Shown here piece by piece: positions 1 to 64,000 of a DNA stretch of 64,000 nucleotides. Positions within the stretch are counted from its first letter, which is position 1, and each line of letters begins with the position of its first letter. Both the position numbers and the translations under genes were made by a program. The stretch comes from Alphaproteobacteria bacterium (lineage in GTDB: Bacteria > Pseudomonadota > Alphaproteobacteria > UBA8366 > Aestuariispiraceae), in assembly GCA_030065235.1 (NCBI GenBank), contig JASJDC010000007.1, positions 62,001-126,000 of the forward strand. Reading direction: 5' to 3'. The notes below the pieces were generated by a model. The model searched no databases. It was not told where the DNA came from and worked only from the letters and a program-made list of their open reading frames with translations.

Positions 1-265
1 CGGGATCGAATCCGATGCGCGTCGACAGGCCCGCCAGCTCCAAAGACTGAAGCGACGCAACGGCGGCGTCTCGTTCCCGGTTGCTGGGGCGGCGCAGCGC
101 ATCGTCTTCCCGCGCGTTGGCGTCGGTAGCCGACACGGTCGGCGTGACGACGCTGTCGGGCGCGCCCTGAACCGGCGCAACGCCGCCCGCCGCAAAGGCC
201 GGCGAGGAAGCGCTCTGCGCCCCGGGTTGCGGGCTGCTCAAAGGGTTATTTGGGGCGACATCCAT
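1..265 (-). CDS. Partial FlaG-like flagellar protein (N-terminal 88 residues)
   Basis: A minus-strand frame opens at an ATG ending at 265 and stays open to the window edge, giving the first 88 residues. A GGAGA ribosome site lies about 9 bases before the ATG. The N-terminus is rich in Pro, Ala and Ser and low in complexity, then becomes helical (AAVASLQSLELAGLSTRIGF). That pattern resembles the start of FlaG, whose folded half reads roughly L-x-T-R-L-x-F-x-V-D. FlaG proteins influence filament length and often sit near flagellin genes, which fits flbT, flaF and flagellin nearby. The diagnostic C-terminal half is outside the window, so the family call is tentative; the reading frame itself is convincing. 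Confidence 0.45.
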   Translation of the reverse strand, partial: MDVAPNNPLSSPQPGAQSASSPAFAAGGVAPVQGAPDSVVTPTVSATDANAREDDALRRPSNRERDAAVASLQSLELAGLSTRIGFDP

Positions 266-563
266 GTCATTGTCTCCGGACAGCATTCTGCCAAAACCGG
301 ATGATCCTGACGTCCGCGACCCTTCTGGGACGCGCAGGCCCGGGTCCGACGCTGTCAATCGGCATCAGTGCGGGCGCTAACGACCAGTCTCACCAACTCG
401 AAAGTAGCAGAAATCTGCGATTTCTTCAAGTTTCTGATATCGCGCCCGCATTTCGCCTGGACCCGGCCTGGTCAGAAGACGACACTCTGGCGTTTGCGCG
501 TCGCCGGTTCCGTGGTCGGAGGATCGCCCGTCGGGCCCGGTTGCGCGAGAGTAAGGACCTGCG

Positions 564-935
564 ATGACTGCGCCGCCCGCGAACGAAAATGACACCCCCG
601 CGGCGGCGGATGCCGGCGACGGCGGGGACGACGCGTCCGGGTTGGAGCGCGCAGCGCCGGCTGATCCGGCTCTGCGAGACAGTTCTGCGGCGCTGTCCGC
701 GCGACGCAAGGACCTGATCGTCGATCTGATGCGGACCGTAAACAAAGCCTCCGCCGATGGCCTGGAGCCCCGCGCTGCGAACGAAACGCTGCTGGCCCTT
801 TCGATCAGTGTTTTTGTCGGAACCTTGGGCCGGGAAGGGGCCGCGCTGCTCATCGAACGGTTGCCCGACAAGATCCGGAAGGGCGATTTCGGCGATGGCG
901 GCGATTTGGAGCCGCCGCGCTCGCCGTCCGCGTAG
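564..935 (+). CDS. Hypothetical protein upstream of flbT
   Basis: The product has 123 residues. The first 45 are acidic and Ala/Gly-rich and probably disordered. Residues about 50-108 look like a small helical domain (DLIVDLMRTVNKASADGLEP, then LALSISVFVGTLGREGAALL). The third codon position is GC-rich, as in neighbouring real genes. AAGGA lies about 7 bases before the ATG. There is no signal peptide and no clear membrane span; the single hydrophobic stretch is short and interrupted. I do not recognise the family. Position between a FlaG-like gene and flbT suggests an accessory role in flagellin expression, but that is inference from context only. Confidence 0.55.
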   Translation: MTAPPANENDTPAAADAGDGGDDASGLERAAPADPALRDSSAALSARRKDLIVDLMRTVNKASADGLEPRAANETLLALSISVFVGTLGREGAALLIERLPDKIRKGDFGDGGDLEPPRSPSA

Positions 936-1119
936 CGCAGTCTGTTTCGGAGCGGCTTCGTCCTGCTCGGCCCGACCGTTGCATAGCTCGGACAAAGCCG
1001 CGGTCTTCTCAAACAAGGCCTCGACCACTAGATTTGGGTAAGGCTGGTCGGTTCGACGCCGGCTCGACAAGACGCGCTTTGTTGCGCGGAATGATCTGCG
1101 TAGGGAAAGGACTGACGGC

Positions 1120-1512
1120 ATGCCGCTTCGCATCAAACTGCCCTCGAAAGAGAAGATCATCATTAACGGGGCGGTCATCGAAAACGCCGGCGAAGCGACG
1201 ACGATCATCCTGCATAACCGCGTCGATATCCTGCGACGCAAGGAAGTGATGTCGGAAGCCGAGGCGAATTCGCCGGCGCGTCGGGTCTATTACGCCTTGC
1301 AATGCGCTTATCTGTTCGATTCGGATCGGCCGCGTTATCTGGACCTGTACCGTCAATTCGCCAAGGATTATGTCGAAGCCGCGCCGAGCGCGGCGGCTAT
1401 TCTGGACGAGGTCAACGGGTTGGTGGCTTCAGAGCGCTATTACGACGCCCTGCGGAAAACCCAGGACCTGATGGATCATGAGACCGAACGGCTTGCGTCT
1501 GTGGCAGGCTGA
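1120..1512 (+). CDS. flbT: FlbT, flagellin mRNA regulator
   Basis: The 130-residue product has the whole-length FlbT pattern: an N-terminal beta segment (MPLRIKLPSKEKIIINGAVI), the central ILHNRVDILRRKEVMSEAEA block and the helical SPARRVYYALQCAYL segment. In Caulobacter, FlbT binds the 5' region of flagellin mRNA and destabilises it until the hook is finished, acting against FlaF. The length is normal. A purine-rich stretch (GGGAAAGGA) lies about 8 bases before the ATG. It converges on the formyltransferase gene, with only 18 bases between the two stop codons. No strong promoter was recognised in the 184 bases upstream. Confidence 0.95.
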   Translation: MPLRIKLPSKEKIIINGAVIENAGEATTIILHNRVDILRRKEVMSEAEANSPARRVYYALQCAYLFDSDRPRYLDLYRQFAKDYVEAAPSAAAILDEVNGLVASERYYDALRKTQDLMDHETERLASVAG

Positions 1513-1530
1513 CGCCGGCGTCATCTCAGC

Positions 1531-2199
1531 CTAGGTCCCGGTCGACGGGTGGTCGGGCGGAACGGCGCAATAGACCCCGTCAAAACAGCGAAACCTTTGC
1601 TTGATTTCGGCGTCGTCCATATCCGGCGCAATGAGACGCATGGCCTCATATTGCGCCTTGGTCGTCTTGCTAGGGCCCCACCGGTCGCCGGTCGGCTGCA
1701 ACGGCGCGCCGACCCGGACCAACTGCGGCAGCAGGCTCAGCAGCAGCCGCGCAAGCCGTTGATAGGCCTCTTTCACCGTGTCGATCAGCCAGGGGTTGGG
1801 CGGCAGGTCATAGCGGTCTACAGCGACGATCGCGCCTTCATCGACCCGTTCGGTCATATAGTGCGCCGTCACTCCGTAGCGTCTTTCGCCCCGATAAAGC
1901 GCGAAACCGGTCGGCCGATAGCCGGGATATTCCGGCGGACCGGGATGAAAATTCAGGCAATCGTGGTTCAGCCGGCCGAGAACGGCGGGTGAAGCGATCA
2001 CGTTGGTGCTGAAGGCGATCAGTCGGGTCGGCGCGCCGTCGGCTTGCGCCTCGGCGGCGGCTTTCTCCAATTCCGCCTGGTCGCGCGCCCGGCGCAGCGC
2101 GATTCCAGGCGCAATGCGTTCGATGAAGCCGGCGAAGAAATCCGCCTCCATATCCTTCATCAGAAGGATCAAGCGGGGCGCGGGCGGAGCGGCGGTCAT
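1531..2199 (-). CDS. Formyltransferase-fold enzyme, probably sugar N-formyltransferase
   Basis: The 222-residue product has the core of the formyl_trans_N family (methionyl-tRNA/phosphoribosylglycinamide/sugar formyltransferases). NFHPGPPEYPGYRP carries the Asn and His of the usual N-x-H catalytic pair, and the later YGVTAHYMTERVDEGAIV matches the segment with the helper Asp. It lacks the C-terminal OB-like domain of Fmt, so tRNA formylation is unlikely. Sugar enzymes such as VioF use N10-formyl-THF to formylate an amino group on a nucleotide sugar. It starts 16 bases after the flaF stop on the same strand, so it is probably cotranscribed with flaF. Formylation of a flagellin-linked amino sugar is inferred from context. 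Confidence 0.8.
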   Translation of the reverse strand: MTAAPPAPRLILLMKDMEADFFAGFIERIAPGIALRRARDQAELEKAAAEAQADGAPTRLIAFSTNVIASPAVLGRLNHDCLNFHPGPPEYPGYRPTGFALYRGERRYGVTAHYMTERVDEGAIVAVDRYDLPPNPWLIDTVKEAYQRLARLLLSLLPQLVRVGAPLQPTGDRWGPSKTTKAQYEAMRLIAPDMDDAEIKQRFRCFDGVYCAVPPDHPSTGT

Positions 2200-2215
2200 G
2201 GAGCGCCGGCGCTGG

Positions 2216-2692
2216 TCATACCTCGGTTGAAGCCCCGCCGGTTTTCTGCGCTTCCAGCAGGGAGGCCGCGCCGGTCTCGCGCGCGCCCGTCGCCGGTGCC
2301 GCGGGACGGTCCGCCGCGTCGGTCCCGCCGGGATTGCCCATCAGCCCGGCCCCGATCTGCCGGTTGATGTTGATCAGCACTTCCAGCTTCTCCGGCGCGT
2401 CGGGCTTGGCGATCAATTCCGCGGAACGCCGATCGATGAACCGGCTGAGATTCAACAGGTTCTCTCGTATCTCGCGCGGCAGCGGGGTGTCCGGTTCGAC
2501 CAGAGAGGCCTGGATGATGGTCCAGATGCGCCAATTGAGACGCACGGCGGTCAATACGCCCTCGCGATCCGACGGCGTTTGCTTCGCCGCTTCGAGGCGC
2601 CGGGCGGTCTCGATCAGAGCCCACCCTTCGGCCTTTTCAGCCGGCGCGCTGTTTAATTGAGACCGTTGTTGGGTCGCGTACGGATTACTCAT
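2216..2692 (-). CDS. flaF: FlaF, flagellin synthesis activator
   Basis: The 158-residue product matches FlaF. Helical segments run ATQQRSQ...EGWALIETARRLEAA, then GVLTAVRLNWRIWTIIQASL, then LREN-type helices LLNLSRFIDRRSAELI. FlaF is needed for flagellin translation and secretion in Alphaproteobacteria and opposes FlbT. The C-terminal 35-40 residues (Gly, Ala and Pro rich) extend beyond the usual domain of about 115 residues and look disordered. A candidate sigma-54 promoter lies about 180 bases upstream (2872-2887), leaving a long leader. The formyltransferase gene follows directly. Confidence 0.93.
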   Translation of the reverse strand: MSNPYATQQRSQLNSAPAEKAEGWALIETARRLEAAKQTPSDREGVLTAVRLNWRIWTIIQASLVEPDTPLPREIRENLLNLSRFIDRRSAELIAKPDAPEKLEVLININRQIGAGLMGNPGGTDAADRPAAPATGARETGAASLLEAQKTGGASTEV

Positions 2693-2871
2693 CGTCGATC
2701 AGGTTTCCCGCCTGGGTTTCGCCGCGCCGCGTGACGGCGATTGCGCCGCCGCGTGAAGACTACACCGGAAAAGACGTTGAAATACAGGAGATTTGCGTAG
2801 GCTTGACATTGATCCGGCCGGTTCTTCTTCGCCATTGCTCCAAAGTACTAGCAATTCTTCTGTGTCTACAT

Positions 2872-2887
2872 TGCATGTATTGCGCCA
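2872..2887 (-). promoter_or_regulatory. Candidate sigma-54 promoter of flaF and formyltransferase
   Basis: On the minus strand the sequence reads TGGCGCAATACATGCA. GG and GC are separated by exactly 10 bases as in the -24/-12 consensus TGGCACG-N4-TTGCA, with three or four consensus mismatches. It lies in the 246-base gap between flgL and flaF and would give a leader of about 170 bases. Confidence 0.5.
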
Positions 2888-2938
2888 ACCGCGAAGAAGC
2901 AACGGGGAGGGCTGTCGCCGCTGTCGTCGCGCCCGCCG

Positions 2939-3955
2939 CTACAGGAAGTTCACCAGCGATAAATCGCGTCGGTTGGCGATGGTCGAAAAGCTGGCCTGCA
3001 CCTGCGCGGTAAGGGCGGAAATCTCGGCGGCGGCCGTCGCGTCGTCGGTGCGGGTGATGTTGTCGAGCGCGATCTGACTGATATTGATGAAGCTGGTATG
3101 CGTGTCCCGTTGATCGCGCAGACGGTTCAGCGCCAATCCGTTTTCCGATTGCAGTTGGCGTAGTTGGTCGCGCGCATCCTGCGCCACCAGTTGCGCTTCG
3201 GTCAGGAAACTCTCGCGTTCCGCCTCGGTGAGGCCCGCTTGGGCGGACGAGCGCAGCCGGACCAGCGCTTCGATCACATTCTGAAAGGCCGGTTCGTTCG
3301 CCGTGATGCCGTAGGTCAGTCTAAGGTCGTCGGCGATGGTCAGCGCTGCTTCGTCGTAAGACTGGCTGTCGACGGTGTTCGGGCCCTGTGTGTGGTAGCT
3401 CTGCGGCGTGTTCGTCCCGCCGCTATCGACGATAAAGGTCGGGATGTCGTCGGCGGTCTCGATCGTGTTTACGACGCCGATATCGTTGGCCGTGTAAAGC
3501 GCGAGGGTCCGAAGATCGACCAACGGCGCCTGGTCGAAGCGCGTACCGGCGAACAAGAAGCGATCGCCGATCTCGATATTGAGGTTCGCCGTCACCTCGA
3601 TCATCAGGTTGACGCTGATCGTCTCTGTATTGGTCTGAAAGTTCGTGTCTTCGGTCGAGAGCGGATCCGCAGCCCGGATCAAATCATCGACCAGATCAAT
3701 CATGCGTCCCAGGGTTTCGTCATAGGAGCCGATATTGATATCCGCCAAATCGATGGCGCGATTATACCCCTCGCGGCTGGTGATTTCCTGCCGGAGGTCG
3801 AGGATTTGCGGCGCTTGGACGCCGTAATTCTTTAACTCTCTGAATTCCTGGCCGGTCGCCACCCGATTGTTCAGCAGGCTGAATTGCGCGTTCTGGCGCT
3901 GGATTTGCGCCAACTCCGTCTGCAGCACGCCGATTGTACTGACTCGCGAGACCAT
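2939..3955 (-). CDS. flgL: FlgL, hook-filament junction protein 3
   Basis: The 338-residue product has flagellin-like terminal helices: an N-terminal MVSRVSTIGVLQTELAQIQR and a C-terminal coiled coil ending SLVNFL, the typical FlgL end. The middle region (about residues 150-215) is beta-rich and variable. FlgL with FlgK joins hook to filament and is exported through the flagellar type III system. A near-perfect sigma-54 promoter lies 45-60 bases before its start. It is transcribed divergently from the first flagellin gene and is separated from flaF by 246 bases. Confidence 0.95.
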   Translation of the reverse strand: MVSRVSTIGVLQTELAQIQRQNAQFSLLNNRVATGQEFRELKNYGVQAPQILDLRQEITSREGYNRAIDLADINIGSYDETLGRMIDLVDDLIRAADPLSTEDTNFQTNTETISVNLMIEVTANLNIEIGDRFLFAGTRFDQAPLVDLRTLALYTANDIGVVNTIETADDIPTFIVDSGGTNTPQSYHTQGPNTVDSQSYDEAALTIADDLRLTYGITANEPAFQNVIEALVRLRSSAQAGLTEAERESFLTEAQLVAQDARDQLRQLQSENGLALNRLRDQRDTHTSFINISQIALDNITRTDDATAAAEISALTAQVQASFSTIANRRDLSLVNFL

Positions 3956-4000
3956 GGTTTCTCCGGCTGTGGTCGTATGAATCCTGTGTCACGCGACAAC

Positions 4001-4016
4001 AGCAATCGACGTGCCA
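4001..4016 (-). promoter_or_regulatory. Sigma-54 promoter of flgL
   Basis: On the minus strand the sequence reads TGGCACGTCGATTGCT, matching TGGCACG-N4-TTGC at every fixed position. The start site would fall about 35 bases before the flgL ATG. This is among the best RpoN sites in the window. Confidence 0.85.
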
Positions 4017-4189
4017 AGTTCGGGCGCGCGCTGCTTGAGCCTTTATCCGCGACAGCCGTTCGGCGTTGGATGGGCGCCCTGAAGAGCAGCGGCGCGAATA
4101 GCGGCGGCCGGTCGAGCGGCAGGTCTTGCCGGGTCGAACTTCAGGTGAAGTTTTGGCGACGCGTCAATTCATCTATTATTTTCAGATAG

Positions 4190-4205
4190 TTGTGCAATTG
4201 TGCAA
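4190..4205 (+). repeat. Tandem octamer TTGTGCAA x2
   Basis: The sequence TTGTGCAATTGTGCAA is two abutting identical 8-mers in the 391-base divergent gap between flgL and the first flagellin gene, about 140 bases before the flagellin ATG. It could be a protein-binding site, but no regulator is recognised. Confidence 0.5.
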
Positions 4206-4248
4206 GGCGTGCGCCGGGGAGCGTCGTCGGCGGGTAGGAAAAATCTTC

Positions 4249-4277
4249 TTGACATGAACGCCTGCTAATTTGTATCC
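4249..4277 (+). promoter_or_regulatory. Weak candidate promoter for the first flagellin gene
   Basis: TTGACA at 4249-4254 is a perfect -35 hexamer, but the -10 at 17-18 bases (GTATCC or TATCCC) is poor. A GG-N10-GC motif at about 4308-4323 (GGACAGAAGTTCGCA) is an even weaker sigma-54 candidate. Neither is convincing, and no good promoter for this flagellin was found. Confidence 0.25.
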
Positions 4278-4346
4278 CTCACGAGCTTCAGAAGAAGCGC
4301 GCGGACAGAAGTTCGCATTCACATAAGTCCAGAAAGGATGACTGAC

Positions 4347-5249
4347 ATGAGTGATATTGCGCTTACAGCGGCGCAACGGACGTCGCTGCTTTCTCTCCAA
4401 AATACCCAAACTTTGAGCGAACGGACGCAGACGCGTCTTTCGACGGGTCGGTCCATCAACTCCGTCGTCGATGACGCGGTGAACTTCTTCCGTGCTCAAT
4501 CGCTCAACAACCGCGCCAGTGACTTCGCGCTCCGTCGTGAAGAGATCGATCAGGGCATCAGTTCTTTGAACACCGCCCTGCAAGCGATCGAATCGATCGA
4601 CAACCTGCTCAACCAGTTGAAAGGTATCGTCGAGGCGGCCCGGTCCCAATCGACCCAGGAACGGATCTCGGCCACCACTCAGTTTATTGAGATTGGCGAG
4701 CAAATCTCCGAACTGGTCGAGGACGCGTCCTATCAGGGCCTGAACCTGTTGAATTCCACCAACTCGACGCTCGATATCGCCTTCGGCGTTCGCTCTACGT
4801 CGCGCCTGGAAGTCTCGGGTTTCAACCTGAACGCCACGGTCGCGAATTCCGATACAGGCATCTTCTCCGTTGTTGCCTTCGCTTCGGCGAACAGTACCTT
4901 CTTCCTGACCGGGTTCGGGGTGACTGGCGGGTCGTTCACCGCGTTTGGCGCGGATAACTCATCCGTTTCCTTGGCGACCACCGCGACTGGCGTGATCGAC
5001 GACGGGATCTCGCGGCTACGCGGTACAGCCGCCTCGCTTGGTTCGAACGTCGCCATCCTGCAGACGCGGTTGGACTTCACCGACGCCTATGTGAACGAGT
5101 TGAATATCGGCTCCGATAAATTGACCCTGGCCGACCTGAACGAAGAGGGCGCCAACTTGGTGGCTCTGCAGACACGGCAGCAGTTGGGGATTCAGGCCCT
5201 GGCGATTTCCGGTCAGCAGCAGCAGTCGATCTTGGCCCTGCTTAACTAA
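4347..5249 (+). CDS. Flagellin (first copy)
   Basis: The 300-residue product has a D0/D1 N-terminus (QTRLSTGRSINSVVDDAVNF), the helical DIDQGIS-like segment (REEIDQGISSLNTALQAIES) and the C-terminal EEGANLVALQTRQQLG helix typical of flagellin. The variable middle (about residues 165-210) is short and rich in Ser, Thr, Asn and Phe, the zone usually exposed and O-glycosylated. I chose the ATG at 4347 rather than 4338. The 4338 ATG lies inside the ribosome site (AAAGGA), and the paralogue also begins MSD. It is followed by an intrinsic terminator. It is transcribed away from flgL and is the first of two tandem paralogues. Confidence 0.95.
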   Translation: MSDIALTAAQRTSLLSLQNTQTLSERTQTRLSTGRSINSVVDDAVNFFRAQSLNNRASDFALRREEIDQGISSLNTALQAIESIDNLLNQLKGIVEAARSQSTQERISATTQFIEIGEQISELVEDASYQGLNLLNSTNSTLDIAFGVRSTSRLEVSGFNLNATVANSDTGIFSVVAFASANSTFFLTGFGVTGGSFTAFGADNSSVSLATTATGVIDDGISRLRGTAASLGSNVAILQTRLDFTDAYVNELNIGSDKLTLADLNEEGANLVALQTRQQLGIQALAISGQQQQSILALLN

Positions 5250-5324
5250 GTCCGGTCGGACCATAAAGAATTCATCGGTCGACTTCTCTCTCGTTCTTTC
5301 TCTCTCTCAGTCGATACGATACCT

Positions 5325-5355
5325 GGGGCTCCCATTTCGGGGGCCCTATTTTTTT
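5325..5355 (+). terminator. Intrinsic terminator after the first flagellin gene
   Basis: GGGCTCCC-ATTTC-GGGGGCCC forms an 8-bp stem (one G-T pair) with a 5-base loop, followed by TA and a run of seven T. A C/T-only tract at 5283-5308 lies just upstream. The terminator implies separate transcription of the second flagellin gene. Confidence 0.88.
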
Positions 5356-5393
5356 ACCCATAAGGCTTTGTAGAAAAACGCTTTCATCCATTC

Positions 5394-5409
5394 TGGCACA
5401 GAACTTGAT
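5394..5409 (+). promoter_or_regulatory. Sigma-54 promoter of the second flagellin gene
   Basis: TGGCACAGAACTTGAT has a perfect TGGCAC -24 box and TTG at -12, with A in place of the usual C in the GC pair. It lies between the terminator of the first flagellin and the start of the second, predicting a leader of about 100 bases. Confidence 0.6.
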
Positions 5410-5517
5410 CAGTGTCGGCGCAGCGGCCCGAGACCTGGAGAAACCGGGGACGGCCGCCGGAGACGACCTGACGAGAGAAAGGAAGACGGAGAACCCGTCC
5501 GCCAGAAAGGTAGAGAG

Positions 5518-6423
5518 ATGTCCGACCAAATCGCCCTCACAGCGGCGCAACGGCAGTCGCTATTGTCCCTGCAACGGACCGACGATCTGTCGTCGCGCAC
5601 CCAGACGCGCTTGTCGACCGGGCGCAAGATCAACGAAGTCGTGGATGACGCGGTGAACTTCTTCCGCGCCCGCACCCTGACCGACCGCGCCAATGACTTT
5701 GCGCTGCGGCGGGACGATATCGACCAGGGGATCAGCGCGCTAAACACAACGTTGGATGCGATCGAGGCGATTGATTCGCTTCTGCAGCAGTTGAAAGGGA
5801 TCGTCGAAGCCTCGCGCTCGCAATCCACGCAGGAGCGGCAGTCGGCCACGACCCAGTTCATCGAAATCGGCGAACAAATCTCCGAGTTGGTCGAGGATGC
5901 GAGTTATCAGGGCCTAAACCTGCTGTCCTCAACGAATACGACCCTGGATATCGGTTTCGGCATCCGGACGTCGTCGCGGCTTCAGATTTCGGGATTGCAG
6001 CTCAACGCGACGGTCGGCAATACGACATTCGGGATCTTCTCCTTCATCGCCTTTGCCTCGTCCAACAGCACATTCTTCATCAGCAACTTCGGTATTGGCG
6101 GGACCTCCTTCACAGCGTTCGGAGTCGACAATACCGCCGTTTCCAACGCCACGGTGGCGGTTTCCAACCTCGACGCCGGCATCAGCCGGCTTCGCGGCTA
6201 CGCCCAGTCTTTGGGGTCGAACGTCGCTATTCTACAAACACGGCTTAACTTCACGGACAGCTACGTGAACGAGTTGAACATCGGCTCCGACAAGCTGACT
6301 CTGGCCGATCTGAATGAAGAAGGGGCCAATCTGGTGGCGCTTCAGACACGCCAGCAGTTGGGCATTCAGTCGCTGGCCATTTCGGGTCAGCAGCAGCAGG
6401 CTATTCTGACCCTGCTGCAGTAA
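5518..6423 (+). CDS. Flagellin (second copy)
   Basis: The 301-residue product is a close paralogue of the preceding flagellin. The first 60 residues, the QSTQERQSATTQFIEIGEQI helix and the last 60 residues are nearly identical. Differences concentrate in the middle (about residues 165-205), which keeps NSTFFISNFGIGGTSFTAFG. A GGTAGAGAG ribosome site precedes the ATG. It has its own terminator-insulated upstream region with a sigma-54 element. The downstream neighbours are glycosylation genes, so this flagellin is their likely substrate. Two flagellins may build proximal and distal filament segments, as in other Alphaproteobacteria. Confidence 0.95.
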   Translation: MSDQIALTAAQRQSLLSLQRTDDLSSRTQTRLSTGRKINEVVDDAVNFFRARTLTDRANDFALRRDDIDQGISALNTTLDAIEAIDSLLQQLKGIVEASRSQSTQERQSATTQFIEIGEQISELVEDASYQGLNLLSSTNTTLDIGFGIRTSSRLQISGLQLNATVGNTTFGIFSFIAFASSNSTFFISNFGIGGTSFTAFGVDNTAVSNATVAVSNLDAGISRLRGYAQSLGSNVAILQTRLNFTDSYVNELNIGSDKLTLADLNEEGANLVALQTRQQLGIQSLAISGQQQQAILTLLQ

Positions 6424-6477
6424 TGGGCGCCGAAGGTCGCGCAGACTTTTTCAAGCCGAAAGCCGCCCGTCTATGAA

Positions 6478-6511
6478 CGCCGCGCCGCATGCAACCGCCA
6501 TCGGCGCGGCG
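6478..6511 (+). terminator. GC hairpin after the second flagellin gene, possible terminator
   Basis: CGCCGCGCCG (6478-6487) pairs perfectly with CGGCGCGGCG (6502-6511) across a 14-base loop. The tail GTTCAGTTT is only moderately T-rich, so termination may be partial and allow some readthrough into the glycosyltransferase genes. Confidence 0.45.
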
Positions 6512-6643
6512 GTTCAGTTTGGACTGGTCAATTGAGGATGGAATCGCGCACACTTGCGATGCTCAAAGGGCGGTGCGCAGGGATCTCCCGCGCCCCGGCG
6601 CGGCGCAAGCGCACCCGTGCTGTACGGATGGTCGGAAAACGCC

Positions 6644-8521
6644 ATGATGCAGAATGAACAAGAGGCCCGCCGCCTGTTGGACTCGGCGCTGGTCAAGCTT
6701 GAGCAGGATGATCCCGCGGCCGCCATCGCTATGACCGAACAGGCGCTGGTGCTGACCCCGCAATCCCCAATGGCGGTTCATATTCTCGGCCTGACGGCCA
6801 TGCGGATGCAGGAATTGCTGCGGGCGGAAGAACTGTTCCGGCTGGCGCATGATCTGGCCTCTGACGCGCATGCCCATTGCGAGGCGTTGGCCATCGTCAG
6901 CGCCCGGCTTGGGCGGCTGCAGGACGCGCTCTTCTTCGGCAAGATGGCCGGCGCCATGCCGCCTGATGCGGACACGGCGCAACTGTTGCCAACCTGGTTC
7001 GGCAGTTTCGAGGACGCGCTTTACAGCATGGACCGCGGCAACAAGTACGAAGCCGCTCGGAAACTCTTGGATGCAGGCGATCTAGCGCAGGCGGTCGACG
7101 CTTTTCGAGCCGCCGCCGAAGCGGATCCCAAAGACCAGCGGTGCTGGCGCGGCCTGCGCGACAGTCTGTTCTTCGACGGCAGGCCCTTTGATGCGCTCCT
7201 AGCGGGTCAGGCGTTGTCCTCCGGCGGCGCGCCGGAACCGGAGGATTTGTCCCGCGCGGCCTCCATTCTGACGACAATGGGTAAACTCGAAGAGGCGCAG
7301 GCCTGCCACATCATGGCCGTGGAACAGCGGCCGGCGGACGCAGTCATTCGTTCCGCTTTGATTGCGGACCTGGCGGTGACGCCGTCGGTTTCGATCGACG
7401 AGTTGCGCAAGTCCGAACGGCTCTGGGAGATCAGCTTTGCACGCGAAAGAGTATCGCCAGAGCCGCACGACAGCTCGATCCTGCGGGTCGGTCTGCTGTC
7501 CGGCAACTTGGTTGAGGGGCGCGGCCTCGAGGCGATTTGGCCATTATTCTCGGCGCGCAAAGCGGCCGGCGTCGAGGTTCATGTCTATAGCAGCACGCTG
7601 AAGCAGAATTCGCTGTCGCGCCGGGTCGCCGAGGAAGCGGACGGCTACACCGATATCCGCCGGCTCGACGACATGACGTCGGCGCGCATTCTGGCGAACG
7701 AGGAATTGGACATTCTGATTGATCTGGACGGACACGCCGCTGGCGGACGACCGGGCCTCGTCGCGGCGCATCCGGCCCGACGCGCGGTGCGCTGGTTCGG
7801 CGTCCCCGATCCGGAATCGCGCGTCTTTGACGCTTGGGTCGGCATGGACGGAGTGACATCGGCTGATGGGTCGAAAGTTCCACTTTCCGGCGTCCTGGTT
7901 CCGACCGCGCCGCGTGCGGCGCTCAACCCGACTCGTTCGCTTGGAGATGTGCTCTCCATCGGCGTCGCGGCGGGCGCCCGGAAATTGGATCGCGCGGCAA
8001 TCATGCGCATGGCGGAATTGGCGCAAGCGCAGCCGCGCGCGTCATTTGTTCTCAACGCCGAGGGGCTGGGCGGTGCGACAGGCGTCGATGAATTAGAGAA
8101 TGCGCTGAATGATTTCGGGCTGTTGGATAGGGTCGTCTATAGTCCGCTCGGCGACGCGCTGGCTGGGTCTATCAAGAATTTCATCGACGCGTCAGATCTG
8201 GTTCTTGATCCTGGACCGGACGGGGACGTATCGGTCGCGCTTGCCGCCCTCTCCGTCGGGCGCCCGATTTGCGTGTTCAGCCATGGCGCGCCGGTCAATC
8301 TTCAGGTTGTGTCCCTTTTGCTGTCGCTTGGGCTGCAGGACTCGATAGCCCAGAATGAGGATGCGCTCTGGGGCTTCGCGGCGGCGATCTGCGCCAATCC
8401 GGACACGCTTGAACAGGCGTCCGCTGTGCTATGCGACCGCATGAACGCGTATCGCGCCAATGATGAGGCTACGGCGCTCTCTGAGGGCTTCCTCGAAAGC
8501 CTGCGTCAGCTGGCGGAGTAG
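6644..8521 (+). CDS. TPR/SPINDLY-type O-linked glycosyltransferase, FlmG-like
   Basis: The 625-residue product has two parts. Residues 1-250 are tetratricopeptide-like helices (AAIAMTEQALVLTPQSPMAV is a typical unit). Residues 280-620 resemble the GT41 (O-GlcNAc transferase) catalytic domain: DILIDLDGHAAGGRPG at about 356 matches the DGH-T-x2-x-R motif, and DLVLDPGPDGDVSVALAALS matches the nucleotide-sugar loop. The WLGYPGTTG segment of classical OGTs is replaced by WFGVPDPESR, so the active site is divergent. In Caulobacter, FlmG of this architecture adds pseudaminic acid to flagellin. I start at ATG 6644 (MMQNE) after CGGAAAA, because the longer frame begins with atypical sequence. The maf gene follows 10 bases later. 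Confidence 0.85.
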   Translation: MMQNEQEARRLLDSALVKLEQDDPAAAIAMTEQALVLTPQSPMAVHILGLTAMRMQELLRAEELFRLAHDLASDAHAHCEALAIVSARLGRLQDALFFGKMAGAMPPDADTAQLLPTWFGSFEDALYSMDRGNKYEAARKLLDAGDLAQAVDAFRAAAEADPKDQRCWRGLRDSLFFDGRPFDALLAGQALSSGGAPEPEDLSRAASILTTMGKLEEAQACHIMAVEQRPADAVIRSALIADLAVTPSVSIDELRKSERLWEISFARERVSPEPHDSSILRVGLLSGNLVEGRGLEAIWPLFSARKAAGVEVHVYSSTLKQNSLSRRVAEEADGYTDIRRLDDMTSARILANEELDILIDLDGHAAGGRPGLVAAHPARRAVRWFGVPDPESRVFDAWVGMDGVTSADGSKVPLSGVLVPTAPRAALNPTRSLGDVLSIGVAAGARKLDRAAIMRMAELAQAQPRASFVLNAEGLGGATGVDELENALNDFGLLDRVVYSPLGDALAGSIKNFIDASDLVLDPGPDGDVSVALAALSVGRPICVFSHGAPVNLQVVSLLLSLGLQDSIAQNEDALWGFAAAICANPDTLEQASAVLCDRMNAYRANDEATALSEGFLESLRQLAE

Positions 8522-8531
8522 CGGCGCGTCG

Positions 8532-10445
8532 ATGAGCGCATCCCGTCTGGCGGCCAATATTGCGGCCTTGCGGTCCCGTCAATCCGCCCTTGCCGCCCGT
8601 GTCCAGGCGTCGTCGCCGCGGGCCGCGGATGACACGGCGGAGACGCGGGCGGCGCTCGACAGTTTCTTCGCCAATCTCCCGGCCAATCGGATTTCGGTCG
8701 GCTGGCCGAAGGTCCCCGATGACGCGCGCCTCTTGACCCAGCGCGTCTGGCGCCGGGGCATGGCGCTTATACCGGCGCCGCCCGACCCGCCGCCGGCCGC
8801 GCCGTTGGAGCCGGACGCCGGCGCCTTGCTGGTCTTCGGCCTTGGGTCGGGCGCGCAATTGACCCGGCTGATGGAGGCTTTGCCGGTGCGGTCTGTTTTT
8901 GTCGTTGAAGCAGACCCGGCCGCATTGGCCTCCGCCTTGACTGCGCTCGATCTTCAGTCCCTGTACGAAACTCAGAGACAGCGCGGCGGCCGGCTGGAAT
9001 TCGTGATCGGTGAGACGCCGGAGATGGCGGCGAGCTACCTGTATTTCACGCTTCGCGCGCAGGAATACGGGCTGATTGACGGGTCCTATATCGTCTTCCT
9101 GCCGACCAACGATCACGTTGCGCAGACGCGGGAGCGATTCCTGGCCAAACTCCCGCACCTTGCGAGCGCGCCGGGCTTCATCGAAGACGAAGCTGCGATG
9201 GTCGTGAACTATGTCGAGAACACGGTGCGGTTCCCGGGCGCGGTTCTGAATGCGCAACCGCGACCGCCTCACCGAACGCCGGCTGTCATTGTCGGGTCTG
9301 GCCCATCTCTCGATGGATGCCTGGACTTTGTCGCGGCGCAACGGGAGTCGAGTGTGGTCTTCAGCAGCGGCACAGCGCTAGGGCCTTTACTGAAGCGCGG
9401 AATAAAGCCCGATTTCCAGGTGGCGACAGAGAACACGCCGGGGACCGGCGCGTCTATCGCGCTCTGCGCAGAGGACCATGATCTGTCCTCGATAACCCTC
9501 TTGGCGTCCAATACGGTCCATCCGCAGGCGAGCCGATATTTCGACTCGCGGGTCTATTTCTTCCGGGACACCGTTTGTTCCTCGGCGCTGTTCGGCGCTG
9601 ACTTCGGCGAAATGTCCTATACGGCGCCGACAGTGTCGAACGCCGCCGCGGCGTTGGCGATCGCCCTAGGCTTTAAGGATTTATTGCTGGTCGGGGTGGA
9701 CCTCGGCGCGGGCCAGGGGAAACCACATCACGCAAGTTCCTCCGTCTATTACGAACGGCTGGACGTCCTGCCGCAGGCTGACGAGATCTCGGCGATTTAC
9801 AACTTTCCTTACGAGACGCCCGGCAATTTCGGCGGCGCGGTATGGAGCAACGACAGTTTCAGATCCGCGATCCAGAATTTCGCCTTTCTGTTCGAGCGTC
9901 ACCCGTCGGTCCGAGTGCGCAATCTCAGCGACGGCGCTCTAATTCCGGGGGCCGACCCTTGCATGCCGGAATCCGCGACGATGGTCGGGTCGCCAACTCT
10001 GAAACAATCCGAGTTGCGGCGCTTGTACGATGCGTTGGAGCGCCCGGACGAGACGGTGTTGGTTCCGTCAGGACGAATCGACGGGTTCGATCGTGCGTTG
10101 CGGACGATCGTCGGCGGATTGGATGCGGCGCTGGCCTCGGAGGTCGGGCGGCCGCCCGATCTCTGGCGGCTATATGACAGGATCGCAGTATTGGTGAACG
10201 GGGAGGCGGCGGACCCGCCTGATAGCGCAGCGCGCCGGACGGTACGCGGCGCAATCATGACCATTTTCACTTTCCTGCATCAGGCCTATCGCCGATTGCC
10301 GCCTGGCGAGGGTCGGGAGCGCTTCTACCAAGACTACCTGCTCGAGATGCGCGCCGCGGTCTCGGAGATGGCGGACCAGACCGCCGACACGGTAGCGAGG
10401 CTGCGTGCATTGTTGAGGGATCGCGGTCTTGAGGCGCACGCCTGA
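8532..10445 (+). CDS. Maf-type motility accessory glycosyltransferase (DUF115)
   Basis: The 637-residue product has the MAF_flag10/DUF115 core. AVIVGSGPSLDGCLDF (about 251-266) holds the GSGPSL nucleotide-binding motif, GIKPDFQVATENT follows, and NAAAALAIALGFKDLLLVGV is the conserved helix-strand before the DLG motif. Maf proteins transfer CMP-activated nonulosonic acids such as pseudaminic acid to Ser/Thr of flagellin. I use ATG 8532 (MSASRL), 10 bases after the preceding stop, rather than an earlier in-frame ATG inside that gene. Its TGA overlaps the next ATG (TGATG), so it is translationally coupled to the asnB-like gene. Confidence 0.9.
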   Translation: MSASRLAANIAALRSRQSALAARVQASSPRAADDTAETRAALDSFFANLPANRISVGWPKVPDDARLLTQRVWRRGMALIPAPPDPPPAAPLEPDAGALLVFGLGSGAQLTRLMEALPVRSVFVVEADPAALASALTALDLQSLYETQRQRGGRLEFVIGETPEMAASYLYFTLRAQEYGLIDGSYIVFLPTNDHVAQTRERFLAKLPHLASAPGFIEDEAAMVVNYVENTVRFPGAVLNAQPRPPHRTPAVIVGSGPSLDGCLDFVAAQRESSVVFSSGTALGPLLKRGIKPDFQVATENTPGTGASIALCAEDHDLSSITLLASNTVHPQASRYFDSRVYFFRDTVCSSALFGADFGEMSYTAPTVSNAAAALAIALGFKDLLLVGVDLGAGQGKPHHASSSVYYERLDVLPQADEISAIYNFPYETPGNFGGAVWSNDSFRSAIQNFAFLFERHPSVRVRNLSDGALIPGADPCMPESATMVGSPTLKQSELRRLYDALERPDETVLVPSGRIDGFDRALRTIVGGLDAALASEVGRPPDLWRLYDRIAVLVNGEAADPPDSAARRTVRGAIMTIFTFLHQAYRRLPPGEGRERFYQDYLLEMRAAVSEMADQTADTVARLRALLRDRGLEAHA

Positions 10446-12328
10446 TGTGCGGGATCGCAGGCCATATCGGTGGGCGCCCGGCCGGCGCGCGTGTGGCCGC
10501 TCGCGTTCTGGCGGCGATGCGCAACCGGGGACCCGACGGGTCCGGCTGGATAGCGGCGAGCGTTGGACAGACGCCGGTCGCGCTGTTCCACACCCGCTTG
10601 GCGATCCTTGATCCGGAAGCGCGCTCGGATCAGCCGTTTGTCCGGGACGGCCTGACGCTGATCTATAACGGCGAGCTCTACAATCATCATGCGCTTCGCC
10701 GCGATCTCCAGGCCCGGGGAGCGCGGTTCACGACCGAAGGCGACACCGAGGTTGTATTGGAAGCCTACCGGCAATGGGGCCGCGCGGCGGAAGAGCGCTT
10801 TGAAGGCATGTGGGCGCTGGCCCTGTTCGATTCACGCGCCGGTTCGCTCTGGCTCAGCCGCGACCGGTTCGGCGAGAAGCCGCTCTATCTCTGGCCGTAC
10901 AGAGGCGCACTCTATTTTGCATCCGAAATCAAAGCCTTGGCGGCGATGGCGGGCGCTTGGCCGGATGTGAACCGACGCCAGATCCGACGCTATTTGGTGA
11001 ACGGCTACAAAGCGCTCTATACGCGCGGCGAGGGATTTTATGAAGGCGTCAGCGAGCTGCCGGCGGCGCATTCGTTGGAGATTATGCTGTCCGGACTGGA
11101 TGCGGACCGGCTGTCCCCCAAGCCCTATTGGCGATTATCTTATCAGCCCGAGGAGATCAGCGCCGAGGCCGCGCAGGAGCGCGTTGACGCGCTCGTCGAG
11201 CAGGCGATCGACCGGCGGCTGCTCTCGGACGCACCTCTGGCGATCCGGCTCAGCGGCGGCGTCGATTCCAATGTCATCGCCGGCGTCGCGCTGAAGAAGT
11301 TTGGACGGGACGTCGCGACCTTTTCGGCGATCAGCGACGATCCGCGCTATGATGAATCGGCGGCGATCGATGAAGCGGCGCGTTACTTCAATGGTCGCCA
11401 TCATCGGGTTCGGATCGCCAAGGCTGGGTTTCTCGATCGGCTGACACGTATGGTGAATGCGTTCGACGGACCGCCGATGACGATCTCCTACTACATCCAT
11501 GCACTGGTTTCCGAGGCGATCCACGAACGCGGCTACAAGGTCGCCTTGGGCGGAACCGGCGCGGATGAAATCTTCACAGGCTACTATGACCATTACCTGT
11601 TCTGGCTGGCGTCACAGGCGGCGCTCGATACCGGGGCCGGAGCGGCCGAGCGTCACGCCGACCGCGCGGCGGCGTGGCGGGACAGCTACGGCCAATTTGT
11701 GCGAAACCCATATCTGCAGAATCCGGAGGCCTTTATCGACGCGCCAGACGATCGGCGGCACATTTTTCTTGGGGCCGACCGGTTCTCGGGCTTCCTAAAA
11801 GCGCCCTTCGACGAATCGCATGAAGAGCGGGCCTATTGCGACGACATTCTGCGCAATCGCATGCTGAACGAGATCGGCGCGGAGACGGTGCCGGTCATGC
11901 TGCATGATGATGATTTGGCGGCGATGATGGTTTCGGTCGAAAACCGGGCGGCCTTTCTCGACACGGACCTCGCCCGTTTTCTCTTCACCGTGCCAAGTCG
12001 GCATTTGGTGCAGGATGGACTTCCCAAAGCTTTGCTGCGGAAGGCGGGGAGAGGCCTGGCGCCGCCCTCAATCCTCGAGAATCCGCGCAAGCAGGGGATC
12101 AACGCCCCGGTCGGCGATTTCGTCGACTTCGCGGATCCCGATGTGAAGGAGCGCATTCTGTCGGACGGTCCGCTCTATGACATCGTCGATCGCGGCAAGG
12201 TTGAAGCCCTGCTGGGCTCGGCGCTGTCGGTTAACAGCGAGAGCAAGTTTGTCTTCTCCCTGATCTCCGCCAAACTATTCTTGGATCGTCAGGCCGGCCT
12301 CGCCGCCGCGCCCTTGGGCGACGCTTAG
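10445..12328 (+). CDS. Asparagine synthase-like glutamine amidotransferase
   Basis: The 627-residue product is a class II amidotransferase plus synthetase. Cys2 is the N-terminal nucleophile (MCGIAGHIG), followed by RGPDGSGW and YNGELYNH of the glutaminase domain. LSGGVDSN (about 269-276) is the ATP-pyrophosphatase P-loop, and GGTGADEIFTGY completes the active site. Homologues in surface-polysaccharide and flagellin loci often amidate sugars or uronic acids rather than aspartate. It overlaps maf by one base and precedes a PseA/WbpG-like gene, so it might form the sugar amide or supply ammonia. The substrate cannot be read from sequence. Confidence 0.9.
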   Translation: MCGIAGHIGGRPAGARVAARVLAAMRNRGPDGSGWIAASVGQTPVALFHTRLAILDPEARSDQPFVRDGLTLIYNGELYNHHALRRDLQARGARFTTEGDTEVVLEAYRQWGRAAEERFEGMWALALFDSRAGSLWLSRDRFGEKPLYLWPYRGALYFASEIKALAAMAGAWPDVNRRQIRRYLVNGYKALYTRGEGFYEGVSELPAAHSLEIMLSGLDADRLSPKPYWRLSYQPEEISAEAAQERVDALVEQAIDRRLLSDAPLAIRLSGGVDSNVIAGVALKKFGRDVATFSAISDDPRYDESAAIDEAARYFNGRHHRVRIAKAGFLDRLTRMVNAFDGPPMTISYYIHALVSEAIHERGYKVALGGTGADEIFTGYYDHYLFWLASQAALDTGAGAAERHADRAAAWRDSYGQFVRNPYLQNPEAFIDAPDDRRHIFLGADRFSGFLKAPFDESHEERAYCDDILRNRMLNEIGAETVPVMLHDDDLAAMMVSVENRAAFLDTDLARFLFTVPSRHLVQDGLPKALLRKAGRGLAPPSILENPRKQGINAPVGDFVDFADPDVKERILSDGPLYDIVDRGKVEALLGSALSVNSESKFVFSLISAKLFLDRQAGLAAAPLGDA

Positions 12329-12339
12329 AGGAGCCGCGC

Positions 12340-13491
12340 ATGCAATATTGCCGACGATGCGTTCTTCCCGACACGAGACCCGGCGTGGTCATCGACGCGG
12401 ACGGGGTTTGCAGCGCCTGCCGCGGAGCGGAGGATAAGACCGACATCATCGACTGGGCCGCGCGCGCCGCAGCGTTTGAGCGGCTGGTCGCCATGGCGAA
12501 GGAACGCGCGACCGGCTATGATTGCATTGTGCCAGTCAGCGGCGGCAAGGATAGCTGGTATCAAGTCATCGAGGCCAAGAGGCGCGGCTTGAGCGTGCTT
12601 GCGGTCACCTGGCGGACCCCGGGTCGTACAGCGGTGGGCCAGCGCAATCTGGACGCCATGGTCCGTAATCTCGGCGTCGACCACATCGACTACACGATCG
12701 ATCCTGATGTTGAGCGTCGCTTCATGAAGGCGGCCTTCGAGGAACTCGGCGCCACCGGACTGCCGATGCATATGGCGTTGTTTGCGATCCCGATCCGGCT
12801 GGCGCTGCAATGCCGTGTGCCGTTGATCGTCTGGGGCGAGAATGCGCAATTGGAATATGGCGGCACGGCGCTTGAGCGGCTGGCGATGCATCTGGATCGA
12901 GACTGGCTGGCGAAACATGGCTGCCTGCAGTCGACCGATTGGACCGACTGGGTCGGGAAAGAAGGTCTGACCGAGGCTGATCTGACCGCCTATCGCATCC
13001 CCGACGCGCTTGATGCGGCGGATTTCAAAGTGGAGTCGATCTTTCTAGGCTCCTTCTTCCGATGGGATTCCTTCGAGAATGTGCGGACCGCCGCCGAACA
13101 CGGCTTCGTTTCCAGCGCGGCCGACCGAAAGACCGGGACCTGGGACTTCGCCGATATCGATTGCGACTTCATATCGCTGCATCACTTCCTGAAATGGCAC
13201 AAGTTCGGGATCACGCGCAGCTTCGACACTCTGTCCGTCGAGATCCGCACTGGTCGGCGCGACCGGGCCTCGGCGATCGACGCGCTGAAGCGGCGAAACT
13301 GGGAGGCGCCGCTCGAGGACATCGCGGCCTTTTGCGCCTTTCAGGACAAGCCGCTTGATTGGTTCTGGGAGATTTGCGAGCGCCATCGCAATCCAACGAT
13401 CTGGCGCAAGACGGGGGATATTTGGCGCATGCCCGGCTTCCTGATCAAGGACTGGGATTGGCGCCAGAGTCAGCCGCCGGCGGAGGCCTGA
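12340..13491 (+). CDS. N-acetyl sugar amidotransferase, PseA/WbpG family
   Basis: The 383-residue product has CRRCVLPDTRPGV and GVCSAC (Cys4, 7, 24, 27), which probably bind zinc, and a PP-loop SGGKDS at about 67-72. This is the ExsB/TilS-like ATP-pyrophosphatase fold of WbpG and PseA. These enzymes make the acetamidino group on pseudaminic or 2,3-diamino sugars, adenylating an amide and adding ammonia. WbpG works with a HisH/HisF-like ammonia donor pair; none is present here, and the adjacent asnB-like enzyme is the only glutaminase nearby. A spacing of 11 bases from the preceding gene indicates an operon. Confidence 0.88.
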   Translation: MQYCRRCVLPDTRPGVVIDADGVCSACRGAEDKTDIIDWAARAAAFERLVAMAKERATGYDCIVPVSGGKDSWYQVIEAKRRGLSVLAVTWRTPGRTAVGQRNLDAMVRNLGVDHIDYTIDPDVERRFMKAAFEELGATGLPMHMALFAIPIRLALQCRVPLIVWGENAQLEYGGTALERLAMHLDRDWLAKHGCLQSTDWTDWVGKEGLTEADLTAYRIPDALDAADFKVESIFLGSFFRWDSFENVRTAAEHGFVSSAADRKTGTWDFADIDCDFISLHHFLKWHKFGITRSFDTLSVEIRTGRRDRASAIDALKRRNWEAPLEDIAAFCAFQDKPLDWFWEICERHRNPTIWRKTGDIWRMPGFLIKDWDWRQSQPPAEA

Positions 13492-13495
13492 GGCG

Positions 13496-15031
13496 ATGGA
13501 GATGGCGGCCTGCGCCTATTGCGACAGCAACGACTGGCGTTTGCTCGCTGCGTTCGACGCGCCGCCGCCGGGCGAGACGGATTTCGGCGTTAATCCCTAT
13601 CACCGATCGCTTTGGCGCTGCGGCGGGTGCGGGCATATCGTGAATGTTCAGGATTTCGACCCGGCCGGCCTGTATGACGCCGCCTATTGGGACCGCACCT
13701 ATGGCGGCGACAAAATGGCGGCGACCTTTCGCAAGATCATGGCCCTGCCGCCGGACAAATCGGACAATCGGGCCCGTGTCGCCCGTGTCCGGGATTTTGC
13801 CGATGGCGGGTTGCAGGGGGCGCCGCTCCGGCGTTTGTTGGATGTGGGGTCCGGCTTGGCTGTATTCCCCGCCGCGATGAAAGAGGCGGGCTGGGACTGC
13901 ACCGCTCTGGACCCCGACCCGCGCGGGGCGGCGCATGCGCGCGCTCTGGCCGGCGTGGCCGGCGTCGCGGGAGATTTTATGAAAGTCGGCGATCTTGGCC
14001 GGTTCGACGCGATATCCTTCAACAAAGTTCTGGAACATGTGCCCGACCCGATCGCCATGCTGCGCCGGGCGGCGGATTTCCTTGCGCCTGGCGGCTTCAT
14101 CTATGTCGAATTGCCCGACGGCGAGCGGGCGATTGCGTCCGGACCGGATCGAGAGGAATTCTTCATCGAACATTACTGCGCCTTTTCCGAGGCGTCATTC
14201 CACGCCCTGGCTGAGCGCGCCGGCTTTCAAGTCTCGGCGTTCGGCCGGTTGGTCGAGCCGAGCGGCAAATACACCCTGTACGGTTTTCTCGCGGGGCCCG
14301 ACAGCGCCACGCCTCCGGGGATCGAAGAGTCGCCCTTTGAGGCCCGGTTTCTCGGCGGGCCGGTCTATCGCGTATTGGAACTCTCCGCGCTTGATGAAAC
14401 GGGGGACTATTTGAGGCGCAGCGGCGCAGCGCTTGTGTTCTATCGTGGCGTGCCGAACGCCGCTCAGGAGACGGCGCTGCGCCGGGCCGGGTTTCGGCGC
14501 GTTGAGACATTGGTGACTTTCAGCAAGCCGATCGCCGCGCGAAAGGCCGAGGCGGCGGACGCCGTGCGGGTGCGGCCGGTGCGCCCGGCGGATATCGATC
14601 CCTGCCGTCGTTTGGCTGAAGCCGGCTTTCCCTTCAATCGGTTCAACGCCGATCCGGCGCTGTCGACCGAGGCGGCGTCGGCCCTGAAAGCGGCCTGGAT
14701 CGAGAATGACATCGCCGGACGCGCCGAGGCGGTTCTCATTGCAGAAGCGGCGACCGGCGACGCCAGCGATATGGAGGGCGGCGTGGCTGGATTCTGCGCT
14801 GTCCTCTTACGTGACGGGTGCGCCGTGATCGATCTGATCGCCGTCCATCCAGCGGCGCGTCGGTCCGGCGTCGGCCGGGCGCTGGTCGCCGCGGCGGAAG
14901 CGGGTTTTCGCGGCAAGGCCGAAGCGATCCGCGTTGGGACTCAAGAAACGAATACCGGCTCGATGCGGTTCTATAGAGCGCTGGGTTTTGAAAAGGAAGA
15001 CCGGGCCGAAACTTGGCATTGGACGCCTTGA
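13496..15031 (+). CDS. Fused SAM methyltransferase and GNAT acetyltransferase
   Basis: The 511-residue product has three zones. Residues 1-50 carry CxxC pairs (Cys6/9 and Cys42/45), as in the zinc-binding N-domain of sugar C-methyltransferases. Residues 110-250 are a class I SAM methyltransferase (LLDVGSGLAVF, then FNKVLEHVPDP and LAPGGFIYVELP). Residues 357-511 are a GNAT fold (VRVRPVRPADIDP, HPAARRSGVGRALV with the acetyl-CoA loop, and NTGSMRFYRALGFEK). The GNAT half recalls PseH/WecD-like amino-sugar acetyltransferases. Both domains keep cofactor motifs. GGAGG lies 9 bases before ATG 13496; a second ATG at 13502 is possible. It is the last gene of the plus-strand run and converges on the 115-residue gene. 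Confidence 0.85.
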   Translation: MEMAACAYCDSNDWRLLAAFDAPPPGETDFGVNPYHRSLWRCGGCGHIVNVQDFDPAGLYDAAYWDRTYGGDKMAATFRKIMALPPDKSDNRARVARVRDFADGGLQGAPLRRLLDVGSGLAVFPAAMKEAGWDCTALDPDPRGAAHARALAGVAGVAGDFMKVGDLGRFDAISFNKVLEHVPDPIAMLRRAADFLAPGGFIYVELPDGERAIASGPDREEFFIEHYCAFSEASFHALAERAGFQVSAFGRLVEPSGKYTLYGFLAGPDSATPPGIEESPFEARFLGGPVYRVLELSALDETGDYLRRSGAALVFYRGVPNAAQETALRRAGFRRVETLVTFSKPIAARKAEAADAVRVRPVRPADIDPCRRLAEAGFPFNRFNADPALSTEAASALKAAWIENDIAGRAEAVLIAEAATGDASDMEGGVAGFCAVLLRDGCAVIDLIAVHPAARRSGVGRALVAAAEAGFRGKAEAIRVGTQETNTGSMRFYRALGFEKEDRAETWHWTP

Positions 15032-15051
15032 CGGCGGGCCAGACCACGGGG

Positions 15052-15399
15052 TCAACCCGGCGGGACGTCCTCGTCGAGCCAGGCCTCGACCACCATCTCC
15101 TGGTCGGCGCAATAGGCCTCGAACGCCGCCGTTTTCGCTGGATCGACGATCAGCACAAAGCGCATGCCCGTGGCTGTGCTGCGGGCCAGCGCGGTGCGAA
15201 GGCCGATGCGCTTCAGCCGGCCGTTGGTCGACGGGGTGGCGTAGAATCCCCAATCTTTGGCTGTGACGTCGTATTCCTTGCCTTCGGGCCCGGTAAAGGT
15301 CACGAACTCGCCGGGTTCAAGCGCTACATCGGCGCAATGGCTTAAGGTCACACCCTTGACCGAGAAGCGCCGCGGCGGATCCTTGCGGTCGATCTTCAT
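15052..15399 (-). CDS. Unknown small protein in sugar operon
   Basis: The 115-residue soluble product reads as mixed beta/alpha (LSHCADVALEPGEFVTFTGP, YDVTAKDWGFYATPSTNGRL, GMRFVLIVDPAKTAAFEAYC). It has no signal peptide or membrane span. Third codon positions are GC-rich as in its neighbours. It begins 22 bases after the cytidylyltransferase stop on the same strand and is the last gene of that operon. I do not recognise the family. Context suggests an accessory of nucleotide-sugar synthesis or transfer. Confidence 0.7.
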   Translation of the reverse strand: MKIDRKDPPRRFSVKGVTLSHCADVALEPGEFVTFTGPEGKEYDVTAKDWGFYATPSTNGRLKRIGLRTALARSTATGMRFVLIVDPAKTAAFEAYCADQEMVVEAWLDEDVPPG

Positions 15400-15421
15400 G
15401 GTTCGGGCCGCCGCTCAGCCG

Positions 15422-16120
15422 TCAGCTCTTGCCGCCCCATCGGTCCGCCATCTCAATCACGTCATCGACGCTCGCCGTAACCGGATCGTCGAGATGCTCG
15501 AACACCCAGGCCGCCCGGTCGTAGTCGGTCTGCGTGTCCACGGCGATCGAAATCCCTTCATACCGGTCATCCCCCGCATGCAGATTCTCGATCTGGTACA
15601 TAGATTCGTTCTCGTAGAAGAACGCGGTCACATGCTCGAGATAGCGCAGGTCCTTGGTCGTAATGGTCAGGCGCTGAAGCGCGGTGGTGCTGATCGCCTC
15701 GGCGCTGCAGCCGATGGGAAATGACCTTGGATGGACATTTGTGGCGATGTCGGGGCGTTCCGACAAATACAGGTCAATCACGCGATCGACGACCTCTGGG
15801 TCGATGAACGGGCTGTCGCCGCAAATGCGCACAAACCATTCCAAGCGATGCTGACGGGCGCATGCGAAGCATCGGCCGGCCACATCTTCGCCGGCCCCGC
15901 GAAAGACCGTGACGCCCAAGTCCTTCGCAAAGTCGGCCAGCAAATCGTCTTCCGGCGATGTGGTGGTTGCGAGGATGATCTGGTTCAGATGTTTGGATCG
16001 GCGCAGACGTTCAATGGCCAGTTGGATGATCGGCATACCGCCCAGATCCAACAGGGCCTTTCGAGGCAGTCGGGTGGACGCCAAACGCGCCAGAACCACA
16101 AAAGCGGCTTTTTCCCGCAT
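15422..16120 (-). CDS. SpsF-type cytidylyltransferase (CMP-sugar synthesis)
   Basis: The 232-residue product begins AFVVLARLASTRLPRKALLD, the (Q)AR-x-S-T-RLPGK signature of SpsF-family nucleotidyltransferases, followed by ICGDSPFIDPEVVDRVIDLY, the metal/sugar-binding segment. SpsF enzymes resemble CMP-KDO and CMP-sialate synthetases and are taken to activate a nonulosonic or related acid with CTP, giving the donor for Maf or FlmG. A classical NeuA/PseF would begin with ARGGSKR, which this lacks. It is preceded by a 226-base gap from the SDR gene and may have its own promoter, though none is clear. Confidence 0.82.
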   Translation of the reverse strand: MREKAAFVVLARLASTRLPRKALLDLGGMPIIQLAIERLRRSKHLNQIILATTTSPEDDLLADFAKDLGVTVFRGAGEDVAGRCFACARQHRLEWFVRICGDSPFIDPEVVDRVIDLYLSERPDIATNVHPRSFPIGCSAEAISTTALQRLTITTKDLRYLEHVTAFFYENESMYQIENLHAGDDRYEGISIAVDTQTDYDRAAWVFEHLDDPVTASVDDVIEMADRWGGKS

Positions 16121-16346
16121 GATACTCCCTTGACGCGTGCGCTTGGCGCATTGCCTCTAGACGCTGTGAAGATTTAAGCCATTTGAGCGGCGCGTGCCAC
16201 CGACAAGCCGATGACTGCGGGGGGCCGTCGCCTCTACAATCGCTTCAATGAATCCTCCAACAGCGCGCCACGCACGGTTCTATACTGATCAAGCAGAATG
16301 TGTAGGGTGCAAATCTAGCAATATGCAATGAAAATCTCGGAAAGCC

Positions 16347-17426
16347 CTAGGTCAGGTTCGCTTCGCGTTCCGCCCGGCGCCAGGCGTCGACATACCATGC
16401 GCAATACCGGCGATAGCCGCTCTCGATGTCGTATTCGGGTTCGAAGCCCAAAATCCGTTTCGCCCGCTCGGTCGATAGGGTGCCGCGGATCGGTTTTTCA
16501 ACAGCGCGCGGCCGTTCCTCCAGGATCGCTTCCGGCACGATGTCGCGAACGATGGCCGCGATATCGGCGATCGTGCGTGCGTCGCCATAGGTCAGGTTGA
16601 ACGTGTTCGATTGTTCCGGTCCGCCATGCAGCGCCAGGGCTCGAACCTGGCCTTGAACCAGATCCTTGATATAGGTGAAGTCCAAGCGTCCGTCGCCGCC
16701 GCCTTCCAGCAGCAGGGGTTTGCCGGTCAGCGCATTCTCGATGAACATCTGGCTGACCCGGCGCGAGATGCAACGCTCGCCATACAACGCCGAGGGCCGC
16801 ACCACCGTTACGCCCAAGCCATATTGTCGGCGGTAGGTCCGGACCAACCGTTCGCCCATGAACTTGGCGTTGGCGTAGATGCCCTCCGGCCGCGGGAAGG
16901 TGGTTTCGTCGACACTGTCGCCCTTGAAGTCGCCATAGACCGTGCTGGAGGAGAGAAACATCACCTGATTGATCTGGTCTACCTTCGGGCGAACCAACTC
17001 CAAGGTGTTGCGTAAGGTGATCAGCTGCAGGTCGAAACACAGGCCCGGCTCGGCGTTGGCGTCCACGGCGCTGGCGATGGCCGCCAGATGCACGACTTTG
17101 GTCGGCTGAAACTCCTCGAAGACGCGGCTCAGATCGACCAGCAACCGGGCGTCCGCGTTGCGCAAACTGACGCCCTCCGCCCGCAGCAATGCAAAACGTT
17201 CATTCAGGAAGTTGCGATAGGCGGTGCGTTGCACCGTGTCCTGCTCGCCCGCAAAGGCGTTCTCGATCAGGCTGTTGACCATGAGATTGTCGACGATCTG
17301 GACCGTCGCGCCCATCCGGGCCAATTCGAGTGCGAGATTGTGGCCGATGAAGCCGGCGCCGCCGACCAACAGAATGCGTTGATCCCGAAGCATTGGACGC
17401 AACGTGTCATAGGGTATGGCGCTCAT
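16347..17426 (-). CDS. NAD-dependent sugar epimerase/dehydratase (extended SDR)
   Basis: The 359-residue product has the NAD-binding GGAGFIGHN at about 22-30, LSSSTVYGD with the catalytic Ser/Thr, and YANAK as the YxxxK pair. The C-terminal half is typical of GalE/RmlB-like enzymes (GDGRLDFTYIKDLVQG, TFNLTYGDARTI). It probably epimerises or dehydrates an NDP-sugar for the glycan. The exact reaction cannot be read, and it is not a clear PseB (FlaA1-type) dehydratase. It lies 64 bases after the aminotransferase gene in the same operon. Confidence 0.88.
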   Translation of the reverse strand: MSAIPYDTLRPMLRDQRILLVGGAGFIGHNLALELARMGATVQIVDNLMVNSLIENAFAGEQDTVQRTAYRNFLNERFALLRAEGVSLRNADARLLVDLSRVFEEFQPTKVVHLAAIASAVDANAEPGLCFDLQLITLRNTLELVRPKVDQINQVMFLSSSTVYGDFKGDSVDETTFPRPEGIYANAKFMGERLVRTYRRQYGLGVTVVRPSALYGERCISRRVSQMFIENALTGKPLLLEGGGDGRLDFTYIKDLVQGQVRALALHGGPEQSNTFNLTYGDARTIADIAAIVRDIVPEAILEERPRAVEKPIRGTLSTERAKRILGFEPEYDIESGYRRYCAWYVDAWRRAEREANLT

Positions 17427-17490
17427 TGCGGCTGGATCCTCCCGGATTGCTTGCCCATGCCGGCGCTATGCGGATGAGCTAGGCCGGTGT

Positions 17491-18651
17491 TTAAGATGTC
17501 TGCAATACCGCGATCACGGATTGCGCGATATGATGGGCGTCATCTTCGCTGACATGCGGCCCGATCGGCAAGGAAATCGTCTGATCGCCAAGCCATTCCG
17601 CGACGGGATAATCGCCGAATTGCGCGCCATATCGTTCTTTATAGTAAGTGAAAAGCGGCACGGCGCCCGGATAGTGGATCGACGTGCCGATCCCATGCGC
17701 TTTCAACCCGTCCTGCATCCGGGCGCGATCGATCGATCCATCCTTTGGTAGTATTATATTAAAACAATAGTGGGAGGAGATCGACTCGCCCGCTTTGTTG
17801 GGGAAGACATGAAGCGCCGGTTGATCGGCCAGCGCGGTGCGGAGAATCGCATCATTGCGGGCGCGGTCCGCCTGAAACGCGTCGAGCCTTGCGAGCTGCG
17901 CCAGGCCGACCGCCGCTTCGACCTCGCTCATCCGGAAGTTTCCGCCGAGACAATCGACATCATAGAGGCCGGGCCGGGTTCGATCGCCCAGCATCCGATT
18001 GTATCCAAAGGCGCGGCGGCGGCGCATTTCGAAGGCCAGTTCGTCGTCATCGGTGGTCGCCATGCCGCCTTCGATCGAGGTCATATGTTTGACCGGATAG
18101 AAGGAGAAGGCGCCGGCCAGCCCCAGGCCGCCCGCCTTTCTCTCGCCATGGCGCGCGTCCATGGCCAGGGCGCAATCCTCGAGCAGCCAGATCCCGGCCG
18201 CCTCGGCGATCGCCTGAAGCCGGGTCATGTCGCAGGGAAGGCCGAGATAATGCACCGGAATGGCCGCACGTAGGGCCGGTTCGCGGTCGACCGCCGCCGC
18301 AAGGCCGTCGGGGTTCATGTTGCCGGTCCCCGGCTCGACATCAACGAAGACCGGCCGTGCGCCCAGCAATTCGATTGCGTGGGCGGTCGCGACATGCGTC
18401 ATCGCCGGCGCTGCGACCGCGTCGCCTGGTCCGATCCCCTTGCAGAACATGGCGAGATATAGGCCGGACGTGCAGCTCGAGACCGCGACGGCGTGTTTGA
18501 CGCCAACGCGCTCGGCGAAGGCGGCCTCGAAATCGGGCGTCACGCCGCCATGAACCAGGACGCCGCTGTCCAGGACGTCCAGCACGGCCTGCTTGGCGGC
18601 TTGATCGATCATCGGCTTGCCGAAAGGAATGAAAGGACGGTCGGCGGTCAT
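17491..18651 (-). CDS. DegT/DnrJ/EryC1/StrS sugar aminotransferase
   Basis: The 386-residue product is a PLP-dependent sugar aminotransferase. Seen are SSCTSGLYLAMFCKGIGPGD, LLEDCALAMDARHGERKAGG with the cofactor-contacting Asp, and FSFYPVKHMTSIEGGM with the Schiff-base Lys. The family converts keto-sugars to amino-sugars with glutamate (PseC, PglE, WbpE types). Together with the preceding dehydrogenase it matches the oxidise-then-transaminate logic of WbpB/WbpE for 3-amino sugars. It starts 22 bases after the Gfo/Idh gene stop. Confidence 0.92.
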   Translation of the reverse strand: MTADRPFIPFGKPMIDQAAKQAVLDVLDSGVLVHGGVTPDFEAAFAERVGVKHAVAVSSCTSGLYLAMFCKGIGPGDAVAAPAMTHVATAHAIELLGARPVFVDVEPGTGNMNPDGLAAAVDREPALRAAIPVHYLGLPCDMTRLQAIAEAAGIWLLEDCALAMDARHGERKAGGLGLAGAFSFYPVKHMTSIEGGMATTDDDELAFEMRRRRAFGYNRMLGDRTRPGLYDVDCLGGNFRMSEVEAAVGLAQLARLDAFQADRARNDAILRTALADQPALHVFPNKAGESISSHYCFNIILPKDGSIDRARMQDGLKAHGIGTSIHYPGAVPLFTYYKERYGAQFGDYPVAEWLGDQTISLPIGPHVSEDDAHHIAQSVIAVLQTS

Positions 18652-18673
18652 GCTCGAATTCCGGAGAGAAGCG

Positions 18674-19678
18674 TCATAATGTGTTGGCGACCGGAACGGT
18701 ACGCCGAGTCTCGACCGAATCCCAACAGGCGAAACAGATATCCATGACCCGATAGACGTCCCGCGCCGCGACCTGGGGCTCTCCGCCCGTCCGGATCGCG
18801 TTGACGAAGTCGGGCAACAGATCGTTTTTCTCGATTCCCGGATAGGCCGTATCGATCTCCCTCAGGTCTTCCGGCCTGTCGCCCGTGAACAGACGCGCCG
18901 GGCCCGCGGCGTTTTCGAAACTGGCCTTTGCGCCGTAGACGTTCAGCGTGTGCATGATCGGGCGCCGCGTTCCAAAGCTGGTCGCGCTCTTGGCCAAAAG
19001 GTCGCTTTCGAACCGCAGCAGCGACACCATCGTGTCGGGATAGGCGAAATCGGCGCCGCGCGTCAGTTTCTTCGCCGCCATGGCGGAAACTTCGACAACC
19101 TCCTCGCCGGCGATCCAGCGCATCAGGTCGATCAGATGGATGCCGCCGCCATAGGTGACGCAATAGAAATCCATCTTGCCGCGCCAGCCCTCGGTGATCT
19201 TCCACAGGATCTGATGCAGATAGTCCCCTTCCATATAATGCAGGTCGCCAAGCGCGCCTTGCTGGACGCGGCGGCGCAGGTCGATGAAGCGCGGGCTCTG
19301 CCGCAGGATCAGGTTCGATGAGAGCAGCGTGCCGCTGTCCTGGTGCGCGCGGGCGATGCGGATCAGATCCGATCGGTGCAGTGCGATCGGTTTCTCCACC
19401 ATCACATGCAGCCCAGCTTCGAACGCGGCGACCGCTTGATCCGCGTGGCTGTCATCGTGCGAGCAGATCGACAGGAGGTCCAAATCTTCCTGCTCCAGCA
19501 TCTTTCGGAAATCGGTGTAGCCGGCGGGACCGCCCTGGCGCGCCCGCACTGCGTCCAGTTTCGTGGCGTCCGTGTCGCACAGCGCCGCAAGCTCGACGCC
19601 GTCCAACGCGCGATAGCCCGCTGCATGCTGCTCGCCCACACCGAGACCGATGACCGCCGCTTTCAGGGGCTTGTTCAC
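18674..19678 (-). CDS. Gfo/Idh/MocA-family sugar dehydrogenase
   Basis: The 334-residue product has an N-terminal Rossmann fold (AAVIGLGVGEQHAAGYRALD) and the family HVMVEKPIAL motif with catalytic Lys. The helix YGGGIHLIDLMRWIAG carries the conserved His/Asp of the substrate domain. WbpB-like members oxidise a UDP-sugar at C3 before transamination. It starts 54 bases after the flgK stop on the same strand, so it may be transcribed from the flgK promoter, linking sugar synthesis to late flagellar genes. Confidence 0.9.
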   Translation of the reverse strand: MNKPLKAAVIGLGVGEQHAAGYRALDGVELAALCDTDATKLDAVRARQGGPAGYTDFRKMLEQEDLDLLSICSHDDSHADQAVAAFEAGLHVMVEKPIALHRSDLIRIARAHQDSGTLLSSNLILRQSPRFIDLRRRVQQGALGDLHYMEGDYLHQILWKITEGWRGKMDFYCVTYGGGIHLIDLMRWIAGEEVVEVSAMAAKKLTRGADFAYPDTMVSLLRFESDLLAKSATSFGTRRPIMHTLNVYGAKASFENAAGPARLFTGDRPEDLREIDTAYPGIEKNDLLPDFVNAIRTGGEPQVAARDVYRVMDICFACWDSVETRRTVPVANTL

Positions 19679-19732
19679 GCGCCGCGTCCCATTCGATCCC
19701 GGTCCAACCTCATCGCGGCCCGTTACGCCCGA

Positions 19733-21769
19733 TTAGCGCACGATGCCTTCGAGGATGCCGAGCAATTCATCGACTGTGGACAGCACCCGCGCCGATGCGG
19801 CGTAACTGGTCTGGAGAACCGTTAGGCGGGCCAATTCTTCGTCGAGATTGACGCCGACTTCGTTGCGTAGGGCTTCGGTCAGACTGTCGCGCAGCGTCAC
19901 CGCCCTTTCCGCCGACCGGCTGGAAATCGTTGCTTGCCGTGTGACTTCGACCAAGATCCCGGAGGCGAGACTGGTATAGTCCTCGCGGGTCAGCGATATC
20001 CCTGACCCGGAAATCGAGCGCGTGTTTTCGGTCAGTGCCTCGATCACCGGCGAGGCGACGAGCTTCTTGACCGTCTCGGCGTTGCTGACCAGCGTATCGT
20101 TGACCCGGAAGTTCACCCGGCTGACATCGGTCGGGGTGGTCCCGGCTTCGGCTTCGAAAAAGCGGGCGGCCTCTCCGGTCAGCGTGGATCCTTCCACGGT
20201 GACGACGCCAGCGTTCGTGGTGAAACCCAAGGTCGCCAGAGGGGTGTTCGCACCATCGGTGATCACCAGCGACCCGGCGATGCTGGAGATTTCGAGGAAG
20301 CCGTTCGCGTCGATGCGGGCGCGCACCCCTTCCAGATCGTTCAAGGCGGTCACGACGTCGGCCGCTGTATCGCCCGTGTTGATTGTGATCGTGCTGGCCG
20401 CGGCGCCGCCCACTGACACGGTGAAGGTTGAGGCGTTGGGTATGCTCAACGGCGGATCGGTCAGTACGGTCGTGCTCGCCAAGGCCGCGCCGCCGGTCCC
20501 CACCTCGGCCTGGTAAGCGCGGGCGAAGGTGACCGCCGTCGCCTGGCTGAAAGTCTGCGGCGATGCGGTCACCAGACCGAGCCCCGCCGCCGCACCGCCC
20601 GGATCGGTGATCGTCAGATCGCCCGCGTTCGATAGGATTTGGATCTGCCCCGTAGCGTCGATCCGCGCGTCGACATTGGTCAGCGCGTCGAGCGCGGCGA
20701 CCAGCGCGGCCGCCGTCATGCCGGCGGTGACGGTCGCCGATTGGTTAGAGCCGCCGACATTGACGGTGATGACGTCGCCTGCGTCGACGCCTGTGAAGGT
20801 CGTGATATCGGTGCCGCTATTGACGATCTGCGTACCGGTGGCGGAGGCGACGGAGACATCCACGAAAGAGAAGGCCAATTCATCCAGTTGATTGCGCAGC
20901 TTCTGGAACACCGCGACGCCGTTGGACGTGCTCTGGATCGACGTGGCGTCGGTCGCCAATGTGTTGGTCAGGGCCCGTAACAACCCGTCCGGCAGGGACG
21001 GCAGCAGGTCCGTCGATCCCGAACCGGTCTTGGTCAGTTCAAACGTACCGTCATTGAAGGTGAAGACGCTGGCGACGCTGTCCACCAGATCAAGTCCGGA
21101 GGTTGTATAGACCGCCACCTGTCCGTCGGACCGGTTCAACACGGTCAGGTCGAAATACTGAGCCAGATCGATGATCTCGGCGTCGCGTAGGTTTTCCAGA
21201 TCCGCGATCGGACGGCCAGCGGCGGCTTCGCGCACGATCGTTGCGTTCAGTCGCTCGATCTCGGCCATCGCATTGTTGATGTCTCCAATTGCCGCGACCA
21301 ATTCTTCACGCGTCTGCCGCTCGATAATGTCGAGGCCCGAAGAGATCCGTTCGATCTCCGCCACGATGGCCTGGCCTTGCAATACGACGTCGGTGCGCGC
21401 GGCGTTGCTTTCCGGCGCCGCCTCATACGCTTTCCAGGCCGTTTCGAACTCTTCGATCGTGTCGACCAGAGGCGTCTCTCCGGCGATGGTGCCGGTCAGC
21501 TGTTCGATTAGGCGATAGGTCTCGTCGCGTTTGACGCTGGACGCCGCAGCGGTAATCTCGTTCAGCAACTCGTCGCGCAGGGCGGTATTGGTCAGCCGGC
21601 GGATGGCCGAAATTTGAACCCCGCCATTCTGAACGTCGGTGAAGATCGCCTCTTGGGCGTTATAGTCTTCGTTATTCGCGTTGGCGACGTTCTGAGAAGT
21701 TGTGTTGACCGCCGTATTGACGGCGTTCAGACCCGATACGGCTGCGTCTAAGGCGGAGAGAAGTGACAT
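19733..21769 (-). CDS. flgK: FlgK, hook-filament junction protein 1
   Basis: The 678-residue product has the FlgK N-terminus (ALDAAVSGLNAVNTAVNTTS, then NVANANNEDYNAQEA) and a C-terminal coiled coil (EELARLTVLQTSYAASARVL). The middle contains two copies of a flagellin-IN-like beta unit, about residues 325-400 and 440-515, sharing the pattern V-N/S-VGG...T-A-AD/ALV-x-ALN/D-L...V-x-ARIDA-x-G. These enlarge it beyond typical FlgK. It has its own sigma-54 promoter about 85 bases upstream and is followed closely by sugar-synthesis genes. Confidence 0.94.
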   Translation of the reverse strand: MSLLSALDAAVSGLNAVNTAVNTTSQNVANANNEDYNAQEAIFTDVQNGGVQISAIRRLTNTALRDELLNEITAAASSVKRDETYRLIEQLTGTIAGETPLVDTIEEFETAWKAYEAAPESNAARTDVVLQGQAIVAEIERISSGLDIIERQTREELVAAIGDINNAMAEIERLNATIVREAAAGRPIADLENLRDAEIIDLAQYFDLTVLNRSDGQVAVYTTSGLDLVDSVASVFTFNDGTFELTKTGSGSTDLLPSLPDGLLRALTNTLATDATSIQSTSNGVAVFQKLRNQLDELAFSFVDVSVASATGTQIVNSGTDITTFTGVDAGDVITVNVGGSNQSATVTAGMTAAALVAALDALTNVDARIDATGQIQILSNAGDLTITDPGGAAAGLGLVTASPQTFSQATAVTFARAYQAEVGTGGAALASTTVLTDPPLSIPNASTFTVSVGGAAASTITINTGDTAADVVTALNDLEGVRARIDANGFLEISSIAGSLVITDGANTPLATLGFTTNAGVVTVEGSTLTGEAARFFEAEAGTTPTDVSRVNFRVNDTLVSNAETVKKLVASPVIEALTENTRSISGSGISLTREDYTSLASGILVEVTRQATISSRSAERAVTLRDSLTEALRNEVGVNLDEELARLTVLQTSYAASARVLSTVDELLGILEGIVR

Positions 21770-21851
21770 GGCGGCGTCCGTTTGCTGCGCTCAAAACCGC
21801 GCCGCCCGACCCTCTGTCAGAGTGCGGAAGACGACGAGGCGCCCAAGTCAC

Positions 21852-21867
21852 TGCAAGCGGCGGGCCA
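21852..21867 (-). promoter_or_regulatory. Sigma-54 promoter of flgK
   Basis: On the minus strand the sequence reads TGGCCCGCCGCTTGCA, one mismatch from TGGCACG-N4-TTGCA. It sits in the 160-base gap between flgN and flgK, giving a leader of about 70 bases. Confidence 0.8.
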
Positions 21868-21929
21868 GTTCTTGCTCAGAATAAAATCTCCGTTTTACAG
21901 AGGGTTACAGGAAGAGCGGCGGGGGCCGG

Positions 21930-22523
21930 TCAATATGTGCCGTTGACGGCGACCGGCGCGACGGTTCGGCTTGCGGCGTTGATCGAGCCCGCCGCGCCAT
22001 AGCCCCGGACCGGCTGGGCCGCACGGCGCGCGACTTCTGAAATGACGCCCATGATATGCTCGCCGGACTTCACCATCGCATCAAGTTTGACTTCGTTCTC
22101 ACGCAGCAAGGCGTCGAAGCGTTTGGCGCGATCGAGCAAGACGGCGCGTTCGTCCGGCGGTAATTCGGCCATGACCGAGCGCAGATCTCCGTTCGACTTG
22201 AGCCATTCCTCATACTCGATGAAGTGCGCCTGCTTCCGGGCGACGATCGGGCCGAGCGCTTGCGAATTGGGTTTGGAGAGCATGGCGTTTTCGGTTTCCA
22301 GCACAGCGATGATCCGGTCGACAATGTCGCCGAGCGCCGCCGCTTTCGCCGTCGCCGCCGCCTGGAGGGGCGTCGCCTCCGGGGGCATGGAAACCGCCAT
22401 GTCCGCAGCAATTGGAATCGCATAGGGGTTGGCGGAGACGCTGGCCGAATTGATCGGCTCACCCGCCGCCTTGGTTTGCGACTCCTGGATATCGGGCTCT
22501 ATTGGATCGCGGTCATCCTTCAT
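21930..22523 (-). CDS. flgN: FlgN-like flagellar export chaperone
   Basis: The 197-residue product has a disordered N-terminus of about 60 residues, then a long helix LGDIVDRIIAVLETENAML followed by RKQAHFIEYEEWLKSNGDLR and RAKRFDALLRENEVKLDAMV. This heptad pattern is typical of FlgN, the cytoplasmic chaperone for FlgK and FlgL. It overlaps the flgJ-like gene by 4 bases and lies directly before flgK, which supports the call. N- and C-terminal tails are longer than in enteric FlgN. Confidence 0.82.
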   Translation of the reverse strand: MKDDRDPIEPDIQESQTKAAGEPINSASVSANPYAIPIAADMAVSMPPEATPLQAAATAKAAALGDIVDRIIAVLETENAMLSKPNSQALGPIVARKQAHFIEYEEWLKSNGDLRSVMAELPPDERAVLLDRAKRFDALLRENEVKLDAMVKSGEHIMGVISEVARRAAQPVRGYGAAGSINAASRTVAPVAVNGTY

Positions 22524-22855
22524 TGCGCTTGATTCGCTTGTTCTTGCAGGCCGATCAGTTCACGGGACACCATGGCCCCGAGACCGAAACCGCCTTGTTC
22601 CGCGATGGCCTTGCCATATTCCTGGTTCAGCATGCCGCGAAAGACCTTCTCCGCCTGGCCGCCGCCGAACAGTCCGTCGGTCGCCAGCCCGGCGAACATC
22701 TGGTCCATCATCTGGGAGATGAAGAAGGCCTCGAAATCCTTCGCCGCCGCGTCCGGGTCGTTGACCGAGCGCGTCCGGTCGCCAATGGACGGCTTCTGCG
22801 CGCCTTGGCTGGCGAGGGTGATGGCTTGGCCGATGAAGGGATCTTCGATCATCAC
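22520..22855 (-). CDS. flgJ: FlgJ-type rod-binding protein (no muramidase domain)
   Basis: The 111-residue product matches only the rod-binding half of FlgJ: AAKDFEAFFISQMMDQMFAG, then LFGGGQAEKVFRGMLNQEYG and the C-terminal FGLGAMVSRELIGLQEQ. The peptidoglycan-hydrolase domain of enteric FlgJ is absent, as is normal in Alphaproteobacteria. It acts as the rod cap or scaffold in the periplasm. It overlaps flgI and flgN by 4 bases each, so the three are translationally coupled. Confidence 0.92.
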   Translation of the reverse strand: MMIEDPFIGQAITLASQGAQKPSIGDRTRSVNDPDAAAKDFEAFFISQMMDQMFAGLATDGLFGGGQAEKVFRGMLNQEYGKAIAEQGGFGLGAMVSRELIGLQEQANQAQ

Positions 22856-24009
22856 AGCACCTTGATCTCAGCCTGCATGGCGCCGGAGAACTTAATCGCC
22901 TGGAGGATCGTAATCATATCGCGCGGGCCGACGCCCAGGGCGTTCAGACCGTTGACCAGCTCCTGCAGGGTGACGCCGGTCTCCAGCACGCCGAGGCGCC
23001 TATCCTCATCTTCGTCGATCTCGATATCGGTCCGGTCGACCACTGTCGTGTCGCCGGTGTTTGAGAAGGGCAGCGGCTGCGAGACTTGCTGCGCTTCGGT
23101 GACGCGGATGGTCAGGTTGCCTTGGGCGATGGCGACGCGGTTGATCCGTACATTCTCGCCCATGACGATGATGCCGGATCGCTCGTCGATGACGACGCGG
23201 GCGATCTGATCGGGCTCGACCCGTAGCTGTTCGATATCGGTGATCAGCTCCACCACCTGTCCGGCGAATTCGTCCGGTATCGCCATTTGAACGGTGCCCG
23301 GGTCCAGCACACGGGTCGTCTCGATTCCGACAAAGGCGTTGATCGCGCGGCTGACCCGTCTCGCCGTCGTGAAATCGGGGTTGCGCAGAGAAAGGCGCAT
23401 GTTGCGCAGGCTCGCCAGTTCGAAGGGAATCTCACGCTCGACGATGGCGCCGTTCGCGACCCGCGCGCTGGTCGGCACGCCTCGGACGATGGTCTCCGCC
23501 GCGCCTTCGGCTGCGAAACCGCCGACCGCCAGGGTGCCCTGCGCGACGGCGTAGACCTCGCCGTCGGCGCCGACCAGCGGGGTGACCAGGAGCGTACCGC
23601 CCAACAAGCTGCTGGCGTCGCCCAATGCCGACGCGTTGACATCGATCGCCGAGCCGACCCGGGCGAAGGCCGGCAAGGTCGCGGTGACCATCACGGCGGC
23701 CACATTCTCTGTGTCCAATCCGTCATCATCGGCGTTGACGCCCAGGCGCTGCAGCATGCCGACCAGGCTTTCACGGGTGAAGACGGCGCCGTCCAGACTG
23801 TCGCCGGTAGCGTTCAGGCCGACGACCAGCCCATATCCGACCAACTGGTTGTCGCGCACGCCTTCGAACGAGACGATGTCCTTGATGCGCGATTGCGCTG
23901 CAGCCTCGCCGGTCGGGCCGGCGACGAGCGCGAAGACGGCCATCGCGAGGACAGCGAGCGTCGCGCTGGCGGTCTTGAGGCAGGCGGGCGGTTTTGGATG
24001 GCGGAACAT
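22852..24009 (-). CDS. flgI: FlgI, flagellar P-ring protein
   Basis: The 385-residue product has a Sec signal peptide (hydrophobic ASATLAVLAMAVFALVAGP, cleavage probably after AAA before QSRIKDI). The mature start has FlgI hallmarks: RIKDIVSFEGVRDNQLVGYG and LVVGLNATGDS. Near the end are GVTLQELVNGLNALGVGPRD and MITILQAIKFSGAMQAEI. It forms the P-ring in the peptidoglycan layer. Its ATG lies 45 bases from a near-perfect sigma-54 promoter, heading flgI-flgJ-flgN. It is divergent from fliX. Confidence 0.97.
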   Translation of the reverse strand: MFRHPKPPACLKTASATLAVLAMAVFALVAGPTGEAAAQSRIKDIVSFEGVRDNQLVGYGLVVGLNATGDSLDGAVFTRESLVGMLQRLGVNADDDGLDTENVAAVMVTATLPAFARVGSAIDVNASALGDASSLLGGTLLVTPLVGADGEVYAVAQGTLAVGGFAAEGAAETIVRGVPTSARVANGAIVEREIPFELASLRNMRLSLRNPDFTTARRVSRAINAFVGIETTRVLDPGTVQMAIPDEFAGQVVELITDIEQLRVEPDQIARVVIDERSGIIVMGENVRINRVAIAQGNLTIRVTEAQQVSQPLPFSNTGDTTVVDRTDIEIDEDEDRRLGVLETGVTLQELVNGLNALGVGPRDMITILQAIKFSGAMQAEIKVL

Positions 24010-24053
24010 TCTTGCCTATATTCCCTCTGATCTCGGTTCTCCGCGCTTCAGGT

Positions 24054-24069
24054 TGCGATAACCGTGCCA
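24054..24069 (-). promoter_or_regulatory. Sigma-54 promoter of flgI-flgJ-flgN
   Basis: On the minus strand the sequence reads TGGCACGGTTATCGCA, a perfect TGGCACG box with one mismatch in TTGCA. The start would be about 33 bases before the flgI ATG. Confidence 0.85.
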
Positions 24070-24225
24070 TTGGCGCGGAATCGCTAACTTATTGAGAATT
24101 TGAGGAAATATGTTTCTGAACCGCTGTGTTTCCGGGCGTTTGAAGGTCGGGCCCGACAGTCCGGGCGCCGAACGGGCCTTTCCGCCGAGTCATGCGGCAA
24201 ATCCTGCCTGAATAGGGCGCGTATG

Positions 24226-24253
24226 TTGTTCTCAAGCTGAATCCGGGTAGACT
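24226..24253 (+). promoter_or_regulatory. Candidate sigma-70 promoter of fliX
   Basis: TTGTTC at 24226-24231 and TAGACT at 24248-24253 are separated by 16 bases and lie 35 bases before the fliX ATG. The hexamers are moderate matches, so this is a weak prediction. Confidence 0.3.
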
Positions 24254-24287
24254 CAGCGTGGCTCAGCGAGTTGGAAAGGCGCGCTTC

Positions 24288-24737
24288 ATGAAGGTGGAAG
24301 GACCTCGATCGTCGCAATCCGTTTCCGGTGCGAAAAAGGCGGGCGCGGCGAAGAAATCCGGCGGGGCCTCCTTTTCCGATGCTCTGTCCGAGACCGGTTC
24401 GGCGGAGGCCGGGGAGGCGTCGGCTCAGGCCGGGGCGGCGGGACCCGCGAGCGCCGTTGATGCGCTTCTGGCGCTTCAGGAAGTCGATGCGGCGGGCGAC
24501 GCGACATCGGGTCGGAAGAATCGGCGGGCGATCGCGCGGGGCCAAGAAATACTGGACGGGTTGGAAGAGATCCGCACGGGCCTCTTGCTTGGCGCCATAC
24601 CCATAGAGAAATTGGAGCGACTGGCCGCAGTCTCAGCCGAGCGTGGACAGGCCGTGGACGACCCGAAATTGGCCTCGATCCTGGCCGATATCGAATTACG
24701 GGCGCGTGTCGAACTGGCCAAATACCGCAGTGCATAG
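24288..24737 (+). CDS. fliX: FliX, flagellar assembly regulator
   Basis: The 149-residue product has a low-complexity Lys/Ala/Ser-rich N-terminus, then the FliX domain: VDALLALQEVD, RGQEILDGLEEIRTGLLLGA and the C-terminal ILADIELRARVELAKYRSA. In Caulobacter, FliX couples basal-body assembly to activity of FlbD, the sigma-54 activator of class III/IV flagellar genes. I start at ATG 24288 (MKVEGP) after GGAAAGG; an in-frame ATG at 24258 lacks a ribosome site. It is divergent from the sigma-54-driven flgI operon. Confidence 0.92.
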   Translation: MKVEGPRSSQSVSGAKKAGAAKKSGGASFSDALSETGSAEAGEASAQAGAAGPASAVDALLALQEVDAAGDATSGRKNRRAIARGQEILDGLEEIRTGLLLGAIPIEKLERLAAVSAERGQAVDDPKLASILADIELRARVELAKYRSA

Positions 24738-24795
24738 CTCGGTTTTTTGATTGATCGCGGCGCTCCGCGACACATTACCGCAAATAAAATCGTCG

Positions 24796-24824
24796 TTGTG
24801 TTTCGCATAAGGACGTCATATACA
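24796..24824 (+). promoter_or_regulatory. Candidate sigma-70 promoter of dksA
   Basis: TTGTGT (24796-24801), a 17-base spacer and TATACA (24819-24824) fit a housekeeping promoter about 60 bases before the dksA ATG. Confidence 0.5.
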
Positions 24825-24884
24825 CCGCGCCGGCGGGAGCGGGATAAGTTCTCGACGATCTGGGAAGGCGTTTAGGAGTTCGGT

Positions 24885-25355
24885 ATGACGACTGGCCAAA
24901 CCGCGCAAAATTCTGAAGAATCAAAACCGTCTTTTTCAGCGACTCTTCTTCCTCCTGATTATCAGCCAAGAGACGATGAAGAGTTCATGAACCCGCTCCA
25001 GTTGGAGTATTTCAGGCAAAAATTGCTGCGGTGGCGCGAGGAGCTGGTCGCCGAAAGTTCGGAAACCTTGGAGAGCATGCAGCAGGAAAACCTGGCGCAG
25101 CCCGACCTAACCGACCGCGCCAGCATGGAGACCGACCGGTCGATTGAGCTCCGCACCCGCGACCGCGAACGGAAGCTGATCTCAAAAATCGACGACGCAT
25201 TGCAAAGAATCGCCGAGGGCGAATACGGCTATTGTGAGGATACGGGCGACCCGATCTCGATCCGTCGGCTTGAAGCCAGGCCGATCGCCACCCTGTCCCT
25301 AGAAGCGCAAGAGCGCCATGAGAAGGCGGAGCGGACGCGTCGCGACGACCTGTAG
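24885..25355 (+). CDS. dksA: DksA/TraR-family transcription factor
   Basis: The 156-residue product has the DksA layout: an N-terminal helix (NPLQLEYFRQKLLRWREELV), a coiled-coil region with RASMETDRSIELRTRDRERK and the C-terminal globular module GEYGYCEDTGDPISIRRLEA. Only one of the four zinc cysteines of E. coli DksA remains (CEDT, then ATLSLEAQ), so zinc binding is unlikely; this is common in alphaproteobacterial DksA. It binds RNA polymerase's secondary channel with ppGpp to tune rRNA and amino-acid promoters. TTAGGAG precedes the ATG, and a terminator follows 35 bases after the stop. Confidence 0.93.
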   Translation: MTTGQTAQNSEESKPSFSATLLPPDYQPRDDEEFMNPLQLEYFRQKLLRWREELVAESSETLESMQQENLAQPDLTDRASMETDRSIELRTRDRERKLISKIDDALQRIAEGEYGYCEDTGDPISIRRLEARPIATLSLEAQERHEKAERTRRDDL

Positions 25356-25389
25356 TCGCGCGAGATAGCCAGCGCACGTACCACGAAAC

Positions 25390-25418
25390 CGGCCGGGCGC
25401 TCGCTCGGCCGTTTCTTT
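25390..25418 (+). terminator. Intrinsic terminator of dksA
   Basis: CGGCCGGGC-GCTC-GCTCGGCCG forms a 9-bp stem (one G-T pair) with a 4-base loop, followed by TTTCTTT. It is 35 bases after the dksA stop. Confidence 0.8.
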
Positions 25419-25462
25419 GTGCATAGCGGCCCGCCGCATGCGCGTCCTGTTCTACAAACGAA

Positions 25463-25489
25463 CGCCCCCCGATCAATGACCGGGGGGCG
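25463..25489 (-). terminator. Terminator hairpin of the flgF-flgG-flgA-flgH operon
   Basis: CGCCCCCCG (25463-25471) pairs perfectly with CGGGGGGCG (25481-25489) over a 9-base loop. On the minus strand it is followed by TTCGTTTGT. It lies in the convergent 391-base gap between dksA and flgH. Confidence 0.65.
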
Positions 25490-25746
25490 CCGCATTATGG
25501 ATCTACGCCAGCGAGAGGAGAGACGAGAGAGGAGAGGAGAGTGCGGACGTAAACCCATCTGAAAGCAGGCGCACCTGCAATTGATCCAACCCCGGTTTCT
25601 CTCGCGGTCCGAGAAGGCGTTCCGCCCTTCTGCTCGAACCGTCTCTCCATGCGCGGAATTGGGTGATCGTTCTAAACCATGTCGCGTCTTTTCCTTGCGC
25701 GTTCCTGAAAAATCCTATGCACGCATCGTGCCGGTTTCCGCCGCGA
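25490..25746. other. Non-coding 3' region of flgH with pyrimidine tract
   Basis: No gene is supported here. Its notable part is 25513-25541, which on the flgH mRNA strand is an almost pure C/U run (one G). It sits 23 bases before the terminator hairpin. About 200 bases between the flgH stop and this tract show no clear structure. Confidence 0.5.
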
Positions 25747-26541
25747 TTAGAATGGCATGATAATATCGATGACCTGCGATCCGTAACGCGGTTGTTGGAA
25801 GTCGGTGATGTGGCCGCGGCCGCCATAAGCCAAACGAGCCTCAGCGATCTGATTGTAGTTGATCGTATTGCCGTTGGTGACGTCCTGCGGCCGGATCACG
25901 CCGGCGATCTGCAATTCGCGCACCTCGAAGTTGACGCGCGTTTCTTGCCGGCCATGGATGACAAGATTGCCGTTCGGCAGAACCTGACTGACGACCGCTG
26001 CAATCTGAAGTTCAATCTCTTCTTCGCGGTCGATCACGCCAGATCCGAAGTTCGAGGTGGAACTGTTCGTTCCCAGAAGATTCGGCGGGTCTACGGCCTC
26101 AGGCAGAATTGCATCCAGCGCGTCTTCATAGCCGAGCAGATTGTCGATGCCGACATCTTCGCTGTTGGTGCGATTCCGGGTCGTCGTATTCTCCAGTTCG
26201 GCCTCGTCGTCGATGCTGATGACGACCGTGACGATATCGCCGACCTGCGAGGCCCTGAGGTCCTTGAAGAAGGCGCGCGAGCCCGGTCGCCAGAGCGAAT
26301 TGGGCGTACGGCGCGCAACCTGCGGCGCCGGCATCGGCAGGCTGACCGGTTTGTAGTTCGGGTCGTGGGTCGGATTCTGAACCGCCGAGAGTTCCGGCGT
26401 CCGGCCCACTTGCGTCATCCGCGACAGCCCATTGCATCCGACCAGAACGACAGACGCCAGCAGCAGCGCCCCGAAACGCGCCGCCGACCGACGGCCGGTT
26501 TGTTGCGGGGGTCTTTGTATTGGGCGATGCATATCTCTCAT
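25747..26541 (-). CDS. flgH: FlgH, flagellar L-ring lipoprotein
   Basis: The 264-residue product has a type II signal with lipobox LVGC (Cys36), so the mature protein is anchored in the outer membrane. FlgH signatures follow: NSLWRPGSRAFFKDLRASQVGDIV in pieces, VVSQVLPNGNLVIHGRQETR and the C-terminal DFQQPRYGSQVIDIIMPF. It forms the L-ring around the rod. A second in-frame ATG three codons downstream is possible. It lies 42 bases after flgA and ends the operon. Confidence 0.96.
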   Translation of the reverse strand: MRDMHRPIQRPPQQTGRRSAARFGALLLASVVLVGCNGLSRMTQVGRTPELSAVQNPTHDPNYKPVSLPMPAPQVARRTPNSLWRPGSRAFFKDLRASQVGDIVTVVISIDDEAELENTTTRNRTNSEDVGIDNLLGYEDALDAILPEAVDPPNLLGTNSSTSNFGSGVIDREEEIELQIAAVVSQVLPNGNLVIHGRQETRVNFEVRELQIAGVIRPQDVTNGNTINYNQIAEARLAYGGRGHITDFQQPRYGSQVIDIIMPF

Positions 26542-26583
26542 GCCTCTGTTCCTTCTTCCAGGCGGGCCAAATGCGGCGCGCCG

Positions 26584-27708
26584 TCAGCGTCTCGCCAAGA
26601 GCGCGCTGTCTTGCACGGCGCCGAGCGTTGGCGTGGCGATCGCCGCGGCCGACGGTCCGGTCACGACCACTTCGAATGACCGATTGCTCTCGGTGTTCAT
26701 CACGCGGATCACTTCGTTCATCGCGCCATCCTCCATCGCCTTGGCGCGTGCGGTCAGATGCATGTTGCGCATCCGAAGCGTAACCGTGACCAGCCCGCCT
26801 TTCTCGACCAGGATTGGCGGCTCGATCGCGTTGCTGGTGATCAGGCGGCCTTGGATCAGCGTCGATTTCGCGCTCATCCCGACGAGTTCGGAGATGTCGA
26901 GGATGGCGTTGGAGGCGACCAATCGGCGGCGCATCGGCCGCATGACCAGATCGCGCTCTTCGATGATCTCCCCGCGCATCACACGTTCGGCCGGGACCGG
27001 GGCCAGCACCAAATGGTAGATCTGACCGGTGATTGAGAGTCGCGTGTCCCTGCCGCCTGCCGTCGGCGCTGTGATCATGGCGCTGAAGCGGTCGGTCCTG
27101 GGATCGATTTCCAACCGTGACACAGTGACTCTTGGGTCTGACCCGGGCGGCAGATGCAGCGCCTCCAGCCGTGTGTCCATAACGGTCTCGATCGTGTCGC
27201 CCTGCCCCGCTTGGGCGCCGGCTGCGCCAAAAAGATGCACCGCTGCGGCTGTCTGGATTTGCCGCTCCACCGACTCCCGACTGACGACGGTGCTGCGGCG
27301 CGTGACCTCCACTGTGTCGAAGCGGCTTTGCGGCCGCCAGTCGAGATTGAAAGCCTGCGCGACGCGGCCGAGCCAGCGCGCCTCTAGGGTCATATGGCGG
27401 CCTGGCTTGGGTGCGTTGGCGATAACACGGTCGGCGTTCCGTCCCGCGCCGGTGAAGACATCGCCAAGGCGAATACGCTCGCCGTCGATCTCTACCTTTT
27501 GATTGAGCGAAACCGGCGCCGTCGTCTCCGACTGGGCGCTTGTGTTCCGACGGTCCAGAGAGGCGGCGTTCGCCGTGCAGTTCGCGCTCAGCCAGCCGGC
27601 CGCCGCCAAGGCCAGAGCGGTCGTCCTGAAGAGTTTGCGGCCGCGCTGTGAGGGCTTGTCGGGAGGGCTCGAGCCGTTGGTTGGAGTCTGTACAGTTGCT
27701 CTCTTCAT
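26584..27708 (-). CDS. flgA: FlgA, P-ring assembly chaperone
   Basis: The 374-residue product has a signal-like hydrophobic stretch near residues 28-48 (LFRTTALALAAAGWLSANCT) and a C-terminal SAF/FlgA module: RVMRGEIIEERDLVMRPMRR, IQGRLITSNAIEPPILVEKG and TLRMRNMHLTARAKAMEDGA. FlgA is the periplasmic chaperone that helps FlgI form the P-ring. The N-terminal region is longer than in enteric FlgA. It is third in the flgF-flgG-flgA-flgH operon. Confidence 0.94.
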   Translation of the reverse strand: MKRATVQTPTNGSSPPDKPSQRGRKLFRTTALALAAAGWLSANCTANAASLDRRNTSAQSETTAPVSLNQKVEIDGERIRLGDVFTGAGRNADRVIANAPKPGRHMTLEARWLGRVAQAFNLDWRPQSRFDTVEVTRRSTVVSRESVERQIQTAAAVHLFGAAGAQAGQGDTIETVMDTRLEALHLPPGSDPRVTVSRLEIDPRTDRFSAMITAPTAGGRDTRLSITGQIYHLVLAPVPAERVMRGEIIEERDLVMRPMRRRLVASNAILDISELVGMSAKSTLIQGRLITSNAIEPPILVEKGGLVTVTLRMRNMHLTARAKAMEDGAMNEVIRVMNTESNRSFEVVVTGPSAAAIATPTLGAVQDSALLARR

Positions 27709-27774
27709 CGTTCCTCTCCGCTCTGTCGCGGTCTCTCTTACCCTGGCGCCGCTAGCCGGGTCCTAGCCTGCGCG

Positions 27775-28560
27775 CTAGCGGATGTTGGACGCGGTCTGCA
27801 GCATCTGGTCGGAGGTCTCGATCACTTTCGAGTTCATCTCATAGGCGCGCTGGGCGGAGATCAGGTTCGTGATCTCCTCAACGACATTGACGTTGGAGGT
27901 TTCCAGGAAGCCCTGCTGCAGGCGGCCGAAACCGTCATCGCCGGGGTTTCCGGTGTTCGGGCCGCCGGACGCCGTCGTCTCTTGGAAAAGGTTGTCGCCA
28001 AGTGCGATCAACCCGCCTTCATTCTGAAAGGTCGTCAATTGCAACTGCCCGATATTGGTCGGATCGGTCTGTCCGTCCTGGCTGACCAGGACCTGGCCGG
28101 TCGCATCGATCGTGATGTCGATGGCGTCCTGCGGCACCGTCAGCGCCGGCGACACCTCGAACCCGTCGACGGTGACGATGGTGCCGTCATCGCTGAGCTG
28201 AAAGGCGCCGGCGCGGGTGTAGGCGCTGTCGCCGTTCGGCAGTGTGATCTCGAAATAACCCTCGCCATTGATCGCGACATCCAGCTCGTTTTCCGTGAGG
28301 GTCAGGTTGCCCTGTTCGGTGATGCGGTATACGGCCGCGGTCTTGACGCCCAGCCCGATCTGCACGCCCGTCGGCACAATCGTTCCGGAATCTGACGAAT
28401 CCGAGCCGACCCTGCGCTGGTTCTGATAGAGCAGATCCTGGAACTCAGCCCGCCGTCGCGTATAGGCGGTGGTGTTTAGGTTCGCGATATTGTGCGCAAT
28501 GACTTCAACATTCAGTTGTTGAGCCAGCATGCCCGTCGCGCCAACAGATAGTGCTCGCAT
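27775..28560 (-). CDS. flgG: FlgG, distal rod protein
   Basis: The 261-residue product is standard FlgG length. It starts MRALSVGATGMLAQQLNVEV with IAHNIANLNTTAYTRRRAEF, the rod/hook N-terminal motif, and ends in NVNVVEEITNLISAQRAYEM and QMLQTASNIR. The ribosome site AAAGGAG lies 6 bases before the ATG. FlgG builds the distal rod through the P- and L-rings. It follows flgF by 74 bases. Confidence 0.97.
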   Translation of the reverse strand: MRALSVGATGMLAQQLNVEVIAHNIANLNTTAYTRRRAEFQDLLYQNQRRVGSDSSDSGTIVPTGVQIGLGVKTAAVYRITEQGNLTLTENELDVAINGEGYFEITLPNGDSAYTRAGAFQLSDDGTIVTVDGFEVSPALTVPQDAIDITIDATGQVLVSQDGQTDPTNIGQLQLTTFQNEGGLIALGDNLFQETTASGGPNTGNPGDDGFGRLQQGFLETSNVNVVEEITNLISAQRAYEMNSKVIETSDQMLQTASNIR

Positions 28561-28634
28561 GAACTACTCCTTTTTCGATCGCCCGCCGGAGGGCTCTCGC
28601 CTCTTTGCTTTTTTCAAACACGCGCCGCTCGGCG

Positions 28635-29354
28635 TCAGATCGGTCGGCCGATCTTGTCGATCATCTCCCGCACCCGCCGATCCTCCTGGTCCATGAACCG
28701 TTTGGAGGAGGCGTGCGCGCGAGAAATCCGGATCATTTCGGTCAATTCCTCGACGGCGACCACATTCGACTGCTCCAGCCCGCCTTGCACCATCTGCGGC
28801 TCGGCGACATCGGTCGGCGGCTGAAGCGAGCTATACAGGCCGTTTGCGGCGCGACGCATTTCTTGCGGGTTTTCGAACTCGACAAGGCGCAGGGCCCCGA
28901 TGACGCCGTCTTCCGTCGAGACAGTCCCGTCGGTCGCGATGGTGATGTCGGTCTGATCCTCCGAAATGGTCAGCGGGCCGCCATCGCTCTGAACCGCATG
29001 GCCCTCGTTATTCACGAGCACCCCGTTCGCATCGAGCTGGAACCGGCCGTGGCGCGTGTAGCGTTCGCCTTGCGGCGTCTCGACCACAAAATAGCCCGGC
29101 CCTGTGATCGCGACATCGAACGGATTTCCGGTGGTCTTGATCGGGCCGTCGGCCAGATTGCGGGCGGTGCCGACATCCTGCGTATAAGACAGAGCCGGCG
29201 CCCGGTCCTGCGGGTCGATCAGGAACTCGCGAAAGATCAATTTCTCCGCTTTGAAGGACGGCGTGTTCAGGTTAGCCAGATTGTTGGCCACGATATTCAA
29301 TTGCTGTTCAAGACCGCGGCGCTTCGACAGCGCGATAAACACCGAGTTCGTCAT
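28635..29354 (-). CDS. flgF: FlgF, proximal rod protein
   Basis: The 239-residue product has the rod motif NIVANNLANLNTPSFKAEKL near the start and ends EELTEMIRISRAHASSKRFM. Length and internal motifs (GPGYFVVETPQGERYTRHGR) fit FlgF. A strong sigma-54 promoter lies 65-80 bases upstream and should drive flgF-flgG-flgA-flgH. It is divergent from fliL. Confidence 0.96.
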   Translation of the reverse strand: MTNSVFIALSKRRGLEQQLNIVANNLANLNTPSFKAEKLIFREFLIDPQDRAPALSYTQDVGTARNLADGPIKTTGNPFDVAITGPGYFVVETPQGERYTRHGRFQLDANGVLVNNEGHAVQSDGGPLTISEDQTDITIATDGTVSTEDGVIGALRLVEFENPQEMRRAANGLYSSLQPPTDVAEPQMVQGGLEQSNVVAVEELTEMIRISRAHASSKRFMDQEDRRVREMIDKIGRPI

Positions 29355-29418
29355 CTCTTCTCTCCGTGGCGCGATGGGACGGGTCCCCGGCGCCGGCTAC
29401 TCTCTCCGCCCTGGTATC

Positions 29419-29434
29419 AGCAAAGCGTGTGCCA
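29419..29434 (-). promoter_or_regulatory. Sigma-54 promoter of flgF-flgG-flgA-flgH
   Basis: On the minus strand the sequence reads TGGCACACGCTTTGCT, with perfect TGGCAC and TTGC at the right spacing. It lies in the 362-base divergent gap to fliL, giving a leader of about 55 bases. Confidence 0.85.
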
Positions 29435-29626
29435 GCCGGAAAGGCCCGGAGAACTGGGGTTTTTTCGCCTTGCGCGGCATGGCCCCAATCTTTGGCGGTG
29501 AAAATTGCAGGGCGGCGGGGCAGTTGTTTCCGCGCAGACCCGAAGAGGTCAGCGGGCCCTGACGCTGTCACGCCGGTCTCAGACCGCGCCGGGTCTCCGT
29601 AGAAAAGAAGACGCCCGCAGCGGCAA

Positions 29627-29655
29627 TTGAGCGAATCCGGGCTATATCATATAAG
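29627..29655 (+). promoter_or_regulatory. Sigma-70 promoter of fliL-fliM
   Basis: TTGAGC (29627-29632), a 17-base spacer and TATAAG (29650-29655) are good housekeeping hexamers, 62 bases before the fliL ATG. This fits an early flagellar class, unlike the sigma-54 genes opposite. Confidence 0.6.
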
Positions 29656-29716
29656 ACAAAGGGGAATCGTCGCGGTGCGGCGACCGGCGGTTTAGTTCGG
29701 CGAACGCAGGATCGGA

Positions 29717-30241
29717 ATGGCTGAAGCGGAAGCGGTGGACGGCGTCGAGGACGGCAAGAAGAAGGTCGGCGGCAAAAAGCTGGTCCTGTTCATCGTGCTG
29801 CCTTTACTCATTTTGGCTGGGGCCGGAGTCGGCGTCTATATGAGCGGTCTTTTGGACCCTCTGATCGGCGGCGATCAGGCGATGGAGGCCGACGGCGAGG
29901 CGGAGGAGGAAGAGGCCGAGCCCCTTGTCGCGACCCCCGGGGCCTATCTTGAAGTTCCGGAAATGCTGGTCTCGTTGCGCTCGTCGGGGCGCAAGCAGCA
30001 GGTGCTCAAGCTGCAAATCAATCTCGAGCTCGAGTCGGCGGAGGATCTGGCGACGATCGAAGGGTTCATGCCCAAGATCCGCGACAATTTCCAAGTCTTC
30101 CTGCGCGAGTTGCGCGTCGAGGAGTTGGAGGGCAGCCAGGGGATCTACCGGGTCAAAGAAGAAATGCTGGCGCGGGTGAACGAAGCGGCGCATCCGATGA
30201 AGGTGCGCGACGTTCTGATCAGCGAGTTCATCATACAATAG
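29717..30241 (+). CDS. fliL: FliL, basal-body-associated stator protein
   Basis: The 174-residue product has one transmembrane helix (about 20-42, KLVLFIVLPLLILAGAGVGV), an acidic linker (about 55-70) and the periplasmic FliL fold (AYLEVPEMLVSLRS, LKLQINLELES, then DVLISEFIIQ at the end). FliL surrounds stator units and stabilises torque. It is followed 90 bases later by fliM. The start follows AGGATCGGA. Confidence 0.93.
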   Translation: MAEAEAVDGVEDGKKKVGGKKLVLFIVLPLLILAGAGVGVYMSGLLDPLIGGDQAMEADGEAEEEEAEPLVATPGAYLEVPEMLVSLRSSGRKQQVLKLQINLELESAEDLATIEGFMPKIRDNFQVFLRELRVEELEGSQGIYRVKEEMLARVNEAAHPMKVRDVLISEFIIQ

Positions 30242-30331
30242 ACGCGCGCGCGCCTCCGCTGCGATGCGGATGGGCTGGAACTTGCAAGGCGCGGCGCTGT
30301 TACGGGACGGCAGGTCAATAAAGAGCGGTTC

Positions 30332-31429
30332 ATGAGCGACGAAGACGAAATCACCAAACAAATGGAGGCGATGGCGGACGCGGGCGCCGATGCGGGCCAG
30401 GGCGATGACGGCGACGCCTTGGCCGATGAATGGGCGGCGATGGCCGAGGATGACGGCGACATGGGCGCGGCCTCCGCCCGGGTCCTGAACCAGGATGAAA
30501 TCGACAGCCTGCTTGGTTTCCAAGAAGGCGACGGCGACGGCAGCCAGTCGGGCATCGAGGCGATTATCGATAGCGGCATGGTCTCCTACGAGCGCCTGCC
30601 GATGCTCGAGATCGTCTATGACCGTTTGGTCCGGATGATGTCGACCAGCCTGCGGAATTTCACCTCGGACAATGTCGAGGTCAGCCTCGACAACATCACC
30701 TCCATCCGCTTCGGCGACTATTTGAACTCAATCCCGCTGCCGGCGATGCTGACCGTGTTCAAGGCCGAGGAATGGGACAATTACGGGCTGATCACGGTCG
30801 ACAGTTCGCTGATCTATTCGATCGTCGATGTCCTGCTCGGCGGCCGTCGCGGCACAGCGGCGATGCGGATCGAGGGCCGGCCCTACACCACGATCGAACG
30901 CAATCTCGTTGAACGCATGATCAATGTCGTGCTCGCCGATCTCTCCGCCGCTTTCGATCCGTTGTCGTCCGTGACGATGCGTTTCGACCGGCTTGAGACC
31001 AATCCCCGCTTCGCCACCATCGCCCGGCCGGCCAACGCGGCGATTTTGGCGCGCTTGAGGATCGATATGGAGGATCGCGGCGGTCGCCTGGAATTATTAC
31101 TGCCTTACGCGACGCTTGAACCGGTCCGCGAACTCCTGCTGCAAATGTTCATGGGCGAGAAATTCGGCCGGGACTCGATTTGGGAGAACCACCTGGCGAC
31201 CGAGCTCTGGTTCACCGATGTCTCCATCGATGTTGTGTTGGATGAGATGGCCAGCAATCTCGGCACAGTCCTGGAGTGGGAGGCCGGCACCTTTCTGCCA
31301 CTGTCGGCGACCTCATCCTCGCCGGTGCTCTTGCGCTGCGGCAGCGTCCCGATGTTCACCGGTCGGATGGGACAGAAAAGCGGCAATATCGCGGTTCGGA
31401 TCGAAAATAAGGTTGAGGGCGAACCGTGA
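30332..31429 (+). CDS. fliM: FliM, motor switch protein
   Basis: The 365-residue product has an acidic N-terminal extension before LNQDEIDSLLGF (about residues 51-62), the CheY-P-binding motif. The CheC-like middle domain and the SpoA C-terminal domain (SSPVLLRCGSVPMFTGRMGQ) follow. It is about 30 residues longer than enteric FliM because of the N-terminal extension. FliM forms the C-ring that sets rotation direction. It overlaps the next gene by 4 bases (ATGA). No fliN or fliG lies in the window. Confidence 0.96.
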   Translation: MSDEDEITKQMEAMADAGADAGQGDDGDALADEWAAMAEDDGDMGAASARVLNQDEIDSLLGFQEGDGDGSQSGIEAIIDSGMVSYERLPMLEIVYDRLVRMMSTSLRNFTSDNVEVSLDNITSIRFGDYLNSIPLPAMLTVFKAEEWDNYGLITVDSSLIYSIVDVLLGGRRGTAAMRIEGRPYTTIERNLVERMINVVLADLSAAFDPLSSVTMRFDRLETNPRFATIARPANAAILARLRIDMEDRGGRLELLLPYATLEPVRELLLQMFMGEKFGRDSIWENHLATELWFTDVSIDVVLDEMASNLGTVLEWEAGTFLPLSATSSSPVLLRCGSVPMFTGRMGQKSGNIAVRIENKVEGEP

Positions 31430-32127
31430 TCGATTTCTCGAACCTGTCTTTGATCCTCGATCTCGTCGTCGCCGTGCTTCTGGTTGCGGTGATCATCTAC
31501 GCTGTCCGGCTGAACGCAGCGCTGCGGACGATCAAGGAAAGCAAGGCGGAGCTTGAAACGCTCTTGGCTGGCTTCGGCGCTTCGACCGCGCAGGCCGAAG
31601 ACGCGATCCGGCGCATCAAGGAGGCGTCCGGGTCCAACAGCGCCGCGCTGAAAGGTTTGCTGGGCGACGCCGAGACGCTGCGGGACGATCTTTCCTATCT
31701 GATCGAGCGCGGGGAACGGGTTGCCGGGGCCCTTGAGACCGGCGTGACCCGCCGTCGCGAGACGCAGTCCGCTTCAGGACAGGCGGCGCCGCCCGCCGGC
31801 GCCGCCCGAAACCCGCAGCCGGTCGAAAGCGACATCGCGGCTGCGATCGGCGAAGCCCGCCAATTGGCCGCTGGCGGCGATGGGGCGGCCGCCAAGCCGG
31901 CGCCGGGCGGCGCCGGCCTCGGCGCCAAGACGCCGGACTCCGAGGATCGCGCCCTGCTGCGGCGGGCCTTGTCGAGCGCGGACATGGAAGGCGATGCGGC
32001 GCCCAGACTGGCGAAGCCGACGGCGTCCACCGCTGGAGAGGGGGCGGAAGGCCAGGGCCAGGGCGACGGCGAATCGGGGCGGAAGACGAAATCCGCGCTC
32101 TTGCGCGCGCTTCAGGGAATGCGCTAG
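31426..32127 (+). CDS. DUF6468-like membrane protein after fliM
   Basis: The 233-residue product has one N-terminal transmembrane helix (about residues 8-28, LILDLVVAVLLVAVIIYAVR), then a coiled-coil stretch (AALRTIKESKAELETLLAGF to about 100) and a disordered Ala/Gly/Pro/Glu C-terminus. This matches the DUF6468 proteins commonly found after fliM in Alphaproteobacteria; the function is unknown. Overlap with fliM (ATGA) implies coupled translation and a motor-related role, by inference. Confidence 0.78.
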   Translation: MIDFSNLSLILDLVVAVLLVAVIIYAVRLNAALRTIKESKAELETLLAGFGASTAQAEDAIRRIKEASGSNSAALKGLLGDAETLRDDLSYLIERGERVAGALETGVTRRRETQSASGQAAPPAGAARNPQPVESDIAAAIGEARQLAAGGDGAAAKPAPGGAGLGAKTPDSEDRALLRRALSSADMEGDAAPRLAKPTASTAGEGAEGQGQGDGESGRKTKSALLRALQGMR

Positions 32128-32217
32128 GACTATTTGATTATGCTCATGCACGGTCGATCTACTATGCTCGGCCGGTATGCCGCGCGCTTCGGGCGATGCG
32201 CCGCGCGCCAGGACCCG

Positions 32218-32252
32218 ATGAAGGGTAAAGCCCAATGAAGGGTAAAGGATGA
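32218..32252 (+). repeat. Tandem leader mini-ORFs before the motE-like gene
   Basis: ATGAAGGGTAAAG occurs twice, at 32218-32230 and 32235-32247. Each copy starts a tiny frame: ATG-AAG-GGT-AAA-GCC-CAA-TGA (MKGKAQ) and ATG-AAG-GGT-AAA-GGA-TGA (MKGKG). The second stop overlaps the downstream ATG (ATGA), a coupling arrangement. The repeat could instead just duplicate the ribosome-binding region. Confidence 0.5.
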
Positions 32253-32953
32253 GGTCAGGACTGCGCCTTTTGCCGGTGACGATCTTCGTCGCGACTCTGA
32301 TGTTGACCGTAAAGGTCGGCAGCATTTGGCAAACCGTGGCCGGAGCCCAAGACGGCGCGTCCCCGACCGCGCAACAGGGGCTCGACTCCGAGCGGCTGCA
32401 ATTGGCGCAAGCGGGGGCGCAAGATCAGGATTTCGGCGCACAGGACGCGTTTGACGCCTTCGCCGACGATACGCCTGCTGGTTTCGATGACGTGCTGACG
32501 ACCGATCAAGAGGACGAGTTCTCTGATGTCGCTTCCCTGACTCCGGGAGAATTGCGGCTCCTGCATGATCTCGCAGATCGGCGTCGGGACATTGAAGCGA
32601 AGGAACGCGAGATTTCTGTGCGCGAGGACTTGTTGCGAGCGGCGGAACAGCAACTTGTGGTCAAGCAGGAACAATTGGAGCAAATCCGCGACGAAATCCG
32701 TGCGCTGGTCAGCGACTATGACGACGAGAAAGACCAAGAGCAGCAGCGATTGCGGCAGATCTATTCGGCGATGAAAGCCAAGAACGCAGCGGCGATCTTC
32801 AACGATCTCGATCTCGACACGCTGATCGGCGTGGTGCGCGGCATGAGCCCACGCCGACTGGCGCCGATCCTGGCCGCCATGGACCCGCGCAAGGCGCAGC
32901 AACTGACGCTCGAACTAGCTGAGCGGGAAGATCTTCCCGTCATTCCGAACTAG
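32249..32953 (+). CDS. motE: MotE-like flagellar chaperone (MgtE_N-like domain)
   Basis: The 234-residue product has an N-terminal signal-anchor (LRLLPVTIFVATLMLTVKVG), an acidic linker, a long coiled coil (about 110-175, DRRRDIEAKEREISVREDLL) and a C-terminal MgtE-N-like helical unit (KNAAAIFNDLDLDTLIGVVR, then RRLAPILAAMDPRKAQQLT). This order matches MotE, the periplasmic chaperone of MotC in Sinorhizobium, and related proteins beside fliM in other Alphaproteobacteria. A partner MotC is not evident, but two MotB-like proteins follow. Confidence 0.78.
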   Translation: MRSGLRLLPVTIFVATLMLTVKVGSIWQTVAGAQDGASPTAQQGLDSERLQLAQAGAQDQDFGAQDAFDAFADDTPAGFDDVLTTDQEDEFSDVASLTPGELRLLHDLADRRRDIEAKEREISVREDLLRAAEQQLVVKQEQLEQIRDEIRALVSDYDDEKDQEQQRLRQIYSAMKAKNAAAIFNDLDLDTLIGVVRGMSPRRLAPILAAMDPRKAQQLTLELAEREDLPVIPN

Positions 32954-33194
32954 GCCAATTGGATGAGGGTTCGCTCGACTGGGCGACAGCGCGCAGGGGT
33001 GGGCGAAAACGACCGGAGCCGCGGCGGCGTGCGCCCTTGAAAGAGCGCCGATTTTGCGGCGTTAACCAATTGTTTGTGAATGCGGATTAGGGTAAACCCC
33101 CGTCTCAATAGGGAATTTCGCGCCGCGCGAAGGGTCGTTTATGCACGGCGGGCGGCTCAAAACGGATCCAACGGTGAAGTGACGGAGTGTACGC

Positions 33195-33581
33195 ATGGCT
33201 GTTGATTTGAACATGCAGGTCCTGATCGTCGACGATTATAAGACGATGCTGAGAATCATTCGGAACCTGCTGAAACAGCTTGGTTTCAACAATGTCGACG
33301 AAGCGATGGACGGCAGCGAAGCGCTGACCAAGATCCGCGCCAAAGACTATGGTCTGGTGATTTCGGACTGGAACATGGAGCCGATGACCGGCATCCAACT
33401 GCTGCGCGAAGTGCGGGCGGACAGAGCCACACAGAACCTGCCCTTCATCATGATCACCGCCGAGAGCAAGACCGAAAACGTGATCGCCGCGAAACAGGCG
33501 GGCGTCAGCAACTATATCGTCAAGCCGTTCAACGCTGCGACCTTGAAACAGAAGCTGACCAGCGTCCTTGGTCCGTTTTAA
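33195..33581 (+). CDS. CheY-type single-domain response regulator
   Basis: The 128-residue product is a stand-alone receiver. Asp13 and Asp14 bind metal, Asp58 (LVISDWNMEP) is the phosphorylation site, Thr88 (IMITAES) and Lys110 (YIVKPFN) complete the switch. The DWNMEPMTG segment matches CheY rather than a DNA-binding regulator. It probably binds FliM to change motor rotation. It stands alone, 241 bases after the motE-like gene; no clear promoter was recognised there. Confidence 0.93.
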   Translation: MAVDLNMQVLIVDDYKTMLRIIRNLLKQLGFNNVDEAMDGSEALTKIRAKDYGLVISDWNMEPMTGIQLLREVRADRATQNLPFIMITAESKTENVIAAKQAGVSNYIVKPFNAATLKQKLTSVLGPF

Positions 33582-33590
33582 GGACACAGC

Positions 33591-33610
33591 CCGCCCGCTC
33601 GAAACGGGCG
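33591..33610 (+). other. Small hairpin after the cheY-like gene
   Basis: CGCCCG (33592-33597) pairs with CGGGCG (33605-33610) across a 7-base loop. No T run follows, so it may be only a weak or Rho-linked terminator. The remainder of the 275-base gap up to the motB-like gene holds one sigma-54 candidate and nothing else I can support. Confidence 0.35.
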
Positions 33611-33795
33611 ACTAAGGTCGCCGCCCTGAAATTGCACCATGTCTTTAGAACGGGGCGAATGCGCCATGGACAGCGCGCTCTGCTGACACGCCTTCAGGCG
33701 GCCGGCGAGGCTGTTCCGAACGGCTACACTGATCGACGTCCTGTGAAACCGGACCAAAGGCTCGATTGGTCCTGAGCGCCATAGCCGGCCAAGAC

Positions 33796-33811
33796 TGGCG
33801 CGCTTCTTGAA
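33796..33811 (+). promoter_or_regulatory. Candidate sigma-54 promoter of the motB-like operon
   Basis: TGGCGCGCTTCTTGAA matches TGGCACG-N4-TTGCA except A5 to G and C15 to A. It resembles the element before the second flagellin gene and lies about 50 bases before the first motB-like ATG. Confidence 0.5.
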
Positions 33812-33856
33812 AAGCGTTTAAGATTCAATCCAGTAGCGTGAACCAATCGCGCGCGT

Positions 33857-35278
33857 ATGGGGACGACAGACGGGATTGAAGTCAGGACGGACTCGATCGG
33901 TGACGCGGTTCTGATGAAGGATGCAAGTTCCAACAGCGGGAACCTAGCGGCGGCGCCCGGCGCGTCCGCGACAGAGCGGGTCTTGGCCGAAGACTGGGCG
34001 GGGCCGGCGGCCGGGCCGGCTCATGTCTTCGGGCCCGGACTCGCTCAGGGCCCCGGCGCGAGCGCCGACAAGCCGGCCCGACCGATGCGGGTCTCCGACA
34101 CGGGGCCGTTTCTCTTTCTCAGCCTTTTCCTGCTGTTGCTCGCCTTTTTTATCCTGCTCAACGCCATCTCGACCTTGGAAGAGACTAAATCCCGCGCTGT
34201 TCTGAGTTCCGTCGCGGCGACCTTCCAGAGCAAGGTGGTGCCAGACCGGCAGGCGGAGATCCTGATCTCTACTCTCGGACCCGCGCCGCGGCCGGAAGAC
34301 GTCACCGACGATCTTGAGCGCCTGTGGGCGACCGCCGTGCCGATCGCGCAGATCGAGGTGCTGTCCCCTGGCCGCGTTCTGCAGTTATCGATGCCGGTCA
34401 CGCAGGTCTTCGTGGGCGGTCAAGCAGCCGTGCGCGCGGATCGACGCGACCTTCTGCGGGCGACAGCTTTCGCGCTGGCGTCTCGTCTGCCGGGTCTGAC
34501 GGTGCAATTGCGTATGACCGTTCCTGTCGAGGAAATGTCGGTCATCAGCTCCCGGACAGATCCGGACGACCGGCCGGACGAGCCGGTTCTGTCGATCCAG
34601 GAGGCGTTGTCCGACACGGAATTGCGGGGCGAGGTTCTGGCGCGGATCGAAGCGGGTATCGAGGCTGGAACCGCGTCGATCCCCGGCTTGTCGGCGGCCG
34701 GTCCTGCCGATGGTTCGGATGCGGCGGGGCCGAACACCGCCGAACAGGGGACAGCGGAACAGGAGAGCGCGCAATCGGAGCCTGATGAGCCGGCGGGCGC
34801 GCCGGATGTCGAGACCGGCGGAACGGCGCAACGTGCAGACGGGCTTGTCGAACAACTGGACCCGATCACCGGTCAGACGGTGTTCATCGAGGGCGCCGAG
34901 AACGATCCGGGGGGAACTGCCGCTGACGCGCTCGATCCGCGCTATTTGCCTTTTGGCCGAGCCGCCGCTTTCGCGGCCGCTCTGGTCGATGGGGGCGCGC
35001 CGCCGGATGGCGTTTCCGTCGGCGTGGCCGAGGGCCAGTCGGGCCTTTTGCGTTTGCGCTTCGACATCGTCGATCGGGACCGGGCCCATGTCACTTTCTC
35101 GCAATTGGCCGAAGAAGCGGTCGAACGCGGTGAGATTTCGGCCCTGCCGCCGGCCGGCGAGCCGTCAAATATTGAGATACCGCGTGCTGCGACGCCGTTT
35201 CTGACTGAGGATGACGCCCAGGCCGAAGCGCCGGGCGGCGCGGGCGATGGGTCAGGCGTAGAGGGCGCCGAGCCATGA
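33857..35278 (+). CDS. MotB-like membrane protein lacking the stator Asp
   Basis: The 473-residue product has a disordered N-terminal region of about 80 residues and one transmembrane helix (about 84-104, FLFLSLFLLLLAFFILLNAI). A structured periplasmic part (about 110-225 and 355-410) is split by a low-complexity Ala/Glu/Gly linker (about 265-330). The helix and following segment resemble MotB. If its AFF is aligned with AFF of MotB, the proton-carrying Asp is replaced by Ser89. No clear OmpA peptidoglycan motif is seen. It overlaps the next motB-like gene by 4 bases. The start is uncertain; an in-frame ATG at 33914 is an alternative. Confidence 0.6.
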   Translation: MGTTDGIEVRTDSIGDAVLMKDASSNSGNLAAAPGASATERVLAEDWAGPAAGPAHVFGPGLAQGPGASADKPARPMRVSDTGPFLFLSLFLLLLAFFILLNAISTLEETKSRAVLSSVAATFQSKVVPDRQAEILISTLGPAPRPEDVTDDLERLWATAVPIAQIEVLSPGRVLQLSMPVTQVFVGGQAAVRADRRDLLRATAFALASRLPGLTVQLRMTVPVEEMSVISSRTDPDDRPDEPVLSIQEALSDTELRGEVLARIEAGIEAGTASIPGLSAAGPADGSDAAGPNTAEQGTAEQESAQSEPDEPAGAPDVETGGTAQRADGLVEQLDPITGQTVFIEGAENDPGGTAADALDPRYLPFGRAAAFAAALVDGGAPPDGVSVGVAEGQSGLLRLRFDIVDRDRAHVTFSQLAEEAVERGEISALPPAGEPSNIEIPRAATPFLTEDDAQAEAPGGAGDGSGVEGAEP

Positions 35279-35991
35279 TCGACACAAGACCTCTGCGCAA
35301 AGACGATGACGGCGTCGAGCCGGCCCCGCCCTGGTTGATCAGTATGGGCGACGTCACGGCGCTGATGCTGACCTTTTTCGTCATGCTGTTCTCGATGTCG
35401 CATCTGAAATCCGAGCGCTGGGACGAGATTATCTCGCTGATCAACACCAGCATCGAACCGAGCCGGATCGAGGAGCCGCCGCCGGCGAGCGACCAGAATA
35501 TCTCGACGATCGTGGTCTTGGGCGGCCTCTCCACCGACTATCTGAACCGAATTCTGGTCGAGAAGCTGGACCGCGATCCGATCCTGAGACAGGCGCGCCT
35601 GACCGCGCTTCAAGAGCAGGTGTCGGTGTCCCTGCCCAGCGACCTCTTGTTCGAAGCGGGCGGCGACACATTGGCGCCGGGGGCGTTTGAAGCGATTTCC
35701 CGGCTTAGCGGCGTGATGGCGCAGATCGGCAACCATGTCGATATCGTTGGTCATACGGATCCTACGCCGGCGCGCTCCGAGATATTCAAGACGAACTGGG
35801 AGCTGTCGCTGGGCCAGGCCTTGAAGGTGGCCGAAACCGTGCGCCAAGCTGGCTATCAAGGCGATTTTAGCGCGTTCGGCATGGGCGACTCACGCTATCG
35901 GCATATCGATCGGCGTTTGCCCGAAGAAGAGCGCTACGCGTTGGCGCGCCGAATTGATATCGTGTTCCGTGCGGAAGCGGGAGGGCAATAG
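35275..35991 (+). CDS. MotB-like OmpA-domain stator protein
   Basis: The 238-residue product has PPWLISMGDVTALMLTFFVM near the N-terminus. Asp26 sits 7 residues before the T-F-F, as the ion-carrying Asp of MotB does. The C-terminal OmpA-like domain reads LPSDLLFEAGGDTLAPGAFE and VDIVGHTDPTPARSE, with ARRIDIVFRAEAG at the end. It is shorter than enteric MotB (about 308) because the linker is brief. It is coupled to the preceding MotB-like gene, suggesting they act as a pair. No motA is in the window. Confidence 0.85.
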   Translation: MIDTRPLRKDDDGVEPAPPWLISMGDVTALMLTFFVMLFSMSHLKSERWDEIISLINTSIEPSRIEEPPPASDQNISTIVVLGGLSTDYLNRILVEKLDRDPILRQARLTALQEQVSVSLPSDLLFEAGGDTLAPGAFEAISRLSGVMAQIGNHVDIVGHTDPTPARSEIFKTNWELSLGQALKVAETVRQAGYQGDFSAFGMGDSRYRHIDRRLPEEERYALARRIDIVFRAEAGGQ

Positions 35992-35993
35992 AG

Positions 35994-38900
35994 GTGACGG
36001 CTTCAGCCCAGCGGAGCTTAGGGTGGCGCAGGGCGTCTGTGCGCGCCTTGGTCTCGCTTGCTGTCCTGGCGGTCGCGGCGGCGGCCGCGCCGTCGCGCTC
36101 CCTGGCCCAGGAACAGATCGAGACCCGCGCGGGCCTGCATCCTTTCTATGGTCGGGTGGTCTTCGATTGGGGCCGCATCGTCGGCTACGAGGCGGCGATC
36201 GAGGGGGATGACGCGGTCATTCGGTTCGACGCGCCGATGCGCAGTGATCTGACCGCCGTGCCTTCGGTGCTCGACGCCTATGTCGATTCGGCGCGTCTGG
36301 AGGAAGGCGGCCGGGTGGTGCGGCTCGGCCTGAGTCAGCCGGCGACGCTCTCCAGCTTCCGCAGCGGAAACTCGATCGCGATCGACCTGCGGCGCTTGGC
36401 CGGGACGGAGGGCGCAAACGCGGACAGCGGCGATCCGACGGAGGCCCCGCCGGTGGTCGTCCGCGTTGGTCTTCACCCTGACTATACAAGGCTCGTCTAC
36501 GATTTCGACGAGGCGCCGACATTCAGCGCCAATGAAGACGCGGGCGTGGTCACGGTGCGGTTTGAGCGCCCGGCGCGGTTCGAAGCGGCGCAGATCGCCG
36601 CCAGCCTGCCCGCGCCTTTCGGCTCGCCGACCGTTGAACGAGACGGCCCCGCGACGATCATGCGCATCACGGTCCCCGAAGGCACATCCGTGCGGAGTTT
36701 TTTGTCCGGCCCGCGCGTGGTTGTCGATTTGGCGTCCGGACCCGCACCGGCGCCGCCTGAGGCTGAGGACGCGCCCGTCTCCCCGCCCGAGGCGTCGGGA
36801 ATAGCCGTGACCGATCCAAGCCCCGAACCCGCTGTTGAAGAGCCGGAAACCGTCGACGCTGCACCTACTGCATCGACCGAAGCGGAAGCGTCGGACCCGC
36901 CCGCGTCCAATGGCGGCCCGACGCCGCTAGCGCCCGACGCGGTTGCGGTCTTGGAGGCGGAAGCGGCGGCGGCGGCCGAGCGCATCCTTGAGCAGGAAGA
37001 AGAAGCGGCGGCGGCCGCCGAAGACAGTGCTGCGGCGCCCGAAGGCGGATCCAACGCCGACGAACCCGCTGTCGAAGCGGGCCTCGACGCGGCGCAGTCG
37101 GTTGACGTTGTCGGTACGCGTGCGCGCCAGCCCGAAGCCGATATCGGCCCGCAAACCGAAGAAGATCTGGCGACCCAGGAGGCGCTGGAATCCGGCGTGG
37201 TGAGCTTCCTGCGGGACAGTTCCGGCCGCCCGGTCCAGCCGGAAGGTCCGGCCCCCGTTTCCTTCTCTTTCGATTGGCCGGAAGAGGTTGGCGCGGCGGT
37301 CTATGAGCGCGGCGGCTTCATCTGGGTCGTGTTCGACAGGCGCGCGCCGATCGACCTGGCGCCGTTGCGTCGGCAGGGCGCGCCTCTGATCGATCGGATC
37401 GAGCAGTTGCCGATCAGCGGCGCGACGGTCGTTCGGATGCGCGCGCAGCCGAATGTGCATCCGGTGGTCACTCTCGAGGGATTCAACTGGGTCGTCGATT
37501 TCCGGCTCGAACCCTACGCACCGCGCATTCAGGCGGAAATTCAGGCCGAGGCGGACGCCGATACGGGGCCGCGCCTGCTCTTCCCCTCGGCCAATCCCGG
37601 CGGATTGGTCACGATCCCCGATCCGGAAATCGGCGACAGCATTCAGGTCGCGACTTATCGGGACCCGGGGGTCGGCGTCGCCAACGTCCGCACCTATCCG
37701 GAGTTCCGACTGCTGTCCACGGCGCAAGGGGTGGCGGTGGAGCCGTTCGGCGACAATGTGGTCTTCGAGCGCAGCTTCGAAGGGTTCGCGATCTCCAGCA
37801 CCGAGGGGTTGCACATCTCCGCGGTGTCGCCGGAAGCGCCGGTCTCGACCGGCCAGACTCTCTCCGCCCGGCGCCTTTTCAACGTCCAGGACTGGGTGGC
37901 GGGCGGTCCGGGAACCTTTGACCGGCGAGAACGGCGCTTGATGGCCACGGTGGCTGAGGTTCCCGAGGACAACAAGAACGACGCGCGCCTCGATCTGCTT
38001 CGCTTCTACCTTGCGCGCGGGCGCGGGCCCGAGGCCACAGGCGTGATGCGGGTCATCGAAAACGACGACGAGAACCTGTTCAAGGAATCGGCGTACCGGG
38101 CGCTTCGGGGCGCGACCCACGTTCTAAACCGTGATTTCGAGGCGGCGCGCCAGGATTTGAACGACCCGCGTCTGGACGCCTTCGCCGAGGCGGCGCTATG
38201 GCGCGGCGCTCTATTGGCGGAACTGGGAGACTGGACCCAAGCCGCGACGCAGTTCCAGGCCGGCGATTCGATCCTCAGAAACTATCCGTATCCGCTGAAA
38301 GGCCGGCTAGGGCTTCTGCGCGCCGAGGCGGCCCTGGCGACACGAGATTTGCAAACTGCGCGGAGCTGGTTGGACGAGCTGGAGCGCGACTCGGATCTGC
38401 TGACGCGCGGCGAGCGCGGCGACTTGCGCTATCATCAGGGCAGGATCGCGCTGACCCGCAACGATCTCGATCTGGCGCGCGAGCTGTGGAACGAGCTGAT
38501 CGACAGCGACGATCGCAAGAACGCGGCGCGCGCCGAATATGCGCTGGTGAATATGGAGCGCCGCCAGGGAACGCTGACCGACGATGACGTGGTTGAGCGG
38601 CTTGAGAAGCTGCGTTTTCGCTGGCGGGGCGATCGTTTCGAACTGGCCGTGCTGCGCCGGCTCGGCGAAATCTACATGGATAAGCAAGACTATTTCGAAG
38701 GGTTCCAGACTTTTCGTCTTGCGGTCAGCTATTTCAGCGAAGACCCGTTGGCCGAGCAGTTGGCGCGGGAGATGACCGACCTGTTTCGGGATCTGTATAT
38801 CGAAGGCGGCGCCGACGAAATGCCGCCTTTGCGGGCGCTGGCTCTTTATGACGAGTTCCGCGAATTGACTCCGTCCGGTCCTGACGGCGATCTGCTGATC

Positions 38901-39626
38901 GAGAAACTGGCGGACCGGCTTGTCGACGTCGATCTGCTGGGCCGCGCCTCCGCGCTTCTCGACCATCAGGCCGAATTCCGGCTGCAGGGTGAGGAGCGGG
39001 CGCGGATCGGCGCCAAGCTGGCGTTCATCCGGCTGCTGGACAACGATCCGATTGGCGCGGTCGACGCCCTGAACAAGACGGCCTTTCCACAGCTCGACAA
39101 CCGATTGGAAGATGACCGGCGGCGATTGCGCGCCAAGGCCATGTTCGAGATGGATCGCGACGACGAGGCGGTGAAGCTGCTGGCCGGCGACACCAGCATG
39201 GCGTCTGACATTCTGCGCCAGGACATCTATCGTAAGTTGGAAAACTGGACTGAGGCGGCGCGGGTGCTGCAACGGCTGTCGGGCGATCCGCCGGACCTGA
39301 ATGACGAGATAGAGGAAGATCGGGCGCGCCATGTGGTGAATTGGGCGGTTGCGCTGAAACTGGATCGCGACGAGGACGGGCTCGAGCAATTGCGGGAGTT
39401 GTACGGACCGGCGATGAATCTGTCGCCCTTCCGCGACGTCTTCAACTATATCGTCCAGCCGCCGGACGAGGGCGGGGCCTCGCTGCAGGCGAGCATCGAG
39501 CAACTGGCGAGCAGCGATGGTTTCGGCGCCTTCCTGGAGAACTACCGGGATCAGCTTCTTTCGCCGGTGCTCAGCGAGGAAAGAGACGGGCCGATCACCA
39601 GCGGCGTAAACAATCTGGAAGGTTGA
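35994..39626 (+). CDS. Large periplasmic AMIN-like/TPR protein of the motor locus
   Basis: The 1210-residue product starts at GTG 35994 with GAGGG upstream, 2 bases after the motB-like stop. It has a Sec signal (ALVSLAVLAVAAAAAPSRSL, cleavage near LAQ-EQ). Three AMIN-like beta units follow at about 45-135, 155-245 and 420-510, sharing H/R-P-x-x-x-R-V/L-V/F-x-F-D/W. An acidic Ala/Glu/Pro linker (about 250-400) separates units two and three. From about 650 to 1190 it is TPR helices (RRERRLMATVAEVPEDNKND onwards). Homologues occur beside motB in Alphaproteobacteria, but the function is not established. A peptidoglycan-contacting scaffold for stators is plausible. Confidence 0.72.
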   Translation: MTASAQRSLGWRRASVRALVSLAVLAVAAAAAPSRSLAQEQIETRAGLHPFYGRVVFDWGRIVGYEAAIEGDDAVIRFDAPMRSDLTAVPSVLDAYVDSARLEEGGRVVRLGLSQPATLSSFRSGNSIAIDLRRLAGTEGANADSGDPTEAPPVVVRVGLHPDYTRLVYDFDEAPTFSANEDAGVVTVRFERPARFEAAQIAASLPAPFGSPTVERDGPATIMRITVPEGTSVRSFLSGPRVVVDLASGPAPAPPEAEDAPVSPPEASGIAVTDPSPEPAVEEPETVDAAPTASTEAEASDPPASNGGPTPLAPDAVAVLEAEAAAAAERILEQEEEAAAAAEDSAAAPEGGSNADEPAVEAGLDAAQSVDVVGTRARQPEADIGPQTEEDLATQEALESGVVSFLRDSSGRPVQPEGPAPVSFSFDWPEEVGAAVYERGGFIWVVFDRRAPIDLAPLRRQGAPLIDRIEQLPISGATVVRMRAQPNVHPVVTLEGFNWVVDFRLEPYAPRIQAEIQAEADADTGPRLLFPSANPGGLVTIPDPEIGDSIQVATYRDPGVGVANVRTYPEFRLLSTAQGVAVEPFGDNVVFERSFEGFAISSTEGLHISAVSPEAPVSTGQTLSARRLFNVQDWVAGGPGTFDRRERRLMATVAEVPEDNKNDARLDLLRFYLARGRGPEATGVMRVIENDDENLFKESAYRALRGATHVLNRDFEAARQDLNDPRLDAFAEAALWRGALLAELGDWTQAATQFQAGDSILRNYPYPLKGRLGLLRAEAALATRDLQTARSWLDELERDSDLLTRGERGDLRYHQGRIALTRNDLDLARELWNELIDSDDRKNAARAEYALVNMERRQGTLTDDDVVERLEKLRFRWRGDRFELAVLRRLGEIYMDKQDYFEGFQTFRLAVSYFSEDPLAEQLAREMTDLFRDLYIEGGADEMPPLRALALYDEFRELTPSGPDGDLLIEKLADRLVDVDLLGRASALLDHQAEFRLQGEERARIGAKLAFIRLLDNDPIGAVDALNKTAFPQLDNRLEDDRRRLRAKAMFEMDRDDEAVKLLAGDTSMASDILRQDIYRKLENWTEAARVLQRLSGDPPDLNDEIEEDRARHVVNWAVALKLDRDEDGLEQLRELYGPAMNLSPFRDVFNYIVQPPDEGGASLQASIEQLASSDGFGAFLENYRDQLLSPVLSEERDGPITSGVNNLEG

Positions 39627-39671
39627 GCGAAGACGGACCGGCAGGCCGCGCGCCTGGAAACAGGCCCCGCG

Positions 39672-40466
39672 CTATACTGGTTGGAAACTCTGCACCAGAC
39701 TGCCGACCACCAAATACCAGCCGTCGACCAGCACGAAAAAGATCAGCTTGAACGGCAAGGCGATCATGATCGGCGGCAGCATCATCATGCCCATCGACAT
39801 CAGGACCGAGGCGATCACCATATCGATGACCAGGAAGGGCACGAAAATCAGAAACCCGATCTCGAAGGCGCGGCGCAATTCCGAGATCAAGAAGGCGGGG
39901 ATCAAGGCGCGCAGCGGCGTATCCTCCGGCTCTTCGACAAGCGGAATCTGACCCAGATCGAACATCAATTGCAGGTCTTTCTCGCGCACATGTCGCAGCA
40001 TGAAAGCGTGAAAGGGCGCGATGCTGCGCTCGAACGCCTCTTCTTCGCTGATCGTCTCGTTGATCAGGGGTTCGATCCCGTTCTGGTACGCCTCCTCGAA
40101 GGCCGGCTGCATGATGAAGAAGGTCAGGAACAGCGCCAGGCTGATCAGCACCGTGTTGGGCGGGCTCTGCTGCGTGCCCAGGGCTGTCCGGATCAGGGAG
40201 AAGACGATCACCAGCCGAGTGAAGGAGGTGATCATCACCAACGCTGCCGGCGCCAGCGAAATCACGGTCAAGAGCACAACGACTTGAATCAACCGGCCGG
40301 TGACGCTGCCGCTTTCCCCGATATCGATGGCGATCGACTGGGCCGCCGCATCGCCCGCCATCCCAGCCAGGACAAGAAGCAGGACGGCCGAGCCAAGCAG
40401 GGCCGGGCCGCGCTTTCGCGCCGCGCTAGTCCCGGCGCCGGTATGATGGGAGGCCGCCGCCTTCAT
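39672..40466 (-). CDS. fliP: FliP, type III export gate protein
   Basis: The 264-residue product has an N-terminal signal-like segment (LLGSAVLLLVLAGMAGDAAA) and the FliP core: MITSFTRLVIVFSLIRTALG, FLTFFIMQPAFEEAYQNGIE, FRRAFEIGFLIFVPFLVIDM-like helix and SMGMMMLPPIMIALPFKLIF. FliP with FliQ and FliR forms the export gate; fliQ and fliR lie 4 kb away on the other strand. It overlaps fliO by 4 bases. Confidence 0.97.
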   Translation of the reverse strand: MKAAASHHTGAGTSAARKRGPALLGSAVLLLVLAGMAGDAAAQSIAIDIGESGSVTGRLIQVVVLLTVISLAPAALVMITSFTRLVIVFSLIRTALGTQQSPPNTVLISLALFLTFFIMQPAFEEAYQNGIEPLINETISEEEAFERSIAPFHAFMLRHVREKDLQLMFDLGQIPLVEEPEDTPLRALIPAFLISELRRAFEIGFLIFVPFLVIDMVIASVLMSMGMMMLPPIMIALPFKLIFFVLVDGWYLVVGSLVQSFQPV

Positions 40467-40915
40467 GACGCCCTGGTCGATCGGTCGCGCGTCTCAGCGT
40501 CCTCGTCCGAGGCTGGCTTTTCCTCCCGACCGCGCCCCGACGCCGCGCCGATCAGACGCCGCACCGTCTCTAGATTGATCGGCGAGGGCGCGCTAGCGGC
40601 CTGCGTGCGGGCGCGGCGCTGTTCCGCCGCGTCGGGATCGACCGGAATGCCGCTCTCGACCACGCGGTCGCCGTCGGGCCCGAGCAGCAACAGATGTTCG
40701 CTGTCATCGCGCCGCACCAGAATCAGCCGCCGGCGCGCGTCGATCGGGATCGCATCGACGACCTGCAGCCGCTTTCCGTTGTCGACAGCGCGCGCGCCGA
40801 CCTGAGCGTTAAACAAACGACGCGCAACCGCACCCAACGCAACGATCAACAGGATGACCGCGATCAACGCCGCCAAGAACTGGATATAATTCGAGAGATC
40901 AAGAATATCGGTCAT
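40463..40915 (-). CDS. fliO: FliO, export gate assembly factor
   Basis: The 150-residue product has one transmembrane helix (about 10-32, IQFLAALIAVILLIVALGAV) then the FliO cytoplasmic segment KRLQVVDAIPIDARRRLILV and RRDDSEHLLLLGPDGDRVVE. The C-terminal 50 residues are charged and disordered. FliO stabilises FliP during gate assembly. Overlap with fliP by 4 bases supports the call. Confidence 0.9.
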   Translation of the reverse strand: MTDILDLSNYIQFLAALIAVILLIVALGAVARRLFNAQVGARAVDNGKRLQVVDAIPIDARRRLILVRRDDSEHLLLLGPDGDRVVESGIPVDPDAAEQRRARTQAASAPSPINLETVRRLIGAASGRGREEKPASDEDAETRDRSTRAS

Positions 40916-41018
40916 CGAAGCGTTTGAGAGTCTTTCCTGCGGCGACGTCCAACGCGGCGCTCAAGATCTTCTAACGCTTACGGCGATTCGCTGATATGCG
41001 CCCGCAACGGCGGCCGTC

Positions 41019-41552
41019 TCAACTGTCAGTCCACAAGGCCGGGTCGCGCCAAGGGTTGGGGACGATCAGCGGGCCGGAGAGGGGCGGCGGCGCGGTTTCG
41101 GAGAAGGGGCGGGAGCGCCAGGCCTCGCGCCAGGCTTCCGGCAGCGGATAGGGCGGGGTCACCGCCGTTTCCGTCTCGAAGCCGAACCGGCTGTAATAAG
41201 CGGGATCGCCCAACACCAGCGCCAGCCCGGCCCCGCTTGCGGCCAGCCGGCGCAGCCCGTCCAAGATTAGGGCGCCGCCGACGCCTTGGCGCCGGCGGTC
41301 GGCGCGGACGGCCACGGGGGCGAGCAGTGCGACGGGCGTCTCGGTCGGCGCCACTCGGCAATGCGTGAACAGCACATGCCCGATCAGATCCGCGTCCTGC
41401 ATGGCGCACAAGGACAGAACCGGCGCATCAGTCGTCAGCAATCGCTCGACCACTGGCCAGAGCGCCTCGTCCGGGAAGGCTTCCGACAGGAGGGCCTGGA
41501 TCGCCGGCGCGTCAACCGGCGCCGTCTCGCGGATGTCGAAGGCCAAACTCAC
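41019..41552 (-). CDS. GNAT-family N-acetyltransferase (YhbS-like)
   Basis: The 177-residue product is a single GNAT domain. VAVRADRRRQGVGGALILDG carries the acetyl-CoA loop (R-R-x-G-V-G-G-A), LVLGDPAYYSRFGFETETAV is the conserved L-G-x-P-x-Y-Y-x-R-F-G-F element of YhbS-like enzymes. The substrate is unknown. It lies between fliO and a small coiled-coil gene on the same strand but need not be flagellar. Confidence 0.85.
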   Translation of the reverse strand: MSLAFDIRETAPVDAPAIQALLSEAFPDEALWPVVERLLTTDAPVLSLCAMQDADLIGHVLFTHCRVAPTETPVALLAPVAVRADRRRQGVGGALILDGLRRLAASGAGLALVLGDPAYYSRFGFETETAVTPPYPLPEAWREAWRSRPFSETAPPPLSGPLIVPNPWRDPALWTDS

Positions 41553-41563
41553 GCCGACGGCGC

Positions 41564-41878
41564 TCAGCGGCTGTCTTCGCCCGCCTGGCTGGGCGCGTCG
41601 GCGGCCCCGCCATGCGCCGCGTCATCCTCAGCGAGCCGCGCTTCGACTTCCTGCATGATGATGGAAATGTCGGTGAGCGCGTCGCGCAGCGCCGTCATCA
41701 AGTCGCGCAGTTCGACCACATCCTCGTTCGGCAGAGCCATTGCATTCCGGCAGGCGTCGTCAATGCGGGCATGGACGCCCTCCAAACCGAAGTCGGCGCC
41801 CGAGATCAACTTCTCCCGCGCTTGCGTGACCTCATCCAGCAGCGCCTTCAGTTCCGCTTCTGATTCCGCCTTGCTCAT
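41564..41878 (-). CDS. Hypothetical small helical protein
   Basis: The 104-residue product is nearly all helical (AELKALLDEVTQAREKLISG, ELRDLMTALRDALTDISIIM) with a disordered acidic tail. There is no signal or membrane span. It ends 11 bases before the GNAT start, suggesting cotranscription. I do not recognise the family. Confidence 0.6.
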   Translation of the reverse strand: MSKAESEAELKALLDEVTQAREKLISGADFGLEGVHARIDDACRNAMALPNEDVVELRDLMTALRDALTDISIIMQEVEARLAEDDAAHGGAADAPSQAGEDSR

Positions 41879-42023
41879 GATTTGCGCTTTCCGGGCCGCT
41901 TGCCGCCCTCATGGTTGGTCGTCGTCGCAGCGTGGGTCAGTCCCAATCGCTTCATTAAGAGCCGATCAGAACCGCTCGCGCTTGTCCAGTCGCCAGCGCA
42001 AGAGCGCCGCGGCGCCCGTCGGC

Positions 42024-42380
42024 CTAGAGAGGCGGTTCCGGCGGTTCGAACGGGCCGCCGGCGGCCGCCTCCCGCACGCCTTCCGGGGGGCCGCCGTTTC
42101 GCTCATAAACATAGCGCAGGATCTCCGCCACGGCGACGAAGGCCTCGACCGGAATTTCCTGCCCCACTTCCGTCGCTGCGAGGATTTCCACGAGATCGGC
42201 GTCTTCGCGCACCGGCACGTCTGCGGCGAACGCTTCGTCGAGGATGCGTTCCGCAAGATGGCCCTCGCCGGACGCGACAACCTCCGGCGCGGAGTGCGCG
42301 TCGTCCGGCCGGTAGCTGAGGGCGACCGCCTGTTTCCGCACCCAACGGCCGCCGCGTTTGTAAGGCTTTTCAAGAGGCAT
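42024..42380 (-). CDS. FhlB-type orphan FlhB C-terminal domain
   Basis: The 118-residue product matches only the cytoplasmic C-domain of FlhB: QAVALSYRPDDAHSAPEVVA, GHLAERILDEAFAADVPVRE and EILAATEVGQEIPVEAFVAV AEIL. It lacks membrane helices and the self-cleaving NPTH motif that full-length flhB in this window has. Orphan FlhB C-domains (FhlB) accompany flagellar loci; in some bacteria they can replace the FlhB C-terminus or modulate substrate switching. It is divergent from flgB. Confidence 0.88.
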   Translation of the reverse strand: MPLEKPYKRGGRWVRKQAVALSYRPDDAHSAPEVVASGEGHLAERILDEAFAADVPVREDADLVEILAATEVGQEIPVEAFVAVAEILRYVYERNGGPPEGVREAAAGGPFEPPEPPL

Positions 42381-42482
42381 GCGTTTATCCGTTGCGCCGC
42401 CTAACCGAGAAAAGTGTCGCCAAAATCCGACCCAATGACAAGGTGCGGGGCCGAACCACGTAGTTGGGAAGATGGCGATTAC

Positions 42483-42530
42483 TTCGTATCCAAAGTAAAT
42501 GGCTTTATTTTACTTTGAATTACTTACGAA
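42483..42530. promoter_or_regulatory. AT-rich nested inverted repeat upstream of flgB
   Basis: TTCGTA (42483-42488) and TACGAA (42525-42530) enclose AAAGTAAA (42492-42499) and TTTACTTT (42509-42516). The inner arms are perfect 8-mers. It lies about 50-115 bases upstream of the flgB sigma-54 promoter, a normal position for an enhancer site. Confidence 0.5.
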
Positions 42531-42581
42531 ACGGTTCATTATTTCAGAGCTTGCGCGAGCGCCTATGGTTTTTCCTTTGAT

Positions 42582-42597
42582 TGGCATGGCCATTGCT
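42582..42597 (+). promoter_or_regulatory. Sigma-54 promoter of flgB-flgC-fliE
   Basis: TGGCATGGCCATTGCT has one mismatch (C6 to T) to TGGCACG-N4-TTGC with correct spacing. It is 48 bases before the flgB ATG. Confidence 0.82.
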
Positions 42598-42644
42598 TAG
42601 CGTATGTCGGGTTTGGAGAGACCCGTGACAGCGAGGAGAGAATA

Positions 42645-43061
42645 ATGTCGATCAGAGACACGGCTCTGATGACGATGATCACCGACAAGTCGCACTGGCT
42701 GACACAGCGACAGCGGGTCATCGCGCAGAATGTCGCAAACGCGAACACGCCGGATTACAAGGCGCGGGACCTTGTGCCGATCAGTTTCCGCGACAGCCTG
42801 CGTCAGGCCGAACGCAATCTTCAACTGCAGCAGGCCAGCGCCGGCGTCGGCTTCGCCGCCAGCACCGCGTCGGACGCCTATCGTGTCAATCGCGGGCGGG
42901 CGAGCTACGAGGTGACGCCTGACAAGAACCAGGTCGTCCTCGAAGAGCAAATCGTCAAAATGAACCAAACTCAGAACGATTATGTTCTGGCGCTGAACCT
43001 GCGCCGAAAATTCAGTCAGATGTATAGAACAGCGCTCGGCACGCCGGGCGGCGGACGATAA
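42645..43061 (+). CDS. flgB: FlgB, proximal rod protein
   Basis: The 138-residue product has the rod motif RQRVIAQNVANANTPDYKAR near the N-terminus and EEQIVKMNQTQNDYVLALNL at the C-terminus, both typical of FlgB. Length is normal. GAGGAGAG precedes the ATG. It heads flgB-flgC-fliE-fliQ-fliR-flhB. Confidence 0.96.
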   Translation: MSIRDTALMTMITDKSHWLTQRQRVIAQNVANANTPDYKARDLVPISFRDSLRQAERNLQLQQASAGVGFAASTASDAYRVNRGRASYEVTPDKNQVVLEEQIVKMNQTQNDYVLALNLRRKFSQMYRTALGTPGGGR

Positions 43062-43102
43062 GGCGCATGACGCGGACCGCGTAGAATAAAGGAGCGACTG
43101 AG

Positions 43103-43516
43103 ATGGCCGACGAATTGATCAGCAGCATGACCATCGCCGCGTCCGGCATGCGCGCTCAAGGCGCCCGCATCCGGGTGATCTCGGAGAATATCGCCAACCG
43201 CGATTCAACGGCGAATACGCCCGGCGGCGACCCCTATCGGCGCAAGGTCGTAACCTTTCAGAATTATCTCGACCGCGAATCGGACATGCAATTGGTGCGC
43301 GTCCGTAAGATCACTGAGGACCAGTCGGCCTTCACGCTGCGCTATGATCCGAGCCATCCGGCCGCGAACGAAGAAGGCTACTATAAGCGCCCGAACGTGA
43401 CCGGCGTGATCGAGACGATGGACATGCTGCAGGCGCAGCGCAGCTATCAGGCGAATGTCAGCGTGATCCAAAACACCAAATCGATGGTGAATAAGACGCT
43501 GGAGCTGTTACGCTGA
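43103..43516 (+). CDS. flgC: FlgC, proximal rod protein
   Basis: The 137-residue product has SMTIAASGMRAQGARIRVIS then ENIANRDSTANTPGGDPYRR, the FlgC form of the rod motif. It ends GVIETMDMLQAQRSYQANVS and a helix MVNKTLELLR. Spacing of 41 bases from flgB with GGAG before the ATG suggests the same operon. Confidence 0.97.
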   Translation: MADELISSMTIAASGMRAQGARIRVISENIANRDSTANTPGGDPYRRKVVTFQNYLDRESDMQLVRVRKITEDQSAFTLRYDPSHPAANEEGYYKRPNVTGVIETMDMLQAQRSYQANVSVIQNTKSMVNKTLELLR

Positions 43517-43645
43517 GCCTGAAGAGGCTTGACGCCGTTCCTGGACTCTTGGCGGTCGCTGCGTTAGAAACGAGATAGATTGAATTTTAGATAAATGCGG
43601 ATTGCCTCGGAAAACAGTCTGAAGAGATGAGAGAGTTGCGCAGCC

Positions 43646-43966
43646 ATGGCGATTAATCCAGCAGACGCCTCCGCCGCCTATCGCGCGCATGCCACGCCGA
43701 TGCCGGGCGCCGGCGGACCAGGCGACGCGGCCGGCGCGGAACCGGCCGCCGGGACTTTCATGGACATGGTCCGCGGGGCCGCCCGAGCGACCATTGATGC
43801 AAACCGCGAGGCGGAACAGGTCGCGGCGCGCGCCATCGCCGGCCGCGCCGAACTGACCGAAGTCGTCAGCGCAATGACCCATGCGGAACAGACCCTGACC
43901 ACGGTTGTGCGGGTGCGGGATCGGATGATCAGCGCCTATCAACAGGTCATGAGAATGCCGATTTAG
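43646..43966 (+). CDS. fliE: FliE, MS-ring/rod junction protein
   Basis: The 106-residue product is short, as FliE is, and ends in the conserved helix RAELTEVVSAMTHAEQTLTT and VRDRMISAYQQVMRMPI. The N-terminal 40 residues are Ala/Gly/Pro-rich. FliE connects FliF to the rod and activates export. It lies 129 bases after flgC. Confidence 0.92.
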   Translation: MAINPADASAAYRAHATPMPGAGGPGDAAGAEPAAGTFMDMVRGAARATIDANREAEQVAARAIAGRAELTEVVSAMTHAEQTLTTVVRVRDRMISAYQQVMRMPI

Positions 43967-44161
43967 CGTCTCGTTAGGCGTTTGGGCCGTAGCGATACGC
44001 AGGCTGGCGCGCCCATCTCGAATCGTGGCCGGGTCGTCGAACATTAATCGGACGGGCGCGCGTGGACCTCGTATCGTTGGGTTGAGTGGGAAATTCGACG
44101 CGTCGCGCCATTGAGCAGCGACTCCGATTCGGCGGCCGCGCATGGTGAGAGGCGCAACGGC

Positions 44162-44428
44162 ATGACAGAAGAAATCGCCTTGGATGTCGGTTATCAGGCG
44201 ATCCTGACCATGCTGATCGTCTCCGCCCCGATCATGCTCGTCGGTTTGGTGGTCGGCTTGGTGATCGCGATTTTTCAGGCCCTGACCCAAATCCAAGAAG
44301 CCACGCTGACCTTCGTCCCGCGCATTCTGGTGGTCTTCGCCTCTCTCCTGGTTCTGACTCCCTTCATGCTGCAGGCGTTGGAGGAGTTGATGTTCTACGT
44401 GACCGACCTGGTGATCGGACTTGGATAG
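44162..44428 (+). CDS. fliQ: FliQ, type III export gate protein
   Basis: The 88-residue product has two transmembrane helices (ILTMLIVSAPIMLVGLVVGL and ILVVFASLLVLTPFMLQALE) around the family signature IFQALTQIQEATLTFVPRIL. Length matches FliQ exactly from ATG 44162 (MTEEIALDVG); a longer frame upstream lacks support. AGAGGCG precedes the ATG. It lies 195 bases after fliE. Confidence 0.96.
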   Translation: MTEEIALDVGYQAILTMLIVSAPIMLVGLVVGLVIAIFQALTQIQEATLTFVPRILVVFASLLVLTPFMLQALEELMFYVTDLVIGLG

Positions 44429-44483
44429 CGCCGCATCGCGCCGCAGACCGCCGTGTCTGGCGCGCCCTTAGGGACGGCCCCGC

Positions 44484-45251
44484 ATGTTGAGCGAATTCGT
44501 CGGGCTGGAGATCTTCGCGCTGATGGTGGTCTTCGCGCGCGTCGGCGGCGCGTTCATGATCATGCCGGTTTTCGGCGAGGCCTATATCTCGGCGCGAATC
44601 CGCCTGCTCTTCGCGTTGGTCTTCGCTTTCATCATCACGCCGGTCGTCGGCGAACAGATACCCAACGCGCCGCAGGCCGGCGCGACGGCTCTGGTCCTGT
44701 TCATCCTTGCGGAAATCACGATCGGCGTCTTTCTCGGCGTGGTGTTGCGGGTGATGGTGGCGGCGCTGTCGACGGCGGGCGGGGTCATTTCCCTTGTTTC
44801 AGGCTTCGCCAACGCGCTTCTGTTCAACCCGGCGCAAGCGGACCAGGGCTCGTTGCAGTCGGTCTTTTTGTCGCTGATGGGCGTGTTGCTGATTCTGGTC
44901 ACCGATCTGCATCATGTGATGCTGATGGGGGTGGTCGAGACCTATCGCGTCTTTCCGCCTGCCGAGATTCCAATGATGGGCGATTTGGCCGAGACTATCG
45001 CCCGAGGCGTCGCGGACAGTTTCGCGCTGGCGATGAAACTGGCCTCGCCCTTCATTGTACTGATCCTCTTATTCTTCGTCATGTTGGGGCTGATAGCCCG
45101 GATGATGCCGCAATTGCAGGTCTTCTTCATCGCCATGCCGCTGCAAATTCTGATCGGTCTGTATATCTTCCTGCTGACCCTTCCGACGCTGATGATGGTG
45201 TTCTTGGAGGAATTCGCCGAGAATCTGGCGCGCTTCTTCATGTTCCAATAG
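44484..45251 (+). CDS. fliR: FliR, type III export gate protein
   Basis: The 255-residue product has six predicted hydrophobic segments and FliR motifs: VFARVGGAFMIMPVFGEAYI, then ARIRLLFALVFAFIITPVVG, and the C-terminal MPLQILIGLYIFLLTLPTLM. It is part of the FliPQR gate. It follows fliQ by 55 bases. Confidence 0.96.
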   Translation: MLSEFVGLEIFALMVVFARVGGAFMIMPVFGEAYISARIRLLFALVFAFIITPVVGEQIPNAPQAGATALVLFILAEITIGVFLGVVLRVMVAALSTAGGVISLVSGFANALLFNPAQADQGSLQSVFLSLMGVLLILVTDLHHVMLMGVVETYRVFPPAEIPMMGDLAETIARGVADSFALAMKLASPFIVLILLFFVMLGLIARMMPQLQVFFIAMPLQILIGLYIFLLTLPTLMMVFLEEFAENLARFFMFQ

Positions 45252-45392
45252 TCTCTGGTTTCAATAGGTTCTGGCGGCTTGGTCGAGGCCTACGCGCCGC
45301 AGATGCGATCAATGCTTGGGATGAACAAAGCGGAAAGCGCCGCGGGCTGATCCAAAGAGACCGGCCGGACGCGGATCACAGGAGACGGAGAC

Positions 45393-46466
45393 TTGGCCGA
45401 CGCCGACCAGGACTCCAAGACAGAAGAGCCGACCGGCCGACGATTGGCCGATGCGCGTCGGCGCGGCCAATTGCCGACAAGCCGCGAGGTGCCGACTTGG
45501 GTTCTCCTCGCCGGTGCGGCGATCATGATTGCGCTGGCCGGTCCGTCGATCGCCGGCGGGTTGCGCGACGCCATGGTCGGCTACCTGCAAGCGCCGCATG
45601 GCGTCTTGTACGGTCCCGGGGAGCTCTCCGAGACGTTGGAGGCGACCCTAATCACCACGCTCGGCATCGTCGGCGTGCCATTGGCGGTCTTCGCCCTTCT
45701 AGCGGGCGGTAGTTTCCTGGTTCAGAACGGCTGGGTCGTCTCCACCGAGCCGATTAAACCGAAACTAAGCAAGATCAATCCGATCTCCGGCGCCAAACGC
45801 TTCATCGGCGCCAAAATGTATGTCGAGTTCGTTCGCAATCTCTTGAAGATGAGCATCGTGGCGGTGGTCGGCCTGCTGATGTTCCTGCCTGAATTCGAAC
45901 GCGTGAGCATCCTGCCGCGGCTCGAATTCAAAGATCATCTGGACGAAATCATGATCATGGTCCTGCGCATCCTCGCCGGTGTGTTGGCGGTGCATTTCGT
46001 CATTATGATCTTCGATATTTTCTACCAGAGGTATGAGCATCGGAAACAGCTCCGCATGACAAAGCAGGAGATCAAGGAAGAATTCAAGAACTCCGAAGGC
46101 GATCCTCAAGTCAAAGCGCGGCTGCGCAGCATTCGGACCAAGCGGGCCATGAGCCGAATGATGCAGGCGGTGCCGGAAGCGGACGTCGTCGTCACCAACC
46201 CGACCCACTTCGCCTGCGCCTTATCCTACAAACCCGACGAAGGGATGAGCGCGCCGGTGTTGGTCGCCAAGGGTCAGGACCTGGTGGCGCAGCGCATCCG
46301 CGTCATCGCTGAGGAGAATGAGATCACGATCGTCGAGAATCCGCCGCTTGCGCGCGCGCTCTTCGCCGCCTGCGAGATCGATCAGGAAGTGCCGGAAGAG
46401 CATTATCGCGCGGTGGCGGAAGTGATCAGCTATGTCTGGAGCCTCAAGGGCCGACATGTGAATTGA
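45393..46466 (+). CDS. flhB: FlhB, export switch protein
   Basis: The 357-residue product starts at TTG 45393 after GGAGACGGAG, so it begins MADADQDSKTEEPTGRRL, the usual FlhB N-terminus. Four hydrophobic segments are followed by VVVTNPTHFACAL, with the autocleavage NPTH motif, and EVPEEHYRAVAEVISYVWSL near the end. It controls the switch from rod/hook to filament export. A shorter FlhB-C paralogue is encoded at 42024-42380. Confidence 0.96.
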   Translation: MADADQDSKTEEPTGRRLADARRRGQLPTSREVPTWVLLAGAAIMIALAGPSIAGGLRDAMVGYLQAPHGVLYGPGELSETLEATLITTLGIVGVPLAVFALLAGGSFLVQNGWVVSTEPIKPKLSKINPISGAKRFIGAKMYVEFVRNLLKMSIVAVVGLLMFLPEFERVSILPRLEFKDHLDEIMIMVLRILAGVLAVHFVIMIFDIFYQRYEHRKQLRMTKQEIKEEFKNSEGDPQVKARLRSIRTKRAMSRMMQAVPEADVVVTNPTHFACALSYKPDEGMSAPVLVAKGQDLVAQRIRVIAEENEITIVENPPLARALFAACEIDQEVPEEHYRAVAEVISYVWSLKGRHVN

Positions 46467-46494
46467 CGGGCGCGCGTCAGTCGGTATCGGCCAT

Positions 46495-48819
46495 ATGGCG
46501 TCTATCGGGCTGGCTTCGCCGACATGTAAACCGGGTAGGGAGCGAGAGTTGAACGCTACTTCCAGCCAGGACGGTCACGAGCCTTCCACCCTGTCTCGCG
46601 GCAGGCGGATCATTGCGATATCCGGTCTATGGGCGGCGCTTTCAGCGGTGCTGGCTTTTGTCGTTTATACAGCTTCCGAGGACCCGATCGCGGTCGCCGT
46701 AACGATCGCGCTCTGCGCCATAGCCTGCATCGCCGGCGCGCTTCTCACGGCGCCGGACGACCCGGCTCGCGCGGCGCTCTGGCAGGCGACCGAGGCGGAT
46801 GATGTCGGCGTCGCCTTGGAACGCCCGCCGTCCGCGGGGCGACCGGCTCGAATCCTGGCCATGAATGCGCCTTTTCAGGCGATCGCCCGGGCCCGATCCG
46901 GTGAAAGCCGCGCTGCCGCGGTCGTCCTGGCGGAAGCGTTCGAGGCGGACCCGATCGAGGACGAACGAAAAAGCGAGGCCGCTGGATCGCAGGTTGCTGG
47001 ATCCCAGACCGCCGAATTGCAGGGCGGGAACGGGTCGACGGCGCGGGCGCGCTTGTTCGCGTTGGCGCGGGGAGAAAGGCCTGGGCCGATCCGATTGGGG
47101 CGGAAGCCTGAGAAGCCGGAATGGGTGGAGGTGAACCGTCAGACGCTGCCAGACGGAACGGCGCTATGGCGTGTGGCGATGATCGCAGGCGACCGCGCGG
47201 CGCCGAGCCTTGGCGCGGTGGTCGGCGTCGGTCCTGCGCGCCGTTCCGATAATGATGCTTCCGGCCTGGGCGCGGTTCTCGACGCGGCGCCGTTCGGACT
47301 GGCGCTTGTCGCGGGCGGGTCGACGGACGGCTGGGCGATCCTGGAAGCCAACGCCACGCTGGGTTCGTTGACGGGCGCCGAGATCGGGGAAGCGACCGCG
47401 CTTCCCGACCTGTTCGACCCGGACGAAGCCGGCGCAATTGTCGATTTCCTGGAGAAATCCGCCGCGGTCGATCAGGCCGGTGCCAGCCTGAACCTGCGTC
47501 CGAGAGCGAAGCCCGACGATGTCGTCAGCCTGGGCGCCCGCGTGGTGCGCAGCGAGGCTGGCGTCGGCGCGACGGGCGGCCGACGCATCCTGTTGGTGCA
47601 CGCCACGGATGCGACAGAGCGCCGACGCTTGGAAATGCAATTCGCGCAATCCCAGAAGATGCAGGCTCTTGGACAATTGGCGGGCGGCGTCGCCCACGAT
47701 TTTAACAACATGCTGACGGCGATCATCGGGTTCTGCGACCTGTTGCTGCATCGGCATCATGAAGGCGATCAGACTTTCGCCGATGTCATGCAGATCAACC
47801 AGAACGCCAAGCGAGCAGCGCGTCTGGTCCGCCAGTTGCTGGCCTTTTCCCGGCAGCAGCCGTTGCAGCCTAGCCTGTTGAACGTCACAGACATTTTGGC
47901 CGAGATCTCATCGCTGCTGCGGCGCGTTTTGGGCGAGCGGGTGACGCTGGATCTGATCCATGGAAGGGACCTCGGGCTGATCCGGGCCGACCAGTCGCAG
48001 CTCGAACAGATGATCATCAATCTGGCCGTCAACGCCCGCGACGCCATGGAGAATGACGGCGTCCTGACCATCACGACCGAGCGCCGCATGCTCGAGTCGC
48101 CGACCGTGATGGGCGGCGAGACCGCGCCGGCGGGCGCCTATGTCGCGATCGTCGTTGCGGACACGGGACCGGGGGTCGCCGAAGAAGATCTCGAGAAGAT
48201 TTTTGATCCGTTCTTCACGACCAAGGAGATCGGGGCCGGCACCGGACTTGGCCTGTCGATGGTCTATGGCGGCGTGCAACAGAATGGCGGCTTCATCAGT
48301 GTCGAGAATCGCAGCGGCGGCCAGGAGACGGGTGCGATTTTCACCTTACTGCTGCCCCAAGCCGAGGCCCAGAATGCAGACGGTGATGAAGAGACGGCCG
48401 CGGATACGGTCGGCGCGGCCGCGGCCGAGATCGAAGACGCCGACGATGTGACGGGCGGCGGCGACATCCTGCTGGTCGAGGACGAGGACGCCGTGCGCAC
48501 GTTTGGGGCTCGCGCCTTGCGTTCAAAAGGATATGTCGTCACGGAGGCGCGGACGGGCGCAACCGCCCTCGACATTCTCGCCGAGGAACGATTCGATCTT
48601 TTGATCACCGATATGATGATGCCGGAGGTCGACGGCGCGACCCTGATCAAGGAGGCGCGGAAGAAATACCCGGATCTGCCGGTAATTTGCATCTCCGGCT
48701 ATACCGAAGAGGCCGTGGCGGCCGAAGTCGCCGCTTTTGACGATCTTCACTTCTTGCCGAAGCCTTTCAGCCTGAAGCAGTTGGCCTCGATGGTGAAACA
48801 GGCGCTGGGAGGCCGCTGA
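46495..48819 (+). CDS. cckA: CckA-type hybrid histidine kinase
   Basis: The 774-residue product has two membrane helices (about 38-58 and 64-86), a poorly conserved sensor region with PAS-like stretches, then the kinase core. [20 protein letters not shown] carries phospho-His at about 401, [10 protein letters not shown] is the N box, and [11 protein letters not shown] is a G box. A C-terminal receiver follows (LLVEDED, phospho-Asp at about 706 in [18 protein letters not shown]). The [20 protein letters not shown] string and layout match CckA, which feeds ChpT-CtrA to control cell cycle and motility. ATG 46495 is used; TTG 46549 after AGGGAGCGAGAG is an attractive alternative. It starts 28 bases after flhB. 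Confidence 0.9.
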
Positions 48820-48980
48820 GAAGCCGCTGAACCGAGCCTCTCCGTCCGCATGTTCGGCCCCGAATCGGCCGGCGGCCCGCGCTCCGGCGTTTTCTGTCGC
48901 CAGCACAGACGGAGGGCCGTTCCGCTCCAGACTTTTCGGAACAAAGGCAGAAAATAATGTGAAAACAGCCCCTTAGATAA

Positions 48981-48995
48981 GAACAAAAAAAGAAC
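48981..48995 (+). promoter_or_regulatory. SOS (LexA) box of recA
   Basis: GAAC at 48981-48984, seven A bases, and GAAC at 48992-48995 give a perfect GAAC-N7-GAAC, the alphaproteobacterial LexA box (GTTC-N7-GTTC on the other strand). It is 77 bases before the recA ATG. A second imperfect copy (GAAC-N7-GTAC) starts at 49006. Confidence 0.82.
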
Positions 48996-49071
48996 TTGCG
49001 CGTGAGAACAAAACCGGTACGGTAGAGCCGTTGCAAGCGTTTAGGCCCTATGACAGAACCGGGAGCGACAG

Positions 49072-50175
<1,104 letters not shown>

Positions 50176-50241
50176 AGCACAGCGCGGGCCTTGGCGGGGC
50201 CCGCGCGCCGCCGCTGCGCCAAGACCCAAGCAGATCGAGGA

Positions 50242-50266
50242 AGCCGCGCCGACCGCGCGGCTTTTT
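50242..50266 (+). terminator. Intrinsic terminator of recA
   Basis: AGCCGCGC and GCGCGGCT form a perfect 8-bp stem around CGACC, followed by five T. It is 67 bases after the recA stop. Confidence 0.88.
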
Positions 50267-50407
50267 CCTGTCCCGGAGGCGCCCAGCCTTTCTACGGTCC
50301 GCGCTTTCTGGACAGCGCGCCGCCCGCAAGCTAGTAAATGCGGCCTTTTCGGCGCTGCACGCGCCGAAAGTCGGCCGTCAGCCACTTGCACTGGGACAGA
50401 AGCGTCT

Positions 50408-53059
<2,652 letters not shown>

Positions 53060-53106
53060 TCCGTGTCCCGACGCCGGTCGGCGCTTTCAGACAAATGAGG
53101 GCTGCG

Positions 53107-53955
<849 letters not shown>

Positions 53956-53963
53956 GCCGCACC

Positions 53964-54836
53964 ATGATTTCCGGAGCGCGGATTTGGGCGGCAGCTGCTT
54001 TGTTCCTAACCGGTCTTGCGTTCCCGGCCCTTGGCAAGAGCCCCGCGGCGCAAGAAACGCCGACTAGGGACGCGGCCGGCGCGCCCGCGGCGGGGGGCGG
54101 GGACGAGCAGCTCGCCAAGAAACTGGCCAATCCGATCGCCTCGCTGATCTCCGTGCCGTTCGAGTTCAACTATGACGGGCGTTTCGGCGAGGATGACGGC
54201 GAACGGCTGCTGATGAATTTCCAGCCGGTCGTTCCGGCGACGCTGAATGACGATTGGAATGTGATCTCGCGCACCATCGTTCCGGTGATCTGGCAGAACG
54301 ATGTCGGTGGCCAGGACGGGCGTGAGTTCGGATTGGGCGACACGCTTCAAAGCTTCTTTTTCTCGCCCAGCGCGCCGATTTCGACCGGGGCGGGCGAGAT
54401 GTTCTGGGGCGTCGGGCCGGCGATCTCCCTGCCGACCGCTACCGAACCGTTCCTGGGTTCCGAGAAACTTGGCCTGGGCCCGACCGCGGTGGTGCTGACC
54501 GAAAAAGGCCCCTGGATCTATGGCGCGCTTACCAACCATATCTGGTCGGTCGCGGGCGAAGGCAGCCGCGACGGCGTCAGCGCCTCCTTCCTGCAGCCGT
54601 TCCTCGCCTATGTCACGCCGACCGCCTGGACCTACACGCTGCAGTCAGAGTCGACCTACGATTGGAACGAAAATCAATGGCTGACGCCGATCAACGCCCA
54701 GGTCTCGAAATTGCTCACAGTCGGTGAGCAAAAAGTACAGCTTCAGTTCGCCGGCCGGTACTGGGCCGAAAGCCCTGAGGGCGGGCCCGAGGATCTCGGC
54801 GCATCGATCAAAGTCACCTTCCTGTTCCCGAAATAG
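53964..54836 (+). CDS. Outer-membrane transporter-like beta-barrel protein
   Basis: The 290-residue product has a Sec signal (IWAAAALFLTGLAFPALGKS) and then a beta-rich region with alternating hydrophobic strands and aromatic residues (DWNVISRTIVPVIWQNDVGG, TYTLQSESTYDWNENQWL), ending with FLFPK, an aromatic-rich end often seen in barrels. It resembles the MetA-pathway/neuromodulin-type outer-membrane transporter family. Function is unknown. It starts 8 bases after the MoxR-like gene and may share its operon. Confidence 0.6.
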   Translation: MISGARIWAAAALFLTGLAFPALGKSPAAQETPTRDAAGAPAAGGGDEQLAKKLANPIASLISVPFEFNYDGRFGEDDGERLLMNFQPVVPATLNDDWNVISRTIVPVIWQNDVGGQDGREFGLGDTLQSFFFSPSAPISTGAGEMFWGVGPAISLPTATEPFLGSEKLGLGPTAVVLTEKGPWIYGALTNHIWSVAGEGSRDGVSASFLQPFLAYVTPTAWTYTLQSESTYDWNENQWLTPINAQVSKLLTVGEQKVQLQFAGRYWAESPEGGPEDLGASIKVTFLFPK

Positions 54837-55091
54837 CCGGCGCTGATCACAATCGTTGCGTGACCAGTGGGGCCGGGGCGCAGAATTTTGCTATCGCCCC
54901 ACTAGAGTTAGGGGTTATTACGAGGCGCGACGGACGCCGAACAGCGGAATTCCAAGAGAAATCCCCACGCTATCAAGTGTTATCACGCGCCTGCTCACGG
55001 GAAATTGTGCAAAAAGCGCGAATGATCAAAACCGCGTTTTCTTGCGCATTTGGCGGCAGGCTCAGCCGGTCCGTTCCACCAACCGCCCGGA
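54837..55091. other. Convergent non-coding gap between barrel gene and aglK
   Basis: The 255 bases hold no gene I can support. It is the meeting point of a plus-strand run (recA to barrel protein) and the minus-strand agl operon. No clear terminator hairpin with a T run was found. Confidence 0.4.
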
Positions 55092-56183
55092 TCAGGCAGC
55101 GCGAAAGCTGCGGCCGTCCTTGTTGAAGAGATGCAGTTTCTCCGGCGCCGCCTTGAAGCGCAGCTTCTGGCCGCGTTCGACGGGCAACTGGCCCGGCGCC
55201 TTGGCGATAATCGGTTCGTCCTTGGTCAGGCCCTCAATATAAACCAGGGTGACTTCGCCCAGTGATTCCGTCAGTGAGACCTCGCCTTCAAACAGGAAAT
55301 CGTCGCCGGTCGTGACTTCGAGATCCTCGGGCCGCACGCCGAAACTGGCGGGCTCGCCCTGGCGCTGCTCGGTGCTATGCACCGGCACGGTCACGCTATC
55401 GCCTGTCGAGAGGGTGACGGTCGTCTCGGCGCCGGTCGACGCCACGGTCGCCGGCAGGATGTTCATCGCCGGCGAGCCGATGAACTGGGCGACGAACAGG
55501 TTGTTCGGGCGCTCATAGAGCTCCATCGGGGCCCCGACCTGTTCGATATAGCCGCCCGACAGCACGACGATCCGGTCGGCCAGGGTCATCGCCTCGACCT
55601 GATCGTGGGTCACATAGATCATGGTCGTATCCGGCATCGCCTCGTTCAGTTTGGCGATCTCGATCCGCGTCGCCACCCGCAGGGCGGCGTCGAGATTGGA
55701 CAGCGGCTCGTCGAACAGGAACACTTTCGGGTTGCGGCAGATCGCCCGGCCGATTGCAACACGTTGACGCTGCCCGCCCGACAGGGCCTTGGGCAATCGA
55801 TCGAGATATTGGGTCAATTGCAGGATGTCGGCGGCTTGGCGGACGCGGCGGTCAATCTCGGCCTTGTCCTCTTTCGCGATCCGCATGCCGAAGGCCATGT
55901 TGTCATAGACCGTCATATGCGGGTAAAGCGCATAGGATTGGAACACCATCGCGATGCCGCGTTTCGACGGCGGCGTCTCGTTGACCCGAGCGCCATCGAT
56001 CCGAAGCTCCCCGCCGGATATTTCCTCCAGTCCCGCGATCATCCGCAACAAGGTGGATTTGCCGCAGCCCGACGGGCCGACAAAGACGACGAACTCGCCT
56101 TGCTTGATATCCAGATCGACGCCGTGGATCACATCCACCTCGCCATAGGATTTTACGATCTGTTCCAGCTGCAACCCGGTCAT
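55092..56183 (-). CDS. aglK: AglK-type sugar ABC transporter ATPase
   Basis: The 363-residue product is a CUT1 MalK/UgpC-type ATPase. Seen are Walker [10 protein letters not shown], signature [14 protein letters not shown], Walker [16 protein letters not shown] and the switch His ([10 protein letters not shown]). The C-terminal regulatory TOBE domain holds [10 protein letters not shown]. It powers alpha-glucoside uptake with the AglF/AglG permeases. It is last in the aglE-F-G-A-K run, 63 bases after aglA. The gene order matches agl of Sinorhizobium. Confidence 0.93.
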
Positions 56184-56246
56184 AATACGTTCCCAACCCT
56201 GTTCTTTCTTATTCGTTCCGAAGTCTTGCGCCCGCTTGGCGTCGCC

Positions 56247-57920
56247 TCAGCGCAGCCGCGCAAAAAAAGCCTGATACGGCGGCAGTTCAATATCCGCAGC
56301 CCGCAGCAGGCCCGAAAATCCATGACCGTCCAAGGCCTCTTCAAGATCGTCCGGGACGGCGATGAATTGCTCGGCGTCGGACAGGTTGAAGGCGCAGAAC
56401 AAGCGCTCATTGCCATGGATCCGTTCAAAACTGAGAACAGGTCCGCTCTCGGACACCAGCTTCAATTCGCCCTTGATCAGCGGCGTATGGGTCTTTCGAA
56501 ACCGCAGAAAGGTTCGGTAGTGATTCACCATGGAGTTGGCCATGCTGTCCTGCTGATCGACGGCCAAGGTCCGGTGCTCCGGCGGGATCGGCAGCCATGG
56601 CTCGCCGTCCGTGAAGCCGGCGCATTGCCGCTCTTTCTCCCAGACCATCGGCGTGCGACAGCCGTCGCGGCCCTTGAACTCCGGCCAAAACTCGATGCCG
56701 TACGGGTCCTGCAAGTCCTCAAACGCCAAGTCGGCCTCGGTCAGGCCCAACTCCTCGCCCTGATAGAGGCAGACCGACCCGCGCAGGGACAAGAGCAGGC
56801 CCGCCATCAAGCGAAGATAGGCGTCTCGGTCCGTCACGCGGCCGCCCCAACGGGATCCATGCCGTTCGACATCGTGGTTCGAGAAGGCCCAGCAAGCCCA
56901 ACCGTCCGGCGCCGCGGCGTGGAACTTCCCGATCACGCTGCTGATGCGCGCGCTGTCTGGAAACTGCCGAGAGAGAAACTCGAAAGCGTAGCACATATGC
57001 ACCTTGTCGCCGCCGCTTGTATATTCGCCGACGATCTGAAGGCCGCGCTGACTGTCGCCGACCTCGCCGACCGCAGCCACGGCCGGATATTCGTCCATCA
57101 ACGCGCGGAAGCGTTTCAAGAATTCCAAATTCTCCGGCTGATTCTTGTCATGCAGGTGATCCTGGTAGTTGTAGGGGTTGACCGACGGGGCGATCGAATC
57201 GTTGCGCATGTGATCCGGCAGGGGCGGATTGTCGCGCAGCTGCGCGTCGTGGAAATAGAAATTGATCGTATCGAGGCGGAACCCGTCAACGCCGCGCTCT
57301 AGCCAGAAGCGAACAGCATCCAGAAGCGCGTCCTGCACCTTGAGATTGTGCAGATTCAGGTCGGGTTGCGACGCTAGGAAATTATGCAGGTAATATTGCC
57401 GCCGCCGGCCGTTCCAGGCCCATCCGGAGCCGCCGAAGATCGACAGCCAGTTGGTCGGCGGCGACCCGTCCGGCTTAGGGTCGGCCCAGACATACCAGTC
57501 CTGCTTTGGGTTTTCGCGGTCGCGCATGCTTTCCTGGAACCAGGGATGTTGGTCGCTGGTGTGCGACAGCACCAGATCGATCATGACCTTGATGTTGCAG
57601 CGATGCGCCTCGGCGATCAGCGCGTCGAAATCGGCCAGGGTGCCGAATAGGGGATCGACGCCGCAATAATCGCTGACGTCATAGCCGAAATCCTTCATTG
57701 GCGAAGTGTAGAAGGGCGAGACCCAGATAGCATCGACGCCCAGGCTAGCGACATAATCCATGCGTTGGGCGATGCCGGCCAGGTCGCCGACGCCGTCGCC
57801 GCTGCTGTCTTGGAACGAGCGCGGATAGATTTGATAAATCACCGCGCCGCGCCACCAGTCGCGGTCGAGATAGTCCGGTTTTGGAGCTGGCGACATGCTC
57901 GCCTCAAAACTCTCAGGCAT
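56247..57920 (-). CDS. aglA: GH13 alpha-glucosidase, AglA-type
   Basis: The 557-residue product is a GH13 enzyme. WWRGAVIYQIYPRSFQDSSG starts the barrel, DLVLSHTSDQHPWF is conserved region I, GFRLDTINF contains the nucleophile Asp, VAAVGEVGD contains the acid/base Glu, and FSNHDVER contains the transition-state Asp. It hydrolyses alpha-glucosides such as sucrose, maltose or trehalose delivered by the transporter. It has no signal peptide, so it acts in the cytoplasm. I start at ATG 57920 (MPESFEAS), 26 bases after aglG and with AAAGG upstream; ATG 57896 is an alternative. Confidence 0.93.
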   Translation of the reverse strand: MPESFEASMSPAPKPDYLDRDWWRGAVIYQIYPRSFQDSSGDGVGDLAGIAQRMDYVASLGVDAIWVSPFYTSPMKDFGYDVSDYCGVDPLFGTLADFDALIAEAHRCNIKVMIDLVLSHTSDQHPWFQESMRDRENPKQDWYVWADPKPDGSPPTNWLSIFGGSGWAWNGRRRQYYLHNFLASQPDLNLHNLKVQDALLDAVRFWLERGVDGFRLDTINFYFHDAQLRDNPPLPDHMRNDSIAPSVNPYNYQDHLHDKNQPENLEFLKRFRALMDEYPAVAAVGEVGDSQRGLQIVGEYTSGGDKVHMCYAFEFLSRQFPDSARISSVIGKFHAAAPDGWACWAFSNHDVERHGSRWGGRVTDRDAYLRLMAGLLLSLRGSVCLYQGEELGLTEADLAFEDLQDPYGIEFWPEFKGRDGCRTPMVWEKERQCAGFTDGEPWLPIPPEHRTLAVDQQDSMANSMVNHYRTFLRFRKTHTPLIKGELKLVSESGPVLSFERIHGNERLFCAFNLSDAEQFIAVPDDLEEALDGHGFSGLLRAADIELPPYQAFFARLR

Positions 57921-57946
57921 GTTGGTCAGACCTTTCGATAGAACCG

Positions 57947-59098
57947 TCAGCCGCCCTTCACGGAGCCGGCCAGCAGGCCGCGCACCAGGAAGCGCTGAAG
58001 CGAGAAGAAAACGATGAGAGGCACGATCATGGTGACGAAGGCGGACGCGGTCAGGATTTCCCAATTGCCGCCCCGCGAGCCCAACAACTCGCGCAGGCGT
58101 CCGGTCAGGACCAACTGATCATCGCCATTGCCGAGGAACACCATCGCCACCAACAGGTCGTTCCAGGTCCAGAGGAACTGAAAGATCGCGAAACTGGCCA
58201 GCGCCGGGAAGGACAGCGGCAGGACGATCTTCACAAAAATGTCGAAATCGCTCGCCCCGTCGACGCGGGCGCTCTCCATCAGTTCTTTCGGCAGCCCGGC
58301 GATATAGTTGCGCAGCAGATAGATCGCCAGCGGCAGCCCGAACCCCGTATGCGCCAGCCATATGCCGAGATAGGTCTTGGCGGGCACGCCGAAGAAAGCG
58401 CCGACTCCGTTATACATTTTTAGAAGCGGGATGAGCGACATTTGCAGCGGCACCACCAACAGCCCCACGACAGTCGCGATCAGCAAGGCGCGGCCGGGGA
58501 ACTTCATCCAGGCCAGGGCGTAGGCCGCGAAGGCCGCAATCAGGATTGGGATGATGGTCGCGGGCACCGCCACGGTCATGGAGTTCACGAAGGACTGTAA
58601 GACGCCCTCCGAGGTGAGCACGTTGCGGTAGTTCTCCAGCGTGAATCGGGGCGGCGTTTCGGCCGAGAAGAAGACGCGCTGGCCGCGCCGGCCCTCGATC
58701 GGCTCCGCGGAACTGATGCTGAAAGCGCCGTCTTCCTCGACGGTCAACTCGGCGCCGGAGCGCAGGATCGCGATGTCCCCCGGTTGGTACTTCGTCGGTT
58801 CACGGCTGCTAAAGCCGAAGGCGGTGACGGTTCCCGGTCCGCCCTCCAGCACGTCGCCGGAAATCACGAAGCGGCCGTTTTGTTCGACTTGCGCGTCGGG
58901 GCCGGGCGCCCGGATCACGCGGTTCTGTTCGGTCGTCGTCAGCGACGTCCACCAGCCGCTGATCGCAAGCTGGTCCTTGTCGCGGATCGACGAGATGAAC
59001 AGGCCGAAGGTCGGCAGCGTCCAGATCACGACCAGAAAGATGACCGAGGCGTGCACCGCCCAGGTCAGGGGAGAGCGGCTTGAGGAAGCGGCGAACAT
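57947..59098 (-). CDS. aglG: AglG-type sugar ABC transporter permease
   Basis: The 383-residue product has an N-terminal membrane helix (WAVHASVIFLVVIWTLPTFG) and a large periplasmic insert (about 40-150) typical of AglG. Five C-terminal helices follow with the EAA motif EYLMESARVDGASDFDIFVK-like segment (LPKELMESARVDGASDFDIF). It pairs with AglF. It starts 1 base before the aglF stop region (59098 vs 59100), so translation is coupled. Confidence 0.9.
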   Translation of the reverse strand: MFAASSSRSPLTWAVHASVIFLVVIWTLPTFGLFISSIRDKDQLAISGWWTSLTTTEQNRVIRAPGPDAQVEQNGRFVISGDVLEGGPGTVTAFGFSSREPTKYQPGDIAILRSGAELTVEEDGAFSISSAEPIEGRRGQRVFFSAETPPRFTLENYRNVLTSEGVLQSFVNSMTVAVPATIIPILIAAFAAYALAWMKFPGRALLIATVVGLLVVPLQMSLIPLLKMYNGVGAFFGVPAKTYLGIWLAHTGFGLPLAIYLLRNYIAGLPKELMESARVDGASDFDIFVKIVLPLSFPALASFAIFQFLWTWNDLLVAMVFLGNGDDQLVLTGRLRELLGSRGGNWEILTASAFVTMIVPLIVFFSLQRFLVRGLLAGSVKGG

Positions 59099-59099
59099 C

Positions 59100-60113
59100 T
59101 TAGCGTCCCTCCATCTCGGCGTTGGCGCGGCGGATATTCCACACCATAATCGGGATCACGAGCACCATGATCACGACCGCGATCGCGGCGCCCCGGCCGA
59201 AATCGCCGCCGCCACGGAACATCCAGTCGAACATCAGATTCGCCAGAACCTGGCTGTTCCATTGGCCGTTGGTCATGGCCAGAACGATATCGAACACCTT
59301 CAGCACCAAAATCGTGATCGTCGTCCAGACCACCGCGATCGTTCCCCAGATCTGCGGGATCATGATCTTGAAGAAGATCTGAACCCCGTTCGCGCCGTCG
59401 ATCACGGCGGCTTCGATCGTCTCTTCCGGAATGCCGCGCAGGGCGGCCGACAGGATCACCATGGCGAAGCCGGTCTGGATCCAGATCAGGATCACCATCA
59501 GGTAGAAATTGTTCCAGAAGTCGAGCGTGATCCAGGCTTCCGGCGAGCCGCCCAGAAAGATGACCACGGCGTTCAACAGGCCGATCTGCGCGTCGCCCTC
59601 GCCGCGGAAATCGTAGATGAATTTCCAGATGACGCTGGCGCCGATGAAGGAGATCGCCATCGGCATGAAAATCATCGACTTGGCGATATTCCCCCACCAG
59701 ACCCGGTCGGTCAGCGCGGCGATGATCAGCCCGAAGAAGGTCGACAGCGACGGCACAAAGATCAGCCACAACATATTATTGAACATCGACTGGCGGAATT
59801 CGCCGTCATTGATCATCCAGATATAGTTGGAAAGGCCGACAAACTCGCCGCCGGTACGATCGAAAAGGGAGAGGCGCAGCGAGTCGAAGACCGGGTACAC
59901 GAGATAGATAAACAGGGCGATCATGGCCGGTCCCAGGAACAGCCAAGGCCGGATTGCGGCGGTGATCAACTGGTTGCGCGCCGCGACCGCGCTATCCCCT
60001 TGCTTGAAGGGAAAAATCCGATCCAGCAGCCAATTCGAGCCGATGAAATAGAAGGCGCATCCGGCGACGCCCAACACCATCGTCAGGATTGCGGCGACAA
60101 TCTGTTCGACCAT
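59100..60113 (-). CDS. aglF: AglF-type sugar ABC transporter permease
   Basis: The 337-residue product is a MalF-like CUT1 permease: multiple membrane helices (IRPWLFLGPAMIALFIYLVY and others) and the EAA loop EETIEAAVIDGANGVQIFFK. It forms the channel with AglG. It lies 157 bases after aglE, and that gap holds a large hairpin. Confidence 0.92.
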   Translation of the reverse strand: MVEQIVAAILTMVLGVAGCAFYFIGSNWLLDRIFPFKQGDSAVAARNQLITAAIRPWLFLGPAMIALFIYLVYPVFDSLRLSLFDRTGGEFVGLSNYIWMINDGEFRQSMFNNMLWLIFVPSLSTFFGLIIAALTDRVWWGNIAKSMIFMPMAISFIGASVIWKFIYDFRGEGDAQIGLLNAVVIFLGGSPEAWITLDFWNNFYLMVILIWIQTGFAMVILSAALRGIPEETIEAAVIDGANGVQIFFKIMIPQIWGTIAVVWTTITILVLKVFDIVLAMTNGQWNSQVLANLMFDWMFRGGGDFGRGAAIAVVIMVLVIPIMVWNIRRANAEMEGR

Positions 60114-60232
60114 GATCGACCTCCCCGGGGTCTGAACGCGTAGTTTTTCGCTGTGGCCGGTTGAACCGGCTCTTCAAGCGATGGTTTGTCGGCGGCGTCC
60201 GCTATGGTTGGGCGGGTTGCGCAACAACGGAA

Positions 60233-60264
60233 TTGGGCGCCGGACCGGTTCGGCCGGCGCCCAA
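60233..60264 (-). other. Large hairpin between aglE and aglF
   Basis: TTGGGCGCCGG (60233-60243) pairs perfectly with CCGGCGCCCAA (60254-60264) over a 10-base loop. It starts 6 bases after the aglE stop. No T run follows on the minus strand, so it is more likely an mRNA-stabilising or partial-attenuation element than a full terminator. Confidence 0.65.
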
Positions 60265-60270
60265 TGCCTT

Positions 60271-61641
60271 TTACTTCAAGGCGTCCCAGGTGGCCTGGAT
60301 TTCAGCCGCGACTTCCGTCGCCGGCTTGCCGCCCACATAGTCGACCATGCCGGTCCAGAACGACCCGGCGCCGATCTTGCCCGGCATCAGGTCGGACGCA
60401 TCAAAGCGGAAAGTCGTTGCGTTCAACAGGATCTCGCCTTGGCCGCGCAACGCATCGCTCGCATAGGCTTCGACATTCGCCTCTTTGTAAGGCGTCAGGA
60501 AACCGCCTTGCGCCATCCAAAGCTCATGCGCGATCGGCGTGGTCAGGAAATCCATGAAGGCGTTGGCCGCCGGCGAGGGGTTGGTGATGGCGTACAGCAC
60601 CCCGGCGCCCAGGACCGGCTTGCCGAGATCCTTGCTCTCATAGGCGGGAAAATAGAAGAAATCCACATCCACGCCCAACTCGGTGCCCTCCGGGAAGAAC
60701 GCCGGAATGAAGGACGCTTGCCGGTGCATGTAGCATTTCGGCGGCGAGGTGAAGAGGCCTTTCGGGCTGTCCCGGAAATCAGTGGACCCGACCGAGACGA
60801 CCCCGCCATCGACATAATCCTCGTTCAGGGCGAAGGCGCCGAATTCCTCGATGGCCGCGACGATGCGCTCGTCGGTGAAGGGCGTTTCGTTGCTGACCCA
60901 GCTGTCATACAGGCTGGGCGGTTGGGTGCGCAGCATCATCTCCTCGACCCAGTCGGTCGCCGGCCAACCCGTCGCCGCGCCGGAACCAAGGCCGATGCAC
61001 CAGGGCGTTTCGCCGTCGGCGACGATCTGATCGGTCAGCGCCTTCAATTCTTCCAGGCTTTCGGGGATTTCATAGCCCGCATCTTCGAAATTGTCCGGCG
61101 AGTACCAAACCAGGGATTTCAGGTCGACCTTGTAGAAGAAGCCATAGAATTCGTCCTGGCCGTTCTGGTTCGCGTAGGTGCCCAAATCGACCCAGGACTG
61201 GCCGGCTGCGTAATTATCGACGACCCATTGGTCCATACCGTCAGGCAGGGCTGTCAGGAGGCCTTTCGAGGCCAGATCGGCGGCCAGGCCGGGCTGGGGA
61301 AAGGCGGCGATGTTCGCGGCGCTGCCGGCCTGCGTATCGATGACGATTTGTTGCTCGAAAGAGTCCGATCCGGCGTAAGCGACGGTCGCGCCGGTGGCGG
61401 CCGCGAAATAGGCGGCCACATTCTCGATCAGCGCCGATTCATCGCCGGTGAACGGCCCGAAGACCGTGAGGGACTGGCCGCTCAAATCGTATTTGTTCGC
61501 GAATTCTTCATAGCTCGCCCAGTTGAATTTCGAGTCCTCGCCGACCGGAAACACCAGATCGGCGCTGACGGCGGCGGTCGCCGTCATGGTTCCGCCCAAC
61601 AGGGCCATGGCGGCGATGCCGCGCAAGAGCGACTGCTTCAT
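60271..61641 (-). CDS. aglE: AglE-type periplasmic alpha-glucoside-binding protein
   Basis: The 456-residue product starts at ATG 61641 after GGGAGGACG and has a signal peptide (LLRGIAAMALLGGTMTATAA, cleavage near VSA-DL). The mature part is a type-1 extracellular solute-binding protein (LTVFGPFTGDESALIENVAA, ASKGLLTALPDGMDQWVVDN). A longer frame to 61692 runs through the promoter and was rejected. It is first in the operon, under a LacI-type operator. Confidence 0.92.
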   Translation of the reverse strand: MKQSLLRGIAAMALLGGTMTATAAVSADLVFPVGEDSKFNWASYEEFANKYDLSGQSLTVFGPFTGDESALIENVAAYFAAATGATVAYAGSDSFEQQIVIDTQAGSAANIAAFPQPGLAADLASKGLLTALPDGMDQWVVDNYAAGQSWVDLGTYANQNGQDEFYGFFYKVDLKSLVWYSPDNFEDAGYEIPESLEELKALTDQIVADGETPWCIGLGSGAATGWPATDWVEEMMLRTQPPSLYDSWVSNETPFTDERIVAAIEEFGAFALNEDYVDGGVVSVGSTDFRDSPKGLFTSPPKCYMHRQASFIPAFFPEGTELGVDVDFFYFPAYESKDLGKPVLGAGVLYAITNPSPAANAFMDFLTTPIAHELWMAQGGFLTPYKEANVEAYASDALRGQGEILLNATTFRFDASDLMPGKIGAGSFWTGMVDYVGGKPATEVAAEIQATWDALK

Positions 61642-61691
61642 TTTTCGTCCTCCCAGAATTGCCAATTTCATTTCAAGAAACGCTGAATGCA

Positions 61692-61707
61692 TCCAAAACG
61701 CTTTGGA
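61692..61707 (-). promoter_or_regulatory. LacI-family operator at the agl promoter
   Basis: TCCAAAACGCTTTGGA is an inverted repeat (TCCAAA/TTTGGA with a central CG). It sits at the expected +1 of the aglE promoter and shares CAAA-x-CGCTTTGG with a second site before the LacI-family gene. Confidence 0.78.
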
Positions 61708-61712
61708 CGACA

Positions 61713-61741
61713 GCTATGAGCGTTGTTTCGCCCTGAGTCAA
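61713..61741 (-). promoter_or_regulatory. Promoter of aglEFGAK
   Basis: On the minus strand, TTGACT (61736-61741), a 17-base spacer and CATAGC (61713-61718). The start would fall within the operator. Confidence 0.6.
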
Positions 61742-61831
61742 GAACCGGTTTGCCGTCTTGTGAGGGGGCGGGGTATCCGGGAGGATGATCGAGATTCAAC
61801 GATCGAAGAACGGCGTCAACCTTGGCCTAGA

Positions 61832-61850
61832 ATGCTGCGCTGCAGCATTG
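61832..61850. repeat. Short perfect inverted repeat in the agl regulator gap
   Basis: AATGCTGC-GCT-GCAGCATT is an 8-bp perfect inverted repeat with 3-base loop, between the divergent agl promoters. Role unknown; it is 19 bases upstream of the regulator's -35. Confidence 0.4.
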
Positions 61851-61868
61851 CCCATCGTCGCAGACCCT

Positions 61869-61897
61869 TTGACGTTCGCCCTACTTGCCCGCATAGT
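61869..61897 (+). promoter_or_regulatory. Promoter of the LacI-type regulator
   Basis: TTGACG (61869-61874), 17 bases and CATAGT (61892-61897), almost the same hexamers and spacing as the aglE promoter. Confidence 0.55.
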
Positions 61898-61903
61898 ACT
61901 GAC

Positions 61904-61917
61904 TCAAACCGCTTTGG
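61904..61917 (+). promoter_or_regulatory. LacI-family operator before the regulator gene
   Basis: TCAAACCGCTTTGG shares 12 of 13 bases with the core of the agl operator and sits just past the -10, 20 bases before the regulator ATG. This predicts autoregulation. Confidence 0.65.
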
Positions 61918-61936
61918 CTCGTTTGCGGATTTTTTG

Positions 61937-62965
61937 ATGAATTTGAAGGAACTTGCGCGCCATTTGAACCTGTCGCCGACGACCGTGTCGCGCGCCTTGA
62001 ACGGCTATCCGGAAGTCAGCGAGGCGACACGGCGGCGGGTCAGCGAGGCGGCGGCGAAGTTTCAATACCGCCCCTCGGCGACCGCCGCCCGGTTGGCGAC
62101 CGGTAAATCGCGCACCATCGGACATCTGACCCCGCTGGGCGCGCATGACATGATCAATCCGCATTTCTCAGATTTTTTGGCTGGGGCCGGCGAGGTCTAC
62201 GCCGCGCGCGACTATGACGTGCTGTTCACGGTCGTCCGCCCCGAGGAGGAGGCGGAGCATTACCGCACCCTCGCCCGAAGCGGTCGCGTTGACGGCGTTA
62301 TTTTACATGCGCCCGTCGCCGCTGATCCGCGCATTCCACTTTTGGCCGAGTTGAGGCTGCCCTTCATATGCCACGGCCGCAGCCACGACATGCCGGTCGA
62401 CTACGCCTGGTTGGATGTCAACAACCGTCGGTCCTTCAAACGCGCGACCGAATTCTTGCTCGACCTGGGCCATACTAGGCTGGCGTTGATCAACGGGCTG
62501 GAGACGATGAGCTTCGCCCATCGCCGCCGGCTTGGGTTCGAAGAAGCGCTGGGCGAACGCAGTCTTCGTGTCGATCCTGATCTGATCCGCAGCGCCGACA
62601 TGACCGAGCCGTTCGGCTATCACGCCGCCCGCGACATGCTCGGACGGCCCGATTCGCCGACCGCCTTCCTGACCTCCAGTTCGATTATCGCGATCGGCGT
62701 CGCGCGCGCCGCGCAGGAGCAAGGCTATGGCGTCGGCCGGGATGTCTCTATCGTCACCCATGACGATTGTCTCTCGGCCTTCGTCGATAGGGACGATGTT
62801 CCGGTCTTTACAGCGGTGCGATCCTCGATCAGAGAGGCGGGGAAACGGGCGGCGGAGATGCTGCTCGATACGATCGAGGAGCCTGGCGGTCCGCCCGCCC
62901 AAGAATTGTGGGAGGCGGAACTGGTCATCGGCCGCTCCACCGGACCGGCGCCGAGGGCCGGCTGA
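61937..62965 (+). CDS. aglR: LacI-family regulator of alpha-glucoside use (AglR-like)
   Basis: The 342-residue product begins with a LacI helix-turn-helix (MNLKELARHLNLSPTTVSRA, LNGYPEVSEATRRRV) followed by a periplasmic-binding-protein-like effector domain (GHLTPLGAHDMINPHFSDFL, VDGVILHAPV, CHGRSHDMPVDYAWLDVNN). I start at ATG 61937, where the helix-turn-helix begins; longer frames run through the promoter. It probably represses aglEFGAK and itself until an alpha-glucoside binds. It is divergent from aglE and is followed 28 bases later by a GH1 gene. Confidence 0.93.
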   Translation: MNLKELARHLNLSPTTVSRALNGYPEVSEATRRRVSEAAAKFQYRPSATAARLATGKSRTIGHLTPLGAHDMINPHFSDFLAGAGEVYAARDYDVLFTVVRPEEEAEHYRTLARSGRVDGVILHAPVAADPRIPLLAELRLPFICHGRSHDMPVDYAWLDVNNRRSFKRATEFLLDLGHTRLALINGLETMSFAHRRRLGFEEALGERSLRVDPDLIRSADMTEPFGYHAARDMLGRPDSPTAFLTSSSIIAIGVARAAQEQGYGVGRDVSIVTHDDCLSAFVDRDDVPVFTAVRSSIREAGKRAAEMLLDTIEEPGGPPAQELWEAELVIGRSTGPAPRAG

Positions 62966-62993
62966 CCGGTTGGCGAAGGACAGGACGGAATAG

Positions 62994-64000
62994 ATGTCGG
63001 CCAATACGAATACGGTCCTTGATTTCACGCGCGCCGATTTTCCCGAGGGATTTGAGTTCGGCGTTGCGACCTCCGCCTATCAGATCGAGGGCGCGTCGTT
63101 CGGCGGCGCCGGCCTGTCTCATTGGGACACGTTCGCCGCGACGCCAGGGAATGTGGCGGGGGCTGAGAACGGGTCCGTCGCCTGCGACCACTACCATCGC
63201 TGGGCCGAGGATTTCGACCTGATCCGTGATTGCCGGCTTGATTCATACCGGTTCTCGACCTCCTGGGCCCGGGTCATCCCCGACGGCGTCGGCGCGGTAA
63301 ACCAGGAAGGGCTCGATTTCTACGACCGGCTCGTCGATGGGCTGCTGGCGCGCGGGATTAAACCCTATGCCTGTCTCTATCATTGGGAACTGCCCGCGGC
63401 GCTGGCCGATCTCGGCGGCTGGCGCAACCCGTCGATCGCCGATTGGTTCGCCGATTTCACCGAGGTGGTGATGGGCCGGATCGGCGATCGGCTGCAGGCG
63501 GCGGCGACCTTCAACGAGCCGTGGTGTATCGCTTGGCTCAGCCATTTCCTCGGCCAGCATGCACCGGGTCTTCGGGATATCCGCGCCGCTGCGCGCGCCA
63601 TGCATCATGTCCTGCTGGCGCATGGAAGAGCGGTTCAGGTGATGCGCGGGCTGAAGCTAAACTCGGTCGGCGTGGTGATGAATCTGGAATATTCGGCGCC
63701 GGTGGACGAGACGGAGGCGGCGATCGCGGCCGCGCGTCGGAACGAAGCGATCTACAATCGCTGGTTTTTGGAAGCGGTCTTCAAGAAATCTTACCCAGAG
63801 GAGGCGCTCGCTGGATTAGAGCCACATCTGCCGACCGGCTGGGCGGACGATTTCGACATAATCGCCGAGCCGGTCGACTGGCTGGGGATCAACTATTATA
63901 CCCGAAAACGCATCGCAGCCGATCCGGAGGCCGCTTGGCCGTCGCTGAAAGAGGTCGAAGGCCCTTTGCCAAAGACCGCCATGGATTGGGAGATCTATCC
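62994..64000 (+). CDS. GH1 beta-glucosidase (3' end outside window)
   Basis: The 335 residues seen begin FPEGFEFGVATSAYQIEGA, the GH1 N-terminal signature with the substrate-binding Gln. TFNEPW carries the acid/base Glu and YRFSTSWARVIPDG is the conserved barrel strand. INYYTRKR is the loop before the nucleophile region, which lies outside the window. No signal peptide is seen, so it is cytoplasmic. It follows aglR by 28 bases on the same strand and extends the locus toward beta-glucosides. Confidence 0.93.
   Translation, partial: MSANTNTVLDFTRADFPEGFEFGVATSAYQIEGASFGGAGLSHWDTFAATPGNVAGAENGSVACDHYHRWAEDFDLIRDCRLDSYRFSTSWARVIPDGVGAVNQEGLDFYDRLVDGLLARGIKPYACLYHWELPAALADLGGWRNPSIADWFADFTEVVMGRIGDRLQAAATFNEPWCIAWLSHFLGQHAPGLRDIRAAARAMHHVLLAHGRAVQVMRGLKLNSVGVVMNLEYSAPVDETEAAIAAARRNEAIYNRWFLEAVFKKSYPEEALAGLEPHLPTGWADDFDIIAEPVDWLGINYYTRKRIAADPEAAWPSLKEVEGPLPKTAMDWEIY

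Follow-up and report, generated by a model that had tools for sequence, protein, structure and literature searches.

Gene content of the flagellar locus

The analysed window, a stretch of 64,000 nucleotides, lies on contig C13 of an alphaproteobacterial genome (G000, hereafter the source genome). Beside two flagellin genes it carries a set of predicted sugar-modifying genes, which ends at a gene that we take to be flgK from reading its protein (Table 1). The island genes listed in the first-pass annotation are all open and full-length where it placed them.

Table 1. Features of the putative glycosylation cassette and its surroundings (positions in the window)
Feature	Position	Strand	Profile evidence or context
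Flagellin, likely acceptor	4338..5249	+	PF00669 46 bits, PF00700 32 bits
Second flagellin, likely acceptor	5518..6423	+	PF00669 50 bits; PF00700 20.5 bits, under cut-off 23
TPR + glycosyltransferase-41-like protein, FlmG-like architecture	6554..8521	+	TPR_2; Glyco_transf_41 27.2 bits (cut-off 25)
Maf-type flagellin glycosyltransferase	8460..10445	+	Maf_flag10_N 63 bits, MptE-like 109 bits
AsnB-type glutamine amidotransferase	10445..12328	+	TIGR01536 352 bits, cut-off 267
WbuX-type N-acetyl sugar amidotransferase	12340..13491	+	TIGR03573 290 bits, cut-off 203
Methyltransferase-GNAT fusion	13496..15031	+	Methyltransf_23 79 bits, Acetyltransf_1 51 bits
Conserved orphan, 115 aa	15052..15399	-	Homologues also in 7 further genomes, within the cassette
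SpsF-type cytidylyltransferase	15422..16120	-	PF02348 91 bits
Extended SDR	16347..17426	-	PF01370 138 bits
DegT PLP aminotransferase, ArnB/PseC-like (C4 type)	17491..18651	-	PF01041 334 bits
Gfo/Idh/MocA oxidoreductase	18671..19678	-	PF01408 75 bits
FlgK homologue (context)	19733..21769	-	Upstream of the Gfo/Idh operon

The maf gene stands beside both flagellin genes and the nonulosonate genes, the arrangement of Maf-dependent flagellin O-glycosylation, and its stop codon overlaps the start of asnB (TGATG), with no gene between them. The preceding ORF has an uncertain start codon (an ATG at 6644 fits too), and it is called FlmG-like by its architecture. The AsnB protein begins with MCGIAG, with Cys at position 2. 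For the WbuX-type amidotransferase, which we presume to resemble PseA, a role in acetamidino formation is proposed. The methyltransferase and GNAT halves of the fusion are separate neighboring ORFs in most relatives; the GNAT half scored best with WecD models (55 bits, under cut-off). The 115-aa orphan, absent from the earlier gene list, had no match in Pfam or NCBIfam and a mean pLDDT of 39 in a single-sequence structure prediction.

The SpsF-type protein was searched against 190 genomes, the source genome included, and had a match in 55. The source genome and the best 20 others by match score form a set of 21 genomes, the counts for which are biased to SpsF carriers by this selection. A contig scan with the same query returned two loci only, and relatives were taken from the genome search. 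SpsF-type matches occur in all 13 same-family relatives (41–64% identity). In the 14 fetched stretches from same-family genomes, the source genome included, the SpsF-type, SDR and DegT genes were always present; Gfo/Idh, the pair AsnB and WbuX, and the pair methyltransferase and GNAT were each found in 13. The Gfo/Idh gene starts 55 bp after flgK, and the two genes adjoin in 12 of the 13 relatives. In the SpsF-selected set the SDR occurs in 20/21 genomes and Gfo/Idh in 19/21 (G000 counted in both). Given this conservation of SpsF, SDR and Gfo/Idh, the cassette is no chance assembly. No description of it was met among the titles and beginnings of abstracts that searches of open-licence PMC papers returned.

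The SDR has a GalE-like active site (SSSTVYG), and the motif SSS[T/M]VYG is found in 20/20 orthologues. Extended-SDR 4,6-dehydratases carry Asp-Glu, or an equivalent, next to the active-site Thr/Ser. Because these acid/base residues are absent, the gene that the first-pass annotation had labeled epimerase, although present as reported, does not qualify as the missing 4,6-dehydratase, and we rejected it for that role. The DegT protein scored highest among NCBIfam models with PseC (286 bits, under the cut-off of 423.5), and its best solved-structure match was ArnB (1mdo). In the Gfo/Idh family of the inositol-dehydrogenase type, catalysis relies on the Lys of EKP and on Asp-x3-His. The Lys is retained here, but Gly stands in place of the usual catalytic Asp (GGG[IV]H) in 19/19 orthologues, whereas Asp occupies this site in the solved structures that were aligned (chains of 3cea, 4h3v and 3e18). 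The mean pLDDT of this protein was 34 in a single-sequence structure prediction.

Synthase and activating enzyme

Statements on the source genome as a whole are based on profile and protein searches, with a cut-off of E 0.001 for NeuB-, PseB- and PseG-family matches. At this cut-off no match to these families lies inside the window, in agreement with the first-pass annotation, and the NeuB- and PseB-family matches of the genome are confined to contigs C1, C2, C3, C10 and C12. The search for neuB/pseI and pseB in the rest of the genome, which that annotation had suggested, returned four NeuB-family synthase genes (one on C2, one on C1 and two on C10), among them a separate PseI at C1:238980 (405 bits, over cut-off), and a PseB at C2:280669. 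A PseF-like gene was found on C10 (149 of 206 bits).

The C2 synthase (NeuB match C2:801019-801714, ORF C2:800932-801945) is an isolated gene. In 11 of the 13 same-family relatives the synthase lies within the cassette, beside Maf and/or AsnB. Nine of these have it between the two; in G001 it separates Maf from the methyltransferase, and in G010 it adjoins AsnB where the fetched stretch ends. Among same-family genomes a cassette synthase is absent only from G003 and G008, which belong to one genus, and from the window. The synthase has the domains of a nonulosonate synthase, namely the NeuB barrel (PF03102, 217 bits) and the SAF domain (PF08666, 33 bits); the histidines of SDHT and EKHFT, presumably active-site residues, are retained in the alignments. 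Against the PseI model the cassette type reached 218 of the 340 bits required.

Of 56 distinct NeuB proteins collected, three partial ones were dropped, which left a tree of 53 rows; a 49-row tree was obtained after four long-branch rows had also been removed. In the 49-row tree the C2 synthase, an orphan from G003 and 16 cassette-located synthases formed one clade (99/97); the label of cassette synthase had also been given to the two orphans being tested. The clade was recovered in 98% of 200 bootstrap trees from the 49 rows and had a support of 99 in the 53-row quick tree. Within it the C2 copy and the G003 orphan grouped at 100/96 with the cassette copy of G163, which adjoins AsnB and WbuX. 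Outside the clade in the 53-row tree were the sole NeuB of G109 and the SpsF-linked NeuB of G178, the latter on a long branch. The G008 synthase, a fragment cut off by the end of its contig, had best hits of mixed type and was left unassigned, and the synthase on C9 of G043, added after the trees, was judged by identity alone (54% to the G007 cassette synthase).

These relationships suggest that the gene at C2:801019 probably serves the cassette, a link that rests on clade and not on position; the paralogues on C1 and C10 could serve instead. The C2 synthase is 38–42% identical to the same-family cassette synthases and about 50% identical to its nearest relatives. Since these nearest copies stand outside the native same-family branch, the native cassette synthase has probably been lost from the source genome and replaced by a copy elsewhere.

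The name SpsF was kept from the first-pass annotation, and the class of the enzyme rests on PF02348. That annotation had stressed that the enzyme is neither NeuA nor PseF; the PseF model indeed gave 30 bits where 206 are required, but the situation has precedent. In Bacillus subtilis spsF is reported to be required for legionaminic acid on spores, although the mutant could not be complemented (PMC7439481), and in a Vibrionaceae cluster an SpsF domain has been proposed as a replacement for NeuA (PMC7371886). Activation of nonulosonates by SpsF-type enzymes is thus already described in these two reports. The best NCBIfam score of the window enzyme was a weak one with the KdsB model (70 of 193 bits); the housekeeping KdsB is a separate gene (C2:583884), so the SpsF-type gene was rejected for that function. 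We propose that it encodes a CMP-nonulosonate synthetase. With the cassette-clade synthase elsewhere in the genome, the combination of SpsF-type enzyme and NeuB-family synthase of Sps-type pathways is present.

Dehydratases and the release of the hexose

The PseB of the source genome is an orphan gene (509 bits, over cut-off) and the sole dehydratase to score high there in the PseB and LegB searches; the best LegB score was 108 of 475 bits. No PseG/SpsG match was found in this genome at E 0.001, in a search that was positive in Caulobacter and B. subtilis, nor was there a match to Epimerase_2 (NeuC/LegG-type), the family in which we presume LegG to belong. Five of the 21 SpsF-selected genomes (G000, G007, G008, G086 and G133) had neither a PseG nor an Epimerase_2 match. 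Three of them, G000, G007 and G133, are unambiguous. In G086 no orthologue of the SDR or of Gfo/Idh passed the cut-offs applied either, and the G008 assembly has a completeness of 94% and a contamination of 7% and contains a LegB-like gene (425 bits). G007 has all core cassette genes and one synthase, and neither PseB nor LegB over the cut-off.

The idea that all 21 genomes share one dedicated dehydratase was rejected: PseB was over the cut-off in 15, LegB reached at least 400 bits in 11, and a long dehydratase (open frame of 630–708 aa), which we take to be CapD-like, was present in 20 and absent only from the source genome. With a CapD-like protein in 20 genomes and PseB in the remaining one, the 4-keto sugar may therefore come from a general UDP-GlcNAc 4,6-dehydratase activity. 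The 115-aa orphan was also considered as the missing hydrolase and rejected, as it occurs in the cassettes of only 8/21 genomes (G000 included).

The searches for the PseG and Epimerase_2 families gave no candidate for the step ahead of the synthase, in which the hexose would be released from its nucleotide. The absence of an orthologue is by itself weak evidence for new chemistry, because the flagellin of Shewanella oneidensis is reported to carry what is likely pseudaminic acid, yet clear orthologues of PseH, PseG, PseI and PseF are reported to be lacking there (PMC3765264).

Proposed pathway, alternatives and related systems

We consider it likely that the genes of the island serve flagellin glycosylation by synthesizing a CMP-nonulosonate and decorating it, with C2:801019 as the probable synthase. 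In such a pathway the SDR and the Gfo/Idh oxidoreductase, by their predicted roles, would prepare a keto sugar, from which the DegT aminotransferase would build a 4-amino hexose to be N-acylated by the GNAT domain. The NeuB-family synthase, probably that on C2, would condense the free hexose with phosphoenolpyruvate, and the SpsF-type enzyme would activate the resulting nonulosonic acid with CTP. Subsequent modification with amidino, amide and/or methyl groups would fall to WbuX, AsnB and the methyltransferase, and transfer of the sugar to the two neighboring flagellins to Maf, the FlmG-like protein or both. The sequences themselves show the gene families, their conservation across the family, the proximity of flgK and Maf and the clade of the synthase; the order of steps, the regiochemistry and the product are what we infer, and the likeness of GNAT to WecD and of DegT to ArnB and PseC, all under equivalog cut-offs, was counted in support. 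Overall, we read the cassette as a route to a flagellin nonulosonate that is decorated with amidino, methyl and acyl groups, and decoration by an acetamidino synthase and an N-methyltransferase has precedent in PtmG, PtmH and PseA (PMC13317340).

The first-pass annotation had left two options, a decorated nonulosonate with early steps encoded elsewhere and a CMP-sugar of another class. With a NeuB-family enzyme as a member of the cassette, the latter is not favored; the former gains a synthase from the tree and from the 11 relatives, whereas its release enzyme was not found. A complete pathway elsewhere for plain pseudaminic or legionaminic acid, which that annotation had named as its refutation, was found only in part: PseB and PseI exist, but a complete pathway was not found, since PseG and Epimerase_2 matches are lacking and the same cassette occurs elsewhere without PseB over the cut-off.

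Plain pseudaminic acid from scattered pse genes, with DegT acting as PseC, GNAT as PseH, SpsF as PseF and the other genes as decorating enzymes, nevertheless deserves consideration. The PseB and PseI of the source genome are both over cut-off, PseC is the best NCBIfam model for DegT, dispersed pse loci make pseudaminic acid in Caulobacter crescentus (PMC7591256), and S. oneidensis likewise is said to have no clear PseG, PseI and PseF (PMC3765264). On the other hand, PseG is missing from our searches of this genome, DegT falls far below the PseC cut-off and cassette-type synthases fall below that of PseI, and the cassette occurs without PseB, which passes the cut-off in only 15 of the SpsF-selected genomes. 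Moreover, G001, G002, G003 and G009 have PseB, PseG and a PseI-type synthase within about 17 kb, away from the flagellar cassette (the PseG of G003 being under cut-off). We therefore regard this explanation as quite improbable. It is also unlikely that the SDR, DegT and Gfo/Idh proteins modify a finished nonulosonate, free or CMP-linked (e.g., by amination or epimerization at C8 or C9), its hexose coming from general metabolism. With such remodeling G007, G133 and G000 would need no nucleotide-sugar hydrolase. It has a precedent in the 8-epimerization by EpaA/EpaB and AciE in Acinetobacter (PMC12053666), and it would suit the cassettes (L068, L073) in which two distinct SpsF genes are accompanied by two DegT genes. 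However, DegT and GNAT resemble the nucleotide-sugar C4 enzymes ArnB, PseC and WecD, no source of free 2-acetamido hexose was identified, and EpaB, 41.5% identical to AciE, belongs to a different, short-chain family of enzymes (PMC12053666).

An eight-carbon route, in which a Kdo8N-like amino octulosonate is formed from Kdo and SpsF is a second Kdo-type cytidylyltransferase, appears very improbable. The weak KdsB score of SpsF speaks for it, as does the DegT-type aminotransferase of the known Kdo8N route; against it stand the separate housekeeping KdsB, the NeuB-family synthase in the cassettes of relatives, and KdnB, which is a metal alcohol dehydrogenase and not a Gfo/Idh protein. We also give a low probability to a hydrolase-free nonulosonate route, in which the Gfo/Idh enzyme with its altered site and the GalE-like SDR would free, and perhaps 2-epimerize, the hexose with no PseG, SpsG, NeuC or LegG. 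A C3 oxidation, followed by loss of the nucleotide through C1-C2 elimination and then by hydration, is conceivable by analogy with the NAD-dependent Gfo/Idh glycosidases of family GH109, which use this mechanism on glycosides, and the product could be a 9-hydroxy (non-6-deoxy) diamino nonulosonate. If Gfo/Idh or SDR does release the hexose, searches based on PseG/NeuC would miss such nonulosonate producers.

For the preferred CMP-nonulosonate cassette, naming C2:801019 supplies the pathway that seemed to lack a synthase with a testable candidate gene and narrows the gap to the release of the hexose before condensation with PEP. The probable replacement of the synthase by one from another lineage, with the remaining cassette in place, also calls for caution in pathway assignments from single loci.

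Among the systems described, the scattered pathway genes and the TPR-type flagellin glycosyltransferase of the source genome recall C. crescentus, which is reported to lack Maf and to use FlmA (PseB) and FlmD (PseG) (PMC7591256), whereas the source genome has Maf and no PseG match. In the Vibrionaceae nab cluster NeuA is proposed to be replaced by an SpsF-type domain, which follows a PseC homologue and precedes a dehydrogenase gene, but this domain is joined to an aldo-keto reductase, and the passage on this cluster names no AsnB, WbuX or Gfo/Idh (PMC7371886). The legionaminic (PtmG/PtmH) and pseudaminic (PseA) systems of Campylobacter jejuni share with the cassette an acetamidino synthase and a methyltransferase acting on a flagellar nonulosonate, and Maf (PMC13317340). 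In contrast, the window cassette contains no LegB-, PseB-, PseG- or PseF-type protein and Epimerase_2 has no match in the source genome, while AsnB and Gfo/Idh are additional. The legionaminic pathway of B. subtilis (SpsM-SpsC-SpsD-SpsG-SpsE-SpsF) resembles the cassette in its aminotransferase, N-acetyltransferase, NeuB-family synthase and SpsF-type enzyme, the last by family type (PMC7439481). The window cassette differs in having no dehydratase, and its genome no PseG/SpsG-type match. It adds Gfo/Idh, a GalE-like SDR, AsnB, WbuX and a methyltransferase, and it is placed with flagellar genes, whereas the sps pathway serves the spore coat (PMC7439481).

Gene content of the flagellar cassette

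The flagellar island of the window, referred to here as the cassette, was examined in 20 further genomes, chosen as those that matched SpsF best among 190 searched (the window's own genome counted); 13 of these 20 belong to the same family. Its features are collected in the table, where G000 is the genome carrying the window, other G numbers are relatives' genomes, C numbers are contigs and L numbers are fetched loci. The first-pass annotation had reported no NeuB, PseB or PseG in the island; this is confirmed, as the whole window gave no match to these families. It had also correctly described the cytidylyltransferase as SpsF-type, which is not new, because SpsF-type enzymes are already known from nonulosonate pathways. 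The nearest models of this protein are those for Kdo and other cytidylyltransferases, all far under cut-off; its best solved match is 6oew, a cytidylyltransferase, and the KdsB of the same genome is a separate gene. According to a study on B. subtilis, an spsF mutant still made legionaminic acid in the mother cell, with none on the spore surface, and complementation failed (PMC7439481). A paper on a Vibrionaceae cluster proposes an SpsF-like domain in place of NeuA (PMC7371886). In some out-of-family cassettes (L068, L073, L019 and L020), SpsF is present as two or three different genes, with a pair of DegT genes nearby, which suggests more than one CMP-sugar for each such cluster.

Location and setting of the cassette and of related sugar genes
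Feature	Location	Strand	Remarks
Cassette	window 10445-19678 = G000:C13:72445-81678		two convergent gene sets
AsnB, WbuX-type sugar amidotransferase, methyltransferase-GNAT fusion	directly after Maf	+
Methyltransferase-GNAT, one fused protein	window 13496-15031	+	adjoining separate ORFs in most relatives
Gfo/Idh, DegT, extended SDR, SpsF, 115-aa orphan	55 bp after flgK	-
115-aa orphan	window 15052-15399	-	homologues in L056, L057, L067, L069, L070, L073 (tandem pair), L216
Two flagellins, TPR-GT41 protein (FlmG look-alike), Maf	upstream of cassette
NeuB-family gene, isolated	G000:C2:801019		between chemotaxis receptor and phosphate transporter
NeuB-family gene, PseI-type (same gene as the orphan PseI below)	G000:C1		405 bits, over PseI cut-off
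Separate surface-glycan cluster (L005)	G000:C10:70000-90000		two NeuB-family genes; PseF-like transferase, 149 of 206 bits
Second Maf-like gene, SpsF paralogue (33%), SDR, UDP-glucose-dehydrogenase-family gene	G000:C9 (L022), 6753-7514, 7549-8601, 10236-11582, 12871-14001		near each other
Orphan PseB	G000:C2:280669
Orphan PseI	G000:C1:238980
Cassette of another family	G133		SpsF, DegT, SDR, formyltransferase, deacetylase, NeuB, Gfo/Idh, GNAT, AsnB, WbuX, orphan, methyltransferase

The 115-aa orphan, which has no Pfam or NCBIfam match, is kept beside SpsF or WbuX in the cassettes of eight genomes. The WbuX-type protein scores over its cut-off, and PseA and PtmG presumably belong with it. AsnB keeps its N-terminal Cys and may serve as an amide-nitrogen donor or amidate a carboxylate. 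For flagellar nonulosonates, one source assigns acetamidino-synthase activity to PseA and PtmG, and N-methyltransferase activity to PtmH (PMC13317340). Relatives' cassettes contain an extra formyltransferase (PF00551) between WbuX and the methyltransferase, and some out-of-family cassettes an extra polysaccharide deacetylase (PF01522), which would fit a varied N-acylation. The window cassette and the own-genome stretches compared contained neither gene. Elsewhere in the genome, the L022 genes possibly serve another flagellar or surface sugar, and L005 also holds a CBS-aminotransferase fusion, a DHDPS-family aldolase-like gene and a WbuX whose neighbours we read as HisH and HisF.

Probable location and type of the synthase

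The search for a synthase in the rest of the genome, proposed in the first-pass annotation, yielded four NeuB-family genes, none of them in the window. Such a gene lies within the cassette in 11 of the 13 same-family relatives. In nine of them it separates Maf from AsnB; in G001 its neighbours are Maf and the methyltransferase, and in G010 it adjoins AsnB at one end of the fetched stretch. Within the family it is absent only from the window and from the cassettes of G003 and G008 (one genus), where Maf adjoins AsnB; in the window these two overlap by TGATG. In the NeuB tree, 16 cassette-located synthases, the isolated C2 gene and an orphan of G003 form one clade (support 99/97; 98% of 200 bootstrap trees). 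The C2 gene and the G003 orphan are grouped, apart from the native same-family branch, with the synthase of G163 (100/96), which adjoins AsnB and WbuX in a cassette from another order of the same class (L156).

Because of this grouping, the simplest account is that the ancestor of the window's genus and of the G003/G008 genus lost the native cassette synthase, and that these bacteria now rely on a same-type copy acquired elsewhere; the tree thus predicts that the C2 synthase serves the cassette. Counting against replacement, the G008 synthase is not assignable, the only NeuB of G109 and the SpsF-linked NeuB of G178 fall outside the clade, and three further NeuB paralogues exist in the window's genome. 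Relocation is the best explanation of the missing synthase on which the earlier finding centred.

The C2 protein has the NeuB barrel and a SAF domain, and its SDH and EKH active-site histidines are kept in the alignments. It scores 268 bits with the NeuB model (cut-off 400) and 218 with the PseI model (cut-off 340), and the synthases of G009, G007 and G133 are likewise under both cut-offs. Judged by their scores, well under both curated cut-offs, the cassette-type synthases tested would be neither PseI nor NeuB proper.

Early steps and the two oxidoreductases

PseB was over cut-off in 15 of the 21 genomes, and LegB-like genes reached at least 400 bits in 11 (over cut-off in two). A long CapD-like dehydratase (open frame of 630-708 aa) was missing only from the window's genome, which has PseB; because of this, all 21 may possess UDP-GlcNAc 4,6-dehydratase activity of some kind, and the case for a missing dehydratase is weaker than that for a missing hydrolase. 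PseG was matched in 12 of the 21 (over cut-off in four) and Epimerase_2 in nine, and neither (E 0.001) in G000, G007, G008, G086 and G133. Since G086 is without SDR and Gfo/Idh orthologues and G008 is a less complete genome (with a LegB-like gene), the clean cases without either match are G000, G007 and G133. In G007 all core cassette genes are present, scattered over several places; it encodes a single NeuB, and neither PseB nor LegB exceeds its cut-off there. G133, too, encodes just one NeuB, and its cassette is compact. Because neither hydrolase model matched, no hydrolase known to these models can serve the cassette in G007 and G133. As a caution for arguments from missing orthologues, a study on S. 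oneidensis reports likely pseudaminic acid on flagellin, with clear PseH, PseG, PseI and PseF orthologues not found (PMC3765264).

PseB, PseI-type and PseG-matching genes are close neighbours in G001, G002, G003 and G009; in the window's genome no PseG match accompanies the orphan PseB and PseI, which may be a pathway remnant.

At E 1e-60 the SDR yields a single match in each genome that has it; it was found in 20 of the 21 and is highly conserved, with 77-84% identity within the family. Its active site, SSS[T/M]VYG with Y-x3-K, is kept in 20/20 and is of the 4-epimerase rather than the dehydratase kind. The Gfo/Idh protein occurs in 19 of the 21, all but G086 and G012 (the G012 contig stops just past DegT). 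In 19/19 it has glycine four residues before the active-site histidine, within a strongly conserved block (GDY...LxK....WRG...FY...GGG[IV]H..DL), where the aligned solved relatives have aspartate; a plain inositol-type dehydrogenase is therefore unlikely on sequence grounds. A novel route in which Gfo/Idh and the SDR would free the hexose without a PseG-, SpsG-, NeuC- or LegG-type hydrolase rests on this altered active site and is speculative.

Predicted pathway and comparison with known systems

From the observed gene families and their conservation, we infer the following order and chemistry of steps. The SDR, Gfo/Idh or both would produce a keto sugar, perhaps from a substrate that an enzyme encoded elsewhere has first dehydrated; 4-amination by DegT (ArnB/PseC-like) and N-acylation by the WecD-like GNAT half would follow. 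A release step, whose enzyme was not found, would precede condensation by the C2 synthase, and SpsF would then convert the product to its CMP form. The sugar would next be decorated with amidino, amide and methyl groups, and Maf and/or the FlmG-like protein would transfer the product onto flagellin.

No description of the cassette gene set was found in the literature searched, which covers few subscription journals. The probable relocation of the synthase makes the finding less striking, and the missing release step keeps it moderately so. Maf-dependent flagellar nonulosonate systems are, as a kind, already well known; what endures of the proposed undescribed system is a gene set that represents a variant of them with a real biochemical gap.
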